From IMG/VR virus record IMGVR_UViG_3300046018_000035, positions 1-38,749 of that record: a DNA stretch of 38,749 nucleotides; one strand, written 5' to 3'. Position 1 is the first letter of the stretch; the number at the start of each line of letters is the position of its first letter. The notes beneath the pieces were generated by a model. That model was not told where the DNA came from. It worked only from the letters and a program-made list of their open reading frames with translations, and searched no databases. Source of the stretch: a virus. This document shows, piece after piece, positions 1 to 38,749 of this stretch. Made by a program: the position numbers and the translations under genes.

Positions 1-26
1 GCGTAGGCTAGATATGGAGAACAAAC

Positions 27-467
27 GTGCAAATTAGTTTTAATGGATTGGAATCCCTCAAAGAACATGAGGGCTTTAGGGACAAAGCCTATCTAGACAC
101 TGGTGGTGTCTGGACAATTGGCTATGGAACAACTATGTGTTCTGGAAAACCCGTTGAAGCAGGGCAAACTTGTACTAATAAAGAAGCATTAGAGTGGCTT
201 AAACAAGACACAGCTTGGGCTCAAACAGCAGTTAATCAACTTGTGTCTGTACCTCTAGCTCAGAATATGTATGACGCTCTGGTGTCTTTTGTTTACAATA
301 TTGGTGTAACAGCCTTTAGAAATAGCACCCTCCTGAAGTTGCTAAACGAAGGAAACTATCGTGGGGCCGCTAACCAATTTACTAGATGGGTATTTGATAA
401 TGGTAAGGAAGTTCCTGGGCTTGTCTCCAGGAGACTTGTAGAACAAAGCATGTTCACACAAAAGTAG
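27..467 (+). CDS. Endolysin, T4-type lysozyme (GH24)
   Basis: Peptidoglycan hydrolase (N-acetylmuramidase) that degrades the host wall at lysis. The family's catalytic triad is visible: Glu15 in HEGF, Asp24 in YLD and Thr30 in the WTIGYGTT segment, with the same spacing as E11-D20-T26 of T4 lysozyme. At 146 aa it has the length of a single-domain GH24 lysozyme. There is no signal peptide or N-terminal membrane segment, so it should stay in the cytoplasm until a holin opens the membrane. The start is GTG, chosen because a GGAG site lies 8 nt upstream. The holin candidate lies far away at 24.3 kb, which suggests both ends of the window belong to one late region. Confidence 0.95.
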   Translation: MQISFNGLESLKEHEGFRDKAYLDTGGVWTIGYGTTMCSGKPVEAGQTCTNKEALEWLKQDTAWAQTAVNQLVSVPLAQNMYDALVSFVYNIGVTAFRNSTLLKLLNEGNYRGAANQFTRWVFDNGKEVPGLVSRRLVEQSMFTQK

Positions 468-468
468 T

Positions 469-512
469 AGAGATTTATCTCTATAAAGCCAGTATCTGGG
501 ATATCGCTTTAT
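469..512 (+). other. Two short stem-loops after the endolysin
   Basis: Directly after the endolysin stop, AGAGA (469-473) pairs with TCTCT (478-482), and ATAAAGC (483-489) pairs with GCTTTAT (506-512). Neither is followed by a T-run, so they are more likely mRNA structures or processing sites than terminators. The rest of the gap up to 580 holds only the hairpin before the next gene. Confidence 0.4.
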
Positions 513-550
513 GGCTTATGAGCACTTCCATATTATAGGAGTGCACTCTT

Positions 551-567
551 GTTGAGAGTTTCTCAAC
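551..567 (+). promoter_or_regulatory. Stem-loop next to a ribosome-binding site
   Basis: GTTGAGA (551-557) and TCTCAAC (561-567) form a perfect 7-bp stem with a 3-nt loop, ending 2-3 nt before the AGGAGA site of the gene at 581. It could stabilise the message or limit ribosome access. The role is inferred. Confidence 0.4.
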
Positions 568-580
568 TTAGGAGAATGTA

Positions 581-985
581 ATGAGCGATATTGTAACTGA
601 TCCCACAGGTAAAACTGTAATTTCTGATAATGGTACTAATAACAACGGATATGGTTTTGGACTAGAAGCTAAAGATGTTTCTTATTTGAATGCTAATTTT
701 AGTGCTCAAACAGACCGTCATGTTCTAGATGCAATCTGGAGCACTGCAAAGAGTTCTGAGCTTGCTGTAGAGAAAACAGCAGCCGCAACAGCCGTAGCAA
801 TTGAAAAGATTGGTGCAGCTTCTGCACTACAAGCTGCTATTAACACTGCTGCTGTCCAGGCTGCTATTGCAACAAATAATGCAGAACTAAAAGCTACTAT
901 GTTGGAAGTTGAAGCACGAGCAGTTCGTGATGATCTTGCCCAAGTTAGAGCAGCATTTACTGCCTATAAAGCTGCAAAACCATAA
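581..985 (+). CDS. Alanine-rich helical protein, unknown function
   Basis: I do not recognise this 134-aa protein. It has a Gly/Asn-rich N-terminal part (residues 1-35) followed by a long Ala-rich, charged helical region (about 55-130) that looks like a coiled coil. No signal peptide or membrane segment is seen. The start is fixed by AGGAGA with good spacing. It is the last gene before a strong rightward terminator and follows the endolysin, so it is probably a late product, either a small virion protein or a lysis accessory. Confidence 0.75.
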   Translation: MSDIVTDPTGKTVISDNGTNNNGYGFGLEAKDVSYLNANFSAQTDRHVLDAIWSTAKSSELAVEKTAAATAVAIEKIGAASALQAAINTAAVQAAIATNNAELKATMLEVEARAVRDDLAQVRAAFTAYKAAKP

Positions 986-1001
986 AGTAATTAGATAGTT
1001 G

Positions 1002-1025
1002 AAAGGCCCCTTTCGGGGCCTTTTT
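1002..1025 (+). terminator. Rho-independent terminator between converging operons
   Basis: AAAGGCCCC (1002-1010) and GGGGCCTTT (1015-1023) form a 9-bp GC-rich stem with a TTTC loop. Five Ts (1021-1025) follow the GGGGCC half in the rightward direction. It sits between the last rightward gene and the end of the leftward operon. Read leftward it has only a short T-run, so it is strongest for rightward transcripts. Confidence 0.9.
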
Positions 1026-1117
1026 CATTTACGGGCTTTTATACCATACTCATGCAACAACCTTAAATCGTATGAATCATAATCCTTAGCATCTTTATAC
1101 TCCACACGAACCACCAT
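1025..1117 (-). CDS. Possible 30-aa protein at the end of the leftward operon
   Basis: A short frame starts with ATG inside the end of the reductase gene, overlapping it by 23 nt, and stops at the terminator. The product, MVVRVEYKDAKDYDSYDLRL and ten more residues, is charged and protein-like, and it fills the space between reductase and terminator. The same frame is open further upstream, but that part is a shadow of the reductase. Only a weak AGGA lies near the ATG. Confidence 0.35.
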   Translation of the reverse strand: MVVRVEYKDAKDYDSYDLRLLHEYGIKARK

Positions 1118-2768
1118 GTCCTGAGATGTCACAGATGTCGTGTTCTTCAAACACTGTTCCTTGGTGCTTGATGGCATTTTCATAGGAGCACTCTGTAATG
1201 GGTTGACCTCCTCGACTTCCGTCTGGATAACACGTAAATCCACGTAGTCGTGGTGCATACTCGCTAAGGACTTGAGCAAACTTCCCAACGTCTTGCTCTG
1301 AATTACCTTTTGAACCCCAGGAAGGGAGGTTAATGGTAGAGCTGATTGACATATCAACGTAATCTTGAATGTCTGCTTGGAACTTAATTCGTTGTTCATA
1401 GTTGTGACTTAGTTTATATGCTGTATCTACTGATTCTGGTGCAACTCCGGTGTCCTTGATGATTCGGTCGGCTGTTGCATCGACGACATACATATACTTC
1501 CATTTAGTGCCTTCTGTGAGGAAACGCCTTTTGTATGCCACTGCAAATAGAGGCTCAATTCCCGTTGTAGTTGACGCAAGGATACCAATTGTACCTGTCG
1601 GGGCAATTGCTCGGTAAGCAACCGGACGTGAGATATAAAATCGGTCACAATGGTCGTTAGCACTTCGTTCGGATTCGTCCCTGTAAACTTTGAGCCATTT
1701 ATGTAGTTCATCTGTTACCTCGTATTTTTGTCCTCGTTGAAGGAGCCATTCGTGAATACCCATAAGGCCGAGCCCGAGCCGTCGATTTTTCTCGCGAACC
1801 TTATATACTTTTTCGTATGGTAAGTCAGCTCGCAAAGTTCCGCAGACGAGGAACTTGGACGCCAAACACACGATACTCTTGAACTCCTCCAAATTAGAAA
1901 TATTACCGAGATTAATACTCCCAAGATTGCATACGTCGCTGTCATCCTCGGAAGTAACTTCCGTGCAAGCATTCCGTAGGGTTTCATTTTGTTTAAGTCC
2001 AAAGTTAAAGGAAAATCCGGGCTCCCCTGTCTCCATTGCTTGGCGAACATTCTTTAGAAAGATAGGATTGTTTTCTAGATGATTAGTAAATCCAGTATGT
2101 TTATCCCATGTTTTTCCCAAAGCAGCATCATCATAGTTGACACTAATATTAGTCATATCTAATGGACCAGGAAAATTAAAGTCTTTAGTTTTATTTTCTT
2201 TAATTACATCCGACCAATTTTTTGCTCTAAGGAACAGAGGAATGTCTTCATGTTGCCAATTGAGACTAGCGTAGATTGCACTACGTCGGCTTCCGCCCTG
2301 CATAACATTCCGTCCGATTTCATTGATAGCCGACATAAGGGGGATAGGCCCACTAGCGATGCCACCAGTCCTTGATAGAGGCTTTCCAGATGCGCGTAGT
2401 CGTGAATAGTCAATTCCAATTCCACCCCCAGTCATTAAACAAGACATAGCCCGCCATGTTACGTTGCTCCACTCTTCTCTGGTATCTTCTTCAGCTCGAA
2501 GTAAGTAGCAATTGTTGTAAGCTTTATAGGGCCTTCCTGCGTAATACAGGTATCGTCCGCCCGGGATGAAACGCATTTCTTTAATGTGTTGAGCAAGTTC
2601 TTTTCTATCTGAGTCAGACATAAGAACTGGGAGAGTTCCCCCTCTACTTCCACATACATCTTCAACAAGGCGTTCGGAGAGGGCATCCCAAGTGTCGTTA
2701 GGTCCTTGGGCGTATTTGTTTCGGAAAATTTGTCGGGCGAATTCTGTCTTAAATCGGTCAATTTGCAT
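1095..2768 (-). CDS. nrdJ: Class II (B12-dependent) ribonucleotide reductase
   Basis: Reduces ribonucleotides to deoxyribonucleotides for phage DNA synthesis. The family signatures are present: Cys87 in NNCYLL and Cys280 in VCNLGSINL (the redox pair of the fold), Cys268/Glu270 in NACTEV (thiyl radical site) and the APTGTIGI...TTTGIEP loop. No small radical subunit or activase gene is near, and the sequence resembles adenosylcobalamin-dependent NrdJ. At 557 aa it is compact, as in phage NrdJ. The C-terminus ends HGGSCGV with a single Cys rather than a clear Cys pair, so the re-reduction route is unclear. It overlaps the upstream methyltransferase-like gene by 11 nt. Confidence 0.88.
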   Translation of the reverse strand: MQIDRFKTEFARQIFRNKYAQGPNDTWDALSERLVEDVCGSRGGTLPVLMSDSDRKELAQHIKEMRFIPGGRYLYYAGRPYKAYNNCYLLRAEEDTREEWSNVTWRAMSCLMTGGGIGIDYSRLRASGKPLSRTGGIASGPIPLMSAINEIGRNVMQGGSRRSAIYASLNWQHEDIPLFLRAKNWSDVIKENKTKDFNFPGPLDMTNISVNYDDAALGKTWDKHTGFTNHLENNPIFLKNVRQAMETGEPGFSFNFGLKQNETLRNACTEVTSEDDSDVCNLGSINLGNISNLEEFKSIVCLASKFLVCGTLRADLPYEKVYKVREKNRRLGLGLMGIHEWLLQRGQKYEVTDELHKWLKVYRDESERSANDHCDRFYISRPVAYRAIAPTGTIGILASTTTGIEPLFAVAYKRRFLTEGTKWKYMYVVDATADRIIKDTGVAPESVDTAYKLSHNYEQRIKFQADIQDYVDMSISSTINLPSWGSKGNSEQDVGKFAQVLSEYAPRLRGFTCYPDGSRGGQPITECSYENAIKHQGTVFEEHDICDISGHGGSCGV

Positions 2769-3273
2769 CTTCTTTAATTGCTTTCAAAATAACTTGTAAT
2801 GAACCTTCGTTTTCTTGTAGATGAACAGTTTTGAAATTCCCAGGCCAAACAAAACGATAGTCTGTTCTGGCACTTTCTCCGACTTCTTTATACACATCCT
2901 GGTCTAGAAAAGTAAAGGTTTCTCCTGTTAGTATTCGTGTATGTCCTGGATCACCCCATGCCCAAATACTTTTAGCATCTGGTACAAGGATAAACATATG
3001 TCCATTATTCTTTAGAACACGCCAATATTCAGTGAATTCCTCAAAGAATGTTTTCCAATCTCCTTGCTTACCTAGATGTTCAAGAACATCGTAGGCATGT
3101 ACTTCATCAAAGAAATCGTCTTGGAAGGGTAATGGACGTTGGTTTAAATCATAAAGAATATCTGGACTACTATTGGGGTCTATGTCTACCCTGATTACAT
3201 TATTCCAGAATGGTTTTTCTTTAAACCAAAGTCTCTTCTTTAAAAAACTACCACACCCTAGGAGTAGTTCCAT
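2758..3273 (-). CDS. Class I SAM methyltransferase-like protein
   Basis: A 171-aa protein with a Rossmann-type methyltransferase pattern: an N-terminal LLLGCGSF segment (motif I, SAM-binding loop), an acidic VDIDPN strand end (motif II) and the DEVHAYDVLEHL segment typical of methyltransferase type 11 proteins. The target is unknown. A second, distinct methyltransferase of the same broad class lies in the tail module at 37.6 kb. There are two adjacent ATG codons. The second is preferred because AAGGA then has usable spacing. It lies between a small basic protein and the reductase, so it is expressed with the nucleotide-metabolism genes. Confidence 0.7.
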   Translation of the reverse strand: MELLLGCGSFLKKRLWFKEKPFWNNVIRVDIDPNSSPDILYDLNQRPLPFQDDFFDEVHAYDVLEHLGKQGDWKTFFEEFTEYWRVLKNNGHMFILVPDAKSIWAWGDPGHTRILTGETFTFLDQDVYKEVGESARTDYRFVWPGNFKTVHLQENEGSLQVILKAIKEDAN

Positions 3274-3424
3274 CATCTTCCTTTAGAAATTCTTTAAGTT
3301 CTTCCTGACGTTCTTTATCACTTTGAATACGTAAGCGAAATTTAATACTCTTACTATGGTTAAGACTAAGAGCTTCCTTTTCTTTCTTCTTAGAAAGCTT
3401 AGTCTTCTTCTCGGATGAGTGCAT
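3248..3424 (-). CDS. Small Lys/Glu-rich protein, unknown
   Basis: A 58-aa, strongly charged protein with a Lys-rich first half (KKTKLSKKKEKEA) and an amphipathic, Glu-rich second half. It overlaps the 52-aa protein upstream by 26 nt and the methyltransferase-like gene downstream by 26 nt, typical of this packed operon. The ATG at 3,424 was chosen; an in-frame TTG 24 nt upstream is an alternative. The ribosome site is weak, so translation may be coupled. Confidence 0.5.
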   Translation of the reverse strand: MHSSEKKTKLSKKKEKEALSLNHSKSIKFRLRIQSDKERQEELKEFLKEDDGTTPRVW

Positions 3425-3557
3425 ACAATTTTTCTTGGTTATCTTCAATCTTATCTAGGAAGCTGTCTACTAAGTCTTTACTACTAATCTCTAGGATTTC
3501 TACAAGAGTAACCTCATCAAGTGTTCGTAGGTATTCTAATAATTCGTATTTGTTCAC
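3399..3557 (-). CDS. Small acidic protein, unknown
   Basis: A 52-aa protein (MNKYELLEYLRTLDEVTLVE and onward) with an acidic, leucine-rich, helical character. I believe similar small proteins occur in other phages, but I cannot name the family. The GTG start overlaps the stop of the MazG-like gene as GTGA, which is strong evidence for translational coupling. Confidence 0.7.
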   Translation of the reverse strand: MNKYELLEYLRTLDEVTLVEILEISSKDLVDSFLDKIEDNQEKLYALIREED

Positions 3558-3868
3558 CTATCACTACCCGTTCCAATAATTAGCCCACGAGTATGACGAC
3601 TTTCCAGCTTATCTAAATTACCTTGAGCAACCTCTTCCAAAGTCCACCCGTTATCCAGAGCAATGGCAGATAGATACCAAAGAACGTCTCCCAGTTCTTT
3701 ATGTAGCTTAGTTACGGCTACATCCGGTGTGTAGTCACCTCGTAGAAGGCGTTTAAACACCCCTGCAACCTCACCAGCCTCTTCTAGAATACCCATGATA
3801 CGTTCCTCAGGTGGAGAGGCTGTAATTCGGTATTTAGAGGACTGTGTTTGATAGTCGTTAAGTAGCAT
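3554..3868 (-). CDS. MazG-like nucleotide pyrophosphohydrolase
   Basis: A 104-aa all-alpha protein with the MazG fold signature EEAGEVAGVFKR (Mg-binding EExxE-like) and, one helix later, ELGDVLWYLSAIA (E..D). The family hydrolyses nucleoside triphosphates to monophosphates. In phages it may adjust nucleotide pools or (p)ppGpp. The start ATG follows GAGG at good spacing and overlaps the DUF3310 gene by 11 nt. The neighbours fit a role in dNTP control. Confidence 0.85.
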   Translation of the reverse strand: MLLNDYQTQSSKYRITASPPEERIMGILEEAGEVAGVFKRLLRGDYTPDVAVTKLHKELGDVLWYLSAIALDNGWTLEEVAQGNLDKLESRHTRGLIIGTGSDR

Positions 3869-4082
3869 TTAATACCTCAATAAGTTTTTCAATATAATGG
3901 ATAGACTTCTTTAGTTCTTGTACTTGTTCATCTTTCTTCCCCATACGCATTAAATACTTTAATGCCCCATGGCGATAGACACCAATCTGCTGCTCAACAG
4001 GCCAAGTATCTGCCACGTCCCACGGCTCAATTTTCAATTCTTTGTAGTGAGAACCTCCCACCATATAATCTTTAGCACTCAC
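3858..4082 (-). CDS. DUF3310 family protein
   Basis: A 74-aa protein with the DUF3310 pattern: GGSHYKELKIEPWDV, then a helical part with GALKYLMRMGKKD and KSIHYIEKLIE. The family is common in phages, sometimes annotated as nucleotide-kinase-like, and its activity is not settled. The GTG start overlaps the stop of the metallophosphoesterase gene (GTGA), with AAAGGA upstream. Confidence 0.85.
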   Translation of the reverse strand: MSAKDYMVGGSHYKELKIEPWDVADTWPVEQQIGVYRHGALKYLMRMGKKDEQVQELKKSIHYIEKLIEVLNAT

Positions 4083-4840
4083 AGATACTTTCCTTTTAAA
4101 TATTTTAATGAAACGGGCATAAGATCGAATTCACCATCTTGAACATCATGAAGCATGAGTATACCATGCCAGTGTTTATTACCTTGTGGACCTAAATACT
4201 CTTCTTCATGCTCATAGCAAGACCCAGCAATAACACTTGTAAGGCGCTTTCCATCAGCACGATGACCAGTTGCTATTTGGAGTCCTTGTTGGTGTCCAGC
4301 GATACAGGACATATGCTTTTTGCTGAGTTGCAATGAAGCACTTGGTGCAGGACGCCCGGCAATGCCAGTGGTAAAATAATGAGCATAGGCAACACCATTA
4401 ACCACAACTGGAACCAAGAATGGATAGACTTCCCAACCCTTTTCAGCATATTTTAAATCTTCAAGCCCAATTGTTCCATCAAGTTTCGCATCGTTATTAA
4501 CTGCTCGGGAGATTCTGTCTTCATGATTGCCAAGTGTAATGATGTAGCGGGGTACATATGGAGAATGCTTCGCTTTACGGCGAGTTCTGTTGTAACTTTT
4601 GATCGGTTCCAACAACACATCCATGCCTTCTTGTGTTGCTTGAATGTCAGCTTTATATCGTCGTCCCTCAAACGATTTCTTACCCATGTCATAACTAGAT
4701 AAACTAGGCATATCCGAAAAATCACCAATACAAATAATGACATCTGGTTTCTTAGCCACGATGTAATTCCCGATAGCTTTAAGAAAGTCAAGATTGTCTC
4801 CTGGTCGTATTTGTACGTCTGGTAGTATAAGGTGTTTAAT
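4079..4840 (-). CDS. Calcineurin-like metallophosphoesterase
   Basis: A two-metal phosphoesterase, possibly acting on nucleotides or nucleic-acid ends. The family motifs are clear: an N-terminal LPDVQ (DxH-like, with Gln), GDFSD, GNHEDR and GHQQG. There are two possible starts. An ATG at 4,873 has GAGG six bases upstream and adds 11 residues that look like a read-through of the neighbour's end. An ATT at 4,838-4,840 has GGGGAG seven bases upstream, overlaps the stop of the preceding gene, and gives the usual N-terminus MKHLILPDVQ. I give the ATT version as more natural but cannot exclude the ATG. Confidence 0.8.
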   Translation of the reverse strand: MKHLILPDVQIRPGDNLDFLKAIGNYIVAKKPDVIICIGDFSDMPSLSSYDMGKKSFEGRRYKADIQATQEGMDVLLEPIKSYNRTRRKAKHSPYVPRYIITLGNHEDRISRAVNNDAKLDGTIGLEDLKYAEKGWEVYPFLVPVVVNGVAYAHYFTTGIAGRPAPSASLQLSKKHMSCIAGHQQGLQIATGHRADGKRLTSVIAGSCYEHEEEYLGPQGNKHWHGILMLHDVQDGEFDLMPVSLKYLKGKYL

Positions 4841-5030
4841 TGAAAAGCTCCCCTTGCTCAGGACCAGAATCATCTAATTCCTCATCATCTAGACCATAGG
4901 CTGCTGCCATTCCTGTAGCAATAAGAAAATTAACTCCAAATTGTAGAATGGCTTGTGTTTGTTCTGCATTCAATGTTGTGGTATATGTAACACCACCGTC
5001 TTCATTTAATACTGGTACGTCTATTTTCAA
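4836..5030 (-). CDS. Small protein with acidic C-terminus, unknown
   Basis: A 64-aa protein with a polar N-terminus, a hydrophobic central helix (ILQFGVNFLIATGMAAAYGL, residues 29-48) that could touch a membrane or another protein, and an acidic tail (DDEELDDSGPEQGE). The start is TTG within the end of the HNH gene (29-nt overlap). It sits between the HNH nuclease and the phosphoesterase. I do not recognise the family. Confidence 0.6.
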   Translation of the reverse strand: MKIDVPVLNEDGGVTYTTTLNAEQTQAILQFGVNFLIATGMAAAYGLDDEELDDSGPEQGELFN

Positions 5031-5406
5031 GTAGTTGTTCTTTCTCTATTTTAGATTTTTTAGAATGACAGGATTTGCAAAGCACTTGGAGATTGTATTT
5101 TTCACAGAACAAACCAGCAATGAATTCGTCCCAGGTACTGAAACCATGTACACCGGCAACGGGTTGGATGTGATCGACCTCAACCATTTTCTGAGGGTAG
5201 TCCGTCTGGCATCCCGCACATCTAAAGTGCTGCGCAATACGGCCTGTTGCTGTATTAACCTTCTTCTCTGTCTTTGCTTCATTTAGTGTTTCATATTTTG
5301 GGGGCCATCTTCGTGAGCCTGAACGTAGTACAGATACAATAAATGCTTTCCTACGCCCCTCAGTCCATCGTATTGGTTTCTTTGAACGGGTCTTTCCAGA
5401 TGCCAT
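5002..5406 (-). CDS. HNH endonuclease
   Basis: A 134-aa protein with a zinc-stabilised HNH domain: Cys63-x2-Cys66, VEVDHI with His79, Asn105 in EKYNLQVLC, and Cys110-x2-Cys113-His114. Its N-terminal 55 residues are basic (DNA binding). It could be a free-standing homing nuclease or a recombination or repair nuclease. It sits directly next to the 5'-3' exonuclease. The start has a perfect AGGGAGG site. The C-terminus overlaps the next small gene. Confidence 0.88.
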   Translation of the reverse strand: MASGKTRSKKPIRWTEGRRKAFIVSVLRSGSRRWPPKYETLNEAKTEKKVNTATGRIAQHFRCAGCQTDYPQKMVEVDHIQPVAGVHGFSTWDEFIAGLFCEKYNLQVLCKSCHSKKSKIEKEQLLENRRTSIK

Positions 5407-6073
5407 TAACCTCCCTATGAATCCATAAACATTTAGCTGTCATTTCAAATTCTTCATAACATCCGAAGCAAGAAGACACTGCTGTGTAATATTCCGCCTC
5501 CGTAGAACATTGTGCCAGAATGTTGGCTGCCTTTTTAGGTCCGATTCCAGGCACCCCTTTGATACCATCAGCGGTGTCACCAACAAGACACTGATAATAA
5601 AAGAACTTAATAGCTTCTTCATTTGTAATGTGGTAACGTTCCTTTTTTACAAAGTTGTAATGCCATCCAGGGATCATGTCCAAGTCTTTATCTATGGTAC
5701 AAATAATGCTAGGGATAAGAGGCATTCCTTGTTGAGGAGTTTTGCTTAGTTCTACTTGTCTAACCCCCAGCATATCATCTGCTTCACACCCCTGTGACCA
5801 CTTAGCACCCCATTGGTCTGTTAGATGCTGCTTAATCTCATGTTCCCATCGTGGGCGTTTAGCAGTGATTCGATTGGCTTTATATTCAGGATAGACAGAA
5901 TAGCGAAAATTATCAGGGCCACTAAGCCAGAGTTCTACATCGTTGACACCGAGGAGTGCTTGCATCTCTGAGATCATGCCATCGGCACGAGAACATGCTA
6001 CCCAACATTCTTCTTCTTCAGCAGAGAAACCCGATCTAAATGCTACAATATCTGCATCAATTAAAAGTTTCAT
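5360..6073 (-). CDS. 5'-3' exonuclease (FEN/PIN family)
   Basis: A flap/5'-nuclease domain protein of 237 aa, the counterpart of T7 gp6. It removes RNA primers or host DNA and takes part in recombination. Metal ligands of the family are visible: Asp6 and Asp8 (LIDADI), Glu97-Asp99-Asp100 (CEADDM), Asp128/130/132 (IDKDLDM) and Asp166 followed by the helix-3-turn-helix DNA-binding loop GDTADGIKGVPGIGPKKA. Start ATG with GGA upstream; 4-nt overlap with the deaminase gene. Confidence 0.93.
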   Translation of the reverse strand: MKLLIDADIVAFRSGFSAEEEECWVACSRADGMISEMQALLGVNDVELWLSGPDNFRYSVYPEYKANRITAKRPRWEHEIKQHLTDQWGAKWSQGCEADDMLGVRQVELSKTPQQGMPLIPSIICTIDKDLDMIPGWHYNFVKKERYHITNEEAIKFFYYQCLVGDTADGIKGVPGIGPKKAANILAQCSTEAEYYTAVSSCFGCYEEFEMTAKCLWIHREVNGIWKDPFKETNTMD

Positions 6074-6426
6074 AGTTCCATCACTTCTGTAGAAAAACTA
6101 GTACTGTAAAACACCCGACTAATACCGACAGATCTCGCAAGATTCTCGCAGGCGAAGCAAGGTCTGCTGAGACCAGTGGCACCACCACGAGTGAACCGAG
6201 TAACATACAAATCACTACCAGCCAAAGAATGTAGCCGTCCTTCTTTAAGAAGTTTAAGAATTGCATGAGCTTCTGCATGTCGTGTGTTTGTTCCTAGTCT
6301 AGCAGACGGTTGTAAAGTATTATAGCCTGTGGAAAGTACTCTACCTCCTTTCACTATTACTGCCCCCATCCTATGCTGCTTATGAGTGCTTTTAAGAGCT
6401 TCTATAGCTGCCCTTCTAATTGTCAT
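6070..6426 (-). CDS. Cytidine/deoxycytidylate deaminase-like protein
   Basis: A 118-aa zinc deaminase. The His50-Ala-Glu52 motif (HAEAHAI) and Cys90-x2-Cys93 (PCFAC) bind zinc and activate water. In a phage with ThyX and a reductase the likely substrate is dCMP, making dUMP for thymidylate synthesis. The family also includes tRNA and free cytidine deaminases, so the exact substrate is inferred. It overlaps the exonuclease gene by 4 nt (ATGA). Confidence 0.85.
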   Translation of the reverse strand: MTIRRAAIEALKSTHKQHRMGAVIVKGGRVLSTGYNTLQPSARLGTNTRHAEAHAILKLLKEGRLHSLAGSDLYVTRFTRGGATGLSRPCFACENLARSVGISRVFYSTSFSTEVMEL

Positions 6427-6431
6427 TGCCT

Positions 6432-6698
6432 TCAGTTGTCATAAAGCCTTGTATGTTTAAAAGCAATTAATGTACATTCTACTTCCCACATAGCCTCTGC
6501 TACACGAAAAGATTCACAAGAAACTTTCCATTTTTTACGCCATGCCCATGCATAGGCTGCGTCTAGAAATTTCTTTCGGTCTTTCTTATTTAGAGGAGGG
6601 GTTCTAACAAAATCCCCGAGTCTTATAAGGACTCGGGAAAATTGATAGTAGTCAGATGGGAAAGTGTTAAGCGTTGCTGCCCATCTAACGTGTGTCAT
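6432..6698 (-). CDS. Unknown 88-aa protein
   Basis: A soluble, tryptophan-rich (AYAWAWRKKWK) protein without a motif I recognise. It fills the gap between the SSB and deaminase genes with only a few bases on each side. No good ribosome site precedes the ATG. Confidence 0.6.
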   Translation of the reverse strand: MTHVRWAATLNTFPSDYYQFSRVLIRLGDFVRTPPLNKKDRKKFLDAAYAWAWRKKWKVSCESFRVAEAMWEVECTLIAFKHTRLYDN

Positions 6699-6701
6699 TG
6701 A

Positions 6702-7241
6702 TTAGTAAGGAACGTCATCCGTTTCTAAATCATTAGGTTGCTTAAACAAATCTTCTGTTTGATACACGAAATCAACAAATTGTTGTGCAACATCTAGGAT
6801 TTCATTTACTTTAAATCCCTGACCAGCACCATCTTGCTGCTTACAATACTCAATTGCATTACTAATAGAACTTTGTCGAATAATGTAAAGCTGCTTAACC
6901 TTGCGTTCTTCAGGAGTTTCGTATGTACTCACGTTCGTTCGCGCAGAGCCTACGGCACCCGCCTTCACAGATACCCCTGCGTCAGCAGCGGCCGACGTGG
7001 TACTCTCCACGGAGGCCCATTGATTGAAGCCCTTATCATTCTTAGTAACTTCTACATTATACTCTTCACCAGGCTTCATGGTGCGAACCTTGGCAAAAAT
7101 ACCAGGGTTGCTAAACGACATAATGTTCTGTGTGCGGTTTTGTCCATTAAAGGAATAAACTACAGCAGCCTTGTCATACTTGTTCTTACCATTACGAACT
7201 TCTTCAATGTTGACTTCAACAACCTTAATCTTGAACGGCAT
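6702..7241 (-). CDS. Single-stranded DNA-binding protein-like
   Basis: A 179-aa protein next to the polymerase. The first 80 residues look like an OB-type beta domain (VVEVNIEEV, AAVVYSFNGQ, YNVEVTKND). The middle is Ala/Ser-rich and flexible. The C-terminus ends LETDDVPY, matching the acidic aromatic tip (DDIPF type) with which SSB proteins recruit partners. It is therefore a replicative SSB by position and tail, though the core is divergent. It overlaps the polymerase C-terminal gene by 17 nt. Confidence 0.75.
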   Translation of the reverse strand: MPFKIKVVEVNIEEVRNGKNKYDKAAVVYSFNGQNRTQNIMSFSNPGIFAKVRTMKPGEEYNVEVTKNDKGFNQWASVESTTSAAADAGVSVKAGAVGSARTNVSTYETPEERKVKQLYIIRQSSISNAIEYCKQQDGAGQGFKVNEILDVAQQFVDFVYQTEDLFKQPNDLETDDVPY

Positions 7242-7968
7242 ATTCTTTCATGTCCTTTTTGTTGGGGCCAACCTGAACTTCACAGGTTAGCGGAAGAGAA
7301 AAATCGTAACCAAAATGCTTACGACATAAATCTGGTACACTCTCTACAGCTTTTTTCAAGAGCATACTAATAGTATAACAGTTTTCTGCTGGTGTGTCAA
7401 TTACTAAACTGTCGTGGATGGTTCCTACAAACTTATATTCCAGGCCGGATTCTTTAAGGAGTCTTACTGCTTCAATTCTGGCAAGCATAACCAAGTCTGC
7501 TCCGAATCCCTGTACTGGGTAATTCTTGATGCAGGTAAGGGGCCACTTCCAGGCTCCGCCATCCCAGGACTGGCGGAATTCTGGAGTAAAGGCATAAAAG
7601 CGTCCAGAAGGGATTGTAAGGTACCCATCACGCTTAACGATGTCGAGTAGTTTGTCATGCCATTGTTTAATCCCTGAGTACTTGGTGTAGTAGTCGTCAA
7701 TTACTTGTTGCCAGAACTTTTGAGAAGAGCTAACTCCAGTGAAATCGGGATCGTTAGCATAGCTGTACGCGCTTCCTCCATAGATGAGTCTGAATTTAAA
7801 AATCTTGGCAACCAGTCGTCCTGGCTTTCCTTCTCCAAGTCTGAAGGCAACTCTATTTGTGTCATGTATATCTACCTTATCAATAATTTCTTTGCGTAAT
7901 ACTTTGTCGCCGGACAGTTCCGCAGCGACAACAACCTCAAGACCTTTTACATCACAGTTAATTAGCAT
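7225..7968 (-). CDS. DNA polymerase A, palm/fingers part (split gene)
   Basis: The C-terminal half of a family A DNA polymerase (247 aa). Motif A is Asp6-xxxx-Glu11 in NCDVKGLEV. Motif B is complete (Arg51, Lys55, Phe59, Tyr63-Gly64), and motif C is His185-Asp186 in TIHDSLVI. The exonuclease and thumb part is a separate upstream frame ending 11 nt inside this one. The ATG at 7,968 is the first codon able to start it, but no clear ribosome site precedes it, so it may be made by coupling or by frameshifting. Both parts are otherwise undamaged. Confidence 0.9.
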   Translation of the reverse strand: MLINCDVKGLEVVVAAELSGDKVLRKEIIDKVDIHDTNRVAFRLGEGKPGRLVAKIFKFRLIYGGSAYSYANDPDFTGVSSSQKFWQQVIDDYYTKYSGIKQWHDKLLDIVKRDGYLTIPSGRFYAFTPEFRQSWDGGAWKWPLTCIKNYPVQGFGADLVMLARIEAVRLLKESGLEYKFVGTIHDSLVIDTPAENCYTISMLLKKAVESVPDLCRKHFGYDFSLPLTCEVQVGPNKKDMKEYAVQD

Positions 7969-9163
7969 AACGTGAGATAAAAAACTGCTCTACCTCAGGA
8001 GGTTGGTTCTGCATGTTTGGTGCAGAACTACTTAGACGGCCAGTGACTGCAACATTTTGGTTAAATTGCCCATGAATCAAATTGTCTGTCCATTGCTTGT
8101 CGTTAAATTGTTTAAAAAGGCTCTCCAGCATTTCACAAACCTTCTGTGTTTCACTGCGCTTTTGTAGCGTAGTGAGGACGTTCTTAGCAGTCTTATTTCC
8201 CTTTAAGGAAGCTAGAGTCGGGGCATCCGTCTGATAAATCCTCGTGGGCACCGTTTTGTCCTTAGTCTTTTTAGTCTCAGTGCCGTCAATCGGGCTGAAT
8301 AATGTAGGAAAAACAATCTTTTCGATATGCCACGAATTCTTCGTATATTGCTCACCCCTTTTAGGGCCACTTTTATACACCGCCTGTGCGGGAATGGCAT
8401 AATCAAACTCTATCGTACCGCCATATAAGAAGCAACTGAGATGATCGCCAGAATCCCAATTAAAAGTTCCGTGGGAAATAGTAGGAAGAAGGCTGGCAAG
8501 TTGTAGCTCCAATAAACCAACTTGTTCTTTACTTGCTGTAAGATATTTTCCAGCCTTGTCAGAGTCAAATAAAAGACCATTATGCTCAATATTTGCCAAT
8601 ACCTTGAGGTCTTCCCCCAAGAGGTATACAAGTCGTTTTTGTTCATCGCTTAAAAGCTCCTGCTGAACCAGGAAGAGTTTCTCAGTTTGTATAACGTCCC
8701 ATTCATTGTACTCTTGAAGAATTGGAATTGGAATATCATCTGTTTGAGTGCCTGCTTCCCAAAGTTCTTTAACGAGATCAATTTTAGTTTCAAGTCCATA
8801 TTTAATTAAACATTCATTAAGAGAAATAAATTGGGCCTTCTGGCCGGTGTAGATGTGTTCTGCTAGTTGGCAGTCCCACACAGGATTACTTAGCCCACTA
8901 GGAAATAGCCAATGGTAATCAAATTTAAAATTAAAACCAACACAGACACTGGTATGGCCCAATCCTCGTAGGAATGAAGTGAAGTCAGGATCAGAAAAGT
9001 ATTTGAAAGTAACAGCAGAGCCGTTGTGTTTGATAGCATATGATACTAGTTTATTTCTAGGGTCAAAGGGATGGCCCTTGTTATATGTTTGGGTTTCACA
9101 GTCCAAAACGGTGTAGGGTGCTTCCGTGTGGGATTCAAACCCACTACTGTCCGTGTTATCCAC
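7958..9163 (-). CDS. DNA polymerase A, exonuclease/thumb part (split gene)
   Basis: The N-terminal part (401 aa) of the replicative family A polymerase. The proofreading exonuclease motifs are intact: Exo I Asp21-x-Glu23 (LDCETQ), Exo II Asn78-x3-Asp82 (NFKFD) and Exo III Tyr152-x3-Asp156 (YNEWD). The thumb follows, and the product ends just after the conserved TGRLSSSAPNMQNQPP segment (374-389), where an intact enzyme would run into motif A. The start is GTG with AAAGGA upstream. Both lie inside a tRNA-like fold. No later in-frame start would keep Exo I. Confidence 0.9.
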   Translation of the reverse strand: MDNTDSSGFESHTEAPYTVLDCETQTYNKGHPFDPRNKLVSYAIKHNGSAVTFKYFSDPDFTSFLRGLGHTSVCVGFNFKFDYHWLFPSGLSNPVWDCQLAEHIYTGQKAQFISLNECLIKYGLETKIDLVKELWEAGTQTDDIPIPILQEYNEWDVIQTEKLFLVQQELLSDEQKRLVYLLGEDLKVLANIEHNGLLFDSDKAGKYLTASKEQVGLLELQLASLLPTISHGTFNWDSGDHLSCFLYGGTIEFDYAIPAQAVYKSGPKRGEQYTKNSWHIEKIVFPTLFSPIDGTETKKTKDKTVPTRIYQTDAPTLASLKGNKTAKNVLTTLQKRSETQKVCEMLESLFKQFNDKQWTDNLIHGQFNQNVAVTGRLSSSAPNMQNQPPEVEQFFISRYAN

Positions 9164-9190
9164 TACCCTTATCCTTTGGGTTACGGAAGC
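9120..9190 (-). other. tRNA-like fold (degenerate tRNA or translational operator)
   Basis: On the minus strand the ends form a perfect 8-bp acceptor-like stem (GCTTCCGT with ACGGAAGC). A D-arm (ACCC/GGGT, loop AAAGGATAA) and a perfect T-arm (GTGGG, loop TTTGAAT, CCCAC) are present. The 21 nt between D- and T-arms do not form a 5-bp anticodon stem in any register I tried, so a working tRNA is unlikely. The element overlaps the stop of the 50-aa gene, the ribosome-binding site (in the D-loop), the GTG start and the first codons of the polymerase. The 8-bp stem with G opposite C at its end recalls tRNA-His, but no His anticodon arm is seen. Confidence 0.5.
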
Positions 9191-9333
9191 GTTGCATAAA
9201 AGCTCTTAATTAACTTCTCGATTTCAGTAGCAGAGGTTTCAATTAAAAACTGACCTCTATCGTCGTCATACCACCCACTCATATTATCCCATAAATAAGA
9301 AGCTAAATACCGGGCAATTTCTGAATCATCCAT
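9181..9333 (-). CDS. Unknown 50-aa acidic protein
   Basis: A short gene, MDDSEIARYLASYLWDNMSG and 30 more residues, fills the gap between helicase and polymerase. The composition (acidic, aromatic, helical) is clearly protein-like. The ATG has no strong ribosome site. An in-frame TTG at 9,354 overlapping the helicase stop would couple translation and add seven residues. The stop codon lies in the tRNA-like element. Confidence 0.6.
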   Translation of the reverse strand: MDDSEIARYLASYLWDNMSGWYDDDRGQFLIETSATEIEKLIKSFYATLP

Positions 9334-9346
9334 AGTAATTTTAGGT

Positions 9347-10588
9347 TCAGTCAAAGTGTATTACATCCCTATAGCGTGCTACAGTGGGTTCTATGAGTAC
9401 TTCAAATCGTCCATGACGGAGCTCTTGTCTGCTGTCAGCATCCCCAAGTAGTTTGTTCTTAGAAATATTCAAGAACCTAGCTGATGCTAGCTCTTGATCG
9501 GCAGCCTTACCGATGCCAAGAATGAAGTCCGCTTCTGCTTGCTTAGCTGTCTTAGCATTTGCCACATGCTCCATAGTGAGATACCGAACACCCTCTGCAT
9601 GGCCGTCAGCTTGGCAAACTCCAAGGGAGGCATGACTTCCCTTAGCCAATTCTCTTGCCCATTGGTAAATGCTTCCAAGTCGCAAGTCTTCTCGGTCATT
9701 AGCAAATCCTTTAATTTTATCAATTTGGTCGTATACTACCAAGGATGGATTCAGTTGCTCTACAAGTCGTTCAACATCGCGCCGGCCAATTGTCGCGCTG
9801 TCAAACAATCGAAACTTAGTACCAACTTGCTCCTTAAATTCATCACGAAACCGCTTGACATTGGAAAGAATTACATCACTACTGACACCGAAGTAGGCAC
9901 AATAAACACGAAGCATTACTTTCCATCCGTCTTCCTCGTTATTGAGCCAGCATACTGTTGCTGTGCTCTGGGTAAGGAATTGCGTAATCTCACTTGCAAG
10001 GAAGGTAGTTTTGCCGGTCTCGGGGCGCGCAAAGATGAATCCAAAATCTCCCTTGCGGAGACTTCCCAAGCTTTTATTAAGGCAGTCAAGTCTCCATCGA
10101 AGTCCTTGATCGTAAACATGATTTGATAGGAGTTCTTCAAGATCGGTGTTAACCTCGTTAATTGAGAAATGATCGACCTGTTCTGCTTTAGGAGACTCAG
10201 CTAAAAACTGGTCTAAGTCGTCCTGTTCCTTCAACCCCTGACTAACCTGAAAGGCTAGCTCAGACAGCTTTAAAGCACGCTTGCGGGCAATGGTTTGCTT
10301 AACAATGTCCAGACCTACATCTGGTGTAATTGAAGCCTCTGAAAGGATTTTGAATAGAGATGAATATATTTCATTGTCTACATTGGGATAGCTTGCATAG
10401 AAGCTTGCTATAAGGTCATCAATAGTTAAGTCATGTTGATACTTTTCATGTAGAGATATTAGTGTTTGATATAGAAAACTTAGTTCTCTATGTGTTTCTT
10501 TAAGGTATTTTAAATCTATATATTCTTTATATAATATATAAGATTCTTTATTAAATAATACCTTTATTAAAAGTAGTTCATATTGTAT
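9347..10588 (-). CDS. Replicative DNA helicase (DnaB/RecA fold), AUA start likely
   Basis: A hexameric-type helicase with a RecA-like core: Walker A ARPETGKT (about residues 187-194), Walker B VVYDQID (about 284-290) and later SKNKLLG. The first ATG/GTG/TTG in frame is a TTG at 10,234, which cuts into the middle. Upstream of it the frame stays open for about 120 codons of good helical protein (QYELLLIKVLFNKE and onward), the expected N-terminal domain, up to a perfect AAAGGAGA site at 10,595-10,602. No AUG, GUG or UUG exists there. ATA at 10,586-10,588, seven bases after GGAG, is the best start. This gives 413 aa. Confidence 0.85.
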   Translation of the reverse strand: MQYELLLIKVLFNKESYILYKEYIDLKYLKETHRELSFLYQTLISLHEKYQHDLTIDDLIASFYASYPNVDNEIYSSLFKILSEASITPDVGLDIVKQTIARKRALKLSELAFQVSQGLKEQDDLDQFLAESPKAEQVDHFSINEVNTDLEELLSNHVYDQGLRWRLDCLNKSLGSLRKGDFGFIFARPETGKTTFLASEITQFLTQSTATVCWLNNEEDGWKVMLRVYCAYFGVSSDVILSNVKRFRDEFKEQVGTKFRLFDSATIGRRDVERLVEQLNPSLVVYDQIDKIKGFANDREDLRLGSIYQWARELAKGSHASLGVCQADGHAEGVRYLTMEHVANAKTAKQAEADFILGIGKAADQELASARFLNISKNKLLGDADSRQELRHGRFEVLIEPTVARYRDVIHFD

Positions 10589-10611
10589 TATAATTCTCCT
10601 TTAATACAATT

Positions 10612-10640
10612 ATTCTACCAGAAGATTTAAGTATTGTCAA
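10612..10640 (-). promoter_or_regulatory. Sigma-70 promoter for the helicase-polymerase genes
   Basis: Leftward TTGACA (10,635-10,640), 17-bp spacer and TAGAAT (10,612-10,617) preceded by an extended TGG. This is near consensus. Transcription would start only about 10 nt before the AAGGAG site of the helicase, inside the end of the upstream gene. It supports translation beginning just downstream of that site. Confidence 0.8.
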
Positions 10641-10932
10641 GTCTTTTATTAAATCCTTCCACTTCCTTCTTTGGAAGCTGTGTAAGCGGAGCACATTGTA
10701 CAGCCCGTCCTTCTTCATCCACAATGAATCCTCCAACATTATAGCACATGCTATGATAAAGTTCAACTCCTTCTGTAGTTCCTACTTTTTTGCCTTGATA
10801 GTAACCAGCGCCTGTGAAGATTGCTAGCACAGATAGGGCAAGAAGGGCCTTAATCGGGCGATAGAGCCTGTTTCCAGACCACCGAGCTAGGGTGGTAGCC
10901 ATAGCCCACCTGAGGGCGTTAAATTGGCTCAT
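10627..10932 (-). CDS. Small membrane protein, unknown
   Basis: A 101-aa protein with a basic N-terminus and one hydrophobic segment (IKALLALSVLAIFTGAGYY, about 27-45), followed by a soluble part with two cysteines (Cys63, Cys80). It is probably anchored in the inner membrane. The ATG at 10,932 overlaps the ThyX stop (ATGA). An ATG at 10,902 with AGGTGG five bases upstream is an equally good start and keeps the membrane segment. I do not recognise the family. Confidence 0.65.
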   Translation of the reverse strand: MSQFNALRWAMATTLARWSGNRLYRPIKALLALSVLAIFTGAGYYQGKKVGTTEGVELYHSMCYNVGGFIVDEEGRAVQCAPLTQLPKKEVEGFNKRLDNT

Positions 10933-11612
10933 TTCAACAAAGCCTGCAAAGCATTAGGGAAAGAAGGAAGTAATTGGTTGTACATTTCTTGTGCAATATC
11001 CTGTGTTTCTTTCTGCGTGTGAGGATCTAAACGCAACTTAAAGATGCGGCTCCATGCAGCAAGGGAGCCTGTCCACCACCACTCTGTCATCATGTTTTGT
11101 GGAAGAATCATACGGGCTTGTTCAGGGGCTACACCACCCTCTAGGAGCATGTTATATGTCATTAGACTTTCTTTAACAGAATTATGAAAATGTATAGAAA
11201 GCTCATTAGCAAATACTCCTGTAACTACCCCATCAGATCCTTGCTTAGCATTTACCGGCTTACCTCGCCATCCATCCGGATAGAAAAACTCTGGTTCGTC
11301 ATCGACATAGCGCCGACTAACTTCATTCCACACAAGTCCCACTTGATGCTTTCCAAGCTGACGTGCTACAAAAATAGGAGCTTTAATTACAAAGGTAGCA
11401 TTGACGTGCCCAAATGGTGTCCAATGTCCATGAGAAGCAAGATAATTAATTAGATTAATATCCTTTCCAGCTAGAGCATCAAATTCACAATCTAAGTGGA
11501 TATGATGGTTCCAAGTGCTTTCTTTATGAAAACTTACACGAGCAGCATTGACAATGTCAAGTTCTGTACCATCTACTTTACGTAGAGTTACTTCACAGTT
11601 ACTTATCTTCAT
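10929..11612 (-). CDS. thyX: Flavin-dependent thymidylate synthase
   Basis: Makes dTMP from dUMP using methylene-tetrahydrofolate and FAD. The core resembles ThyX throughout (AARVSFHKES, TPFGHVNATF, NEVSRRYVDDEPEFF). The signature usually written RHRx7S appears as ARQLGKHQVGLVWNEVSRRY, where Arg, His, Asn-Glu and Ser align but the second Arg is Gln. The ATG at 11,612 has GAGG six bases upstream, better than the TTG at 11,618. With the deaminase and reductase it completes a phage route to dTTP. Confidence 0.92.
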   Translation of the reverse strand: MKISNCEVTLRKVDGTELDIVNAARVSFHKESTWNHHIHLDCEFDALAGKDINLINYLASHGHWTPFGHVNATFVIKAPIFVARQLGKHQVGLVWNEVSRRYVDDEPEFFYPDGWRGKPVNAKQGSDGVVTGVFANELSIHFHNSVKESLMTYNMLLEGGVAPEQARMILPQNMMTEWWWTGSLAAWSRIFKLRLDPHTQKETQDIAQEMYNQLLPSFPNALQALLK

Positions 11613-11778
11613 TAACAACCTCTACTTCTGTACTAGCACTCAAGTGAATAGGTTCGCCGTTTAGATAACAAAGAGAATACATACCATCAATATGCTTAAA
11701 ATCAATCAAATATTTTATTTCACTTTCTGAATCTGTATAAATAATCTTGCTATTCCTGGGAACTTCGTAGAGCTTCAT
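11599..11778 (-). CDS. Unknown 59-aa protein
   Basis: A short gene (MKLYEVPRNSKIIYTDSESE and 39 more residues) between primase and ThyX, overlapping both (29 nt and 14 nt). AAAGGA lies seven bases before the ATG. It has a beta-rich pattern similar in style to small phage proteins of unknown function, and no motif is recognised. Confidence 0.75.
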   Translation of the reverse strand: MKLYEVPRNSKIIYTDSESEIKYLIDFKHIDGMYSLCYLNGEPIHLSASTEVEVVNEDK

Positions 11779-12487
11779 TAATTTCCTTTATGGGTAATTC
11801 TTTAGGGTCATTCTTGGTAGATATAAACTGAACTGGAAGCCCTGTCAAGCCCTGTAACCAAGCTGCTTTACGTGTGATCGTCCCTCTTTGATCCGCATCC
11901 AGCCACAACACAATAGGTTTTTGCTGTGCCATTAAATATTTTATATGACAGGGATGTATCTGTGTACCAAATAGAGGTAATGTGGGCACGACTTGTCCGA
12001 CCTTGTGGGAGGAAATCCAATCTTCTACTAGAACTATTATCGAAGAGGGGGCCAAGGCCAGGAAATTGTGGATAGGGAAGGCTTGCTTGTGGCTGTCTCC
12101 CCAGACATACCATTTCCTTTGTTTGTCCTTCCCCACATACCGTCCAATAGAGAAGGCTGTTGGGTTTCCAGGCAAGCTGGGGTTTCCCACGGTGAATATG
12201 AGGCGCTCTTGTCCAGGAGAATAGCCAACTGAGTCTTTCCAATAGCTCCAGGGTAGTCCATATTGCAAGAGCCATTTGAAGGCTGATGCTGGAACTTCTC
12301 TGGTGAAGTCACTAGGTAGCATAGCTTTTGAGACATCATTCTTTACCTCAGGTTTTACATAGTGTTTAGGAAACTCATGATAGCTACATGAGAAACAGTG
12401 GTAATGACCATTATTAAAATTAACAAGGTTGTCCCCTGCCCTATCATTACCAATAGAGCGGCAACGAGGACATGGGGAAGTTTTCAT
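11750..12487 (-). CDS. DNA primase (zinc finger plus Toprim)
   Basis: A 245-aa primase. The N-terminal zinc finger uses Cys6, Cys9, Cys31 and Cys34 (CPRC...CFSC), and the Toprim domain has VLVEDWISSHKV (Glu) and VLWLDADQRG (DxD). It is separate from the helicase, whereas T7 gp4 joins both in one chain. The start is an ATG that overlaps the previous gene's stop by 4 nt. It primes lagging strands together with the helicase and SSB. Confidence 0.9.
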   Translation of the reverse strand: MKTSPCPRCRSIGNDRAGDNLVNFNNGHYHCFSCSYHEFPKHYVKPEVKNDVSKAMLPSDFTREVPASAFKWLLQYGLPWSYWKDSVGYSPGQERLIFTVGNPSLPGNPTAFSIGRYVGKDKQRKWYVWGDSHKQAFPIHNFLALAPSSIIVLVEDWISSHKVGQVVPTLPLFGTQIHPCHIKYLMAQQKPIVLWLDADQRGTITRKAAWLQGLTGLPVQFISTKNDPKELPIKEINEALRSSQE

Positions 12488-12693
12488 TCTTCTTCGTCGT
12501 TACTAGGGTCCATTAGAAATTCAATATCCCCATCCTCCACATTATCAAATGGATTGAGGTCTTCTCGTCCAATGGTGGCAATAGGAATATCTTTCAGACA
12601 TTTCTGGCAGATGTCAACAAATTCATTATTGTCAGCACGACGTAGTGTACTTTCATAATCAGAAAGAAATCGGTTACAACATTGACAACGCAT
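12484..12693 (-). CDS. Small zinc-ribbon protein
   Basis: A 69-aa protein with two CxxC pairs (CQCC near the N-terminus and CQKC about residue 34), enough for one zinc ribbon, followed by a very acidic C-terminus (DNVEDGDIEFLMDPSNDEEE). It could bind nucleic acid or a protein partner. The ATG overlaps the ATP-grasp gene's stop (TGATG). A GTG three bases upstream is also possible. It links the amide-bond cluster with the replication genes. Confidence 0.7.
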   Translation of the reverse strand: MRCQCCNRFLSDYESTLRRADNNEFVDICQKCLKDIPIATIGREDLNPFDNVEDGDIEFLMDPSNDEEE

Positions 12694-13421
12694 CACTTCA
12701 CCCTTTTAGTCAAATTAAAAGCCTTAATCAAGGCTTCACTATATCGCTGCAAAGTTGTACCCATTAGCCCAGGCCGAGAATTCACTTCAAGAACAAAACA
12801 CTGATTACGTTTCTCATTGTAGACAATATCGACAGCACCATATTGATAACCCACAGCAGCAACTGCTGCAATAGCGAGGCTATGAATGCCGTCAGGAGGA
12901 AGAATAGCATCCCGAGTGTAGCAATAGCCGTTAGCACAATTACGAACACGTGTGTCCCTATCCCCGTCAAATCCACGCTTCTTTTTCTTTTGTTGAATGT
13001 CAATTACTTCTCCATTGAAGACATGGACTCGATATTCTGCTTTCTTTGGGATGTATTCAGTATAAAGTGGAGCCCTCGGATATATATCTGAGGACGACTC
13101 AAACTCGATAATGCCTCGCCCATTAGTGGAGTTAATGAGGGTTCTAGCAAAGAGAGTTTTGCAATTAAGATTTCTTGCTCCTCCGATAGTGACAGCAGCC
13201 TTTGGACAAGAGATATTGTTTTGTTGGAATTTGACAAACTGCTCTATCTTATTAAGAGTTTTAGGAACCACTTGAAAAGCCGCCCGTGATCGACCGCCCT
13301 TAAGTTTTTTAATTGTACTACGCCTATAAATCTGATTAACTACTTCTTCTCGAAGCTGCTGCTGTAGTGCCCGTGCAAATTTACTTGCTACAGGGTTTAC
13401 AACAATATCAAGTTTCTTCAT
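12693..13421 (-). CDS. ATP-grasp amide ligase (RimK-like)
   Basis: An ATP-dependent carboxylate-amine ligase: it activates a carboxyl as acyl-phosphate and joins it to an amine. Visible signatures are a glycine loop NSTNGRGI (97-104), the TEYIPKKAEYRV segment (121-132) typical of phage ATP-grasp proteins, a basic patch QKKKKRG, Asp198 in AVDIVYN and the metal-binding Glu212-x-Asn214 in LEVNSRPG. At 242 aa it has only the minimal ATP-grasp core with a short N-terminal region. It is followed by a glutamine amidotransferase and two more amide ligases. The substrate is unknown. Confidence 0.88.
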   Translation of the reverse strand: MKKLDIVVNPVASKFARALQQQLREEVVNQIYRRSTIKKLKGGRSRAAFQVVPKTLNKIEQFVKFQQNNISCPKAAVTIGGARNLNCKTLFARTLINSTNGRGIIEFESSSDIYPRAPLYTEYIPKKAEYRVHVFNGEVIDIQQKKKKRGFDGDRDTRVRNCANGYCYTRDAILPPDGIHSLAIAAVAAVGYQYGAVDIVYNEKRNQCFVLEVNSRPGLMGTTLQRYSEALIKAFNLTKRVK

Positions 13422-13430
13422 ATAAGTTCC

Positions 13431-14708
13431 TTAATGTGGAATGAGTGTCTCAGTGTAAAAAGGTTTTACATTTGTCATCAAGCAGGTAACAACCATATGC
13501 CCAGGAGACGCTGTAAGAGTTCTAACTGCTACAATGTTTGCAGTATACCACTCATTTTCTAGATAGTCAAGCATTTGTTCTGATGTTTTGTTATAGACAA
13601 ACCAGTGAAATGTAACCCTATCCATCTTACCATCTGGCGTAGTAGTCGATGCTGACATATGCCATGTAGTACAGTTTGGATGTTTATTGGCAGGAATATA
13701 GTCATTAAGTTCAATAAAGATTTCCTTGGAATGATCTCCAGTGCGAAGAGTTTCAGCAATCTCTAGTGCATCACCAATAGACAAGAATAGTTCAGGACTT
13801 TCAGAAGCAATAATTTCAATAAGTGCCCTATCTACCTGTTCTGCTTGAGGACGAGTATATGGAAATCTAGTTACATTCTCATGGTGTCCCTGATACGAAA
13901 CAGTTTCGTCCACCATGTAATCCCAGTCAGGTAGGTCAACTCGGCGGTTATCGGTGTAGACGTTTGTTGCATTGGAGTGACAAAAGGGAGCCTCATAAGC
14001 ACACTGGAGCTTTTCATCCCCCCGTTCCCAAGAATGAGCCTTCAATGAAAGTGTTACAAGAACATTAGCTTCTAGCATATAGCTTTGCTGTGTGTATTTC
14101 AAGCCATGCCTATCTGCGGCATTCTCCATAAATCCGGGCTCACTAGCCCACATCAATCCACCACTAGTAAGCTCAAGCAACCATAGGGGCCGCTCAGGAT
14201 TACGAATCATATGTAGCTTACCAGTCTCAGCGTTAAACCACACCAAAGCATATGCTGCATTAATTTTCTTAAGGGCTGTGGTAATATCCTCATTCTCTGA
14301 GATAACATGAGCTACTGCCTCAGTGTCAACCTCAGTGTCTTTATGATGCTTATGGCTGCCCTTGTATGTGCCATTTTGCACCAAAACAATTTTATCATCC
14401 ACTACAAAGGGATGGGCATTTTTGTCTGTGATCGTCCCCCGTGTAGCTGCCCTGTTATGCCCCACTGCAAACACTCCGGCCCTAATTAGGGCCTGTTTAT
14501 ATTCATTAAATTCAGGACGACGAATAAAAGAGCCACCATCAGATGCTTCCTTCCAAATCCCCACATTTTTATGCTTGTCTACGCCAAAGACACCAGTAGA
14601 ATCCCACCCCCGAAGGGTATCAAAGAATAGCATGTCAGCAAAAGCATCAACCTCTTGCTTACTAAAACCACCCATGTATGCCGAAGCAAAGCCCACAATT
14701 CCACACAT
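13431..14708 (-). CDS. Class II glutamine amidotransferase (Ntn hydrolase)
   Basis: Releases ammonia or a glutamyl group from glutamine. The N-terminal nucleophile Cys2 (MCGIVGF), GHNRAATRG (83-91), NAHPF (97-101), QNGTY (111-115) and DTE (128-130) are all present, as in GlmS/AsnB-type domains. The C-terminal 200 residues show no synthase domain I can recognise, so it is not GlmS or AsnB itself. The start overlaps the amidoligase stop (TAATG), showing tight coupling. It probably supplies ammonia or glutamate to the neighbouring ligases. Confidence 0.9.
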   Translation of the reverse strand: MCGIVGFASAYMGGFSKQEVDAFADMLFFDTLRGWDSTGVFGVDKHKNVGIWKEASDGGSFIRRPEFNEYKQALIRAGVFAVGHNRAATRGTITDKNAHPFVVDDKIVLVQNGTYKGSHKHHKDTEVDTEAVAHVISENEDITTALKKINAAYALVWFNAETGKLHMIRNPERPLWLLELTSGGLMWASEPGFMENAADRHGLKYTQQSYMLEANVLVTLSLKAHSWERGDEKLQCAYEAPFCHSNATNVYTDNRRVDLPDWDYMVDETVSYQGHHENVTRFPYTRPQAEQVDRALIEIIASESPELFLSIGDALEIAETLRTGDHSKEIFIELNDYIPANKHPNCTTWHMSASTTTPDGKMDRVTFHWFVYNKTSEQMLDYLENEWYTANIVAVRTLTASPGHMVVTCLMTNVKPFYTETLIPH

Positions 14709-15703
14709 TATTCTTCCTCCTCTTCTTCATTCTCTTCATTAGCTTCTGCAAGCCTATCAAGTTCTTCATTGTCAAGCTCCCTTGGTACTGGACCTTCTTC
14801 AAAATATTCTAAAGGTGCTTCACGAGCAAAACGATAACGATTAATTCGCGGGTCAAGAGCATTATCTAGCCAGGAATGGGAAATACTCTCAGAACTTTTC
14901 ATTAATGCAAACTTAATATCAAGAACACCAAGTTCAAGTAGTTGCTCAAATTGTGGAATTTTCAAAAATTCTATTGTGTGTTCCTCAAATACATTAAATA
15001 GAATGTTCTGATATAGAGAATTGGTATTGAGACTACAAATCTCTTCTTTAATTTCGTTAAGAGTTTTAATGCGGGCATATCGGTAAATTGCCCCAATCAA
15101 ACGACACCATAGAAGGATAAGGGGGACATTCCCATGTCCATGCATATGTCGCCACTCAATTGTGCCTTGAGTAAACAAAGGAAGTAGATTAAGTCCTGTA
15201 TATTTTTGCCATCTCTTAAATCTCATAATGTCCTCAGGATTATTTAGAATAGAGTATGTCAAATTAGTTTGATGCCACGGAACACAAAAGATATTGTCTT
15301 TCCTGCCATTCCCTACAAACTCATACAATAGGCGCTCGAACACTTGGTATAGGATGATGATCGACTGTACTTGTTCAATCTCCAAATCTTGACAGTTGGT
15401 GTGCACATGAATGGAACACCGATCAGAATAGTTTTCCTTGGAAACATTTGCAAGCTTAAAGAATTTATCTAGACAGTATGCTAGAGTGCTATAAGGCATT
15501 GGGGCAGTGATGAATTCACGCCCATTATTACGAAGAGAACCATCCTCAGTAACAGTAATGCCCCAACTTTGCCAGTCCTGTGTACGTTCAATCTCAAGTT
15601 CTAGTCCATAAAATAATGCTGGATCAGGACATAGCAGCAATGGGGCTGATTTAAGAGACTTAATCCCTACAGGAGCCAAACCAAGAAGTTCTTTAATATT
15701 CAT
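14708..15703 (-). CDS. Amidoligase, glutamine-synthetase-like fold
   Basis: A 331-aa COOH-NH2 ligase of the putative amidoligase family. Motifs: GLELEIE (33-39, metal-binding Glu), EDGSL (53-57), EFITAP (63-68), SIHVHTN with His99 and His101, and IEWRHMHGHG (182-191). These enzymes are predicted to form peptide or isopeptide bonds. The C-terminus is a run of Glu residues. The ATG has GAGGTG upstream and overlaps the gene before it by 11 nt. It differs from the second ligase at 16.3 kb, so the cluster has two enzymes of this fold. Confidence 0.88.
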   Translation of the reverse strand: MNIKELLGLAPVGIKSLKSAPLLLCPDPALFYGLELEIERTQDWQSWGITVTEDGSLRNNGREFITAPMPYSTLAYCLDKFFKLANVSKENYSDRCSIHVHTNCQDLEIEQVQSIIILYQVFERLLYEFVGNGRKDNIFCVPWHQTNLTYSILNNPEDIMRFKRWQKYTGLNLLPLFTQGTIEWRHMHGHGNVPLILLWCRLIGAIYRYARIKTLNEIKEEICSLNTNSLYQNILFNVFEEHTIEFLKIPQFEQLLELGVLDIKFALMKSSESISHSWLDNALDPRINRYRFAREAPLEYFEEGPVPRELDNEELDRLAEANEENEEEEEE

Positions 15704-16265
15704 AAGTCACCTCGTATGAATCACCATCTCGACGAATAAAATCAGAAAGTTCTTGTCTAAGAAGAGGAGTAGTGAGTTTAATTTTATTTCCTTCTACAAC
15801 ACCAATCTGTTTATCATAGAAGAACACCTTAGATTCTGTCACCAAGAAAAGATGATGGAAATGTTTTCCAACAGTGGGCATTGGGGGACTGATAAAGACA
15901 TCATAAAGGATTTCTAAAGAAATATCCAGGTGTTGAAGACCATTATATGGATGATCTTTAGTACAGCTAGTATTAGATTTACTAATACCACGATTGTATT
16001 GCTTCACGGGAGTCCGTTGTAGAAGTACCCATCCTTCTCGTGTAAAGAACCAGCCACGAGTAATAGGAAGGAACTCAAACTCAACACCAACGTCCCAATA
16101 AACAAAGAAATTCTTACCTGCAATAGTGTCAAAATGTACCTTATCATCAACTTTAGAAATATAGCAAAGCGTTTTCTTTTTCTGAGCACCTAGCAAATAG
16201 CCATATGTTCGTTGATAGCGCTGGCGAAAATCATTCACACAGTCACTAGTGAGGGATTCAATCAT
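15693..16265 (-). CDS. Unknown protein inside the amidoligase cluster
   Basis: A 190-aa soluble protein, beta-rich and aromatic (NFFVYWDVGVEFEFLP, GWFFTREGWVLL). I see no catalytic motif. It lies between the two amidoligases with overlaps on both sides (TAATG and 11 nt), so it is made together with them. It may be a substrate-binding partner or itself the protein that is modified. Confidence 0.7.
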   Translation of the reverse strand: MIESLTSDCVNDFRQRYQRTYGYLLGAQKKKTLCYISKVDDKVHFDTIAGKNFFVYWDVGVEFEFLPITRGWFFTREGWVLLQRTPVKQYNRGISKSNTSCTKDHPYNGLQHLDISLEILYDVFISPPMPTVGKHFHHLFLVTESKVFFYDKQIGVVEGNKIKLTTPLLRQELSDFIRRDGDSYEVTYEY

Positions 16266-17053
16266 TACACCACCATAGGAATGTTAAATTTATTAATCAA
16301 TTCTTGTGCAACTTGTTTGTTATTACCATTAATTGCTTCGAGAATTTGGGTCTGTTCTTTGTCAACGTCAAGGGACATTGATTCCAATGCCAGTTGTGTA
16401 TTTTCCCAAATCCAGCGAGTCAACTTAGGAGTAAAAATCCAATAGTTACTCAGCACACGATATTCAAAACCATAAGGCTTAGGACGGAATGCACCAGCCT
16501 TCCCATAGAGTTGCTTACGAAGATCACCAGAATCCATCAATGTACTGGGCACACCAAGGAACAAGTCCATAAGCTTAACTGCTTTGGCCTTATCGGAGAT
16601 ATGATCGACCCCAACATGGACATGCCCCCCACAGCTACGCAAGGATGCATCAGACGCGGCCGGACGAGGATTAATAGAATTAGTCCAAGCATTAAAGTCG
16701 GGCTCACATCCGAACTCCTTAGCCATGGGATCAAGGAGTTGATCTTCCGGAAAGTAGGCCGCACTGAGAGTGCTAAAGGCCAGCCCTTTCTCTGCTACCA
16801 TACCACCAAGATGAGCCATAGCAAGGCCAATGTTCTTAACAAGAGCATCAGCACTCTTGCTGGCAGGAATGTTGTACTCCAACGCAACATTGTCTTCCTG
16901 GACAGCAAATCCCTTACCAATTGGAAGAGGAAGTGGGTCGTATTTCGATCCCCCAATCTTGCCAATGGAGGAAATCAAATTAGCAGAATTAAATGCATCA
17001 ACCAAAAAAATCTCTGGATCAGCACCAATAGACAGCTTCAGTTTCTTGCTCAT
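16265..17053 (-). CDS. phiEco32-type COOH-NH2 ligase
   Basis: A second glutamine-synthetase-fold amide ligase (262 aa), matching the phiEco32-like type: GADPEIF (10-16), QEDNVALEYNI (52-62), CGGHVHVGVDH (141-151, metal-binding His) and EYRVLSNYW (197-205). It joins a carboxyl to an amine using ATP. The start has AAGGA at good spacing, and the stop overlaps the next start. Its distinct motifs suggest a different substrate from the neighbouring amidoligase. Confidence 0.9.
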   Translation of the reverse strand: MSKKLKLSIGADPEIFLVDAFNSANLISSIGKIGGSKYDPLPLPIGKGFAVQEDNVALEYNIPASKSADALVKNIGLAMAHLGGMVAEKGLAFSTLSAAYFPEDQLLDPMAKEFGCEPDFNAWTNSINPRPAASDASLRSCGGHVHVGVDHISDKAKAVKLMDLFLGVPSTLMDSGDLRKQLYGKAGAFRPKPYGFEYRVLSNYWIFTPKLTRWIWENTQLALESMSLDVDKEQTQILEAINGNNKQVAQELINKFNIPMVV

Positions 17054-17062
17054 ACTATGTCC

Positions 17063-17311
17063 TTACGATTTACAGATGATAATGAAAGACGAGGGGGCGG
17101 CGCGCTCTTGATGAGCCTTAGTATAGAAATTTGGCCCCTGATAAACAATCTTATCAAATAAACTAACACTCTTAAGCCAGTCTTTCCAATCACTGGTGCG
17201 AGAAAGACTAATCGAGAAAATATGGTATTCATTTGGCCGAAGATGGTCTATAAAATATTGCTTGTTTCTTGGCGCATGATACCATTGTATTTCGTGTTGA
17301 TGAACTTTCAT
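17063..17311 (-). CDS. Unknown 82-aa protein
   Basis: A small aromatic, His-rich protein (MKVHQHEIQWYHAPRNKQYF and onward). It is not recognised. It sits 9 nt from the phiEco32-type ligase and the next gene, so it belongs to the same transcript. Confidence 0.6.
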   Translation of the reverse strand: MKVHQHEIQWYHAPRNKQYFIDHLRPNEYHIFSISLSRTSDWKDWLKSVSLFDKIVYQGPNFYTKAHQERAAPSSFIIICKS

Positions 17312-17320
17312 ACTGTACTC

Positions 17321-17650
17321 TCAATCCCAAAGATGGTTACGATTTCTATAGAAGTCATCTGAGAGCACATATCGAAAAGCAATTGTGTCTCTACCCATTT
17401 TAAAAATATCCACCTGTGTGTGGGGGAATTCTTTAATTTCTTCGCGCTTCGGATTTACTATAACCGTAACCCCAATTATATTATTAAGATTATTAAATTC
17501 TTCCATTGAGGTAACATACTGCGCTCCACAATTACCAGTAAAGTGGTAGTATGGATTATGCCTAAGTTCTCCAATGTAACTACCCCAACTAAAATTATGG
17601 GTTGGAGTCTTTTCCTTGGTAAACCCCACTTGAATATCTTTAATAGGCAT
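17321..17650 (-). CDS. Unknown 109-aa protein
   Basis: A soluble, beta-rich protein (WGSYIGELRHNPYYHF, IGVTVIVNPKREE). No known motif is seen. GGAG lies seven bases before the ATG, and the gene overlaps the C26 hydrolase by 11 nt, so the two are co-translated. Confidence 0.65.
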   Translation of the reverse strand: MPIKDIQVGFTKEKTPTHNFSWGSYIGELRHNPYYHFTGNCGAQYVTSMEEFNNLNNIIGVTVIVNPKREEIKEFPHTQVDIFKMGRDTIAFRYVLSDDFYRNRNHLWD

Positions 17651-18305
17651 TTACAGTCTCCAAATGTTTGCTCATAAACTCTTCAATATATTTAGTACTT
17701 GGAATGTCTCGCTCCAAATATTCTGGATGCCATTGAACAGCAAATCCATTAATTTCATTAAAGAAAATAAACTCGGGCTCCTGGTTATGATCGACCTGCT
17801 TATTCCCATCGATATAGATATTGCTACGCAATTCTTCAAGAGGAACTTCAGCAATTATCTCATGAACAACAGGTTCATTTGTAATTGGTGAACGAGGTAC
17901 CATCATCTGATGATGATAGCTGTTAACCAGCAAACACTTGCCATCGTAGGTATTTATCCAATGATCCCCGAGATGACCGTGAACGTGTTGCATGAGGTAA
18001 CCACCAGCAAACGCACATAAGATTTGAGCACCACGGCAAATACCCAGGATTGGTATTCCTAGAGTCTTCGCCTTAGTCATCATTGCCCACTCAATTCGAT
18101 CCCTACGACTGGGATAGAGAGAAGCACCAGATTGTAGGGATATGGGCCGATGATAAAGTTCAGGACTAATATCTTCCCCTCCCCACAACAAAAGAATATC
18201 CCCCTCCCTTAGATCCTCAGGTGAGTTTGTTGTAGCACAGCTATCAACGAATGAGAATTTATCAAATGGAAAATAATCATCAAAAATACAAGAGACTAGA
18301 CGCAT
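17640..18305 (-). CDS. Class I glutamine amidotransferase-like hydrolase (C26)
   Basis: A 221-aa gamma-glutamyl hydrolase or amidotransferase-like enzyme, closest in pattern to the PuuD/C26 group. LLWGGEDISPELYHR (39-53) and the SRRDRIEW segment precede the nucleophile elbow ILGICRGAQ (Cys90), and QWHPEYLERD carries the catalytic His193 and Glu195. Members cleave gamma-glutamyl amide bonds. At the upstream end of the amide-bond cluster it could hydrolyse the product or provide ammonia. Start ATG with AGGAAAATTT. Confidence 0.9.
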   Translation of the reverse strand: MRLVSCIFDDYFPFDKFSFVDSCATTNSPEDLREGDILLLWGGEDISPELYHRPISLQSGASLYPSRRDRIEWAMMTKAKTLGIPILGICRGAQILCAFAGGYLMQHVHGHLGDHWINTYDGKCLLVNSYHHQMMVPRSPITNEPVVHEIIAEVPLEELRSNIYIDGNKQVDHNQEPEFIFFNEINGFAVQWHPEYLERDIPSTKYIEEFMSKHLETVNAY

Positions 18306-18317
18306 AAATTTTCCTAA

Positions 18318-18638
18318 TTAAAACGGTAACAAACCACGAGAGCTAAATTCTGCCTTAGTGAGTGTAACCTTACCTATAGGTGGGCTAATATACACCTCTC
18401 CTGTAGCTGCAACTAGAACAGTGGCATTTGGAATATTGCAAGCAATGGTTTCTGCGCAATTACGTGCCTGTTCTAGGGAATCTGCAAAGAATATAGAATT
18501 CCTATCAGCAAAGTTGTGCTCTGGTTCCATTTGCCCAGGATCGGCCCAAGCAACGAAACTTTGACCAGTATTGGGATTGCGTTCTGCATAATCATGCAAT
18601 CCGTTTTGATTATAGACAACAACTACATAGGGTTTCAT
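18318..18638 (-). CDS. Unknown 106-aa protein
   Basis: A soluble protein with segments FVAWADPGQMEPEHNF and ATGEVYISPPIGKV. The last segment resembles one in the gene at 18,877 (GEVYIASPYG), so the two may share a small domain. GGAAG lies before the ATG. It is transcribed just ahead of the C26 hydrolase. Confidence 0.65.
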   Translation of the reverse strand: MKPYVVVVYNQNGLHDYAERNPNTGQSFVAWADPGQMEPEHNFADRNSIFFADSLEQARNCAETIACNIPNATVLVAATGEVYISPPIGKVTLTKAEFSSRGLLPF

Positions 18639-18845
18639 TTAAGTCTTCCAAGAAACCACGTCATAAATAGTTCGTTGAGTTTCAACAAGATTTCCGTCAA
18701 CTTTCACAACAGTGCTGGTACGGACATAGTTTCCTGGTGTAACACAATTCTCGTAGGCCATATGTTCTTTAGGATATTCTTGGGTAATCCCGTAGAGGCG
18801 GTTGCCAAACAAACTGGCGTCAGTAATTTTTACTGTGGGCTTCAT
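18639..18845 (-). CDS. Unknown 68-aa protein
   Basis: A small soluble protein (MKPTVKITDASLFGNRLYGI and onward) with AAAGGA seven bases before its ATG and abutting the next gene. No motif is recognised. Confidence 0.65.
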   Translation of the reverse strand: MKPTVKITDASLFGNRLYGITQEYPKEHMAYENCVTPGNYVRTSTVVKVDGNLVETQRTIYDVVSWKT

Positions 18846-18876
18846 TTAATTCCTTTAATAGCAGGGCAAGCCTGCG

Positions 18877-19191
18877 TTAATTTACAATCTTAGTGGTGAT
18901 GCCATATGGACTGGCTATATAAACTTCGCCATCATCCATGAGCACCTCGACGAAGTGGGGCTTATGATCGACCCATTTAACTTCATCATACAAAGAATAG
19001 ATTTTGGTGACTACTCCTGTACGTGATGTATTAATAATTCTAATTTTTGTCCCTACTTTCAAACGACAATTGGCATAGATGCGAGCAAAAAGCTTTTGTT
19101 TAAACTCGGGATCATCTGCCCGTAGCTTATCCTTAAGTTTGCGCTTTTCGTTGAGAGAGATATTCTTCGAGATGATTTTGTATACTAGCAA
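18877..19191 (-). CDS. Unknown basic 104-aa protein
   Basis: A basic N-terminal helix (KRKLKDKLRADDPEFKQKLF) is followed by a beta-rich domain with GTKIRIINTSRTGVVTKIYS, which resembles KOW/SH3-like small barrels, and DDGEVYIASPYG. The longest frame starts at 19,215, but AGGAGG lies six bases before a TTG at 19,191, which is my choice. It overlaps the upstream gene by about 60 nt in another frame. Confidence 0.6.
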   Translation of the reverse strand: MLVYKIISKNISLNEKRKLKDKLRADDPEFKQKLFARIYANCRLKVGTKIRIINTSRTGVVTKIYSLYDEVKWVDHKPHFVEVLMDDGEVYIASPYGITTKIVN

Positions 19192-19573
19192 TCTTAGCCT
19201 CCTCTTTCTCTGCATCTGTAATGGAGCGATAACGCTCGATACAATCCCATCTATCCCACAAATTACCCGAAATTATCCCTCCTAGTTGGATTAGTTGGTG
19301 TGTCTCAGGCTTTCCATCATAGGAATATTTAACAGAATTAATATCTCTTTTTATATCGACAATTATAGAAATTACATGGAGATTGCCCATCCCCCCATAA
19401 TTGTCATACGTAACCAACGAGCCAATTGGAAACTTACTTAGAAGATAGTCATCCAATTGCTGCTGTGTTGTTAGACGCGGCCTATTATTTGGACTAACCC
19501 AATGACTATAAGTACCGGGCGCAACATAAGGAATGACTACTTCCTTGTGTTTAATGATTTTAATTACTAGCAC
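19133..19573 (-). CDS. Unknown 146-aa protein
   Basis: A soluble protein with a beta-rich middle (FPIGSLVTYDNYGGMGNLHV) and a helical, charged C-terminus. The start is GTG with AAGGAG five bases upstream. No family is recognised. It is one of a row of small leftward genes with strong ribosome sites. Confidence 0.65.
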   Translation of the reverse strand: MLVIKIIKHKEVVIPYVAPGTYSHWVSPNNRPRLTTQQQLDDYLLSKFPIGSLVTYDNYGGMGNLHVISIIVDIKRDINSVKYSYDGKPETHQLIQLGGIISGNLWDRWDCIERYRSITDAEKEEAKIASIQNHLEEYLSQRKAQT

Positions 19574-19582
19574 CTATACTCC

Positions 19583-19912
19583 TTAAATAACGTACTTCAA
19601 CACATAAAGATAGTCGAACTCGCTGTATTTTTCTTCAGCGTATAGTCCACAACTATTTGCACATTGGGCCAATAGCGTAGGCAACTCCCTGGGATTGCAC
19701 GCCAATATCTCTGCGCGAGCCGCAAGCTCTCGCCCGATACGCTTAGTGAATTCATCAGCACTGGCACAAAACGACACACCCACTTGCACATTCCGAGGCA
19801 AAATAGATGGTTGAATGTATGCAGTGAACCCACGCGGCTTGCTGCGTCGCATATTTGTGTCGTGCTTGGTTACAGCACGGCTGAAATGAATGAAAAATGG
19901 CTTGAATTCCAC
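19583..19912 (-). CDS. Unknown 109-aa protein
   Basis: A soluble basic protein (RRSKPRGFTAYIQPSILP) with a helical, Ala/Glu-rich middle. The start is GTG with AAGGA upstream. Function unknown. Confidence 0.65.
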   Translation of the reverse strand: MEFKPFFIHFSRAVTKHDTNMRRSKPRGFTAYIQPSILPRNVQVGVSFCASADEFTKRIGRELAARAEILACNPRELPTLLAQCANSCGLYAEEKYSEFDYLYVLKYVI

Positions 19913-19922
19913 AATAATTTCC

Positions 19923-20123
19923 TTAATTCACAGTAACGAATTGTTCTGTGAGCTTTGGATTGATGCTTGCTGCAAGGGCTCGTGTGGTGGTATGATCGAC
20001 CTTTTCACCCATTGCCACATACACACCATTACGACCAGCCTTCAGCCGTGACCAGGAGGACCATTGCTTGCCAGCGAACACGTCGAAGGTGTTATATCCA
20101 GCACGCTTGACAAAGAATTCCAT
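19923..20123 (-). CDS. Unknown 66-aa protein
   Basis: A small basic protein (MEFFVKRAGYNTFDVFAGKQ and onward). The ATG at 20,123 overlaps the stop of the tiny membrane protein (TAATG) and has AGGAG seven bases upstream. An ATG six bases earlier is possible. Confidence 0.65.
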   Translation of the reverse strand: MEFFVKRAGYNTFDVFAGKQWSSWSRLKAGRNGVYVAMGEKVDHTTTRALAASINPKLTEQFVTVN

Positions 20124-20212
20124 TACCATTCTCCTTTAACAATTAAAGAAATTAACATGGCCAAAACAAAGACGAGAAATGGCCATGTGGCCAGGAAGAT
20201 TTCACTGGGCAT
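20123..20212 (-). CDS. Tiny single-pass membrane protein (29 aa)
   Basis: The frame MPSEIFLATWPFLVFVLAML plus nine residues is almost wholly a transmembrane helix with a short polar tail. It starts inside the end of the upstream gene (11-nt overlap) and its stop forms TAATG with the next start, so coupling supports it. GAG lies five bases before the ATG. It may alter the host membrane early in infection. Confidence 0.55.
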   Translation of the reverse strand: MPSEIFLATWPFLVFVLAMLISLIVKGEW

Positions 20213-20384
20213 ATAAACTCATCGGCTCATACTCCTCAACAACACAATGACGCAGGAAGACATCGGGATTGCGCTCGAAATAAGACAGAGCCTGCTTCAA
20301 CGCATCTTCTGCTGTCTCAGCATGGACAACATCGACGACATCGGAAAAGGGAAATTCACCCCGGATAATTTGAAAAGTTTTCAT
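20202..20384 (-). CDS. Unknown 60-aa protein
   Basis: A small acidic protein (MKTFQIIRGEFPFSDVVDVV and onward, with a HAETAEDALKQALSYF helix). The beta-alpha pattern with an AETAEDAL stretch is frequent in small bacterial and phage proteins of unknown function. The ATG overlaps the stop of the preceding gene (ATGA), and AAAGGA lies upstream. Confidence 0.7.
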   Translation of the reverse strand: MKTFQIIRGEFPFSDVVDVVHAETAEDALKQALSYFERNPDVFLRHCVVEEYEPMSLYAQ

Positions 20385-20593
20385 TTAATTAATTCCTTTT
20401 CCAAAAGACAAGCCATATCCAACAAGCGGTTGGACGTATGTACAAAGTGAGCTGTTGCTTGGTCGAAGGGTCCAAGTTCCCTTTTAATGTCGTCATCACC
20501 AATCGCTAAACTCAGAGCCTCGTTTAAAGAAAGATTTCCAAAACTCTTTCGGAGCATGGAGAGTTTCATTTCCTCCAGCTTGGTTAACATCAT
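20381..20593 (-). CDS. Unknown 70-aa helical protein
   Basis: A helical, Leu/Met/Glu-rich protein (MMLTKLEEMKLSMLRKSFGN and onward). AAAGGA is six bases before the double ATG at 20,593, which is preferred over an upstream GTG at 20,617. Function unknown. Confidence 0.65.
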   Translation of the reverse strand: MMLTKLEEMKLSMLRKSFGNLSLNEALSLAIGDDDIKRELGPFDQATAHFVHTSNRLLDMACLLEKELIK

Positions 20594-20601
20594 TAATTCC
20601 T

Positions 20602-20733
20602 TTAACGAAAGCGCCACGGACAGGCGTGGGAACTCTCACGCCCACAAAGAACACACCATTTCGAGGACGCACCAAGAGGCTGGCGTAACCAGCCCTGAGG
20701 ACGAGACTTAGTCGAGTCCGAGTAGTTCTTCAT
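20602..20733 (-). CDS. Small CxxC...HxC protein (43 aa), possible zinc knuckle
   Basis: A short frame in the gap between two larger genes: basic N-terminus (MKNYSDSTKSRPQGWLRQP) and then WCVLCGRESSHACPWR, i.e. Cys-x2-Cys-x6-His-x-Cys, a plausible zinc-binding knuckle. It starts 26 nt inside the end of the 107-aa gene and stops just before the next ribosome site. There is no strong Shine-Dalgarno, so coupling is assumed. Confidence 0.5.
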   Translation of the reverse strand: MKNYSDSTKSRPQGWLRQPLGASSKWCVLCGRESSHACPWRFR

Positions 20734-21031
20734 CGCTGAGAAAATCACGGGCAGGGCTGGTGAGCTTCAGATGAATGTCAACAAACACCTGTGCCATGTC
20801 ATCCACCAAGTCTGCATTAAAAGACTTAATGGCACTTGCCACCTGTTCAGGTTGGCGAGGGATTCTCGAATGCACCTGGGCAGGACGGTCAACAACAACA
20901 GCAAAGCCTGGACGTTGGGCATTGAGAATGGTGCGGCGGGCAGTCCACAAACCAATGCCCTTTTCAGGGTTGCATTGTACCTTAACGGCTGCATCCACAA
21001 ATGCAGCGGCCATAGAAGTTGCGCGGATCAT
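20708..21031 (-). CDS. Unknown 107-aa protein
   Basis: A soluble protein (MIRATSMAAAFVDAAVKVQC and onward) with TARRTILNAQRPGFAVVVDRP and an acidic helical C-terminus. AAGGAG lies before the ATG at 21,031; a longer frame upstream is a shadow. The sampled GC content (32 of 60 bases at 20,821-20,880) is above that of most leftward genes. Two hairpins precede it. Confidence 0.65.
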   Translation of the reverse strand: MIRATSMAAAFVDAAVKVQCNPEKGIGLWTARRTILNAQRPGFAVVVDRPAQVHSRIPRQPEQVASAIKSFNADLVDDMAQVFVDIHLKLTSPARDFLSDEELLGLD

Positions 21032-21045
21032 TTTGATTCTCCTTA

Positions 21046-21098
21046 AGCAAGCACATGCTTGCCCATTATATTCATTAATTAATAAATATAATGGGCAA
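21046..21098 (-). promoter_or_regulatory. Double hairpin in the leader of the 107-aa gene
   Basis: Two adjacent inverted repeats lie just upstream of the AAGGAG site. A 14-bp perfect repeat pairs 21,059-21,072 with 21,085-21,098, with an AT-rich loop. A shorter repeat, GCAAGC/GCTTGC, spans 21,046-21,061 and shares bases with the first. The two stems are partly exclusive. There is no T-run, so regulation of translation or RNA processing is more likely than termination. Confidence 0.6.
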
Positions 21099-21114
21099 AC
21101 GAATTGCCCTAAGT

Positions 21115-21258
21115 TCAACGACTGGCCCAATAGCCCCGCATGAGCAGTGCCTCACGTTTTGTCATGTACAGGTCACTCATACGCTGCCACCTATCACCAT
21201 TCAAGATGTAAACGCACCAAAAACACCCGTATTTCGCAACCTTGGTTTTGTAAACCAT
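21115..21258 (-). CDS. Unknown 47-aa protein
   Basis: A short gene (MVYKTKVAKYGCFWCVYILN and 27 more residues) with a perfect GGAG six bases before its ATG. It is basic and aromatic. It lies between the 213-aa gene and the double hairpin. Function unknown. Confidence 0.65.
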   Translation of the reverse strand: MVYKTKVAKYGCFWCVYILNGDRWQRMSDLYMTKREALLMRGYWASR

Positions 21259-21348
21259 CAAATTCTCCATTCTGCAGTCTAGAAGTTAGACGCATTACAA
21301 GAGAGACAATTAATTTTCATTAATTATCCCTCCAAAATGCCCCCGCTG

Positions 21349-21990
21349 TTATTCCTTGCTGGACAACAAGGCCACAACACGATCCTTCAGCACGAAACCA
21401 TCGGAGTCGGTTTCATCCGGGTTATTCGACTCCAAAAACTTGGCCAACTTTTCAGCGAAGGACTTGACCGGAGCACCGGCCTTGCTCTTGCTAAATTTCT
21501 TGGAGTATTCATACACCAGAGAAAAGGCCACATCGTCCAGCGTCAAACCCTTGCAGGTGTTGCGCTCTTGTACATAGGTGATAAGACCATTGATGGTCCC
21601 CCCATTGTTGAATGCACCAGCAATGGTGTTCAGTTGGCTGATGTAGACAGTTGCCGAACCTACCAGGACTCCAGCCATCTTCGAGTCTTCTTTGGCAATT
21701 GCTGGCGCACCGTCCTTTCCGATGACGGCCGTAACTTCGGCGTTGCGCCGCTTCATGTCCTTCAGGCTCTTCGCCATCAGGTCCAGGAAAGCGACCCGGC
21801 CATCCGTTGTCAGGCCGATGACACGGCGGGCATATCCCGCCCAGGGCCGCGATTCCCCGATGGTGTGGGCAATGACTTCGTTGACCAGCAGGCCGGCGGC
21901 CAGCATGGCATCCTTGCCGATGACCGACACTTGCGCCTTCGTTACCGGAGTGGCACCAGTGCGGGCAATAGTGGCATTTGCATGTTCCAT
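21349..21990 (-). CDS. Unknown 213-aa protein, first gene of the leftward block
   Basis: A soluble, helical protein (MEHANATIARTGATPVTKAQ and onward) with no motif I recognise. The ATG at 21,990 has AGGGGA six bases upstream; an in-frame ATG at 22,053 has none. It is much richer in G+C than its neighbours (41 of 60 bases at 21,841-21,900), hinting at a different origin. As the first gene from the control region it is a candidate early host-takeover or DNA-associated protein. The long open frame on its opposite strand is a GC-related shadow. Confidence 0.7.
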   Translation of the reverse strand: MEHANATIARTGATPVTKAQVSVIGKDAMLAAGLLVNEVIAHTIGESRPWAGYARRVIGLTTDGRVAFLDLMAKSLKDMKRRNAEVTAVIGKDGAPAIAKEDSKMAGVLVGSATVYISQLNTIAGAFNNGGTINGLITYVQERNTCKGLTLDDVAFSLVYEYSKKFSKSKAGAPVKSFAEKLAKFLESNNPDETDSDGFVLKDRVVALLSSKE

Positions 21991-22433
21991 GATAAATCCC
22001 CTAAAAATGCCATCTAGCCCGGAAAGAATAATTCCGTTAAAACTCGATGACATTGGAAAAGGGACTTTTCCGGAATCTACCTAGGATGTCTCCCGACAAT
22101 CAATGCAGTAGATTCCTGCCGTGCTTTACGGGTTGTTAGTCCTTCACGGGTTACTGTCTAGTGCCATGCTTCCCAGCATTGCACATGCGTTTATCGGATA
22201 CCTGGTCGGTATACGTCATTCTGCACACTGTCTGCACACGATGAGGGAACAACCCTCTAGCTGGGACAGTGAGAATGAAGCAGATTTTTAAAGAACACTA
22301 ACTTGATTAAGCACATGACCTAACCTAAGACGAAGATTAACAGGATTAAAACCATTTTGCAAGTAGGGGCTTTTAGTTGACAAAAATAGTGGGACATTAG
22401 CCACTCTGAATGTGTACCCGTGATGCACACATG

Positions 22434-22463
22434 CGAATAGCACAGATATATCCAGACTGTCAA
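22434..22463 (-). promoter_or_regulatory. Leftward sigma-70 promoter candidate
   Basis: TTGACA (22,458-22,463) is followed after 18 bp by TGC-TATTCG (-10 at 22,434-22,439), i.e. a consensus -35 with an extended but weak -10. It points toward the 213-aa gene and the whole leftward block. The weak -10 keeps confidence moderate. Confidence 0.4.
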
Positions 22464-22493
22464 CAAGGGGAAAGGGTCTGATATATCACGACT

Positions 22494-22508
22494 CTCACAA
22501 TGTGGAAA
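22494..22508. promoter_or_regulatory. Operator-like site, imperfect copy
   Basis: The CACAATGTG core (22,496-22,504) with flanks resembles the reverse complement of the perfect palindrome at 22,663. Two related sites about 170 bp apart suggest a dimeric repressor or an initiator protein. Inferred only. Confidence 0.35.
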
Positions 22509-22559
22509 ATACCATTCAAATATATTGAAATGTGCCTAAAAATGAGGCAAAACTGTATA

Positions 22560-22670
22560 AAACCCCATGCCTCTAGAATCGACCAGGAACCCGCTAGGCG
22601 CGTTTTCCGTCAAACCCCATGCCTACCATGCCCTAAGCCATGAACCCGGCTTGCTGGCCGTTTTTCACAT
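22560..22670. repeat. Two imperfect 52-55 bp tandem repeats
   Basis: AAACCCCATGCCT occurs at 22,560-22,572 and 22,612-22,624, and each copy is followed about 28-31 bp later by GAACCCG and a GC-rich stretch ending in a T-run (GCGTTTT, GCCGTTTTT). Iteron-like in character. It immediately precedes the palindrome and the DnaA-box-like pair. Confidence 0.55.
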
Positions 22671-22677
22671 TGTGAAA
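22663..22677. promoter_or_regulatory. Perfect palindrome, operator-like
   Basis: TTTCACA-T-TGTGAAA is a perfect 7-bp inverted repeat around one base, ending 5 bp before the first DnaA-box-like site. It may be a repressor operator or part of an origin. Confidence 0.5.
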
Positions 22678-22682
22678 TGTAG

Positions 22683-22702
22683 TTATCCACAGCTTACCCA
22701 CA
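22683..22702 (+). promoter_or_regulatory. Two adjacent DnaA-box-like sites
   Basis: TTATCCACA (22,683-22,691) is a perfect match to the DnaA box TTATNCACA. TTACCCACA (22,694-22,702), two bases further in the same orientation, has one mismatch. With the neighbouring repeats and AT-rich tract they suggest an origin that uses host DnaA. A single perfect box can occur by chance. Confidence 0.5.
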
Positions 22703-22780
22703 GGCCCAGCCTGTTCAGATGCAAGCACAGCTTGCTTGTGCCACAGCGCATGTTAGTAGACACTAACAATAGGGTGTGAG

Positions 22781-22992
22781 TGGGGGGGAAGGCCTGATGG
22801 GGACAGACCAGGTTGAAGTGCTATAAAATGAGGCACCTACCTACCTATTGCTACCTACATGTATATGTTTATATTCTTGACATCTCTTACATGCTTTAAT
22901 TTTAAAGAGGGGGTGGGGGGAAAACCTCGGCCCCATGAAAATTGTGTAAGGCAGCATATGAAATTTTTATATTTTTTAGAAGTAGGGGGGGA
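22781..22992 (+). other. Cluster of G-runs
   Basis: Several G-runs lie on the plus strand: seven Gs within GTGGGGGGGAAGG near 22,782, then GGGGGTGGGGGG near 22,909-22,920, and a further seven-G run near 22,984-22,991. Such spacing could allow G-quadruplex or R-loop structures during rightward transcription. No coding sense is seen. Confidence 0.4.
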
Positions 22993-23009
22993 TTAGATAA
23001 ATAAAAGCT

Positions 23010-23091
23010 TTTAAAGCCTTTAGAAGAGGTTTAAGCTAGGGTGGTAGCTTGATGTATAGAATAATCGCTTGTAGACCCCTTTAAAGCCTTT
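23010..23091 (+). repeat. Direct repeat TTTAAAGCCTTT, 70 bp apart
   Basis: Identical 12-mers at 23,010-23,021 and 23,080-23,091. The sequence in between has no gene. The purpose is unknown. Confidence 0.5.
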
Positions 23092-23189
23092 TAATCAATA
23101 TTCTACGGTCGCATGGAATGCTCCCTAGGGCATGGCTGAGAACCCTAGGTTCGAATATGCTCCCTTAAGCGGTAGTGTACCACTCCCTC

Positions 23190-23315
23190 TTACAAAGAAA
23201 GAAAGAAAAAGAAAAAAGAAAGGTTTCTCTCTGACTCTCTTTAAAGAATAAAGAATAAAGAAAGAAAGAAATAATATATAAATATATTAATAATAATTAT
23301 ATATTCTTTAGGGTA
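23190..23315. other. Purine-rich and AT-rich tract
   Basis: Runs of GAAA/AAAG units (23,193-23,222 and 23,247-23,270) are followed by almost pure A/T sequence (23,271-23,310). This is the kind of easily melted DNA found at origins next to initiator boxes. It directly precedes the divergent promoters. Confidence 0.5.
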
Positions 23316-23338
23316 TCATACTTTTATGTTTTTGTCAA
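23310..23338 (-). promoter_or_regulatory. Leftward promoter-like sequence
   Basis: TTGACA (23,333-23,338), a 17-bp spacer with TAAAAGTATGA, and TACCCT (23,310-23,315). It shares CTTGAC, spacing and TAAAAGTATG with the strong rightward promoter next to it, but the -10 is poor. It could be a weak or controlled partner in a divergent pair. Confidence 0.35.
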
Positions 23339-23371
23339 GTGCTTTCTTATAAATATCTCTATAAAAAAAGC

Positions 23372-23400
23372 TTGACTTTTTTTTAAAAGTATGGTATAAT
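23372..23400 (+). promoter_or_regulatory. Strong rightward sigma-70 promoter for the late genes
   Basis: TTGACT (23,372-23,377), a 17-bp A/T-rich spacer ending TATGG (extended -10), and a perfect TATAAT (23,395-23,400). It lies about 60 bp before the terminase small subunit and is the best promoter in the window. It reads into the whole packaging, head and tail block. Confidence 0.88.
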
Positions 23401-23466
23401 ATATGTATACACATATCATGTGTAGCATACTCTACATCCAAAAGACTCTTCCTTCAGAAAGGAAAT

Positions 23467-24027
23467 ATGGCTACTCGTAAGAAACAACAGACTGTCATTC
23501 CTATAAAGGAACAGTCTTCGGTCCTTCAAACAACTCTACCTGCTACAGCACATAGTTGGGACAAACGCCTTGAAGTTGTTTCTCGTTTTCTCCTTCTTGG
23601 TAATCTTCGTGTTGTCTCCGAACAAACCAAAATAGCTTATGAAACCCTAGCGGAGTGGAAAAAGAGTGAATGGTGGCCTGAGCTTGTAGACCAAATTAAG
23701 CGTACTACTAAAAGTAAACGTAACAATTCCATCACCAAAATTATTGAACAAAGTATAGATACTGTGCAAGATAGGCTTGACAATGGAGACTTTGTCTTTG
23801 ATCAAAAAACTGGACAGATTATACGTAAACCTGTCAGTGCTCGTGATGCTACATACATTTCTGAAGCAATGATGAGACGACAAGACATCCTTGAAACTCA
23901 AATGGAACACAGTCATAGTGAAGATACTCGTGAAGAACAACTTGTAAAGCTGGCACAAGAGTTTCAGAAATGGGCTAAAAAAACAACTAAACACGACGTA
24001 ATCGACATCGAAGTTAAGGAAATCTAA
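23467..24027 (+). CDS. Terminase small subunit-like protein
   Basis: A 186-aa basic protein at the head of the late operon, in the usual place for the DNA-recognition subunit. It has a helix-turn-helix-like region (VVSEQTKIAYETLAEWKKS, about 49-68), a long helical middle for oligomer formation and a charged C-terminus. AAAGGA precedes the ATG. The assignment rests mainly on position and architecture. The HNH-like gene, holin and large subunit follow. Confidence 0.7.
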   Translation: MATRKKQQTVIPIKEQSSVLQTTLPATAHSWDKRLEVVSRFLLLGNLRVVSEQTKIAYETLAEWKKSEWWPELVDQIKRTTKSKRNNSITKIIEQSIDTVQDRLDNGDFVFDQKTGQIIRKPVSARDATYISEAMMRRQDILETQMEHSHSEDTREEQLVKLAQEFQKWAKKTTKHDVIDIEVKEI

Positions 24028-24028
24028 C

Positions 24029-24319
24029 GTGCCATATATGACCAATGGGAAGCGGGACTACAAGAAGGAAGTGGCTAAATACACTTCTCGCCCATCGGTA
24101 ATCCATAAACGTGTAGAACAAAACAAAGCTCGTCGTATTATGATGAAAGCTGGTAAGGTTCACAAGGGAGATGGTAAGGATGTTGACCATAAGCAAATGC
24201 TTTCACACGGAGGTACGAGTGCTCGTGCGAACTTGAGGGTGCGTTCCGCACACGATAACAGATCATTTAGTCGTCGTTCCGATGGATCTGCTTTAAACAA
24301 TATTACTAAGAAACGCTAA
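24029..24319 (+). CDS. HNH-like nuclease beside the terminase
   Basis: A 96-aa basic protein with a HNH/beta-beta-alpha-like signature: DGKDVDHKQML, then SARANLRV and RSAHDNRSFSRRSDG. HNH proteins next to terminase genes assist DNA packaging in several phage groups. The start is GTG with AAGGA upstream. It lacks the zinc Cys pairs of the HNH protein at 5.0 kb. Confidence 0.75.
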   Translation: MPYMTNGKRDYKKEVAKYTSRPSVIHKRVEQNKARRIMMKAGKVHKGDGKDVDHKQMLSHGGTSARANLRVRSAHDNRSFSRRSDGSALNNITKKR

Positions 24320-24732
24320 TGGACATCACTGGAATTGGTACAGCAGTTACCGGAGTTAAAGACATTCTTGGAATGTTCTTTCCAGATAAAACTGAGGAAG
24401 AAAAAGCCAGGATGGCTCAGGCTTTCCAAATGGTTCAATTACAATTTGATGCTGACAAAGCCCAGGTAGCAACTAACACTGTTGAGGCTGGTAGTACAAG
24501 TTTATTTGTTTCAGGATGGCGTCCTTTTATTGGTTGGGTTTGTGGTAGTGCATGTGCTTGGAATTGGATTGGTATTTCTCTAGTAAAGAGTGTTTGCGCA
24601 CTTTTGGCCTATAAACTTCTCATTCCTTTAGAACCTGCTTCTCTTACAGAAATGATGCCTGTTTTACTAGGTCTTTTAGGTTTAGGAACACTCCGAACAG
24701 TTGAAAAAATTAATGGGGTTGCTAATAAATAA
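24319..24732 (+). CDS. Holin of the 3TM type
   Basis: A 137-aa protein with an amphipathic N-terminus, then SGWRPFIGWVCGSACAWNW, a KSVCALLAYKLLIP segment and a C-terminal MPVLLGLLGLGTLRTVEK, matching the holin family with three membrane segments found in gene-transfer agents and phages. It would form membrane holes for the endolysin. The ATG overlaps the previous stop (TAATG). Confidence 0.85.
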   Translation: MDITGIGTAVTGVKDILGMFFPDKTEEEKARMAQAFQMVQLQFDADKAQVATNTVEAGSTSLFVSGWRPFIGWVCGSACAWNWIGISLVKSVCALLAYKLLIPLEPASLTEMMPVLLGLLGLGTLRTVEKINGVANK

Positions 24733-24735
24733 TAC

Positions 24736-26235
24736 ATGGAACTTAATGCAGACACCATTGCCGGATTCTCCGCATCTCTCTTACAACGAAATTATGACCA
24801 AGCTGTTGAGTCACCCGAGTGCCACATGGAATGGTGGGAAGCCTGCACCAGTAAGCACCCCAAGGTTGCCATTGCAGCACCTCGCCGACATGCTAAAAGC
24901 ACAGCAGTTACTCTCGCATATGTGCTTGCCTGCGTATTATTTAGAAATCGTCAATACGTCTTGGTTCTCTCCGACACCATTACCCAAGCTACTCAATTTC
25001 TCGGAGACATAAAAAAAGAACTCTCTGATAATGATAAAATCAGAACTCTCTTTGGTATTACAGGATTTGATAAAGATACAGAAGACGACTGCATTGTAAC
25101 CTGCTCTGATGGACATAAGTTTCGCCTTAGTGCTAAAGGTTCAGAACAAAAGATGCGGGGTTTAAAATGGAATAATAAGCGTCCTGATTTAATTGTTGGA
25201 GATGACCTAGAAAACGATGAAATCGTTCTTAATAAAGAACGTCGTGAGAAGTTTAAGAGATGGTTCTATGGTGCTTTAGTTCCTTGTCTAGCTAGTCATG
25301 GTGTTATCCGAATTGTTGGAACCATTTTACATGAAGATAGTCTTTTAAACAATTTAATGCCTAGTGTTTGGAATAAAGATACTGTTGTCACACCTCTAAA
25401 GATCTTCAGCAAGCATCCTAAACCCTCCTGGAAGACATTTAAATACAAAGCCCATACTGACGACTTCTTTTACATTTTATGGCCTCAAAAATATGCTCAG
25501 GATTGGTTTGAATCTGAACGTAGAGATTTTCAAGAACGTGGAATTTCTGATGTCTATTCTCAAGAATATTTGAATGAACCAATTGATGATTCAGTTGCCT
25601 ATTTTAAAAAAAATGATTTCAAAGAGTTAACACAAGAAGATAAGAAAAAAACTCTTAATTATTATATTACAGCAGACCTTGCAATTTCAAAAGAAGAAAC
25701 AGCCGACTATAGTGTATTTGTAGTTTTTGGTGTGGATGAAGGAAAATTTATTCACGTTAAACAAGTAATACGAGAACGTTTAGATGGCCGTGAAATTGTA
25801 GATATGATTATGTCTTTAAATGATATTTACAAACCAGAAATATTTGGTATTGAACAGATGCAGGTGTCCAAATCTATTGGACCATTTCTTGAAGAAGAAA
25901 TGATGCGTACTGGTAAATTTGTAAATGTTTACCCACTTAAACATAATAACAAAGATAAAATTTCCAGAGCACGTTCTATCCAGGCTCGTATGAGAGCAGG
26001 GTCAGTTAAATTTGATAAACACGCAGATTGGTATCCAATCTTTGAGGATGAGCTTGTCAAGTTCCCTCGGGGAACAAAAGACGACCAAGTAGATGCTTTT
26101 GCTTATGTAGGTATTATGCTTCAAAGTTTAATTGAAGCTCCAACGCTTAAAGAACAGGAAGACGAACTATACTATGATGAACTTGCCGCCTCAGAATCAG
26201 GAGATGCCGGACGTTCCCAGTGGACCGGATATTGA
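24736..26235 (+). CDS. Terminase large subunit
   Basis: The packaging motor and nuclease (499 aa). ATPase domain: Walker A APRRHAKST (48-56) and Walker B LIVGDDLE (152-159). C-terminal RNase H-like nuclease: ITADLAISKEETADYS (first Asp) and the KDDQVDAFAYV segment (last Asp). There is no clear ribosome site, so it may be coupled to the holin gene 4 nt upstream. Its end overlaps the portal gene. Confidence 0.95.
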   Translation: MELNADTIAGFSASLLQRNYDQAVESPECHMEWWEACTSKHPKVAIAAPRRHAKSTAVTLAYVLACVLFRNRQYVLVLSDTITQATQFLGDIKKELSDNDKIRTLFGITGFDKDTEDDCIVTCSDGHKFRLSAKGSEQKMRGLKWNNKRPDLIVGDDLENDEIVLNKERREKFKRWFYGALVPCLASHGVIRIVGTILHEDSLLNNLMPSVWNKDTVVTPLKIFSKHPKPSWKTFKYKAHTDDFFYILWPQKYAQDWFESERRDFQERGISDVYSQEYLNEPIDDSVAYFKKNDFKELTQEDKKKTLNYYITADLAISKEETADYSVFVVFGVDEGKFIHVKQVIRERLDGREIVDMIMSLNDIYKPEIFGIEQMQVSKSIGPFLEEEMMRTGKFVNVYPLKHNNKDKISRARSIQARMRAGSVKFDKHADWYPIFEDELVKFPRGTKDDQVDAFAYVGIMLQSLIEAPTLKEQEDELYYDELAASESGDAGRSQWTGY

Positions 26236-28282
26236 TCCTGCTGGACAGACGGAAGCAGGTCCAGACAAGAGTTTAGCAGCTCTTGTTGAAGCAACCAATA
26301 TTGCTAAAAAGCTAGACGAAGATACTTTACAAAAGATTTCGACCCAGGTGTCGGAAGGTTTCGAAGCTGATATGATTTCTCGTCAGCATTGGGAAAAGTC
26401 TATTGATGAGTGGGTTGCCCTAGCGTTACAAGTTAAAGAAGAAAAGAGTTACCCCTGGCGTGGAGCGTCTAACGTCAAATATCCACTTCTTTCTACAGCA
26501 GCAATGCAATTCAATGCTCGTGCGTATCCAAGCTTGGTTCCCGCAACTGGGGACATTGTTAAAAGTGAAATTATTGGTGCTGATCCAGATGGTCAAAAGC
26601 TAGAGCAAGGTAAACGTATTAGTCAATTTATGTCTTATCAACTTCTTCATGAGATGGAGAGTTGGGAAGAAGACATGGATAAACTCCTTATTATGCTACC
26701 AATTGTAGGAACTCTTTTTAAGAAGACTTACTACAACTCAGTATTACAACGCAATGTCTCTGAACTTGTTCTTCCTAAAGATATTGTTGTTGACTACTGG
26801 GCTAAGAGTTTAGAAACAGCAGAACGTGTTTCTCAAATTCTAACAATGAATAAACGTGTGGTTAAAGAGAAACAAATGTCTGGTGCCTATCTTGATGAAG
26901 ACCTTGGTGATCCAGTAATGCTTCTCCCAGAAGGGAAAATTCAAAGCACTATTCCACAAGATGCTACGCTGCCTTACCAGATTATTGAACAACATACCTA
27001 CTATGACTTGGATGATGATGGGTATGCAGAGCCTTACATTATCACCTTTGAACGTAATAGTAAACAAATCTTAAGGATTGTAGCCCGTTATGACGACACC
27101 ACGATCCATATGGACCCAGCCGACGGTAAGTTGCAAAAGATTGATCCTGTCCAGTATTACACCAAATTTTCTTTTATTCCTAATCCTGATGGTGGTTTCT
27201 ACGACATTGGTTTTGGTCTTCTCTTAAGTCCTCTTAATGAAAGTGTTAATACTTTAATTAACCAACTCATTGACGCGGGCACGTTAAACAACCTCCAAGG
27301 AGGCTTTCTGGGTAAGGGACTCAAACTCAAAATGGGTGAGAGTCAGTGGAAACCAGGTGAATGGAAAAGTCTAAACACCACAGCAGACGACTTACGTAAA
27401 CAAATTGTTCCTCTACCTACTAAAGAACCTAGTAACGTTTTATTTGAACTTATGGGTACTTTGATTACATCAGGTAAGGAACTTGCTTCAGTAGCTGAAA
27501 TCTTTACTGGTAAGATGCCTGGACAGAATACTCCCGCTACAACCACGATGGCTACAGTGGAACAAGGAATGAAGGTCTTTACTGCTGTTTATAAACGCAT
27601 CTATCGTGCTTTAAAGACAGAGTATAAGAAGCTTTTTAGACTTAATAAGATTTATTTCGATCAAAATAAGTACCAACAAGTGCTAGATCAGCAAGTATCT
27701 GCATCTGATTTTGATGAAAAAACTTATAATGTGTGCCCTGCTGCAGATCCCTCTACACCAACACAAACAGAAAAGCTAATGAAAGCACAAGGACTACTAG
27801 AACTATTACCCCTGGGTATTCTAGATCCTCTTGCAGTAGTTACTCGTGTATTAGAAGCACAAGAACAACCGTCTATTCCACAACTTTTCAACCAACAAGT
27901 ACAACAAACTGGGCAATTCCAGCCTCCTCCTGATCCTAAGATGCAAGAAATGCAAATGAAGGGTCAAATTGAACAGCAAAAAGCACAGACAGACCAGCAA
28001 GCACAGCAATTTAAGAGTGAACTTGCTGCTAGAGATCAAATATTTAAGCAATCTATGGAAAAACAGCGTGCTGAACATGACATGCAAGTAAAGGCTATGG
28101 ATGCTAAACTGAACGCTGCAATTGAGTTACATAAACAGCGGATTATGCAGGCTGGTGAAGCACAGAAAATGCAACAACAGGCCCAGCAACACGCACAAAA
28201 GTTAACACACCAAGAGGAACTTAACAAATCGAAAATTCAACAGATGAAGACTTCTTCAAGCTCTGGCAAGCCAACCCGGTAA
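26174..28282 (+). CDS. Portal protein
   Basis: A 702-aa protein following the large terminase. The core has RGASNVKYPLLSTAAMQFNA and long helical segments (LSPLNESVNTLINQLIDAGT), as in podovirus-type portals. The C-terminal 130 residues are a Gln/Lys-rich coiled coil (KGQIEQQKAQTDQQAQQ and onward), probably the barrel or internal part. The start is uncertain: ATG at 26,174 or 26,177 with a distant AGGAAG, or ATG at 26,204. All overlap the terminase. Confidence 0.9.
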   Translation: MMNLPPQNQEMPDVPSGPDIDPAGQTEAGPDKSLAALVEATNIAKKLDEDTLQKISTQVSEGFEADMISRQHWEKSIDEWVALALQVKEEKSYPWRGASNVKYPLLSTAAMQFNARAYPSLVPATGDIVKSEIIGADPDGQKLEQGKRISQFMSYQLLHEMESWEEDMDKLLIMLPIVGTLFKKTYYNSVLQRNVSELVLPKDIVVDYWAKSLETAERVSQILTMNKRVVKEKQMSGAYLDEDLGDPVMLLPEGKIQSTIPQDATLPYQIIEQHTYYDLDDDGYAEPYIITFERNSKQILRIVARYDDTTIHMDPADGKLQKIDPVQYYTKFSFIPNPDGGFYDIGFGLLLSPLNESVNTLINQLIDAGTLNNLQGGFLGKGLKLKMGESQWKPGEWKSLNTTADDLRKQIVPLPTKEPSNVLFELMGTLITSGKELASVAEIFTGKMPGQNTPATTTMATVEQGMKVFTAVYKRIYRALKTEYKKLFRLNKIYFDQNKYQQVLDQQVSASDFDEKTYNVCPAADPSTPTQTEKLMKAQGLLELLPLGILDPLAVVTRVLEAQEQPSIPQLFNQQVQQTGQFQPPPDPKMQEMQMKGQIEQQKAQTDQQAQQFKSELAARDQIFKQSMEKQRAEHDMQVKAMDAKLNAAIELHKQRIMQAGEAQKMQQQAQQHAQKLTHQEELNKSKIQQMKTSSSSGKPTR

Positions 28283-28446
28283 CACGGGTAGTTTTCAAAG
28301 CATTTGAAGGACGACTAAAAGAACTCACTGGCGAACTCCAGACCAACGCTGGTAACGACCCTTTAAGAGATAAATATGTCACAGGCTATATTGCCGCGAT
28401 TAAAGATCTTCTCTTAGCTGACCTAGATGATTTTGCATCAAACTGA
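28228..28446 (+). CDS. 72-aa protein with an apparent AUC start
   Basis: The frame reads MENSTDEDFFKLWQANPV (first residue ATC), then a helical charged protein ending LLLADLDDFASN. It exactly fills the gap between portal and GroES-like genes and looks like small helical proteins found after portals. The whole frame between stops has no ATG, GTG, TTG or CTG. ATC at 28,228-28,230 has AGAGGA about nine bases upstream. A -1 frameshift from the portal is the alternative, but I see no slippery heptamer. Confidence 0.65.
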   Translation: MENSTDEDFFKLWQANPVTRVVFKAFEGRLKELTGELQTNAGNDPLRDKYVTGYIAAIKDLLLADLDDFASN

Positions 28447-28466
28447 TGCACTTTAAGGAGACTTAA

Positions 28467-28775
28467 ATGATTATTCCCGATGGATTCCGTGTGCTTGTTA
28501 AACAAGATGTCTTTGAAGAAAAGGATGAAGTTTATAAAAGCGCAAAGAATAGTGGCCTTATTCTTGTCCACGATAAAAGTGTACGTGCTCAAGAAAGTGT
28601 TGATAGTGGTGTTGTGGTATTACTTGGTGCAACAGCCGATAAAACCAGTGCAAAAGTAGGCGATAAAATTGTCTACGCTAAATTTGCTGGTAAAAAGGTA
28701 GATGACCCACAAGATCCCAACACTGTCTATGTCATTATCAATGATGACGACATCTGCGCCATTATAAAGGAATAA
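28467..28775 (+). CDS. GroES-like co-chaperonin
   Basis: A 102-aa Cpn10-type protein: N-terminal IPDGFRVLVKQD strand, mobile loop region (KSAKNSGLILVHDKS), GVVVLLG, VGDKIVYAKFAGKKV and a final YVIINDDDICAII strand. It would cap host GroEL to fold phage proteins, as T4 gp31 does for its capsid protein. Its place between portal and scaffold genes fits that. AAGGAG precedes the ATG. No phage GroEL is seen. Confidence 0.85.
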   Translation: MIIPDGFRVLVKQDVFEEKDEVYKSAKNSGLILVHDKSVRAQESVDSGVVVLLGATADKTSAKVGDKIVYAKFAGKKVDDPQDPNTVYVIINDDDICAIIKE

Positions 28776-28776
28776 C

Positions 28777-29577
28777 ATGGACCCAGAACTAAACCTACCT
28801 GTAGAGGGTACTTCAGCTACACCAGAATCTACAACTCCTGAACGTGAATATACCCCAATGGAAATTAAAGCCATTGAACAAGGGTGGATTCCTAAGGAAG
28901 ATTTTGATGGTGAAGCAGATAGTTTTATTGATGCTCCAGAATTTGTTCGTCGTGGAGAGCTTTTCGGTAAGATTGAAAAGCAAAGCAAAGAACTAAAGGC
29001 CGTTCGTCAAGCGCTAGACGCGTTTCGGCAACACCATTCAAAAGTTAAAGAAATGGAATATGAGCGTGCATTGAAGACCTTGAGGGAAGCAAAGAGAGAT
29101 GCTACCATCAATGGTGAACATGAGCGTGCGCTTGCTTTGGATGATAAAATTGATGAAGTAAAAGCTGAGAAGGAAGCAATTACCCGTGAAGTAAAGAATA
29201 CAGAAGTACAAGAGCCTCAAGGCTACACTCCTGAATTCCAACGCTGGGTTAATTCTAATTCTTGGTATGAAGATAATCGGGTGATGCGTAAAGCAGCAGA
29301 TGCTCTAGGCATTGAACTACACCAGGAAGGATATAGCCCTCCTGAAGTGTTGGAAATGGTAGAAAAAGAAATTAAAAAGGAGTTTGCACACAAGTTTGTA
29401 AACCCCGCTACCAAACGTCCAAATGCTGTAGAACCTTCTACACGACAGCCAGCTTCTCGTGATACTAGTCTTAGTATGACTGCAGAAGAATCTGAGATTA
29501 TGCGAAAGATCGTAGCAACCGGCGCAATGACTGAAGCCGAGTATCGTAAAGAAATTAAAGCTCTTAAAGGACGTTAA
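28777..29577 (+). CDS. Head scaffolding-like protein
   Basis: A 266-aa acidic, helical protein with a long coiled-coil middle (FGKIEKQSKELKAVRQALDA and onward) and a C-terminal helix-turn region TAEESEIMRKIVATGAMTEA, typical of scaffolds that guide capsid assembly and are then lost. It lies directly before the head genes. Confidence 0.75.
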   Translation: MDPELNLPVEGTSATPESTTPEREYTPMEIKAIEQGWIPKEDFDGEADSFIDAPEFVRRGELFGKIEKQSKELKAVRQALDAFRQHHSKVKEMEYERALKTLREAKRDATINGEHERALALDDKIDEVKAEKEAITREVKNTEVQEPQGYTPEFQRWVNSNSWYEDNRVMRKAADALGIELHQEGYSPPEVLEMVEKEIKKEFAHKFVNPATKRPNAVEPSTRQPASRDTSLSMTAEESEIMRKIVATGAMTEAEYRKEIKALKGR

Positions 29578-29579
29578 TT

Positions 29580-29996
29580 ATGTCACGACCAGCAGCCCCA
29601 AGCGGGACAAACACACGCGTAAAGCGCACACCAGTAGGCCAACGTAATGTTCTTACCGTTTCAGGTAAGGAGCCAGAGTTTACCTACCGAGTTGTTAATG
29701 ATACGGGAGATCGTATTGCACAATTTATTGAGGCAGGTTATGAATTTGTTGATGCTGCTACTCATCGCGTAGGAGATAAGCGAGTTAATAGTGCCAGCCC
29801 AGAAGGTTCAAAAGCACAAGTTTCTGTAGGCAAGGGTGATAAAGCTTTCGTTATGCGTATCAAAAATGAATGGTATAGCGAAGACCAATTAGCCAAGCAA
29901 AAAGAAATTGATCGCTTAGAACAGTCAATTAAACAAACGGCTTCAGGTACAGGTGATTATGGAAGTGTTTCAATTTCCGTGGGTACTCCCCGATAA
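29580..29996 (+). CDS. Unknown 138-aa head-module protein
   Basis: A soluble protein with a TYRVVNDTGDRIAQFIEAGYEF segment and a basic, Gln-rich C-terminal helix. Not recognised with certainty. AAAGGA precedes the ATG. It lies between scaffold and capsid genes, so it is probably an accessory head protein. Confidence 0.65.
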   Translation: MSRPAAPSGTNTRVKRTPVGQRNVLTVSGKEPEFTYRVVNDTGDRIAQFIEAGYEFVDAATHRVGDKRVNSASPEGSKAQVSVGKGDKAFVMRIKNEWYSEDQLAKQKEIDRLEQSIKQTASGTGDYGSVSISVGTPR

Positions 29997-30029
29997 TTAC
30001 ATGGCCGAAAGCTAACATGGAGAATTAAT

Positions 30030-30644
30030 ATGGCTAGTCTTGTTGCAGGTTTTCGGCCTGTAAAGCACCTAACTGGTGCGCCCTATAATGGGCAACTGAA
30101 TCGTTATATGGTGTCTGCGTCTGATGCGCAGGCAATTAATGTTGGTGATTTTGTTTCTTTAGCTTCTGCTACTGATTCAATTGTTGATCCAGTTACTGGT
30201 GGTGTATTTCCTGCTGTAGTTCGCGCAGCGGCCACTGCTGCTGTTGCTATTCTTGGTGCAGTAGTTGGGTTTGAGCCTGACTATACTAACCTAAATGCTT
30301 CAAACTATCGTGCGGCTTCAACCCGTCGCGTGGTTCTTGTTGCTGACAGTCCTGACCTAATTTTTGCTGCTTCACAAAGTGGCACTGTTGGTGCTCAGAT
30401 TGCTGCTGCCTCAGTTGGTCTAAACGTAGCACTAGTGACAGGTACTGTATCTACTTCAGGTAACGTGGCTTCGACTCAGCAAGTATCAAGTGCTTCTGTT
30501 ACCACAACCTCAACCTACCCATTAAAACTAGTAGGCATTACTGCTTCTCCTGATAATGATACCAGCACTCTTGCTGCTCGTTCTGCGGAAGTGCTAGTGA
30601 TGATTAACACCCATCAATTCGCACCCAGCACTGCTGGCGTATAA
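30030..30644 (+). CDS. Probable capsid decoration protein
   Basis: A 204-aa, Ala/Ser/Thr/Val-rich, beta-type protein with low charge (FRPVKHLTGAPYNGQLNRY, AAATAAVAILGAVVGFEPDY). Position just before the major capsid protein and the composition suggest a head-stabilising protein. GGAG precedes the ATG. Confidence 0.6.
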   Translation: MASLVAGFRPVKHLTGAPYNGQLNRYMVSASDAQAINVGDFVSLASATDSIVDPVTGGVFPAVVRAAATAAVAILGAVVGFEPDYTNLNASNYRAASTRRVVLVADSPDLIFAASQSGTVGAQIAAASVGLNVALVTGTVSTSGNVASTQQVSSASVTTTSTYPLKLVGITASPDNDTSTLAARSAEVLVMINTHQFAPSTAGV

Positions 30645-30656
30645 GGAGTATAGCAT

Positions 30657-31565
30657 ATGTCTATTATCAATAGTGGTTCATTTGCCAAGGCCCTATGGCC
30701 TGGCGTTAATGCGTGGTATGGTAAGGCTTACAACGAGTATTCGCCTGAGTGGAACAAGCTGTTTGAAACTTATAAGAGTTCAAAGCAGTTTGAAGAAGAC
30801 GTTGGTGTCTCAAGCTTTGGTCTGGCAGTAGTTAAGCCTGAAGGTAGTCCAATTTCATTTGATAGTGAGCGTCAAGCATTCATCACACGTTATCAACACG
30901 TTGTGTATGCGCTAGGCTTTATTATTACTCGTGAAATTATGGATGATGATCAGTATGCTGTAGTTGGTCAACGCAAGGCACAAGGTTTGGCATTCTCTAT
31001 GCGCCAAACCAAGGAAATTGTTGCAGCTAACGTATACAACCGTGCGTTTAACTCGTCTTATGTTGGTGGTGATGGTGTAACTCTTATGAGTGCTTCACAT
31101 CCTAACTTTGCTGGTGGTACTTGGGCTAACCAAATTGCTACTGCTGCAGACCTTTCAGAAGCTGCCCTTGAGCAAGCTGTGATTGATATTGCTGGTTTTA
31201 CAAATGATCGTGGTCTATTGATTGCTGTTAAACCAAAGAGCCTCATCATCCCCCGTCAGCTAACCTTTGAAGCAGAGCGTATTTTAAAATCAGATGGGCG
31301 TGTTGGTACTGACAACAATGATCCAAATGCAATCAAAAATCTTGGTTCTATTCCTGAAACTGTCATTAATCATTATTTAACTGATACTGATGCATGGTTC
31401 CTACGTACTAATGTACCTCACGGTATGAAGTATTTTGAGCGTCGTGCAGATGCGTTTGATATGGACAATGACTGGGACACTGAAAATGCCAAGTACAAGG
31501 CGTCTGGTCGTTATAGCTTTGGCTGGACTGATGCTCGTGGTCTATACGGCTCGGCTGGTGCTTAA
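30657..31565 (+). CDS. Major capsid protein, HK97 fold (Mu-like)
   Basis: 302 aa. Features of Mu-type head proteins are an N-terminal helix, VYALGFIITREIMDDDQYAV, ANVYNRAFNSSYVGGDGVTL and SHPNF, a spine helix and WFLRTNVPHGMKYFERR near the C-terminus. A strong AAGGAG precedes the ATG, and the gene is followed by a GC-rich hairpin, consistent with high expression. Confidence 0.9.
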   Translation: MSIINSGSFAKALWPGVNAWYGKAYNEYSPEWNKLFETYKSSKQFEEDVGVSSFGLAVVKPEGSPISFDSERQAFITRYQHVVYALGFIITREIMDDDQYAVVGQRKAQGLAFSMRQTKEIVAANVYNRAFNSSYVGGDGVTLMSASHPNFAGGTWANQIATAADLSEAALEQAVIDIAGFTNDRGLLIAVKPKSLIIPRQLTFEAERILKSDGRVGTDNNDPNAIKNLGSIPETVINHYLTDTDAWFLRTNVPHGMKYFERRADAFDMDNDWDTENAKYKASGRYSFGWTDARGLYGSAGA

Positions 31566-31570
31566 AAATG

Positions 31571-31588
31571 AGGGGGCTTCGGCCCCTT
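31571..31588 (+). terminator. GC-rich hairpin after the capsid gene
   Basis: GGGGC (31,573-31,577), TTCG tetraloop, GCCCC (31,582-31,586), extended by weak pairs and followed by TTTATAA. It is likely a partial terminator or 3' stabiliser that raises capsid mRNA over downstream genes. Confidence 0.65.
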
Positions 31589-31602
31589 TATAAGGAAACA
31601 AT

Positions 31603-32037
31603 ATGGCACTAATTTTTACTGATCCAAACTCGGCAGGACCGTTTTCTACTTTTCAAGTAAAAGATGAGGTTGTTCGTGTATTTAAACTCACAAGTGCAAA
31701 CTTTGCTACAGGTAACGTAGACACTTTACTAGGCCGACTGCCTGCAGATGCCTCTATTATTGGGGTGTTTACTTGGCTTAAAACAGCGTTTGCTGGTAAC
31801 AGTGTATCAGCTCCAGTACTAAGTTTAGGAAGTACCTCAGGTGGTACGGAATTTTCCAGTGTGGTGGCTCTTACCAACACCTCTGGTACTTATGCCGTTC
31901 ATACTCCAATTAGCGGTATTTTACAAGCTTACCAAATTCCACTAGGTGGTGAAATTAGTTTGTATGCTCGTGGGGGTTGCTCAACAGGCACACCTACTTC
32001 AGGTGAGTTTTACGTAATTGTAAAATACGTTCGTTAA
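31603..32037 (+). CDS. Unknown 144-aa virion protein
   Basis: A beta-rich, Ser/Thr/Gly-rich protein (FTDPNSAGPFSTFQVKDEVV) with an Ig-like or jelly-roll character. AAGGA precedes the ATG. Flanking hairpins isolate it, suggesting separate dosage. Head or tail accessory is inferred. Confidence 0.65.
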   Translation: MALIFTDPNSAGPFSTFQVKDEVVRVFKLTSANFATGNVDTLLGRLPADASIIGVFTWLKTAFAGNSVSAPVLSLGSTSGGTEFSSVVALTNTSGTYAVHTPISGILQAYQIPLGGEISLYARGGCSTGTPTSGEFYVIVKYVR

Positions 32038-32046
32038 GAACGCGCT

Positions 32047-32063
32047 GGGGGTGTAAAGCCCCC
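32047..32063 (+). terminator. GC-rich hairpin before the glycosyltransferase gene
   Basis: GGGGG (32,047-32,051) and CCCCC (32,059-32,063) with a 7-nt loop, followed by TCTTTAT. A weak terminator or mRNA stabiliser. Confidence 0.55.
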
Positions 32064-32082
32064 TCTTTATAAGGAGAAAGAT

Positions 32083-32775
32083 TTGGTTGAAGCCAACCTA
32101 GCAGAACATTCCTATTTTATTGCTATCCCAGCATACGATGGTAAAGTTTGTGCAGAGACTTGTTCTAGTTTACTTGGTGTGTCAGGATTCCTTGGGTTTA
32201 ATGGAATTAATCACCAAATGAAGATTATTCGTAGTGGTGCTTTAATTGACTCTGTACGGAATGATTTGTTTCATTCATTTCTACATGACAGCTCTGCAGA
32301 TACGTTGATTCTTTTAGATAGTGATATTATGTTTGAATGGGAAGACTTTCAAAGACTCGTTGTCTTTTCTCATCATCATGACATTGTCTGTGGCAGTTAC
32401 CCAAGTAAAAAGGACACTCCAGAATTCATTGTTAACTACAATAAGCTGGAACTCGATAAAGACGGTTTGCTACCAATTACTTCCATTGGTATGGGGTTTG
32501 TGGCAATTAAACGGCAAGCTCTTTTAAAAATGCAAGATGTCCTTGAGACTTATTTTGATAATAAGACCCAACGAAGAATCTATGCATATTGTAGACTTGA
32601 GATTAAAGATGGAGAGTACATTGGAGAAGACATTCACTTCTTCAATAAGGCTGTAGAGGCTGGGATACAACCAATGCTTGATCCGGCAATTGTCTTAGGG
32701 CATGTGGGTATTAAGCAATATACTGAGAAATTCAAGGATCATATCACACCCCTCTTAGCTGTACAATCAGCATAA
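32083..32775 (+). CDS. Glycosyltransferase-like protein (GT-A fold)
   Basis: 230 aa with an N-terminal AIPAYDGKVC strand, LILLDSDIMF (DxD metal and nucleotide-sugar site), a SIGMGFVAIKR acceptor loop and a later EDIHFFNKAVEAG segment (catalytic Glu/Asp type). It transfers a sugar from a nucleotide-sugar to an unknown acceptor. The start is TTG with AAGGAG upstream. A second GT-A-like protein lies at 36.9 kb in the same operon. Confidence 0.8.
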   Translation: MVEANLAEHSYFIAIPAYDGKVCAETCSSLLGVSGFLGFNGINHQMKIIRSGALIDSVRNDLFHSFLHDSSADTLILLDSDIMFEWEDFQRLVVFSHHHDIVCGSYPSKKDTPEFIVNYNKLELDKDGLLPITSIGMGFVAIKRQALLKMQDVLETYFDNKTQRRIYAYCRLEIKDGEYIGEDIHFFNKAVEAGIQPMLDPAIVLGHVGIKQYTEKFKDHITPLLAVQSA

Positions 32776-32784
32776 AGGATTTAA

Positions 32785-33120
32785 ATGGCTAATTCCACAA
32801 CAGCAGCTCCAAATATTACTCCACATAAAAATGTAGGAACTAATGCTTCTTCTTTAGGAGCAACTACTCTTGTAACGGCCCCAGCAGGCCGTATTCGAGT
32901 TTTACAACTAGCAATGATTACTACATTGGCAAATAATGTAAAGTTTATGACTAATGCTACAGATATTTCAGCAACCTTTCCCTTGGCGGCTAATGGTGGT
33001 TTAGTACTACCGTTTAATGAGCATGGTTGGTTCGAGACAGTTGCTGGTGATCCCCTAGTAGTTAACCTAAGCGTAGCTACTTCCACAGGTATTCAACTTC
33101 AATATATTCTTCTGCCATAA
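32785..33120 (+). CDS. Unknown 111-aa virion protein
   Basis: A beta-rich, low-charge protein with Thr/Ala/Asn (NSTTAAPNITPHKNVG...). AAAGGA precedes the ATG. Its composition suggests a small virion protein; no motif is recognised. Confidence 0.6.
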   Translation: MANSTTAAPNITPHKNVGTNASSLGATTLVTAPAGRIRVLQLAMITTLANNVKFMTNATDISATFPLAANGGLVLPFNEHGWFETVAGDPLVVNLSVATSTGIQLQYILLP

Positions 33121-33122
33121 TT

Positions 33123-33419
33123 ATGTATTTCTTTAAAAATCTTTGGGAAAAAAAAGAAGCACCTGTTCCCCCCAATATTATCACTACGACAATTGTTAAA
33201 TCTTTGTGGCGTAATAATATGTGGGTAATGTCTCCTAAAGGAGTTGGAATTCTTTTTAAAATGGGACAACCTTGTGAAGTGCATATTGTAGATGATCAAG
33301 GCCTTACTGTAAGCACTGTACTACTTCCTCTGGAACAACTACGCCAAGCTACGTTTAATGAAATTCCTCATCCACGTCGTGGAGTTTCAGAAGAACGTGC
33401 TAAACTTTTAGGATATTGA
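33123..33419 (+). CDS. Unknown 98-aa protein
   Basis: A basic-aromatic N-terminus (MYFFKNLWEKKEAPVPP), then SLWRNNMWVMSPKGVGILFK. There is no clear ribosome site before the ATG, which is 2 nt after the previous stop. Function unknown; structural by place. Confidence 0.55.
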   Translation: MYFFKNLWEKKEAPVPPNIITTTIVKSLWRNNMWVMSPKGVGILFKMGQPCEVHIVDDQGLTVSTVLLPLEQLRQATFNEIPHPRRGVSEERAKLLGY

Positions 33420-33420
33420 A

Positions 33421-33822
33421 ATGGCTCTTAATTTTCCAGATACAGGTGAAAATCTTTCATTAGAAATGATTGTAAACAAGACTGCTCCACAAAATCTTGT
33501 TTTAAAACTTTTTTCAAATAATATTACCCCATCAGATACTGATACAGCAGCAACGTATACAGAAGCTACTTTTGCGGGGTATGCTGCTATTACCCTTACT
33601 GGAGCATCCTGGGGAGCTGCGTCTGCAGGTACTATTACATATGGTAGCCAGCAAACATTTACTCGAAGTACTACTGGAACCACGGAGAATATCTATGGTT
33701 ACTATGTAATCCAAACAACTTCTACTACTCTACTATATTCTGAACGAGATGGTGCTGCTCCGTTTGCAGTAACCAATTCTGGTGATGCAGTAAAAATTAC
33801 CCCAACAATATCGGCTAACTAA
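33421..33822 (+). CDS. Unknown 133-aa virion protein
   Basis: A beta-rich, Thr/Ser-rich protein (MALNFPDTGENLSLEMIVNK) that resembles small phage tail or head-completion proteins. AGGA precedes the ATG. The stop overlaps the next start (TAATG). Confidence 0.6.
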   Translation: MALNFPDTGENLSLEMIVNKTAPQNLVLKLFSNNITPSDTDTAATYTEATFAGYAAITLTGASWGAASAGTITYGSQQTFTRSTTGTTENIYGYYVIQTTSTTLLYSERDGAAPFAVTNSGDAVKITPTISAN

Positions 33823-35450
33823 TGAGCATCCAGCACGTCTACTCACAAACTGTTGCAGATGGTACAGCAACCAGTGTAGTAAGGCCGTCTGATTGGAACA
33901 GTGCTCACAAAGTTAATTATGTTCTTGGTGGCAATACAGCAGGTTCTGCTAGTATTAGTGGAACTGATGTAGCAATTTATGGTGGAAATAATTTAACAGT
34001 TTCTGCAGATACAGCAAATACTCGTTTATATTTTAATGCTCCAAACGCCTCTAGTTTAGTTGCAGGCGCAAACATTACTATTTCTACTGCTGGAAATACA
34101 ATTAGTATTATTGGTGGAGCTGGGGGTGGTGGAGGTGCTGATGGAGTTAACATTATTCAGATGGGCACCACGGGTACTACTGGAACTACTTTTTCTGCTT
34201 CTACTGGTACAGTATTTTTAAATGGTAGTAATAACATTACTATTAGTCAAAATGCTAGTAATCAATTAGTAGTTGTTGGTCCTACATTAACTCAGTATTT
34301 AACCACAGCACAACCTGTAGGAGTTTATCTTACCACTGCAGCTTTAAGTCAAGATAGTAGTAAATACGCATCAGTAGGATATACATCTACTACACAAGCT
34401 GGTTCTACTGTAGGAGTAACACACAATACTCAGGGTTTAAATATGGCTTGGCCTCCATTTTTAACTACAGCCCAATCAACTGGTGCCTATTTAACTACTG
34501 CTCGGGGATCTACAGATGCCATTGGTCTTAATACTGCACTTACTGCCAATGGATTATCTGTTACTGCTAATAGTAGTGGACTTAGTATTAACGTTCCTGC
34601 GTGGATTACTACGTATGTAGCACAGACTAACCAAACAGTAGCTTCAGGTAATATTGCTGGAGTAGGAACTACTTTTGCAGGCACAAATCTTTCAGGGTCA
34701 ATGACTCTAAATTCCGTAGGTTTAAACTTAGCTTTAAGTGCTGCTGCTGGGGGTGGTGCTGCTGCGACAATTTTCGACTATGAACCTTTTCCATTAGGAA
34801 ATAATAGTTCTTTTAGTTCTTTAGGACTTAATACACTTTATTTTCAAGGTATTCGTCCTCTAGGGTATGTGTCTATGACTGCTATAGAAGTGTTAGCTTC
34901 GTTTAGTTCAGCCACATCAGCCATTAGTCATGTAGCAAACCACACATTAAGCTACGGGTTATACTCTAAAGGATCGGGTACAAATACAAGTAGATACGAG
35001 TCAATGGTAACTTCTTCTTTTTTTATTGGGGCGTCTTACTCATCTGTATTAAGTGGAACATATAATTTTGGAGCAGGTGCTAGTAGTGTAAGTTCTTCTA
35101 GTGCAGGAACAGTTTTAGGTTCAGTTCTTTCTGGACAAAAGATTTGGTCACTACCATTTGCCACATCTTTAAATTCTACTAATGATTATTTAGTTTGTAT
35201 GGCCCACTCTTCTGCAACAACTGGAAATACTGGTGCAGTTAGATTTGCTATTATGCATCTTACAAATGCAACAAATGCTTCCTTGGGATTATTACATACT
35301 GGTGGGATTAGCATAAACCAAGCTAGTATTACCCATGAACCTAATCAAATGATTTATTCCACAACATCTGGAGCTTGGCCTGCAACTATTGCTAGAAGTC
35401 AATTTTCACAAAACTCTATGAATCAACTTTATATGTATTTAGAAGGTTAA
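33822..35450 (+). CDS. Tail fibre-like protein
   Basis: 542 aa. The N-terminus contains ATSVVRPSDWNSAHKVNY, a segment common at the start of phage tail or fibre proteins, then a glycine hinge (GGAGGGGGADG), a long Thr/Ser/Gly/Asn beta-rich shaft with YLTTAQ-type repeats and a C-terminal domain (about 320-542) that may bind the host. There are no enzyme motifs. It is AT-rich like the rest of the operon. Confidence 0.75.
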   Translation: MSIQHVYSQTVADGTATSVVRPSDWNSAHKVNYVLGGNTAGSASISGTDVAIYGGNNLTVSADTANTRLYFNAPNASSLVAGANITISTAGNTISIIGGAGGGGGADGVNIIQMGTTGTTGTTFSASTGTVFLNGSNNITISQNASNQLVVVGPTLTQYLTTAQPVGVYLTTAALSQDSSKYASVGYTSTTQAGSTVGVTHNTQGLNMAWPPFLTTAQSTGAYLTTARGSTDAIGLNTALTANGLSVTANSSGLSINVPAWITTYVAQTNQTVASGNIAGVGTTFAGTNLSGSMTLNSVGLNLALSAAAGGGAAATIFDYEPFPLGNNSSFSSLGLNTLYFQGIRPLGYVSMTAIEVLASFSSATSAISHVANHTLSYGLYSKGSGTNTSRYESMVTSSFFIGASYSSVLSGTYNFGAGASSVSSSSAGTVLGSVLSGQKIWSLPFATSLNSTNDYLVCMAHSSATTGNTGAVRFAIMHLTNATNASLGLLHTGGISINQASITHEPNQMIYSTTSGAWPATIARSQFSQNSMNQLYMYLEG

Positions 35451-35452
35451 TT

Positions 35453-35761
35453 ATGGCAACTTATTCAGAAATCATGGGAATTGTATCTTCAGCCACTGGC
35501 GATGCGCTGAAACTCCAAGTCCGCGTGGCGATCATCGTCGCTGCGAATATCATCCTCAACGAAGCCACTAGCACCACGAATCACACGCTTCGGCTGGCGT
35601 GGGCGAAGGTCGCGGTATCCAGCCCCGATACCGAGGCCGAGAAGATGCTGTGGGCCGTTTTGGCTCAAAACGTCGCAGCGACTGTCGCGCAGATTACCGG
35701 TGCGACCGATGCGACGGTGCAGACCGCCGTGAACAACGCTGTAAACCTGCTGGCGCAATAA
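35453..35761 (+). CDS. Unknown 102-aa protein, GC-rich insert
   Basis: A helical, Ala/Val-rich protein (residues 20-102: VRVAIIVAANIILNEATS and onward). The first 12 codons are AT-rich; the rest is GC-rich (35 of 60 bases at 35,641-35,700). This marks the left border of an imported module. AGAAGG precedes the ATG. Confidence 0.65.
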   Translation: MATYSEIMGIVSSATGDALKLQVRVAIIVAANIILNEATSTTNHTLRLAWAKVAVSSPDTEAEKMLWAVLAQNVAATVAQITGATDATVQTAVNNAVNLLAQ

Positions 35762-35762
35762 C

Positions 35763-36191
35763 ATGGCTAACGCACTCGGCACCACGACCGCGTTATCCGG
35801 CAACGCGAACAGTCTCGCCAACGCTGGCTATGCCAGCCTGGGCACCATCGACTTCACCGCTGCACCACCACACGAATGCCAGATCGAAGTTTCGCTTCAG
35901 GCCAGCGCGGCAACGAGCGGCAATGCGCAGGCGGTGATTTACGTCCGCAGCAGCCTGGACGGCACCAATTTCTCCGTTGCCCCCAGCAGCACCGATGCCG
36001 TGAACTCACGATTCCTCGGTGTGCTGAAACTACCCGACACCACAGCACGGCGTTCGGTGGCATTCCCGCTGTCGCCGCTGTTCGGTGGTGCGCTGCCCCA
36101 AAAGGTCGAGGTCTACATCCTCAATGACTGCGGTGTTGCCCTCGCTGCAACGGGGCAGGTCGGGCAGTACAGAACCGAGACTTTCGGCTAA
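35763..36191 (+). CDS. Unknown 142-aa protein, GC-rich insert
   Basis: A beta-rich protein (VSLQASAATSGNAQAVIYVR, AVNSRFLGVLKLP), probably a small tail or baseplate protein. It is fully GC-rich (36 of 60 bases at 35,881-35,940). The stop overlaps the next start (TAATG). Confidence 0.65.
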   Translation: MANALGTTTALSGNANSLANAGYASLGTIDFTAAPPHECQIEVSLQASAATSGNAQAVIYVRSSLDGTNFSVAPSSTDAVNSRFLGVLKLPDTTARRSVAFPLSPLFGGALPQKVEVYILNDCGVALAATGQVGQYRTETFG

Positions 36192-36919
36192 TGAGCTTTC
36201 GCCGGTCAGTGCCGTGGACGCAGCAGCCGCAGATTGCGGTGGGGGTGAACTGGGCGAATCCGATCAGTAACGGCTTGCTGATGTGCGTGGTTGGAAGCAA
36301 TCCATCCCGCAATCTGGCCGGGCAAGGTTCCATCGTCTTCACTGGCGGAATACTCACTGGGGTAGGCGTGGCGGGCCAATTCGCGGACAACACTCTTGGC
36401 CGTTACTTTGACTACACGCCACCATCTACTCTGACGGCCGCGACGATCCTGTCAGTGGAGGGTCGCTATACAGGGATGACGGAGATTTCACCCTGGCGGA
36501 CGAACGAGTCTGAGAACGATTATTCTCCCTACAGCGACGGCAATTACTATTTCAATACCTGGGGAACCTCCCGCTACATCACCGCAGCCGCTGCTCCAAG
36601 TGGAACGAATTCCGCCGCCTATGTCGTTGCTGCGCGGGGATCGGCTGGCGCTCAGTCAGTATTCGTCAACGGCCAGCAGATTGGGTCAGCAGCGCAGACG
36701 TTTACAGCTAACGCTTCGATCCGGTTCGGATACGGGATCAACACCAGTAACCCAGCAACGGGATCAAACTCATTTCTACGTGTTCTATGGGGCCGGTCAA
36801 TCAGCGATGCAGAAATGGCAAGCATCAGCACGAACCCCTGGCAACTCTTCGCCCCCCTGTCCCGCCACCTTGCCTTTTCAAATCCAATACAATATCCTAT
36901 ATTTTATTTACAGGCTTAA
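36191..36919 (+). CDS. LamG/concanavalin-like protein, GC-rich insert
   Basis: A 242-aa beta-sandwich lectin-like protein: a GRYFDYTPPSTLTAATILS front strand, an AYVVAARGSAGAQSVFVNG segment, and SISDAEMASISTNPWQLFAP at the end, which is typical of phage LamG-like proteins that bind sugars. GC-rich until the last about 12 codons, which return to AT-rich. It may be a receptor-binding tip. Confidence 0.75.
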   Translation: MSFRRSVPWTQQPQIAVGVNWANPISNGLLMCVVGSNPSRNLAGQGSIVFTGGILTGVGVAGQFADNTLGRYFDYTPPSTLTAATILSVEGRYTGMTEISPWRTNESENDYSPYSDGNYYFNTWGTSRYITAAAAPSGTNSAAYVVAARGSAGAQSVFVNGQQIGSAAQTFTANASIRFGYGINTSNPATGSNSFLRVLWGRSISDAEMASISTNPWQLFAPLSRHLAFSNPIQYPIFYLQA

Positions 36920-37651
36920 ATGCAACCACAAATAATTAGTTCATATGATGGAGGAAAGCATAGTGCAGACCTCGATCAAACAATTAGTAGACTTACCTTA
37001 GAGGGTGGTTATAAAGACCTATCCTGCATTCAAATCGTTCCGTGCTTTGGCAGTATTCCTACCCGTGCTGTATCTTCTTGGCTTAGCCTGTACACTCCTC
37101 CTAATGCTAAGTTTACACGTCTTTTTGCTGTAGGAATGGAAGTTGGGGTTGCTTTTACTAGTGCTATTGAATCTATTTTAGCCCATTCTGAGTTATCTCA
37201 ATGGAAATACATTGTAACTTTAGAACATGATAATATTCCTCCTCCAGACGGCATTGTAAAACTTCTACAACAAATGGAAACTCATCCAGAATATGCATGT
37301 ATTGGTGGGCTATACTTTACTCAAGGCCCTGGTGGATGTGCCCAAATTTGGGGAGATCCTAAAGACCCCGTATTAAACTTTAGACCACAAATTCCAATTC
37401 CAAATACTTTACAAGAATGCTGTGGTACTGGAATGGGATTTAATGTATGGCGTTTAGATATGTTTAAAGATATTAAACTACGTCGTCCTTGGTTTAAAAC
37501 CCAGACAGAAAATGGTGTCTCAACACAAGACCTTTATTTCTGGAGTGATGCTAGGAAACATGGCTATCGTTGTGCTATAGATACTAATGTTAAGGTTGGA
37601 CATTACGACTTAGATGGTAAAAGGGGCGGCATTGCCGACATGGTATGGTAA
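36920..37651 (+). CDS. Second glycosyltransferase-like protein (GT-A fold)
   Basis: 243 aa with TLEHDNIPPPDG (metal-site loop), an acceptor loop GTGMGFNVWRLDMF, and STQDLYFWSDARKHGYRCAI (catalytic acidic segment). The GMGF loop recalls the one at 32.1 kb. AGGCTTAA precedes the ATG. It overlaps the methyltransferase by 7 nt, so sugar transfer and methylation may act on the same target. Confidence 0.75.
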   Translation: MQPQIISSYDGGKHSADLDQTISRLTLEGGYKDLSCIQIVPCFGSIPTRAVSSWLSLYTPPNAKFTRLFAVGMEVGVAFTSAIESILAHSELSQWKYIVTLEHDNIPPPDGIVKLLQQMETHPEYACIGGLYFTQGPGGCAQIWGDPKDPVLNFRPQIPIPNTLQECCGTGMGFNVWRLDMFKDIKLRRPWFKTQTENGVSTQDLYFWSDARKHGYRCAIDTNVKVGHYDLDGKRGGIADMVW

Positions 37652-38175
37652 AACTAGACATTGGTTGTGGTAAGAATAAACGTGAAGGATTTCATGGGGT
37701 AGATCAATATCCTATGGAAGGTGTTGATACTGTACTTAAAGTCGGTAGTGACCCCTGGCCGTGGGAAGATGGTTCCGTGGAAGAGTTACATGCTAGTCAT
37801 TTTGTAGAACATCTTACAGCAAAAGAACGTACTCATTTCTACAATGAAGCCCATCGTGTGATGGCCCCAGGAGCAAAGGCCACTATCATTACTCCACACT
37901 GGGCATCTAATCGTGCGTATGGTGACCCCACACATCAATGGCCTCCAGTAGCAGAGATGTCTTTTTACTATCTTAAACAAGACTGGAGAGATACGCAAGC
38001 CCCACATACAGATAAGAAATGGAATCCAGAAGGATTTTCTTGTAACTTTGAAGCATCCTGGGGATATTCCTTTAGCCCAGAACTATCTGTTCGTAATCAA
38101 GAATATGTTCAATTTGCTTTAGCTAATTATAAAGAAGCTGCTCAGGACTTACATGCTACTCTAATCAAAAGGTAA
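37645..38175 (+). CDS. SAM-dependent methyltransferase
   Basis: A 176-aa class I methyltransferase: LDIGCGKN (4-11, motif I), GVDQYP (motif II), and EELHASHFVEHL followed by EAHRVMAPGAKATIITPH. The substrate could be a sugar, protein or small molecule. It starts within the end of the glycosyltransferase gene (ATGGTATGGTAA arrangement). Confidence 0.85.
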   Translation: MVKLDIGCGKNKREGFHGVDQYPMEGVDTVLKVGSDPWPWEDGSVEELHASHFVEHLTAKERTHFYNEAHRVMAPGAKATIITPHWASNRAYGDPTHQWPPVAEMSFYYLKQDWRDTQAPHTDKKWNPEGFSCNFEASWGYSFSPELSVRNQEYVQFALANYKEAAQDLHATLIKR

Positions 38176-38178
38176 GTA

Positions 38179-38749
38179 ATGACCACTGCATTTCAATCAG
38201 ACAGTTTCCAGACTAATGCTTTTCAGATTGATACTGCTAGTGGTATATATACAATTACCCCTTCTGGAAATATTACATTCAGTGGTACTTCCTTATTAGT
38301 AAAAAATAAGATTTATCTTCCTAGTGGAAATATAACTTTTAGTGGGTCTGTTACTGCATTACATATTAGACAGATTACTCCTAGTGGTAATATTACATTC
38401 TCAGGAAGTTCTTCTGTAGTTCATTGGAGAACTATTACTCCTAGTGGGCTTATTAGTTTTTCTGGCACCAACCTTACTACCCACCAAAAAGTATACATTC
38501 CTTCTGGTACAATTACTTTTAGTGGAACAGCTCCATTAAGTTTTAATGGTTCTCAGACTTATACAATATCTCCTACTGGATCTATTACATTCTCTGGAAC
38601 TGCTTTAGTTATAAAGAATAAGATTTACCTGCCAAGTGGCTTGTTACAGTTTGCTGGTAGTGCCGGTCTAGTTAAGACACACATCATGCTACCATCTGGT
38701 TTGATTACTTTTTCTGGTACTGCTCCTATTTCGTTGGTCCCTGCTGGGG
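38179..38749 (+). CDS. 20-residue-repeat virion protein, cut by window end
   Basis: The frame is open to the end (about 190 residues seen). After MTTAFQSDSFQTNAFQ it consists of repeats PSGNITFSGT plus about 10 variable residues, with a period of 20 (once 24). Eight copies are visible. The beta-rich repeat suggests a fibrous tail or virion surface protein. AAAAGG precedes the ATG. Confidence 0.75.
   Translation, partial: MTTAFQSDSFQTNAFQIDTASGIYTITPSGNITFSGTSLLVKNKIYLPSGNITFSGSVTALHIRQITPSGNITFSGSSSVVHWRTITPSGLISFSGTNLTTHQKVYIPSGTITFSGTAPLSFNGSQTYTISPTGSITFSGTALVIKNKIYLPSGLLQFAGSAGLVKTHIMLPSGLITFSGTAPISLVPAG

Follow-up and report, generated by a model that had tools for sequence, protein, structure and literature searches.

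The window analysed here, i.e. the whole stretch of 38,749 nucleotides from the virus record IMGVR_UViG_3300046018_000035, encodes what is by its sequence a member of an already known set of genes, the phage amidoligase cassette of the phiEco32/RIO-1 type. This cassette probably attaches glutamate-type groups to some molecule, and trims them, early in infection. We give roughly an even chance to an early pathway that forms and trims glutamyl amides on a host-derived acceptor, with the 190-aa protein of the cassette as adaptor. New in this work are the co-occurrence counts, the placement of the 190-aa protein family and the distribution of the C26 hydrolase and of gamma-glutamyl cyclotransferase (GGCT).

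Gene layout and published relatives

Eight open reading frames on the minus strand had been described in the initial annotation and were found again at the same positions (Table 1), with spacings between neighbours of -11, +9, +9, -1, -11, -1 and +9 bases. Pfam families were matched over their cut-offs by the five enzymes in the profile search that it had proposed, and the 190-, 109- and 82-aa proteins were assigned to no Pfam family. None of the cassette proteins reached a cut-off in the NCBIfam scan. Among 118 loci, the 109- and 82-aa proteins occur only in the window and in one contig whose compared proteins are the same as those of the window. Replication genes adjoin the cassette.

Table 1. 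Genes of the cassette, listed in gene order from the C26 hydrolase to the ATP-grasp ligase
Predicted product	Coordinates	Strand	Basis
C26 class-I-GATase-fold hydrolase, PuuD/SpuA/Lin1909-like, predicted gamma-glutamyl amide hydrolase	17640..18305	-	Pfam, PDB profile
109-aa protein, lineage-specific	17321..17650	-	no Pfam family
82-aa protein, lineage-specific	17063..17311	-	no Pfam or PHROG family
COOH-NH2 ligase type 2 (phiEco32 family), predicted ATP-dependent amidoligase	16265..17053	-	PF14395, phrog_3815
190-aa accessory protein, beta-rich	15693..16265	-	AlphaFold2, conservation, locus survey
Amidoligase_2 (AL2) enzyme with C-terminal acidic tail	14708..15703	-	PF12224, phrog_7469
Class II glutamine amidotransferase (GAT2)	13431..14708	-	GATase_6, model, structure comparison
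RimK-like ATP-grasp ligase	12693..13421	-	Pfam RimK, phrog_2599, PDB profile

The window shares with the phiEco32/RIO-1 type the PF14395 ligase, the PF12224 enzyme in an operon with a class II GATase and an ATP-grasp protein, and the 190-aa protein encoded between the amidoligases. GGCT, which also belongs to this type, was looked for in the window and not found, a C26 hydrolase being present instead. RIO-1 and PSA-HP1 (Zobellviridae) have the COOH ligase, the 190-aa family, AL2 and ATP-grasp in the identical order, together with a class II GATase and a primase nearby. They differ from the window in that GGCT replaces C26, GAT2 precedes the COOH ligase and this ligase bears an N-terminal extension (399 aa in HP1, 398 aa in RIO-1). 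In phiEco32 (Kuravirus), whose amidoligase cassette was reportedly analysed by Iyer et al. in 2009, the COOH ligase, phi32_85 of the 190-aa family, AL2, GAT2 and ATP-grasp follow one another as in the window. In contrast, GGCT lies downstream of ATP-grasp in place of C26, and the upstream position of C26 and the two orphan proteins of the window is taken by the uncharacterised phi32_87 and phi32_88. Among the LUZ24-like phages (tf, LUZ24, PaP3, UFV-P2), tf matches the order of the window, with tf_20 as the 190-aa family member, and a published table for UFV-P2 has a matching layout with an unnamed 186-aa ORF in that position. These phages differ from the window in carrying GGCT downstream of ATP-grasp, and tf has no C26.

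The cassette of RIO-1-like podoviruses was published as a 'peptidoglycan modification cassette' (PMC5498523). In the published reading, the ligases put unusual amide links on cytosolic muropeptide precursors, C26 or GGCT trims them, and superinfection exclusion results. This reading was given for PSA-HP1 and RIO-1-like phages with reference to Iyer et al. and Hardies et al. (PMC5498523) and is restated for phiEco32 in a passage of a later paper (PMC10580990). It is also favored by the expression of the predicted peptidoglycan modification genes of PSA-HP1, whose genome carries the amidoligase cassette, immediately on infection, according to the accessible text of the report (PMC7082346). We consider it possible but doubtful. 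None of the closest solved relatives of the enzymes is specific for peptidoglycan, D-Ala-D-Ala ligases are weaker matches of the ATP-grasp protein, and neither an experiment supporting this reading nor any experiment on the product was found in the papers surveyed.

Conserved residues of the five enzymes

The catalytic-type residues, described as intact in the initial annotation, are present in the window and conserved in the alignments of all five enzymes. GAT2 matches Pfam GATase_6 with 47.0 bits (cut-off 27; 3.4e-12). In an alignment of 65 sequences, R86, N112, G113 and D128 are invariant and C2 is kept in at least 90%, and the protein was also aligned with GlmS. With a Cys nucleophile and the glutamine-binding Arg, Asn-Gly and Asp, the protein has the features expected of a class II glutamine amidotransferase. 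Its model (pLDDT 87.2, pTM 0.61) comprises a glutaminase at residues 2-238, a low-confidence linker at about 240-290 and a separate domain without identification at about 295-420. Structural matches fall inside residues 2-241 and include PurF (Z 25.4, rmsd 2.2, 212 aligned), GlmS (Z 24.6, rmsd 2.5, 208 aligned) and EgtC (Z 21.6, rmsd 2.8, 207 aligned). The reaction of class II GATases frees ammonia from glutamine and does not fix it. This direction is opposite to that needed if the cassette consisted of auxiliary metabolic genes aiding the assimilation of ammonium into amino acids by the host, a role that we judge very improbable. That function was published, but in the accessible part of the source it was deduced from the addition of whole phage rather than from genes, and phages carrying the cassette ligase infect many hosts, E. 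coli and Pseudomonas included.

The ATP-grasp protein matches Pfam RimK with 22.4 bits (cut-off 21) and phrog_2599 at 1.6e-41, and remains under the cut-offs of NCBIfam rimK_fam (29.1 bits against 143.4) and of Pfam R2K_2 (19 bits against 26.2). Residues E129, R131, D198, E212 and N214 are invariant in 26 sequences and were aligned with 7qyr, the last three being the Mg-binding D/E/N residues of the RimK type. In profile comparison with the PDB, its closest relatives are the RimK alpha-L-glutamate ligases 7qyr (2.5e-13) and 5zct (3e-13). GlmS and PurF are the closest solved relatives of GAT2, and Lin1909 (6.7e-25), 7d4r (5.9e-15), which we take to be SpuA, and PuuD 6vtv (6.7e-10) are those of the C26 hydrolase. 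The latter matches Peptidase_C26 with 68.7 bits (cut-off 20.5; 8.3e-19), and its triad C90/H193/E195 is invariant in 25 sequences and was aligned with Lin1909. Its top NCBIfam match, gamma-glutamyl-CDP-amidate hydrolase (46.5 bits), is under the equivalog cut-off of 250, as is its match to the PuuD equivalog (19.5 bits, cut-off 266).

The COOH ligase matches PF14395 with 48.5 bits (cut-off 25; 8.9e-13) and phrog_3815 at 1.4e-74. Its alignment of 22 sequences has 23 invariant columns, including D12, E14, E59, H144, H146, R190, E197 and R199. AL2 matches PF12224 with 26.5 bits (cut-off 22; 7.1e-6) and phrog_7469 at 6e-30, with E35/E37/E39, H99/H101 and E183/R185 (ExExE, HxH, ExR) invariant in 28 sequences. 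By analogy with the glutamine-synthetase superfamily, the conserved residues of both amidoligases are presumably catalytic. Neither profile found a match among PDB sequences at E 1.

An acidic C-terminal tail is a feature of RimK-type acceptors, and such a tail ends 7 of 111 AL2 ORFs, one of them identical to that of the window. The RimK-like ligase and the amidoligases could tag a protein of the host or the phage with glutamate or peptide, which the hydrolase would remove. The closest solved ATP-grasp relatives modify ribosomal protein S6, and phage R2K ATP-grasp proteins were predicted to modify host proteins in the accessible sections of two papers (PMC4431377, PMC7824862). Such protein tagging is nevertheless unlikely given the R2K_2 score of the window protein, the absence of the tail from 104/111 AL2 ORFs and the folded domain of the 190-aa protein, whose C-terminus is not conserved. 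The acidic-tailed Zn-ribbon encoded at 12484-12696 belongs with the primase and not with the cassette. It was also rejected as a LysW-type amino-group carrier, only 24 of 65 homologues ending in Glu, and a linkage to the ligases was discarded since homologues occur in MEP401 and ct2os315, whole records without a COOH ligase or ATP-grasp match (control records matched 3/3).

Co-occurrence, the 190-aa family and predicted gamma-glutamyl cleavage

Of 50,697 phage records, 312 encode the COOH ligase, as do at least 588 IMG/VR stretches. Among its carriers are phages that infect E. coli and Pseudomonas, a cyanobacterial phage and a crAss-like phage. An unsolved and apparently early function is therefore widespread. 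Sixty loci have at least 5 kb on each side of the COOH ligase, the entries for the window or for the contig identical to it here (L001, L002, L012, L013) having been removed before the count. AL2, GAT2 and ATP-grasp are each present in 59 of them, C26 in 53, GGCT in 17 and the 190-aa family in 48. AL2, GAT2 and ATP-grasp occur together with C26 or GGCT in 57/60, well beyond chance. The cassette is thus a genuine co-occurring set, and a lack of consistent co-occurrence, named in the initial annotation as a ground for refutation, is ruled out. MEP401 encodes AL2 and GAT2 without COOH ligase or ATP-grasp in the whole record (control records matched 3/3); the 190-aa family is absent from it, as are C26 and GGCT within the 16 kb examined.

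The 190-aa family includes tf_20, phi32_85 and a PSA-HP1 homologue by profile, and RIO-1_12 by position. A member was found in 94 of the 114 loci that have the COOH ligase, and in all 93 loci showing both amidoligases it is encoded between them. The AlphaFold2 model (pLDDT 93.1, pTM 0.86) is beta-rich and gave no significant match in comparison with the PDB. The conserved residues are the motif R84-x-P86-x-K/R88-Q89-x-x-R92-G93 and E172. This protein had been proposed as a partner or a target of the ligases. Its recurrence and its position argue for a partner, whereas the confidently predicted fold and the unconserved C-terminus speak against a modified target. The family is absent from the larger-phage group and hence dispensable for the chemistry in some phages. 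As a recurring partner, it offers a testable handle on the function.

A second handle is the gamma-glutamyl cleavage step. Whole-record Pfam scans covered 98 virus records (one MAG was set aside and L002 left out), of which 94 have C26 and/or GGCT, the other four being contigs cut on that side. C26 is the commoner state (87/98), and GGACT PF06094 occurs in 23/98. Among the 11 records without a C26 match, seven have GGACT, and L031, L058, L072 and L097 are contigs that stop at the cassette, on the side where C26 would lie; in two of these four, a C26 ORF was found at that end with a profile built in this work. phiEco32 and PSA-HP1 have GGCT and no C26 match in the stretches scanned. Both genes are present in 16 of the 87 C26-bearing records, so they need not be equivalent. 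The best tree, in which rows L123, L011 and L009 are on long branches, implies at least 4 changes in C26 presence, 1 of them forced by well-supported branches, and a paired test on 1 to 4 pairs cannot reach significance. The distribution is consistent with interchangeable gamma-glutamyl cleavage, as far as so few independent switches can suggest it.

Proposed pathway and its acceptor

The logic of bond formation and bond trimming, already read from this operon in the initial annotation, is supported by the five enzymes. In the glutamyl-amide pathway that we favor, GAT2 would split glutamine into ammonia and glutamate, as its active site suggests. ATP-grasp and both amidoligases would use ATP to couple glutamate or an amine to a host-derived cytosolic acceptor, either by an amide bond of the alpha- or gamma-carboxyl group or by an isopeptide bond. 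C26 would strip gamma-glutamyl groups, GGCT replacing or joining it in other phages, and the 190-aa protein may act as a non-catalytic scaffold or substrate adaptor. PuuD/SpuA and BtrG-type enzymes remove gamma-glutamyl groups, which makes it probable that the pathway passes through a gamma-glutamyl amide as an obligatory intermediate or trims one off as a by-product. Modification would occur early in takeover, most likely on a precursor of the cell envelope or on some other small amine or peptide of the cytosol. Somewhat speculatively, the cassette may encode a phage non-ribosomal gamma-glutamyl pathway via a protected intermediate, with the unrelated hydrolases C26 and GGCT as interchangeable deprotection enzymes and the 190-aa beta protein as sixth subunit in podovirus-type genomes; its product would be a new amide metabolite or an envelope modification acting within minutes of infection.

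DNA is the least supported target. An amide-bearing group made by the cassette on a phage DNA base would fit the neighboring replication genes, but we would hardly expect it. No PHROG family named for DNA hypermodification was found among the 20 non-cassette ORFs of the window that were scanned, some of which have no match, and the thymidylate synthase of the window is an ordinary ThyX. Moreover, in the available text on the cassette-bearing phage tf, its DNA was cut by HaeIII and served as template in Sanger sequencing and in primer extension. Stops are attributed to nicks in the same text.

An early small amide could also block or decoy a host immune signal. Early expression in HP1, as far as the accessible report goes, is in line with this counter-defence role, and Slicky01, Leptolyngbya phage Lbo-JY46, 7-11 and A24 have NAD-salvage genes close to the cassette. 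These genes code for PRPP synthase and nicotinate or nicotinamide phosphoribosyltransferase. The role is quite improbable, such neighbors being found in 4 of 12 annotated phage regions (a raw count), with no defence target known and no PADLOC match to the cassette proteins.

Two characterized schemes resemble the favored glutamyl-amide pathway. PuuA/PuuD and SpuI/SpuA constitute the polyamine gamma-glutamylation pathway, which likewise pairs a GS-type ligase with a C26 gamma-glutamyl hydrolase. Unlike them, the phage cassette has ligases whose profiles match no PDB sequence at E 1, and it further includes ATP-grasp, a GATase and the 190-aa protein. In butirosin biosynthesis, BtrJ/BtrG form a gamma-glutamyl protecting-group scheme, in which an ATP-grasp ligase is associated with a gamma-glutamyl cyclotransferase removing gamma-Glu. 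In contrast to this scheme, the named genes near the phage cassette include neither an acyl carrier protein nor an aminoglycoside gene. In phage tf, tf_25 is annotated as BtrG-like.

The operon and its enzymes

The window is an IMG/VR virus record of 38,749 bases. The initial annotation described eight tightly spaced genes at 12693-18305. Their coordinates are correct, all lie on the minus strand and the gaps between them range from -11 to +9 bases. The genes run on unbroken into the gene of a 70-aa Zn-ribbon protein and then into the primase, with further replication genes beyond. Scans of the operon for promoters (24 found vs 22.3 +/- 4.7 by chance) and terminators (4 found vs 5.9 +/- 2.4) remained at chance level.

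Above the curated Pfam cut-off were found a RimK-type ATP-grasp, a GATase_6 protein (the class II glutamine amidotransferase GAT2), an Amidoligase_2 (AL2), a COOH-NH2 ligase of the phiEco32-like type 2 (COOH) and a Peptidase_C26 hydrolase (C26), while the 190-, 109- and 82-aa proteins match no Pfam family. The active sites, initially held to be intact in all five enzymes, do appear so from the alignments, as catalytic-type residues are present in the window's proteins and vary little or not at all among relatives. None of the cassette proteins reached an NCBIfam cut-off and therefore none can be called a specific known enzyme. Long variants of AL2, GAT2, ATP-grasp and COOH, ten in all, were inspected for fusion clues, and no extra Pfam domain exceeded the cut-off.

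Among solved proteins, RimK alpha-L-glutamate ligases are closest to the ATP-grasp profile (7qyr, 2.5e-13; 5zct, 3e-13). The COOH and AL2 profiles have no PDB sequence match even at E 1, and the glutamine-synthetase-like fold of both amidoligases is presumed here from family knowledge. By structure comparison, residues 2-241 of the GAT2 model match class II glutaminases (PurF, Z 25.4, rmsd 2.2, 212 aligned; GlmS, Z 24.6; EgtC, Z 21.6), so that the predicted class II glutaminase domain is genuine as modeled; it is followed by a linker of low confidence and by a further domain (residues ~295-420). The solved proteins closest to C26 are Lin1909, PuuD and 7d4r with related entries, the latter labelled 'probable glutamine amidotransferase' in the PDB; 7d4r is presumably SpuA of P. 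aeruginosa. The best NCBIfam model, scoring far under its cut-off, is gamma-glutamyl-CDP-amidate hydrolase. On the strength of these matches, C26 looks like a gamma-glutamyl amide hydrolase and not like an ammonia-feeding glutamine amidotransferase.

Distribution of the cassette and gamma-glutamyl cleavage

COOH is present in 312 of 50,697 phage records and in at least 588 IMG/VR stretches, the best 80 of which were retained. When 84,980 species genomes of bacteria and archaea were scanned by pattern, 16 COOH loci emerged, all 16 titled MAG; a search of 72,556 plasmid records (E 1e-4) found no COOH. The cassette was surveyed with one iterated profile per gene over 118 loci, in none of which its genes are split over both strands. 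After removal of L001, L002, L012 and L013, which are the window or the contig identical to it in the proteins compared, 114 loci with COOH remained, 60 of them flanked by 5 kb or more to either side of COOH. In these well-flanked loci AL2, GAT2 and ATP-grasp were each recovered 59 times, C26 53 times, the gamma-glutamyl cyclotransferase GGCT 17 times and the family of the 190-aa protein 48 times. The co-occurrence survey called for in the initial annotation supports a consistent gene set, AL2, GAT2 and ATP-grasp being joined by C26 and/or GGCT in 57/60 loci. Among the three exceptions, L018 and L022 encode GGCT elsewhere in their genomes; the third is L110, on whose contig AL2, GAT2 and ATP-grasp were not found and which is possibly a reduced or divergent version of the cassette.

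Whole-record Pfam scans covered 99 records (excluding L002, identical to the window in the proteins compared), which become 98 virus records once G005, a 2.3-Mb MAG, is set aside. C26 exceeds the cut-off in 87 of them and GGACT (PF06094), the Pfam family of GGCT, in 23. Strict mutual exclusion of the two enzymes was rejected, since both occur in 16 of the 87 C26-bearing records. GGACT is found in 7 of the 11 records lacking a C26 match. phiEco32 and PSA-HP1 likewise carry GGCT, with no C26 matched in the stretches scanned. Either or both enzymes thus occur in 94/98 records. The contigs of the remaining four (L031, L058, L072 and L097) stop at the cassette on its C26 side, the putative cause of the missing match; in L058 and L097 the survey's own profile detected a C26 ORF at the contig end. 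The contrast between C26 and GGCT gave a Fisher p of 1.8e-4 in the first 68 records, with L058 and L097 scored as C26-positive and kinship ignored. On a COOH tree of 71 rows, three of them on long, unsure branches, C26 presence changes at least 4 times, 1 change being forced by supported branches, and a paired test found 1 to 4 independent pairs, too few for significance. The pattern fits two unrelated enzymes fulfilling one necessary job. This analysis adds two points to the description of the cassette: the 190-aa member recurs, and nearly all records examined carry an enzyme that cleaves gamma-glutamyl groups.

Smaller gene combinations were also encountered. The phage record MEP401 carries AL2 and GAT2, and neither COOH nor ATP-grasp was found in the whole record, nor in that of ct2os315, although 3/3 control records matched in both searches. 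AL2 and GAT2 can therefore, as far as gene content indicates, form a putative sub-module. The same two records bear on the Zn-ribbon protein next to the RimK-like ligase, for which a role resembling that of LysW, an amino-group carrier, was considered. This idea was rejected because the C-terminal residue is not conserved (Glu in 24/65), because the gene is on average closer to the primase (median distance 283.5 bases, 58 loci) than to the ATP-grasp (688 bases, 64 loci) and because homologues sit before the primase in the ligase-free MEP401 and ct2os315. The Zn-ribbon gene appears to go with the primase, not with the cassette.

In tf- and phiEco32-type phages, two proteins of ~300-400 aa are encoded upstream of COOH, where the window has C26. 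Pfam scans of this pair (in tf and 7-11) gave no family above the cut-off, and against the PDB one protein gave a best E of 0.017 (protein G), the other nothing at E 1. The profile of u106, a 106-aa neighbour, swelled from 2 to 24 on iteration, a sign of drift, and was excluded from use.

The 190-aa protein between the amidoligases

The 190-aa protein has no annotation, and a direct tblastn search of 50,697 phage records (E 0.1) gave no match. Iterated profiles tie it to same-place proteins of several podovirus groups (tf_20, T5S1 ORF26, phi32_85 and an HP1 ORF); its RIO-1 equivalent, RIO-1_12, was assigned by position, and a RIO-1 model is among its matches in BFVD. In all 93 loci where both COOH and AL2 are seen, the gene lies between them, in 92 without a further cassette gene in between. 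The relative tf_20 matches 101 phage records, counted irrespective of the cassette ligases. No match to the family turned up in those larger phages of different gene order that were searched, including the crAss-like cr108_1; outside the cassette it was sought in MEP401 and ct2os315 only, again with no match.

AlphaFold2 (71 sequences) gave a confident, beta-rich model (pLDDT 93.1, pTM 0.86). With a threshold of E 0.001, Foldseek returned nothing from the PDB and 11 models from BFVD, the named ones being phage proteins. With VIA-align, residues 6-68 resemble Sm/Tudor/SH3-like barrels at Z 6.1 or less, Hfq being best (Z 6.1, rmsd 2.3, 55 aligned, residues 8-65). This resemblance of the model may merely reflect a common arrangement, and assignment to a known fold was dropped given the lack of PDB matches and the Z values.

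The best-conserved part of the family is the loop R84-x-P86-x-K/R88-Q89-x-x-R92-G93, together with E172, and the alignment has no conserved C-terminal motif, which is evidence against a Pup-like tag or a RimK-type acceptor. The protein had been proposed as partner or target of the ligases. Its recurrence between the amidoligases agrees with a partner, whereas a target or peptide tag was rejected on account of the unconserved C-terminus and the folded domain. We infer an adaptor or scaffold.

Proposed role and genomic setting

Cassette genes appear in the gene lists of the tf and UFV-P2 papers. One study describes, for RIO1-like podoviruses, a peptidoglycan modification cassette of seven genes, conserved in phiEco32, 7-11, PA11, tf, MR299-2, LUZ24, PaP3 and CW02, and hypothesizes a superinfection block (PMC5498523). 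Another credits a similar gene set of Phage-ZRK32 with nitrogen metabolism (PMC10945688), and the portions available of two more hold nothing on cassette function (PMC7881722, PMC12282109). No gene-level experiment was found in the literature searched, within the text accessible. The cassette is therefore of a known kind with unproven function, to which the window contributes a C26-type member.

The initial reading, an amide made by the phage on a protein, DNA base or cell-wall piece and then undone, is partly right: the observation of the gene set is confirmed, and the system proves to be known yet unsolved. Most likely, GAT2 would supply ammonia and glutamate, the three ligases, served by the 190-aa protein as adaptor, would form a glutamyl amide or a short isopeptide on a cytosolic acceptor derived from the host, and C26 (or GGCT) would take gamma-glutamyl groups off. 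This removal would perhaps be a deprotection step, by analogy with the PuuA/PuuD polyamine scheme and the BtrJ/BtrG butirosin scheme. In HP1, where the order is GGCT, GAT2, COOH, a 102-aa ORF, the 190-aa family protein, AL2 and ATP-grasp, the cassette genes are reported to be expressed immediately (PMC7082346). Such early timing makes a role in the envelope or in counter-defence more plausible than modification of the virion or of DNA. DNA of the cassette-bearing tf is reported to be cut by HaeIII and usable for sequencing and primer extension, which argues against a bulky base modification at those sites.

Further features of the window and of surveyed loci
Feature	Record	Position	Strand	Remark
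Ribonucleotide reductase-like ORF	window	1095-2768	-	
Family A DNA polymerase split over two ORFs	window	7225-7968 + 7958-9163	-	exonuclease-side + polymerase-side
Flavin-dependent thymidylate synthase ThyX	window	10929-11618	-	
70-aa Zn-ribbon protein, acidic tail	window	12484-12696	-	related ORFs in 64/114 cassette loci
Glycosyltransferase-like + methyltransferase-like ORFs	window	32083-32775, 36920-37651, 37645-38175; 2758-3276	+; -	mostly weak PHROG matches
Upstream protein pair	L017	5184-6997		
Upstream protein pair	L018	5000-6986		
Upstream protein pair	L125	14130-16311		
COOH, two C26, one GGCT	L110 (MAG contig)	5174-10066		
NAD-salvage genes	L016	997-3278		
NAD-salvage genes	L020	1736-5945		
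NAD-salvage genes	L018	1-1568		
NAD-salvage genes	L022	1-267		

Close to the cassette, four loci carry NAD-salvage genes, which encode either nicotinamide phosphoribosyltransferase or the pair of PRPP synthase and nicotinate phosphoribosyltransferase. They suggest that in some phages this is an early region for counter-defence or takeover. Three of the four glycosyltransferase- or methyltransferase-like ORFs of the window fall in its structural-gene half. Separate DNA polymerase ORFs, as in the window, are also annotated in MEP401 and ct2os315.

Follow-up and report, generated by a model that had tools for sequence, protein, structure and literature searches.

A conserved small phage gene between the portal and GroES-like genes with a putative AUC start in a -1 overlap

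The locus described here belongs to a viral sequence of 38,749 nucleotides (IMG/VR record IMGVR_UViG_3300046018_000035, positions 1 to 38,749), referred to below as the window. Between the genes for the portal and for a GroES-like protein, which are 184 nt apart, lies a small open frame at 28225-28446, delimited by an upstream stop at 28222-28224 and by its own TGA at 28444-28446 (Table 1). The portal corresponds to a 716-aa stop-to-stop frame from 26132, with an ATG at 26174 or 26177. An earlier sequence-only reading had pointed out that the small frame contains no ATG, GTG, TTG or CTG, and the letters of 28225-28446 bear this out; its only ATH codons are the ATC at 28228 and two ATT far inside. 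It had also been stated that the gene fills the gap exactly, which is not the case: counted from the ATC, it overlaps the last 55 nt of the portal gene in another phase, the -1 frame, and ends 20 nt short of the GroES-like ATG. The missing NTG was rejected as evidence by itself, since NTG-free stretches of 73 codons are not rare inside the genes of the window (about 5%), and the case for an AUC start therefore rests on relatives. A sequencing error or assembly indel is excluded because a second contig, L001, is identical to the window (100% over 10.2 kb) and because relatives with 48-84% portal identity share the same arrangement; L001 is probably the same phage and hence not independent of the window.

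Table 1. Features of the window considered in this work
Feature	Position	Strand	Remarks
DnaB-like helicase gene, no NTG	9347..10588	-	Pfam DnaB_C, E 1e-6; AUA 10588 behind AAGGAG, spacing 6
Portal protein gene	26177..28282	+	PHROG 1216 portal, E 5e-19; 55% identical to the portal of Alcaligenes phage vB_Af_QDWS535
Shine-Dalgarno-like AGAGGA	28213..28218	+	9 nt before ATC (sequence)
Small gene	28228..28446	+	Conserved between portal and GroES; 72 aa, predicted to fold as a helical hairpin
Proposed AUC start codon	28228..28230	+	Sole ATH near the N-terminus; ATT/ATC position conserved in relatives
Portal stop TAA	28280..28282	+	Falls in GTA ACA, the conserved Val-Thr codons of the small gene
GroES-like gene	28467..28775	+	PHROG 3188, E 3e-8; ordinary ATG and TAAGGAG

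Portal searches led to 157 viral loci, and a total of 162 portal loci were examined for the small gene. A hidden Markov model of the small protein found matches in 158 of the 162, with a core Trp kept in 157 of these 158, so that the frame is a member of a real, mostly unrecognised gene family located between portal and GroES. After deduplication, 122 distinct loci remained, of which 72 have an ATG, GTG or TTG before the core and 50, the window included, have no NTG; the comparison with relatives that had been called for thus shows the same gene to be conserved. The nearest named relative is Alcaligenes phage vB_Af_QDWS535, where a homologous frame lies in an unannotated portal-GroES gap, with no NTG near its start and an ATC at 3325 behind AAAGGAG. 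This conserved gene of the structural region (3313-3531 in locus L003) went unannotated in a complete phage genome, having apparently been missed for lack of an NTG start. AlphaFold2, run on the family alignment without the rows from phage records, confidently predicted a helical hairpin, with a mean pLDDT of 91; if the ATC is taken as residue 1, the first helix starts at residue 6. At the level of function, the small protein of the window was unmatched in Pfam and PHROG, and searching both with the family returned scattered weak matches only and no function; tblastn of the 73 aa of the window against named phages gave no match, and nothing significant appeared in the PDB by sequence or by fold. 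The best match in BFVD (E 1.2e-3, 39% identity) is to a phage protein that is itself uncharacterised.

The position of the proposed start was assessed in the 50 loci without NTG, where it is ATT in 26, ATC in 23 and ATA in one. In the alignment, the spacing between the Shine-Dalgarno (SD) sequence and the ATH is 7 in 38 of the 50 loci and 4-6 in the remainder. When the SD was located first, blind to the ATH, an ATH appeared at offset 7 in 37/50 loci and in at most 10 at any other offset, a preference kept after thinning by tree distance to 25 lineages (18/25 at offset 7, at most 5 elsewhere). SD matches are longer in AUH than in NTG loci (p 5e-6), a family-wide difference, the window's own match being short (AGGA of the consensus). 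The portal residue over the start is Leu in 25 loci and Ser in 22, while the codon of the small gene remains ATH. The sequence-only reading had taken ATC 28228, with AGAGGA about nine bases upstream, as the start; the spacing is exactly 9 nt, and the proposal is well supported by conservation, by the SD spacing and by the lack of frameshift signals.

The choice of start codon follows the phase in which the small gene overlaps the portal gene. Among the 122 distinct loci, all 47 starts that fall within the portal frame in the -1 phase are devoid of NTG and are ATT or ATC, whereas the two located there in the +1 phase are both ATG. Starts that abut the portal gene or do not overlap it are NTG in 70 loci (27 NTGA overlaps and 43 non-overlapping) versus AUH in three (L027, L066 and L228). 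Contigs from bacterial genomes add two further -1 overlaps with ATC (L247 and L250) and three more distant +1 overlaps with ATG (L248, L249 and L251), bringing the comparison to 49:0 versus 0:5 (Fisher p 3e-7), a raw value that overstates independence because the loci are related and that relies on a small +1 control of two viral loci and three from genome contigs. The recurrence of this lack among relatives (50 of 122) exceeds what chance would give: other genes of the same loci hardly ever lack NTG, the counts being 0/77 for portal, 0/67 for GroES and 0/77 and 0/76 for the next two genes; the terminase (2/56) and a capsid-region gene (3/73) gave a few cases, all in alignments starting inside the protein. 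The 47 overlapping loci have 19-103 nt between the start and the portal stop; these loci, including the window with its 55 nt, display a long same-strand overlap in phase 2 (-1 phase, at least 7 nt). Any NTG start placed in the -1 phase is read as TGN by the portal frame, giving Cys, Trp or a stop; the +1 overlaps, to which this constraint does not apply, have ATG. There is no TGN among the overlapped portal codons, an observation that is weak alone, TGN making up 1.6% of portal codons. Judged from these alignments, AUH is apparently used because the small gene overlaps the portal in the -1 phase, where any NTG start would force Cys, Trp or a stop into the portal protein.

The best explanation of these observations is very probably that the frame is a genuine gene of the family, that it starts at AUC 28228 behind AGAGGA, and that its AUH start is a trait derived from the loss of the stop in an NTGA junction. 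The AGAGGA would position the ribosome on the AUC, which would be read by the ordinary initiator tRNA, making the first residue fMet and not Ile; the yield would presumably be low and sensitive to IF3. A phage-encoded tRNA decoding AUC was considered and rejected, since no tRNA was found in the window. The ancestral state would be the NTGA of many NTG relatives, in which the TGA that ends the portal overlaps the start of the small gene. Most simply, a single mutation of G to T or C in ATGA would then turn AUG into AUU or AUC and at the same time abolish the portal stop, and the portal would run to the next in-frame stop, usually within the conserved Val-Thr codons of the small gene (GTAAC). 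In 26 of the 47 overlapping loci, the distance from the first base of the core Trp codon to the portal stop is 16 nt. Once the stop was lost, a return to NTG would require the portal to accept a TGN (Cys, Trp or stop), and AUU or AUC together with a stronger SD would persist. In this reading AUH is an old trait that probably goes back to the loss of the stop from an NTGA start/stop overlap. Under a two-state model on the portal tree, a single gain of AUH and four losses are reconstructed, the direction of change being provisional as the root is set by three long outgroup branches. An A follows the start in 37/50 AUH and 60/72 NTG loci, which is consistent with the stop-loss route and also with a general preference for A at this site.

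Experimentally characterised AUH starts are few in bacteria. Like the start proposed here, those of infC (ATT in E. coli, ATC in Streptomyces) and pcnB (AUU) (PMC5472188, PMC13009471), and those of Staphylococcus aureus cvfC1 (AUU), ccpN and citZ (both AUA), lie behind a strong or extended SD (PMC13009471). In S. aureus, AUU and AUA starts behind extended SDs have been proven, with yields for cvfC1 and ccpN of about 10% of that of AUG, rising for ccpN to up to 30% in rich medium, and the AUH starts of cvfC1 and ccpN are conserved across relatives (PMC13009471). Unlike these bacterial genes, the present one is a phage gene whose start lies inside the upstream gene, and its alternation between AUH and NTG, as read from the sequences, follows the phase of the overlap. 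It was previously stated by Sabath, Graur and Landan (2008) that every ATG, GTG or TTG start in phase 2 draws on an upstream TGN codon (Cys or Trp) and is hence rare (PMC2542354); that work took NTG starts only, whereas AUH apparently bypasses the constraint here. As for the ATGA-type overlaps associated with termination-reinitiation (PMC6728339), the same NTGA layout is present in 27 of the 72 NTG relatives, while the overlapping AUH loci differ in that 19-103 nt separate the start from the portal stop. The open-access literature searched yielded no phage family in which an AUH start is conserved, which does not prove absence. The family offers many natural replicates together with a contrast (-1 with AUH versus +1 with AUG) that tie the choice of start codon to overlap phase, and overlap phase is a simple reason for a weak start to become fixed and kept. 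Whether AUU/AUC is a general escape from the phase-2 constraint, through stop loss and start swap in one mutation, gain of a strong SD and long persistence, is a more tentative matter, and such generality seems somewhat doubtful; if it held, gene finders that accept only NTG would be overlooking many genes of this kind in phage and bacterial genomes.

Overlap is not the sole reason for retention, given that L027, L066 and L228 keep AUH unoverlapped. These three loci favour another view, itself compatible with initiation at the AUC, in which AUH is kept as a weak regulatory start that provides a small dose through a low, IF3-sensitive yield, the overlap being secondary. The helicase also speaks for it, as a second gene without NTG and without overlap. 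The earlier claim that this phage tolerates AUH starts stands insofar as two genes of the window lack NTG, the helicase being the only further candidate AUH start that the search for others in the window brought up; it does not extend to the remaining listed genes, which have usable NTG starts, and the start of the small gene follows the -1 overlap. The helicase start is separated from the upstream gene by a 38-nt gap, and therefore its missing NTG needs another reason. Of the 76 related helicase loci whose 5' end is defined, 15 lack a nearby NTG, two of these being the window and L087, a copy 100% identical to it; most of the 15 show an SD followed by ATH. In QDWS535 the helicase is annotated with an ATG start. 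Control by IF3 at non-canonical starts has been described for sigR (GTC) and infC (PMC5472188). Against a regulatory role stand the use of NTG by 72 of the 122 relatives, the exact tracking of the -1 overlap by AUH, the stronger SD of the AUH loci, which looks like compensation, and the four losses on the portal tree; as the main reason for the AUH start, regulation is considered unlikely.

It was also suggested that the frame might be a C-terminal extension of the portal produced by programmed -1 frameshifting, stimulated by the SD-like motif and without separate initiation. All 47 overlapping AUH loci do have the frame in the -1 phase with respect to the portal, SD-like motifs are able to stimulate frameshifting, and Z_ZZN tetramers occur in 31 of the 47; the -1 phase and the SD-like motif upstream are likewise shared with programmed -1 frameshifting (PMC4066793). 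However, the slippery heptamer X_XXY_YYZ is found in only one of the 47 loci, at +57, and is absent from the window, and even the tetramer is missing from the window and 15 other loci. Five loci carry an in-frame stop immediately before the ATH, where the shift would have to follow the stop, and a fixed distance between SD and ATH is not needed by a frameshift. Moreover, the same protein is encoded in 72 of the 122 loci by a separate gene with its own NTG, and the product is therefore not a portal extension by nature. Frameshifting is accordingly a very improbable origin of the product, although it might conceivably take place weakly at some loci other than the window, which has no Z_ZZN. That the frame is not expressed at all, as a decaying pseudogene or a chance open frame, would agree with the lack of a start codon by ordinary rules and of a Pfam or PHROG match for the window protein, but is hardly credible for an intact frame that is conserved, along with its core motif, SD and gene order, in some 50 AUH loci and whose fold is confidently predicted from the family alignment.

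Some additional observations were made in the related loci. In L029, L060 and L076, homology to the capsid-region protein encoded at 30657-31565 of the window starts abruptly at residue 14 after a stop; Rfam gave no intron match for the missing N-termini of these three genes, which may perhaps reflect an insertion. In L066 (2340-2530) the portal and the small gene are separated by an extra small gene, and the AUU persists there without portal overlap. Finally, in MW202785 (locus L005, 4941-5165) the annotated ATG at 5001 is probably too late, as the sequence includes a GTG at 4941 that overlaps the portal stop and fits the family.
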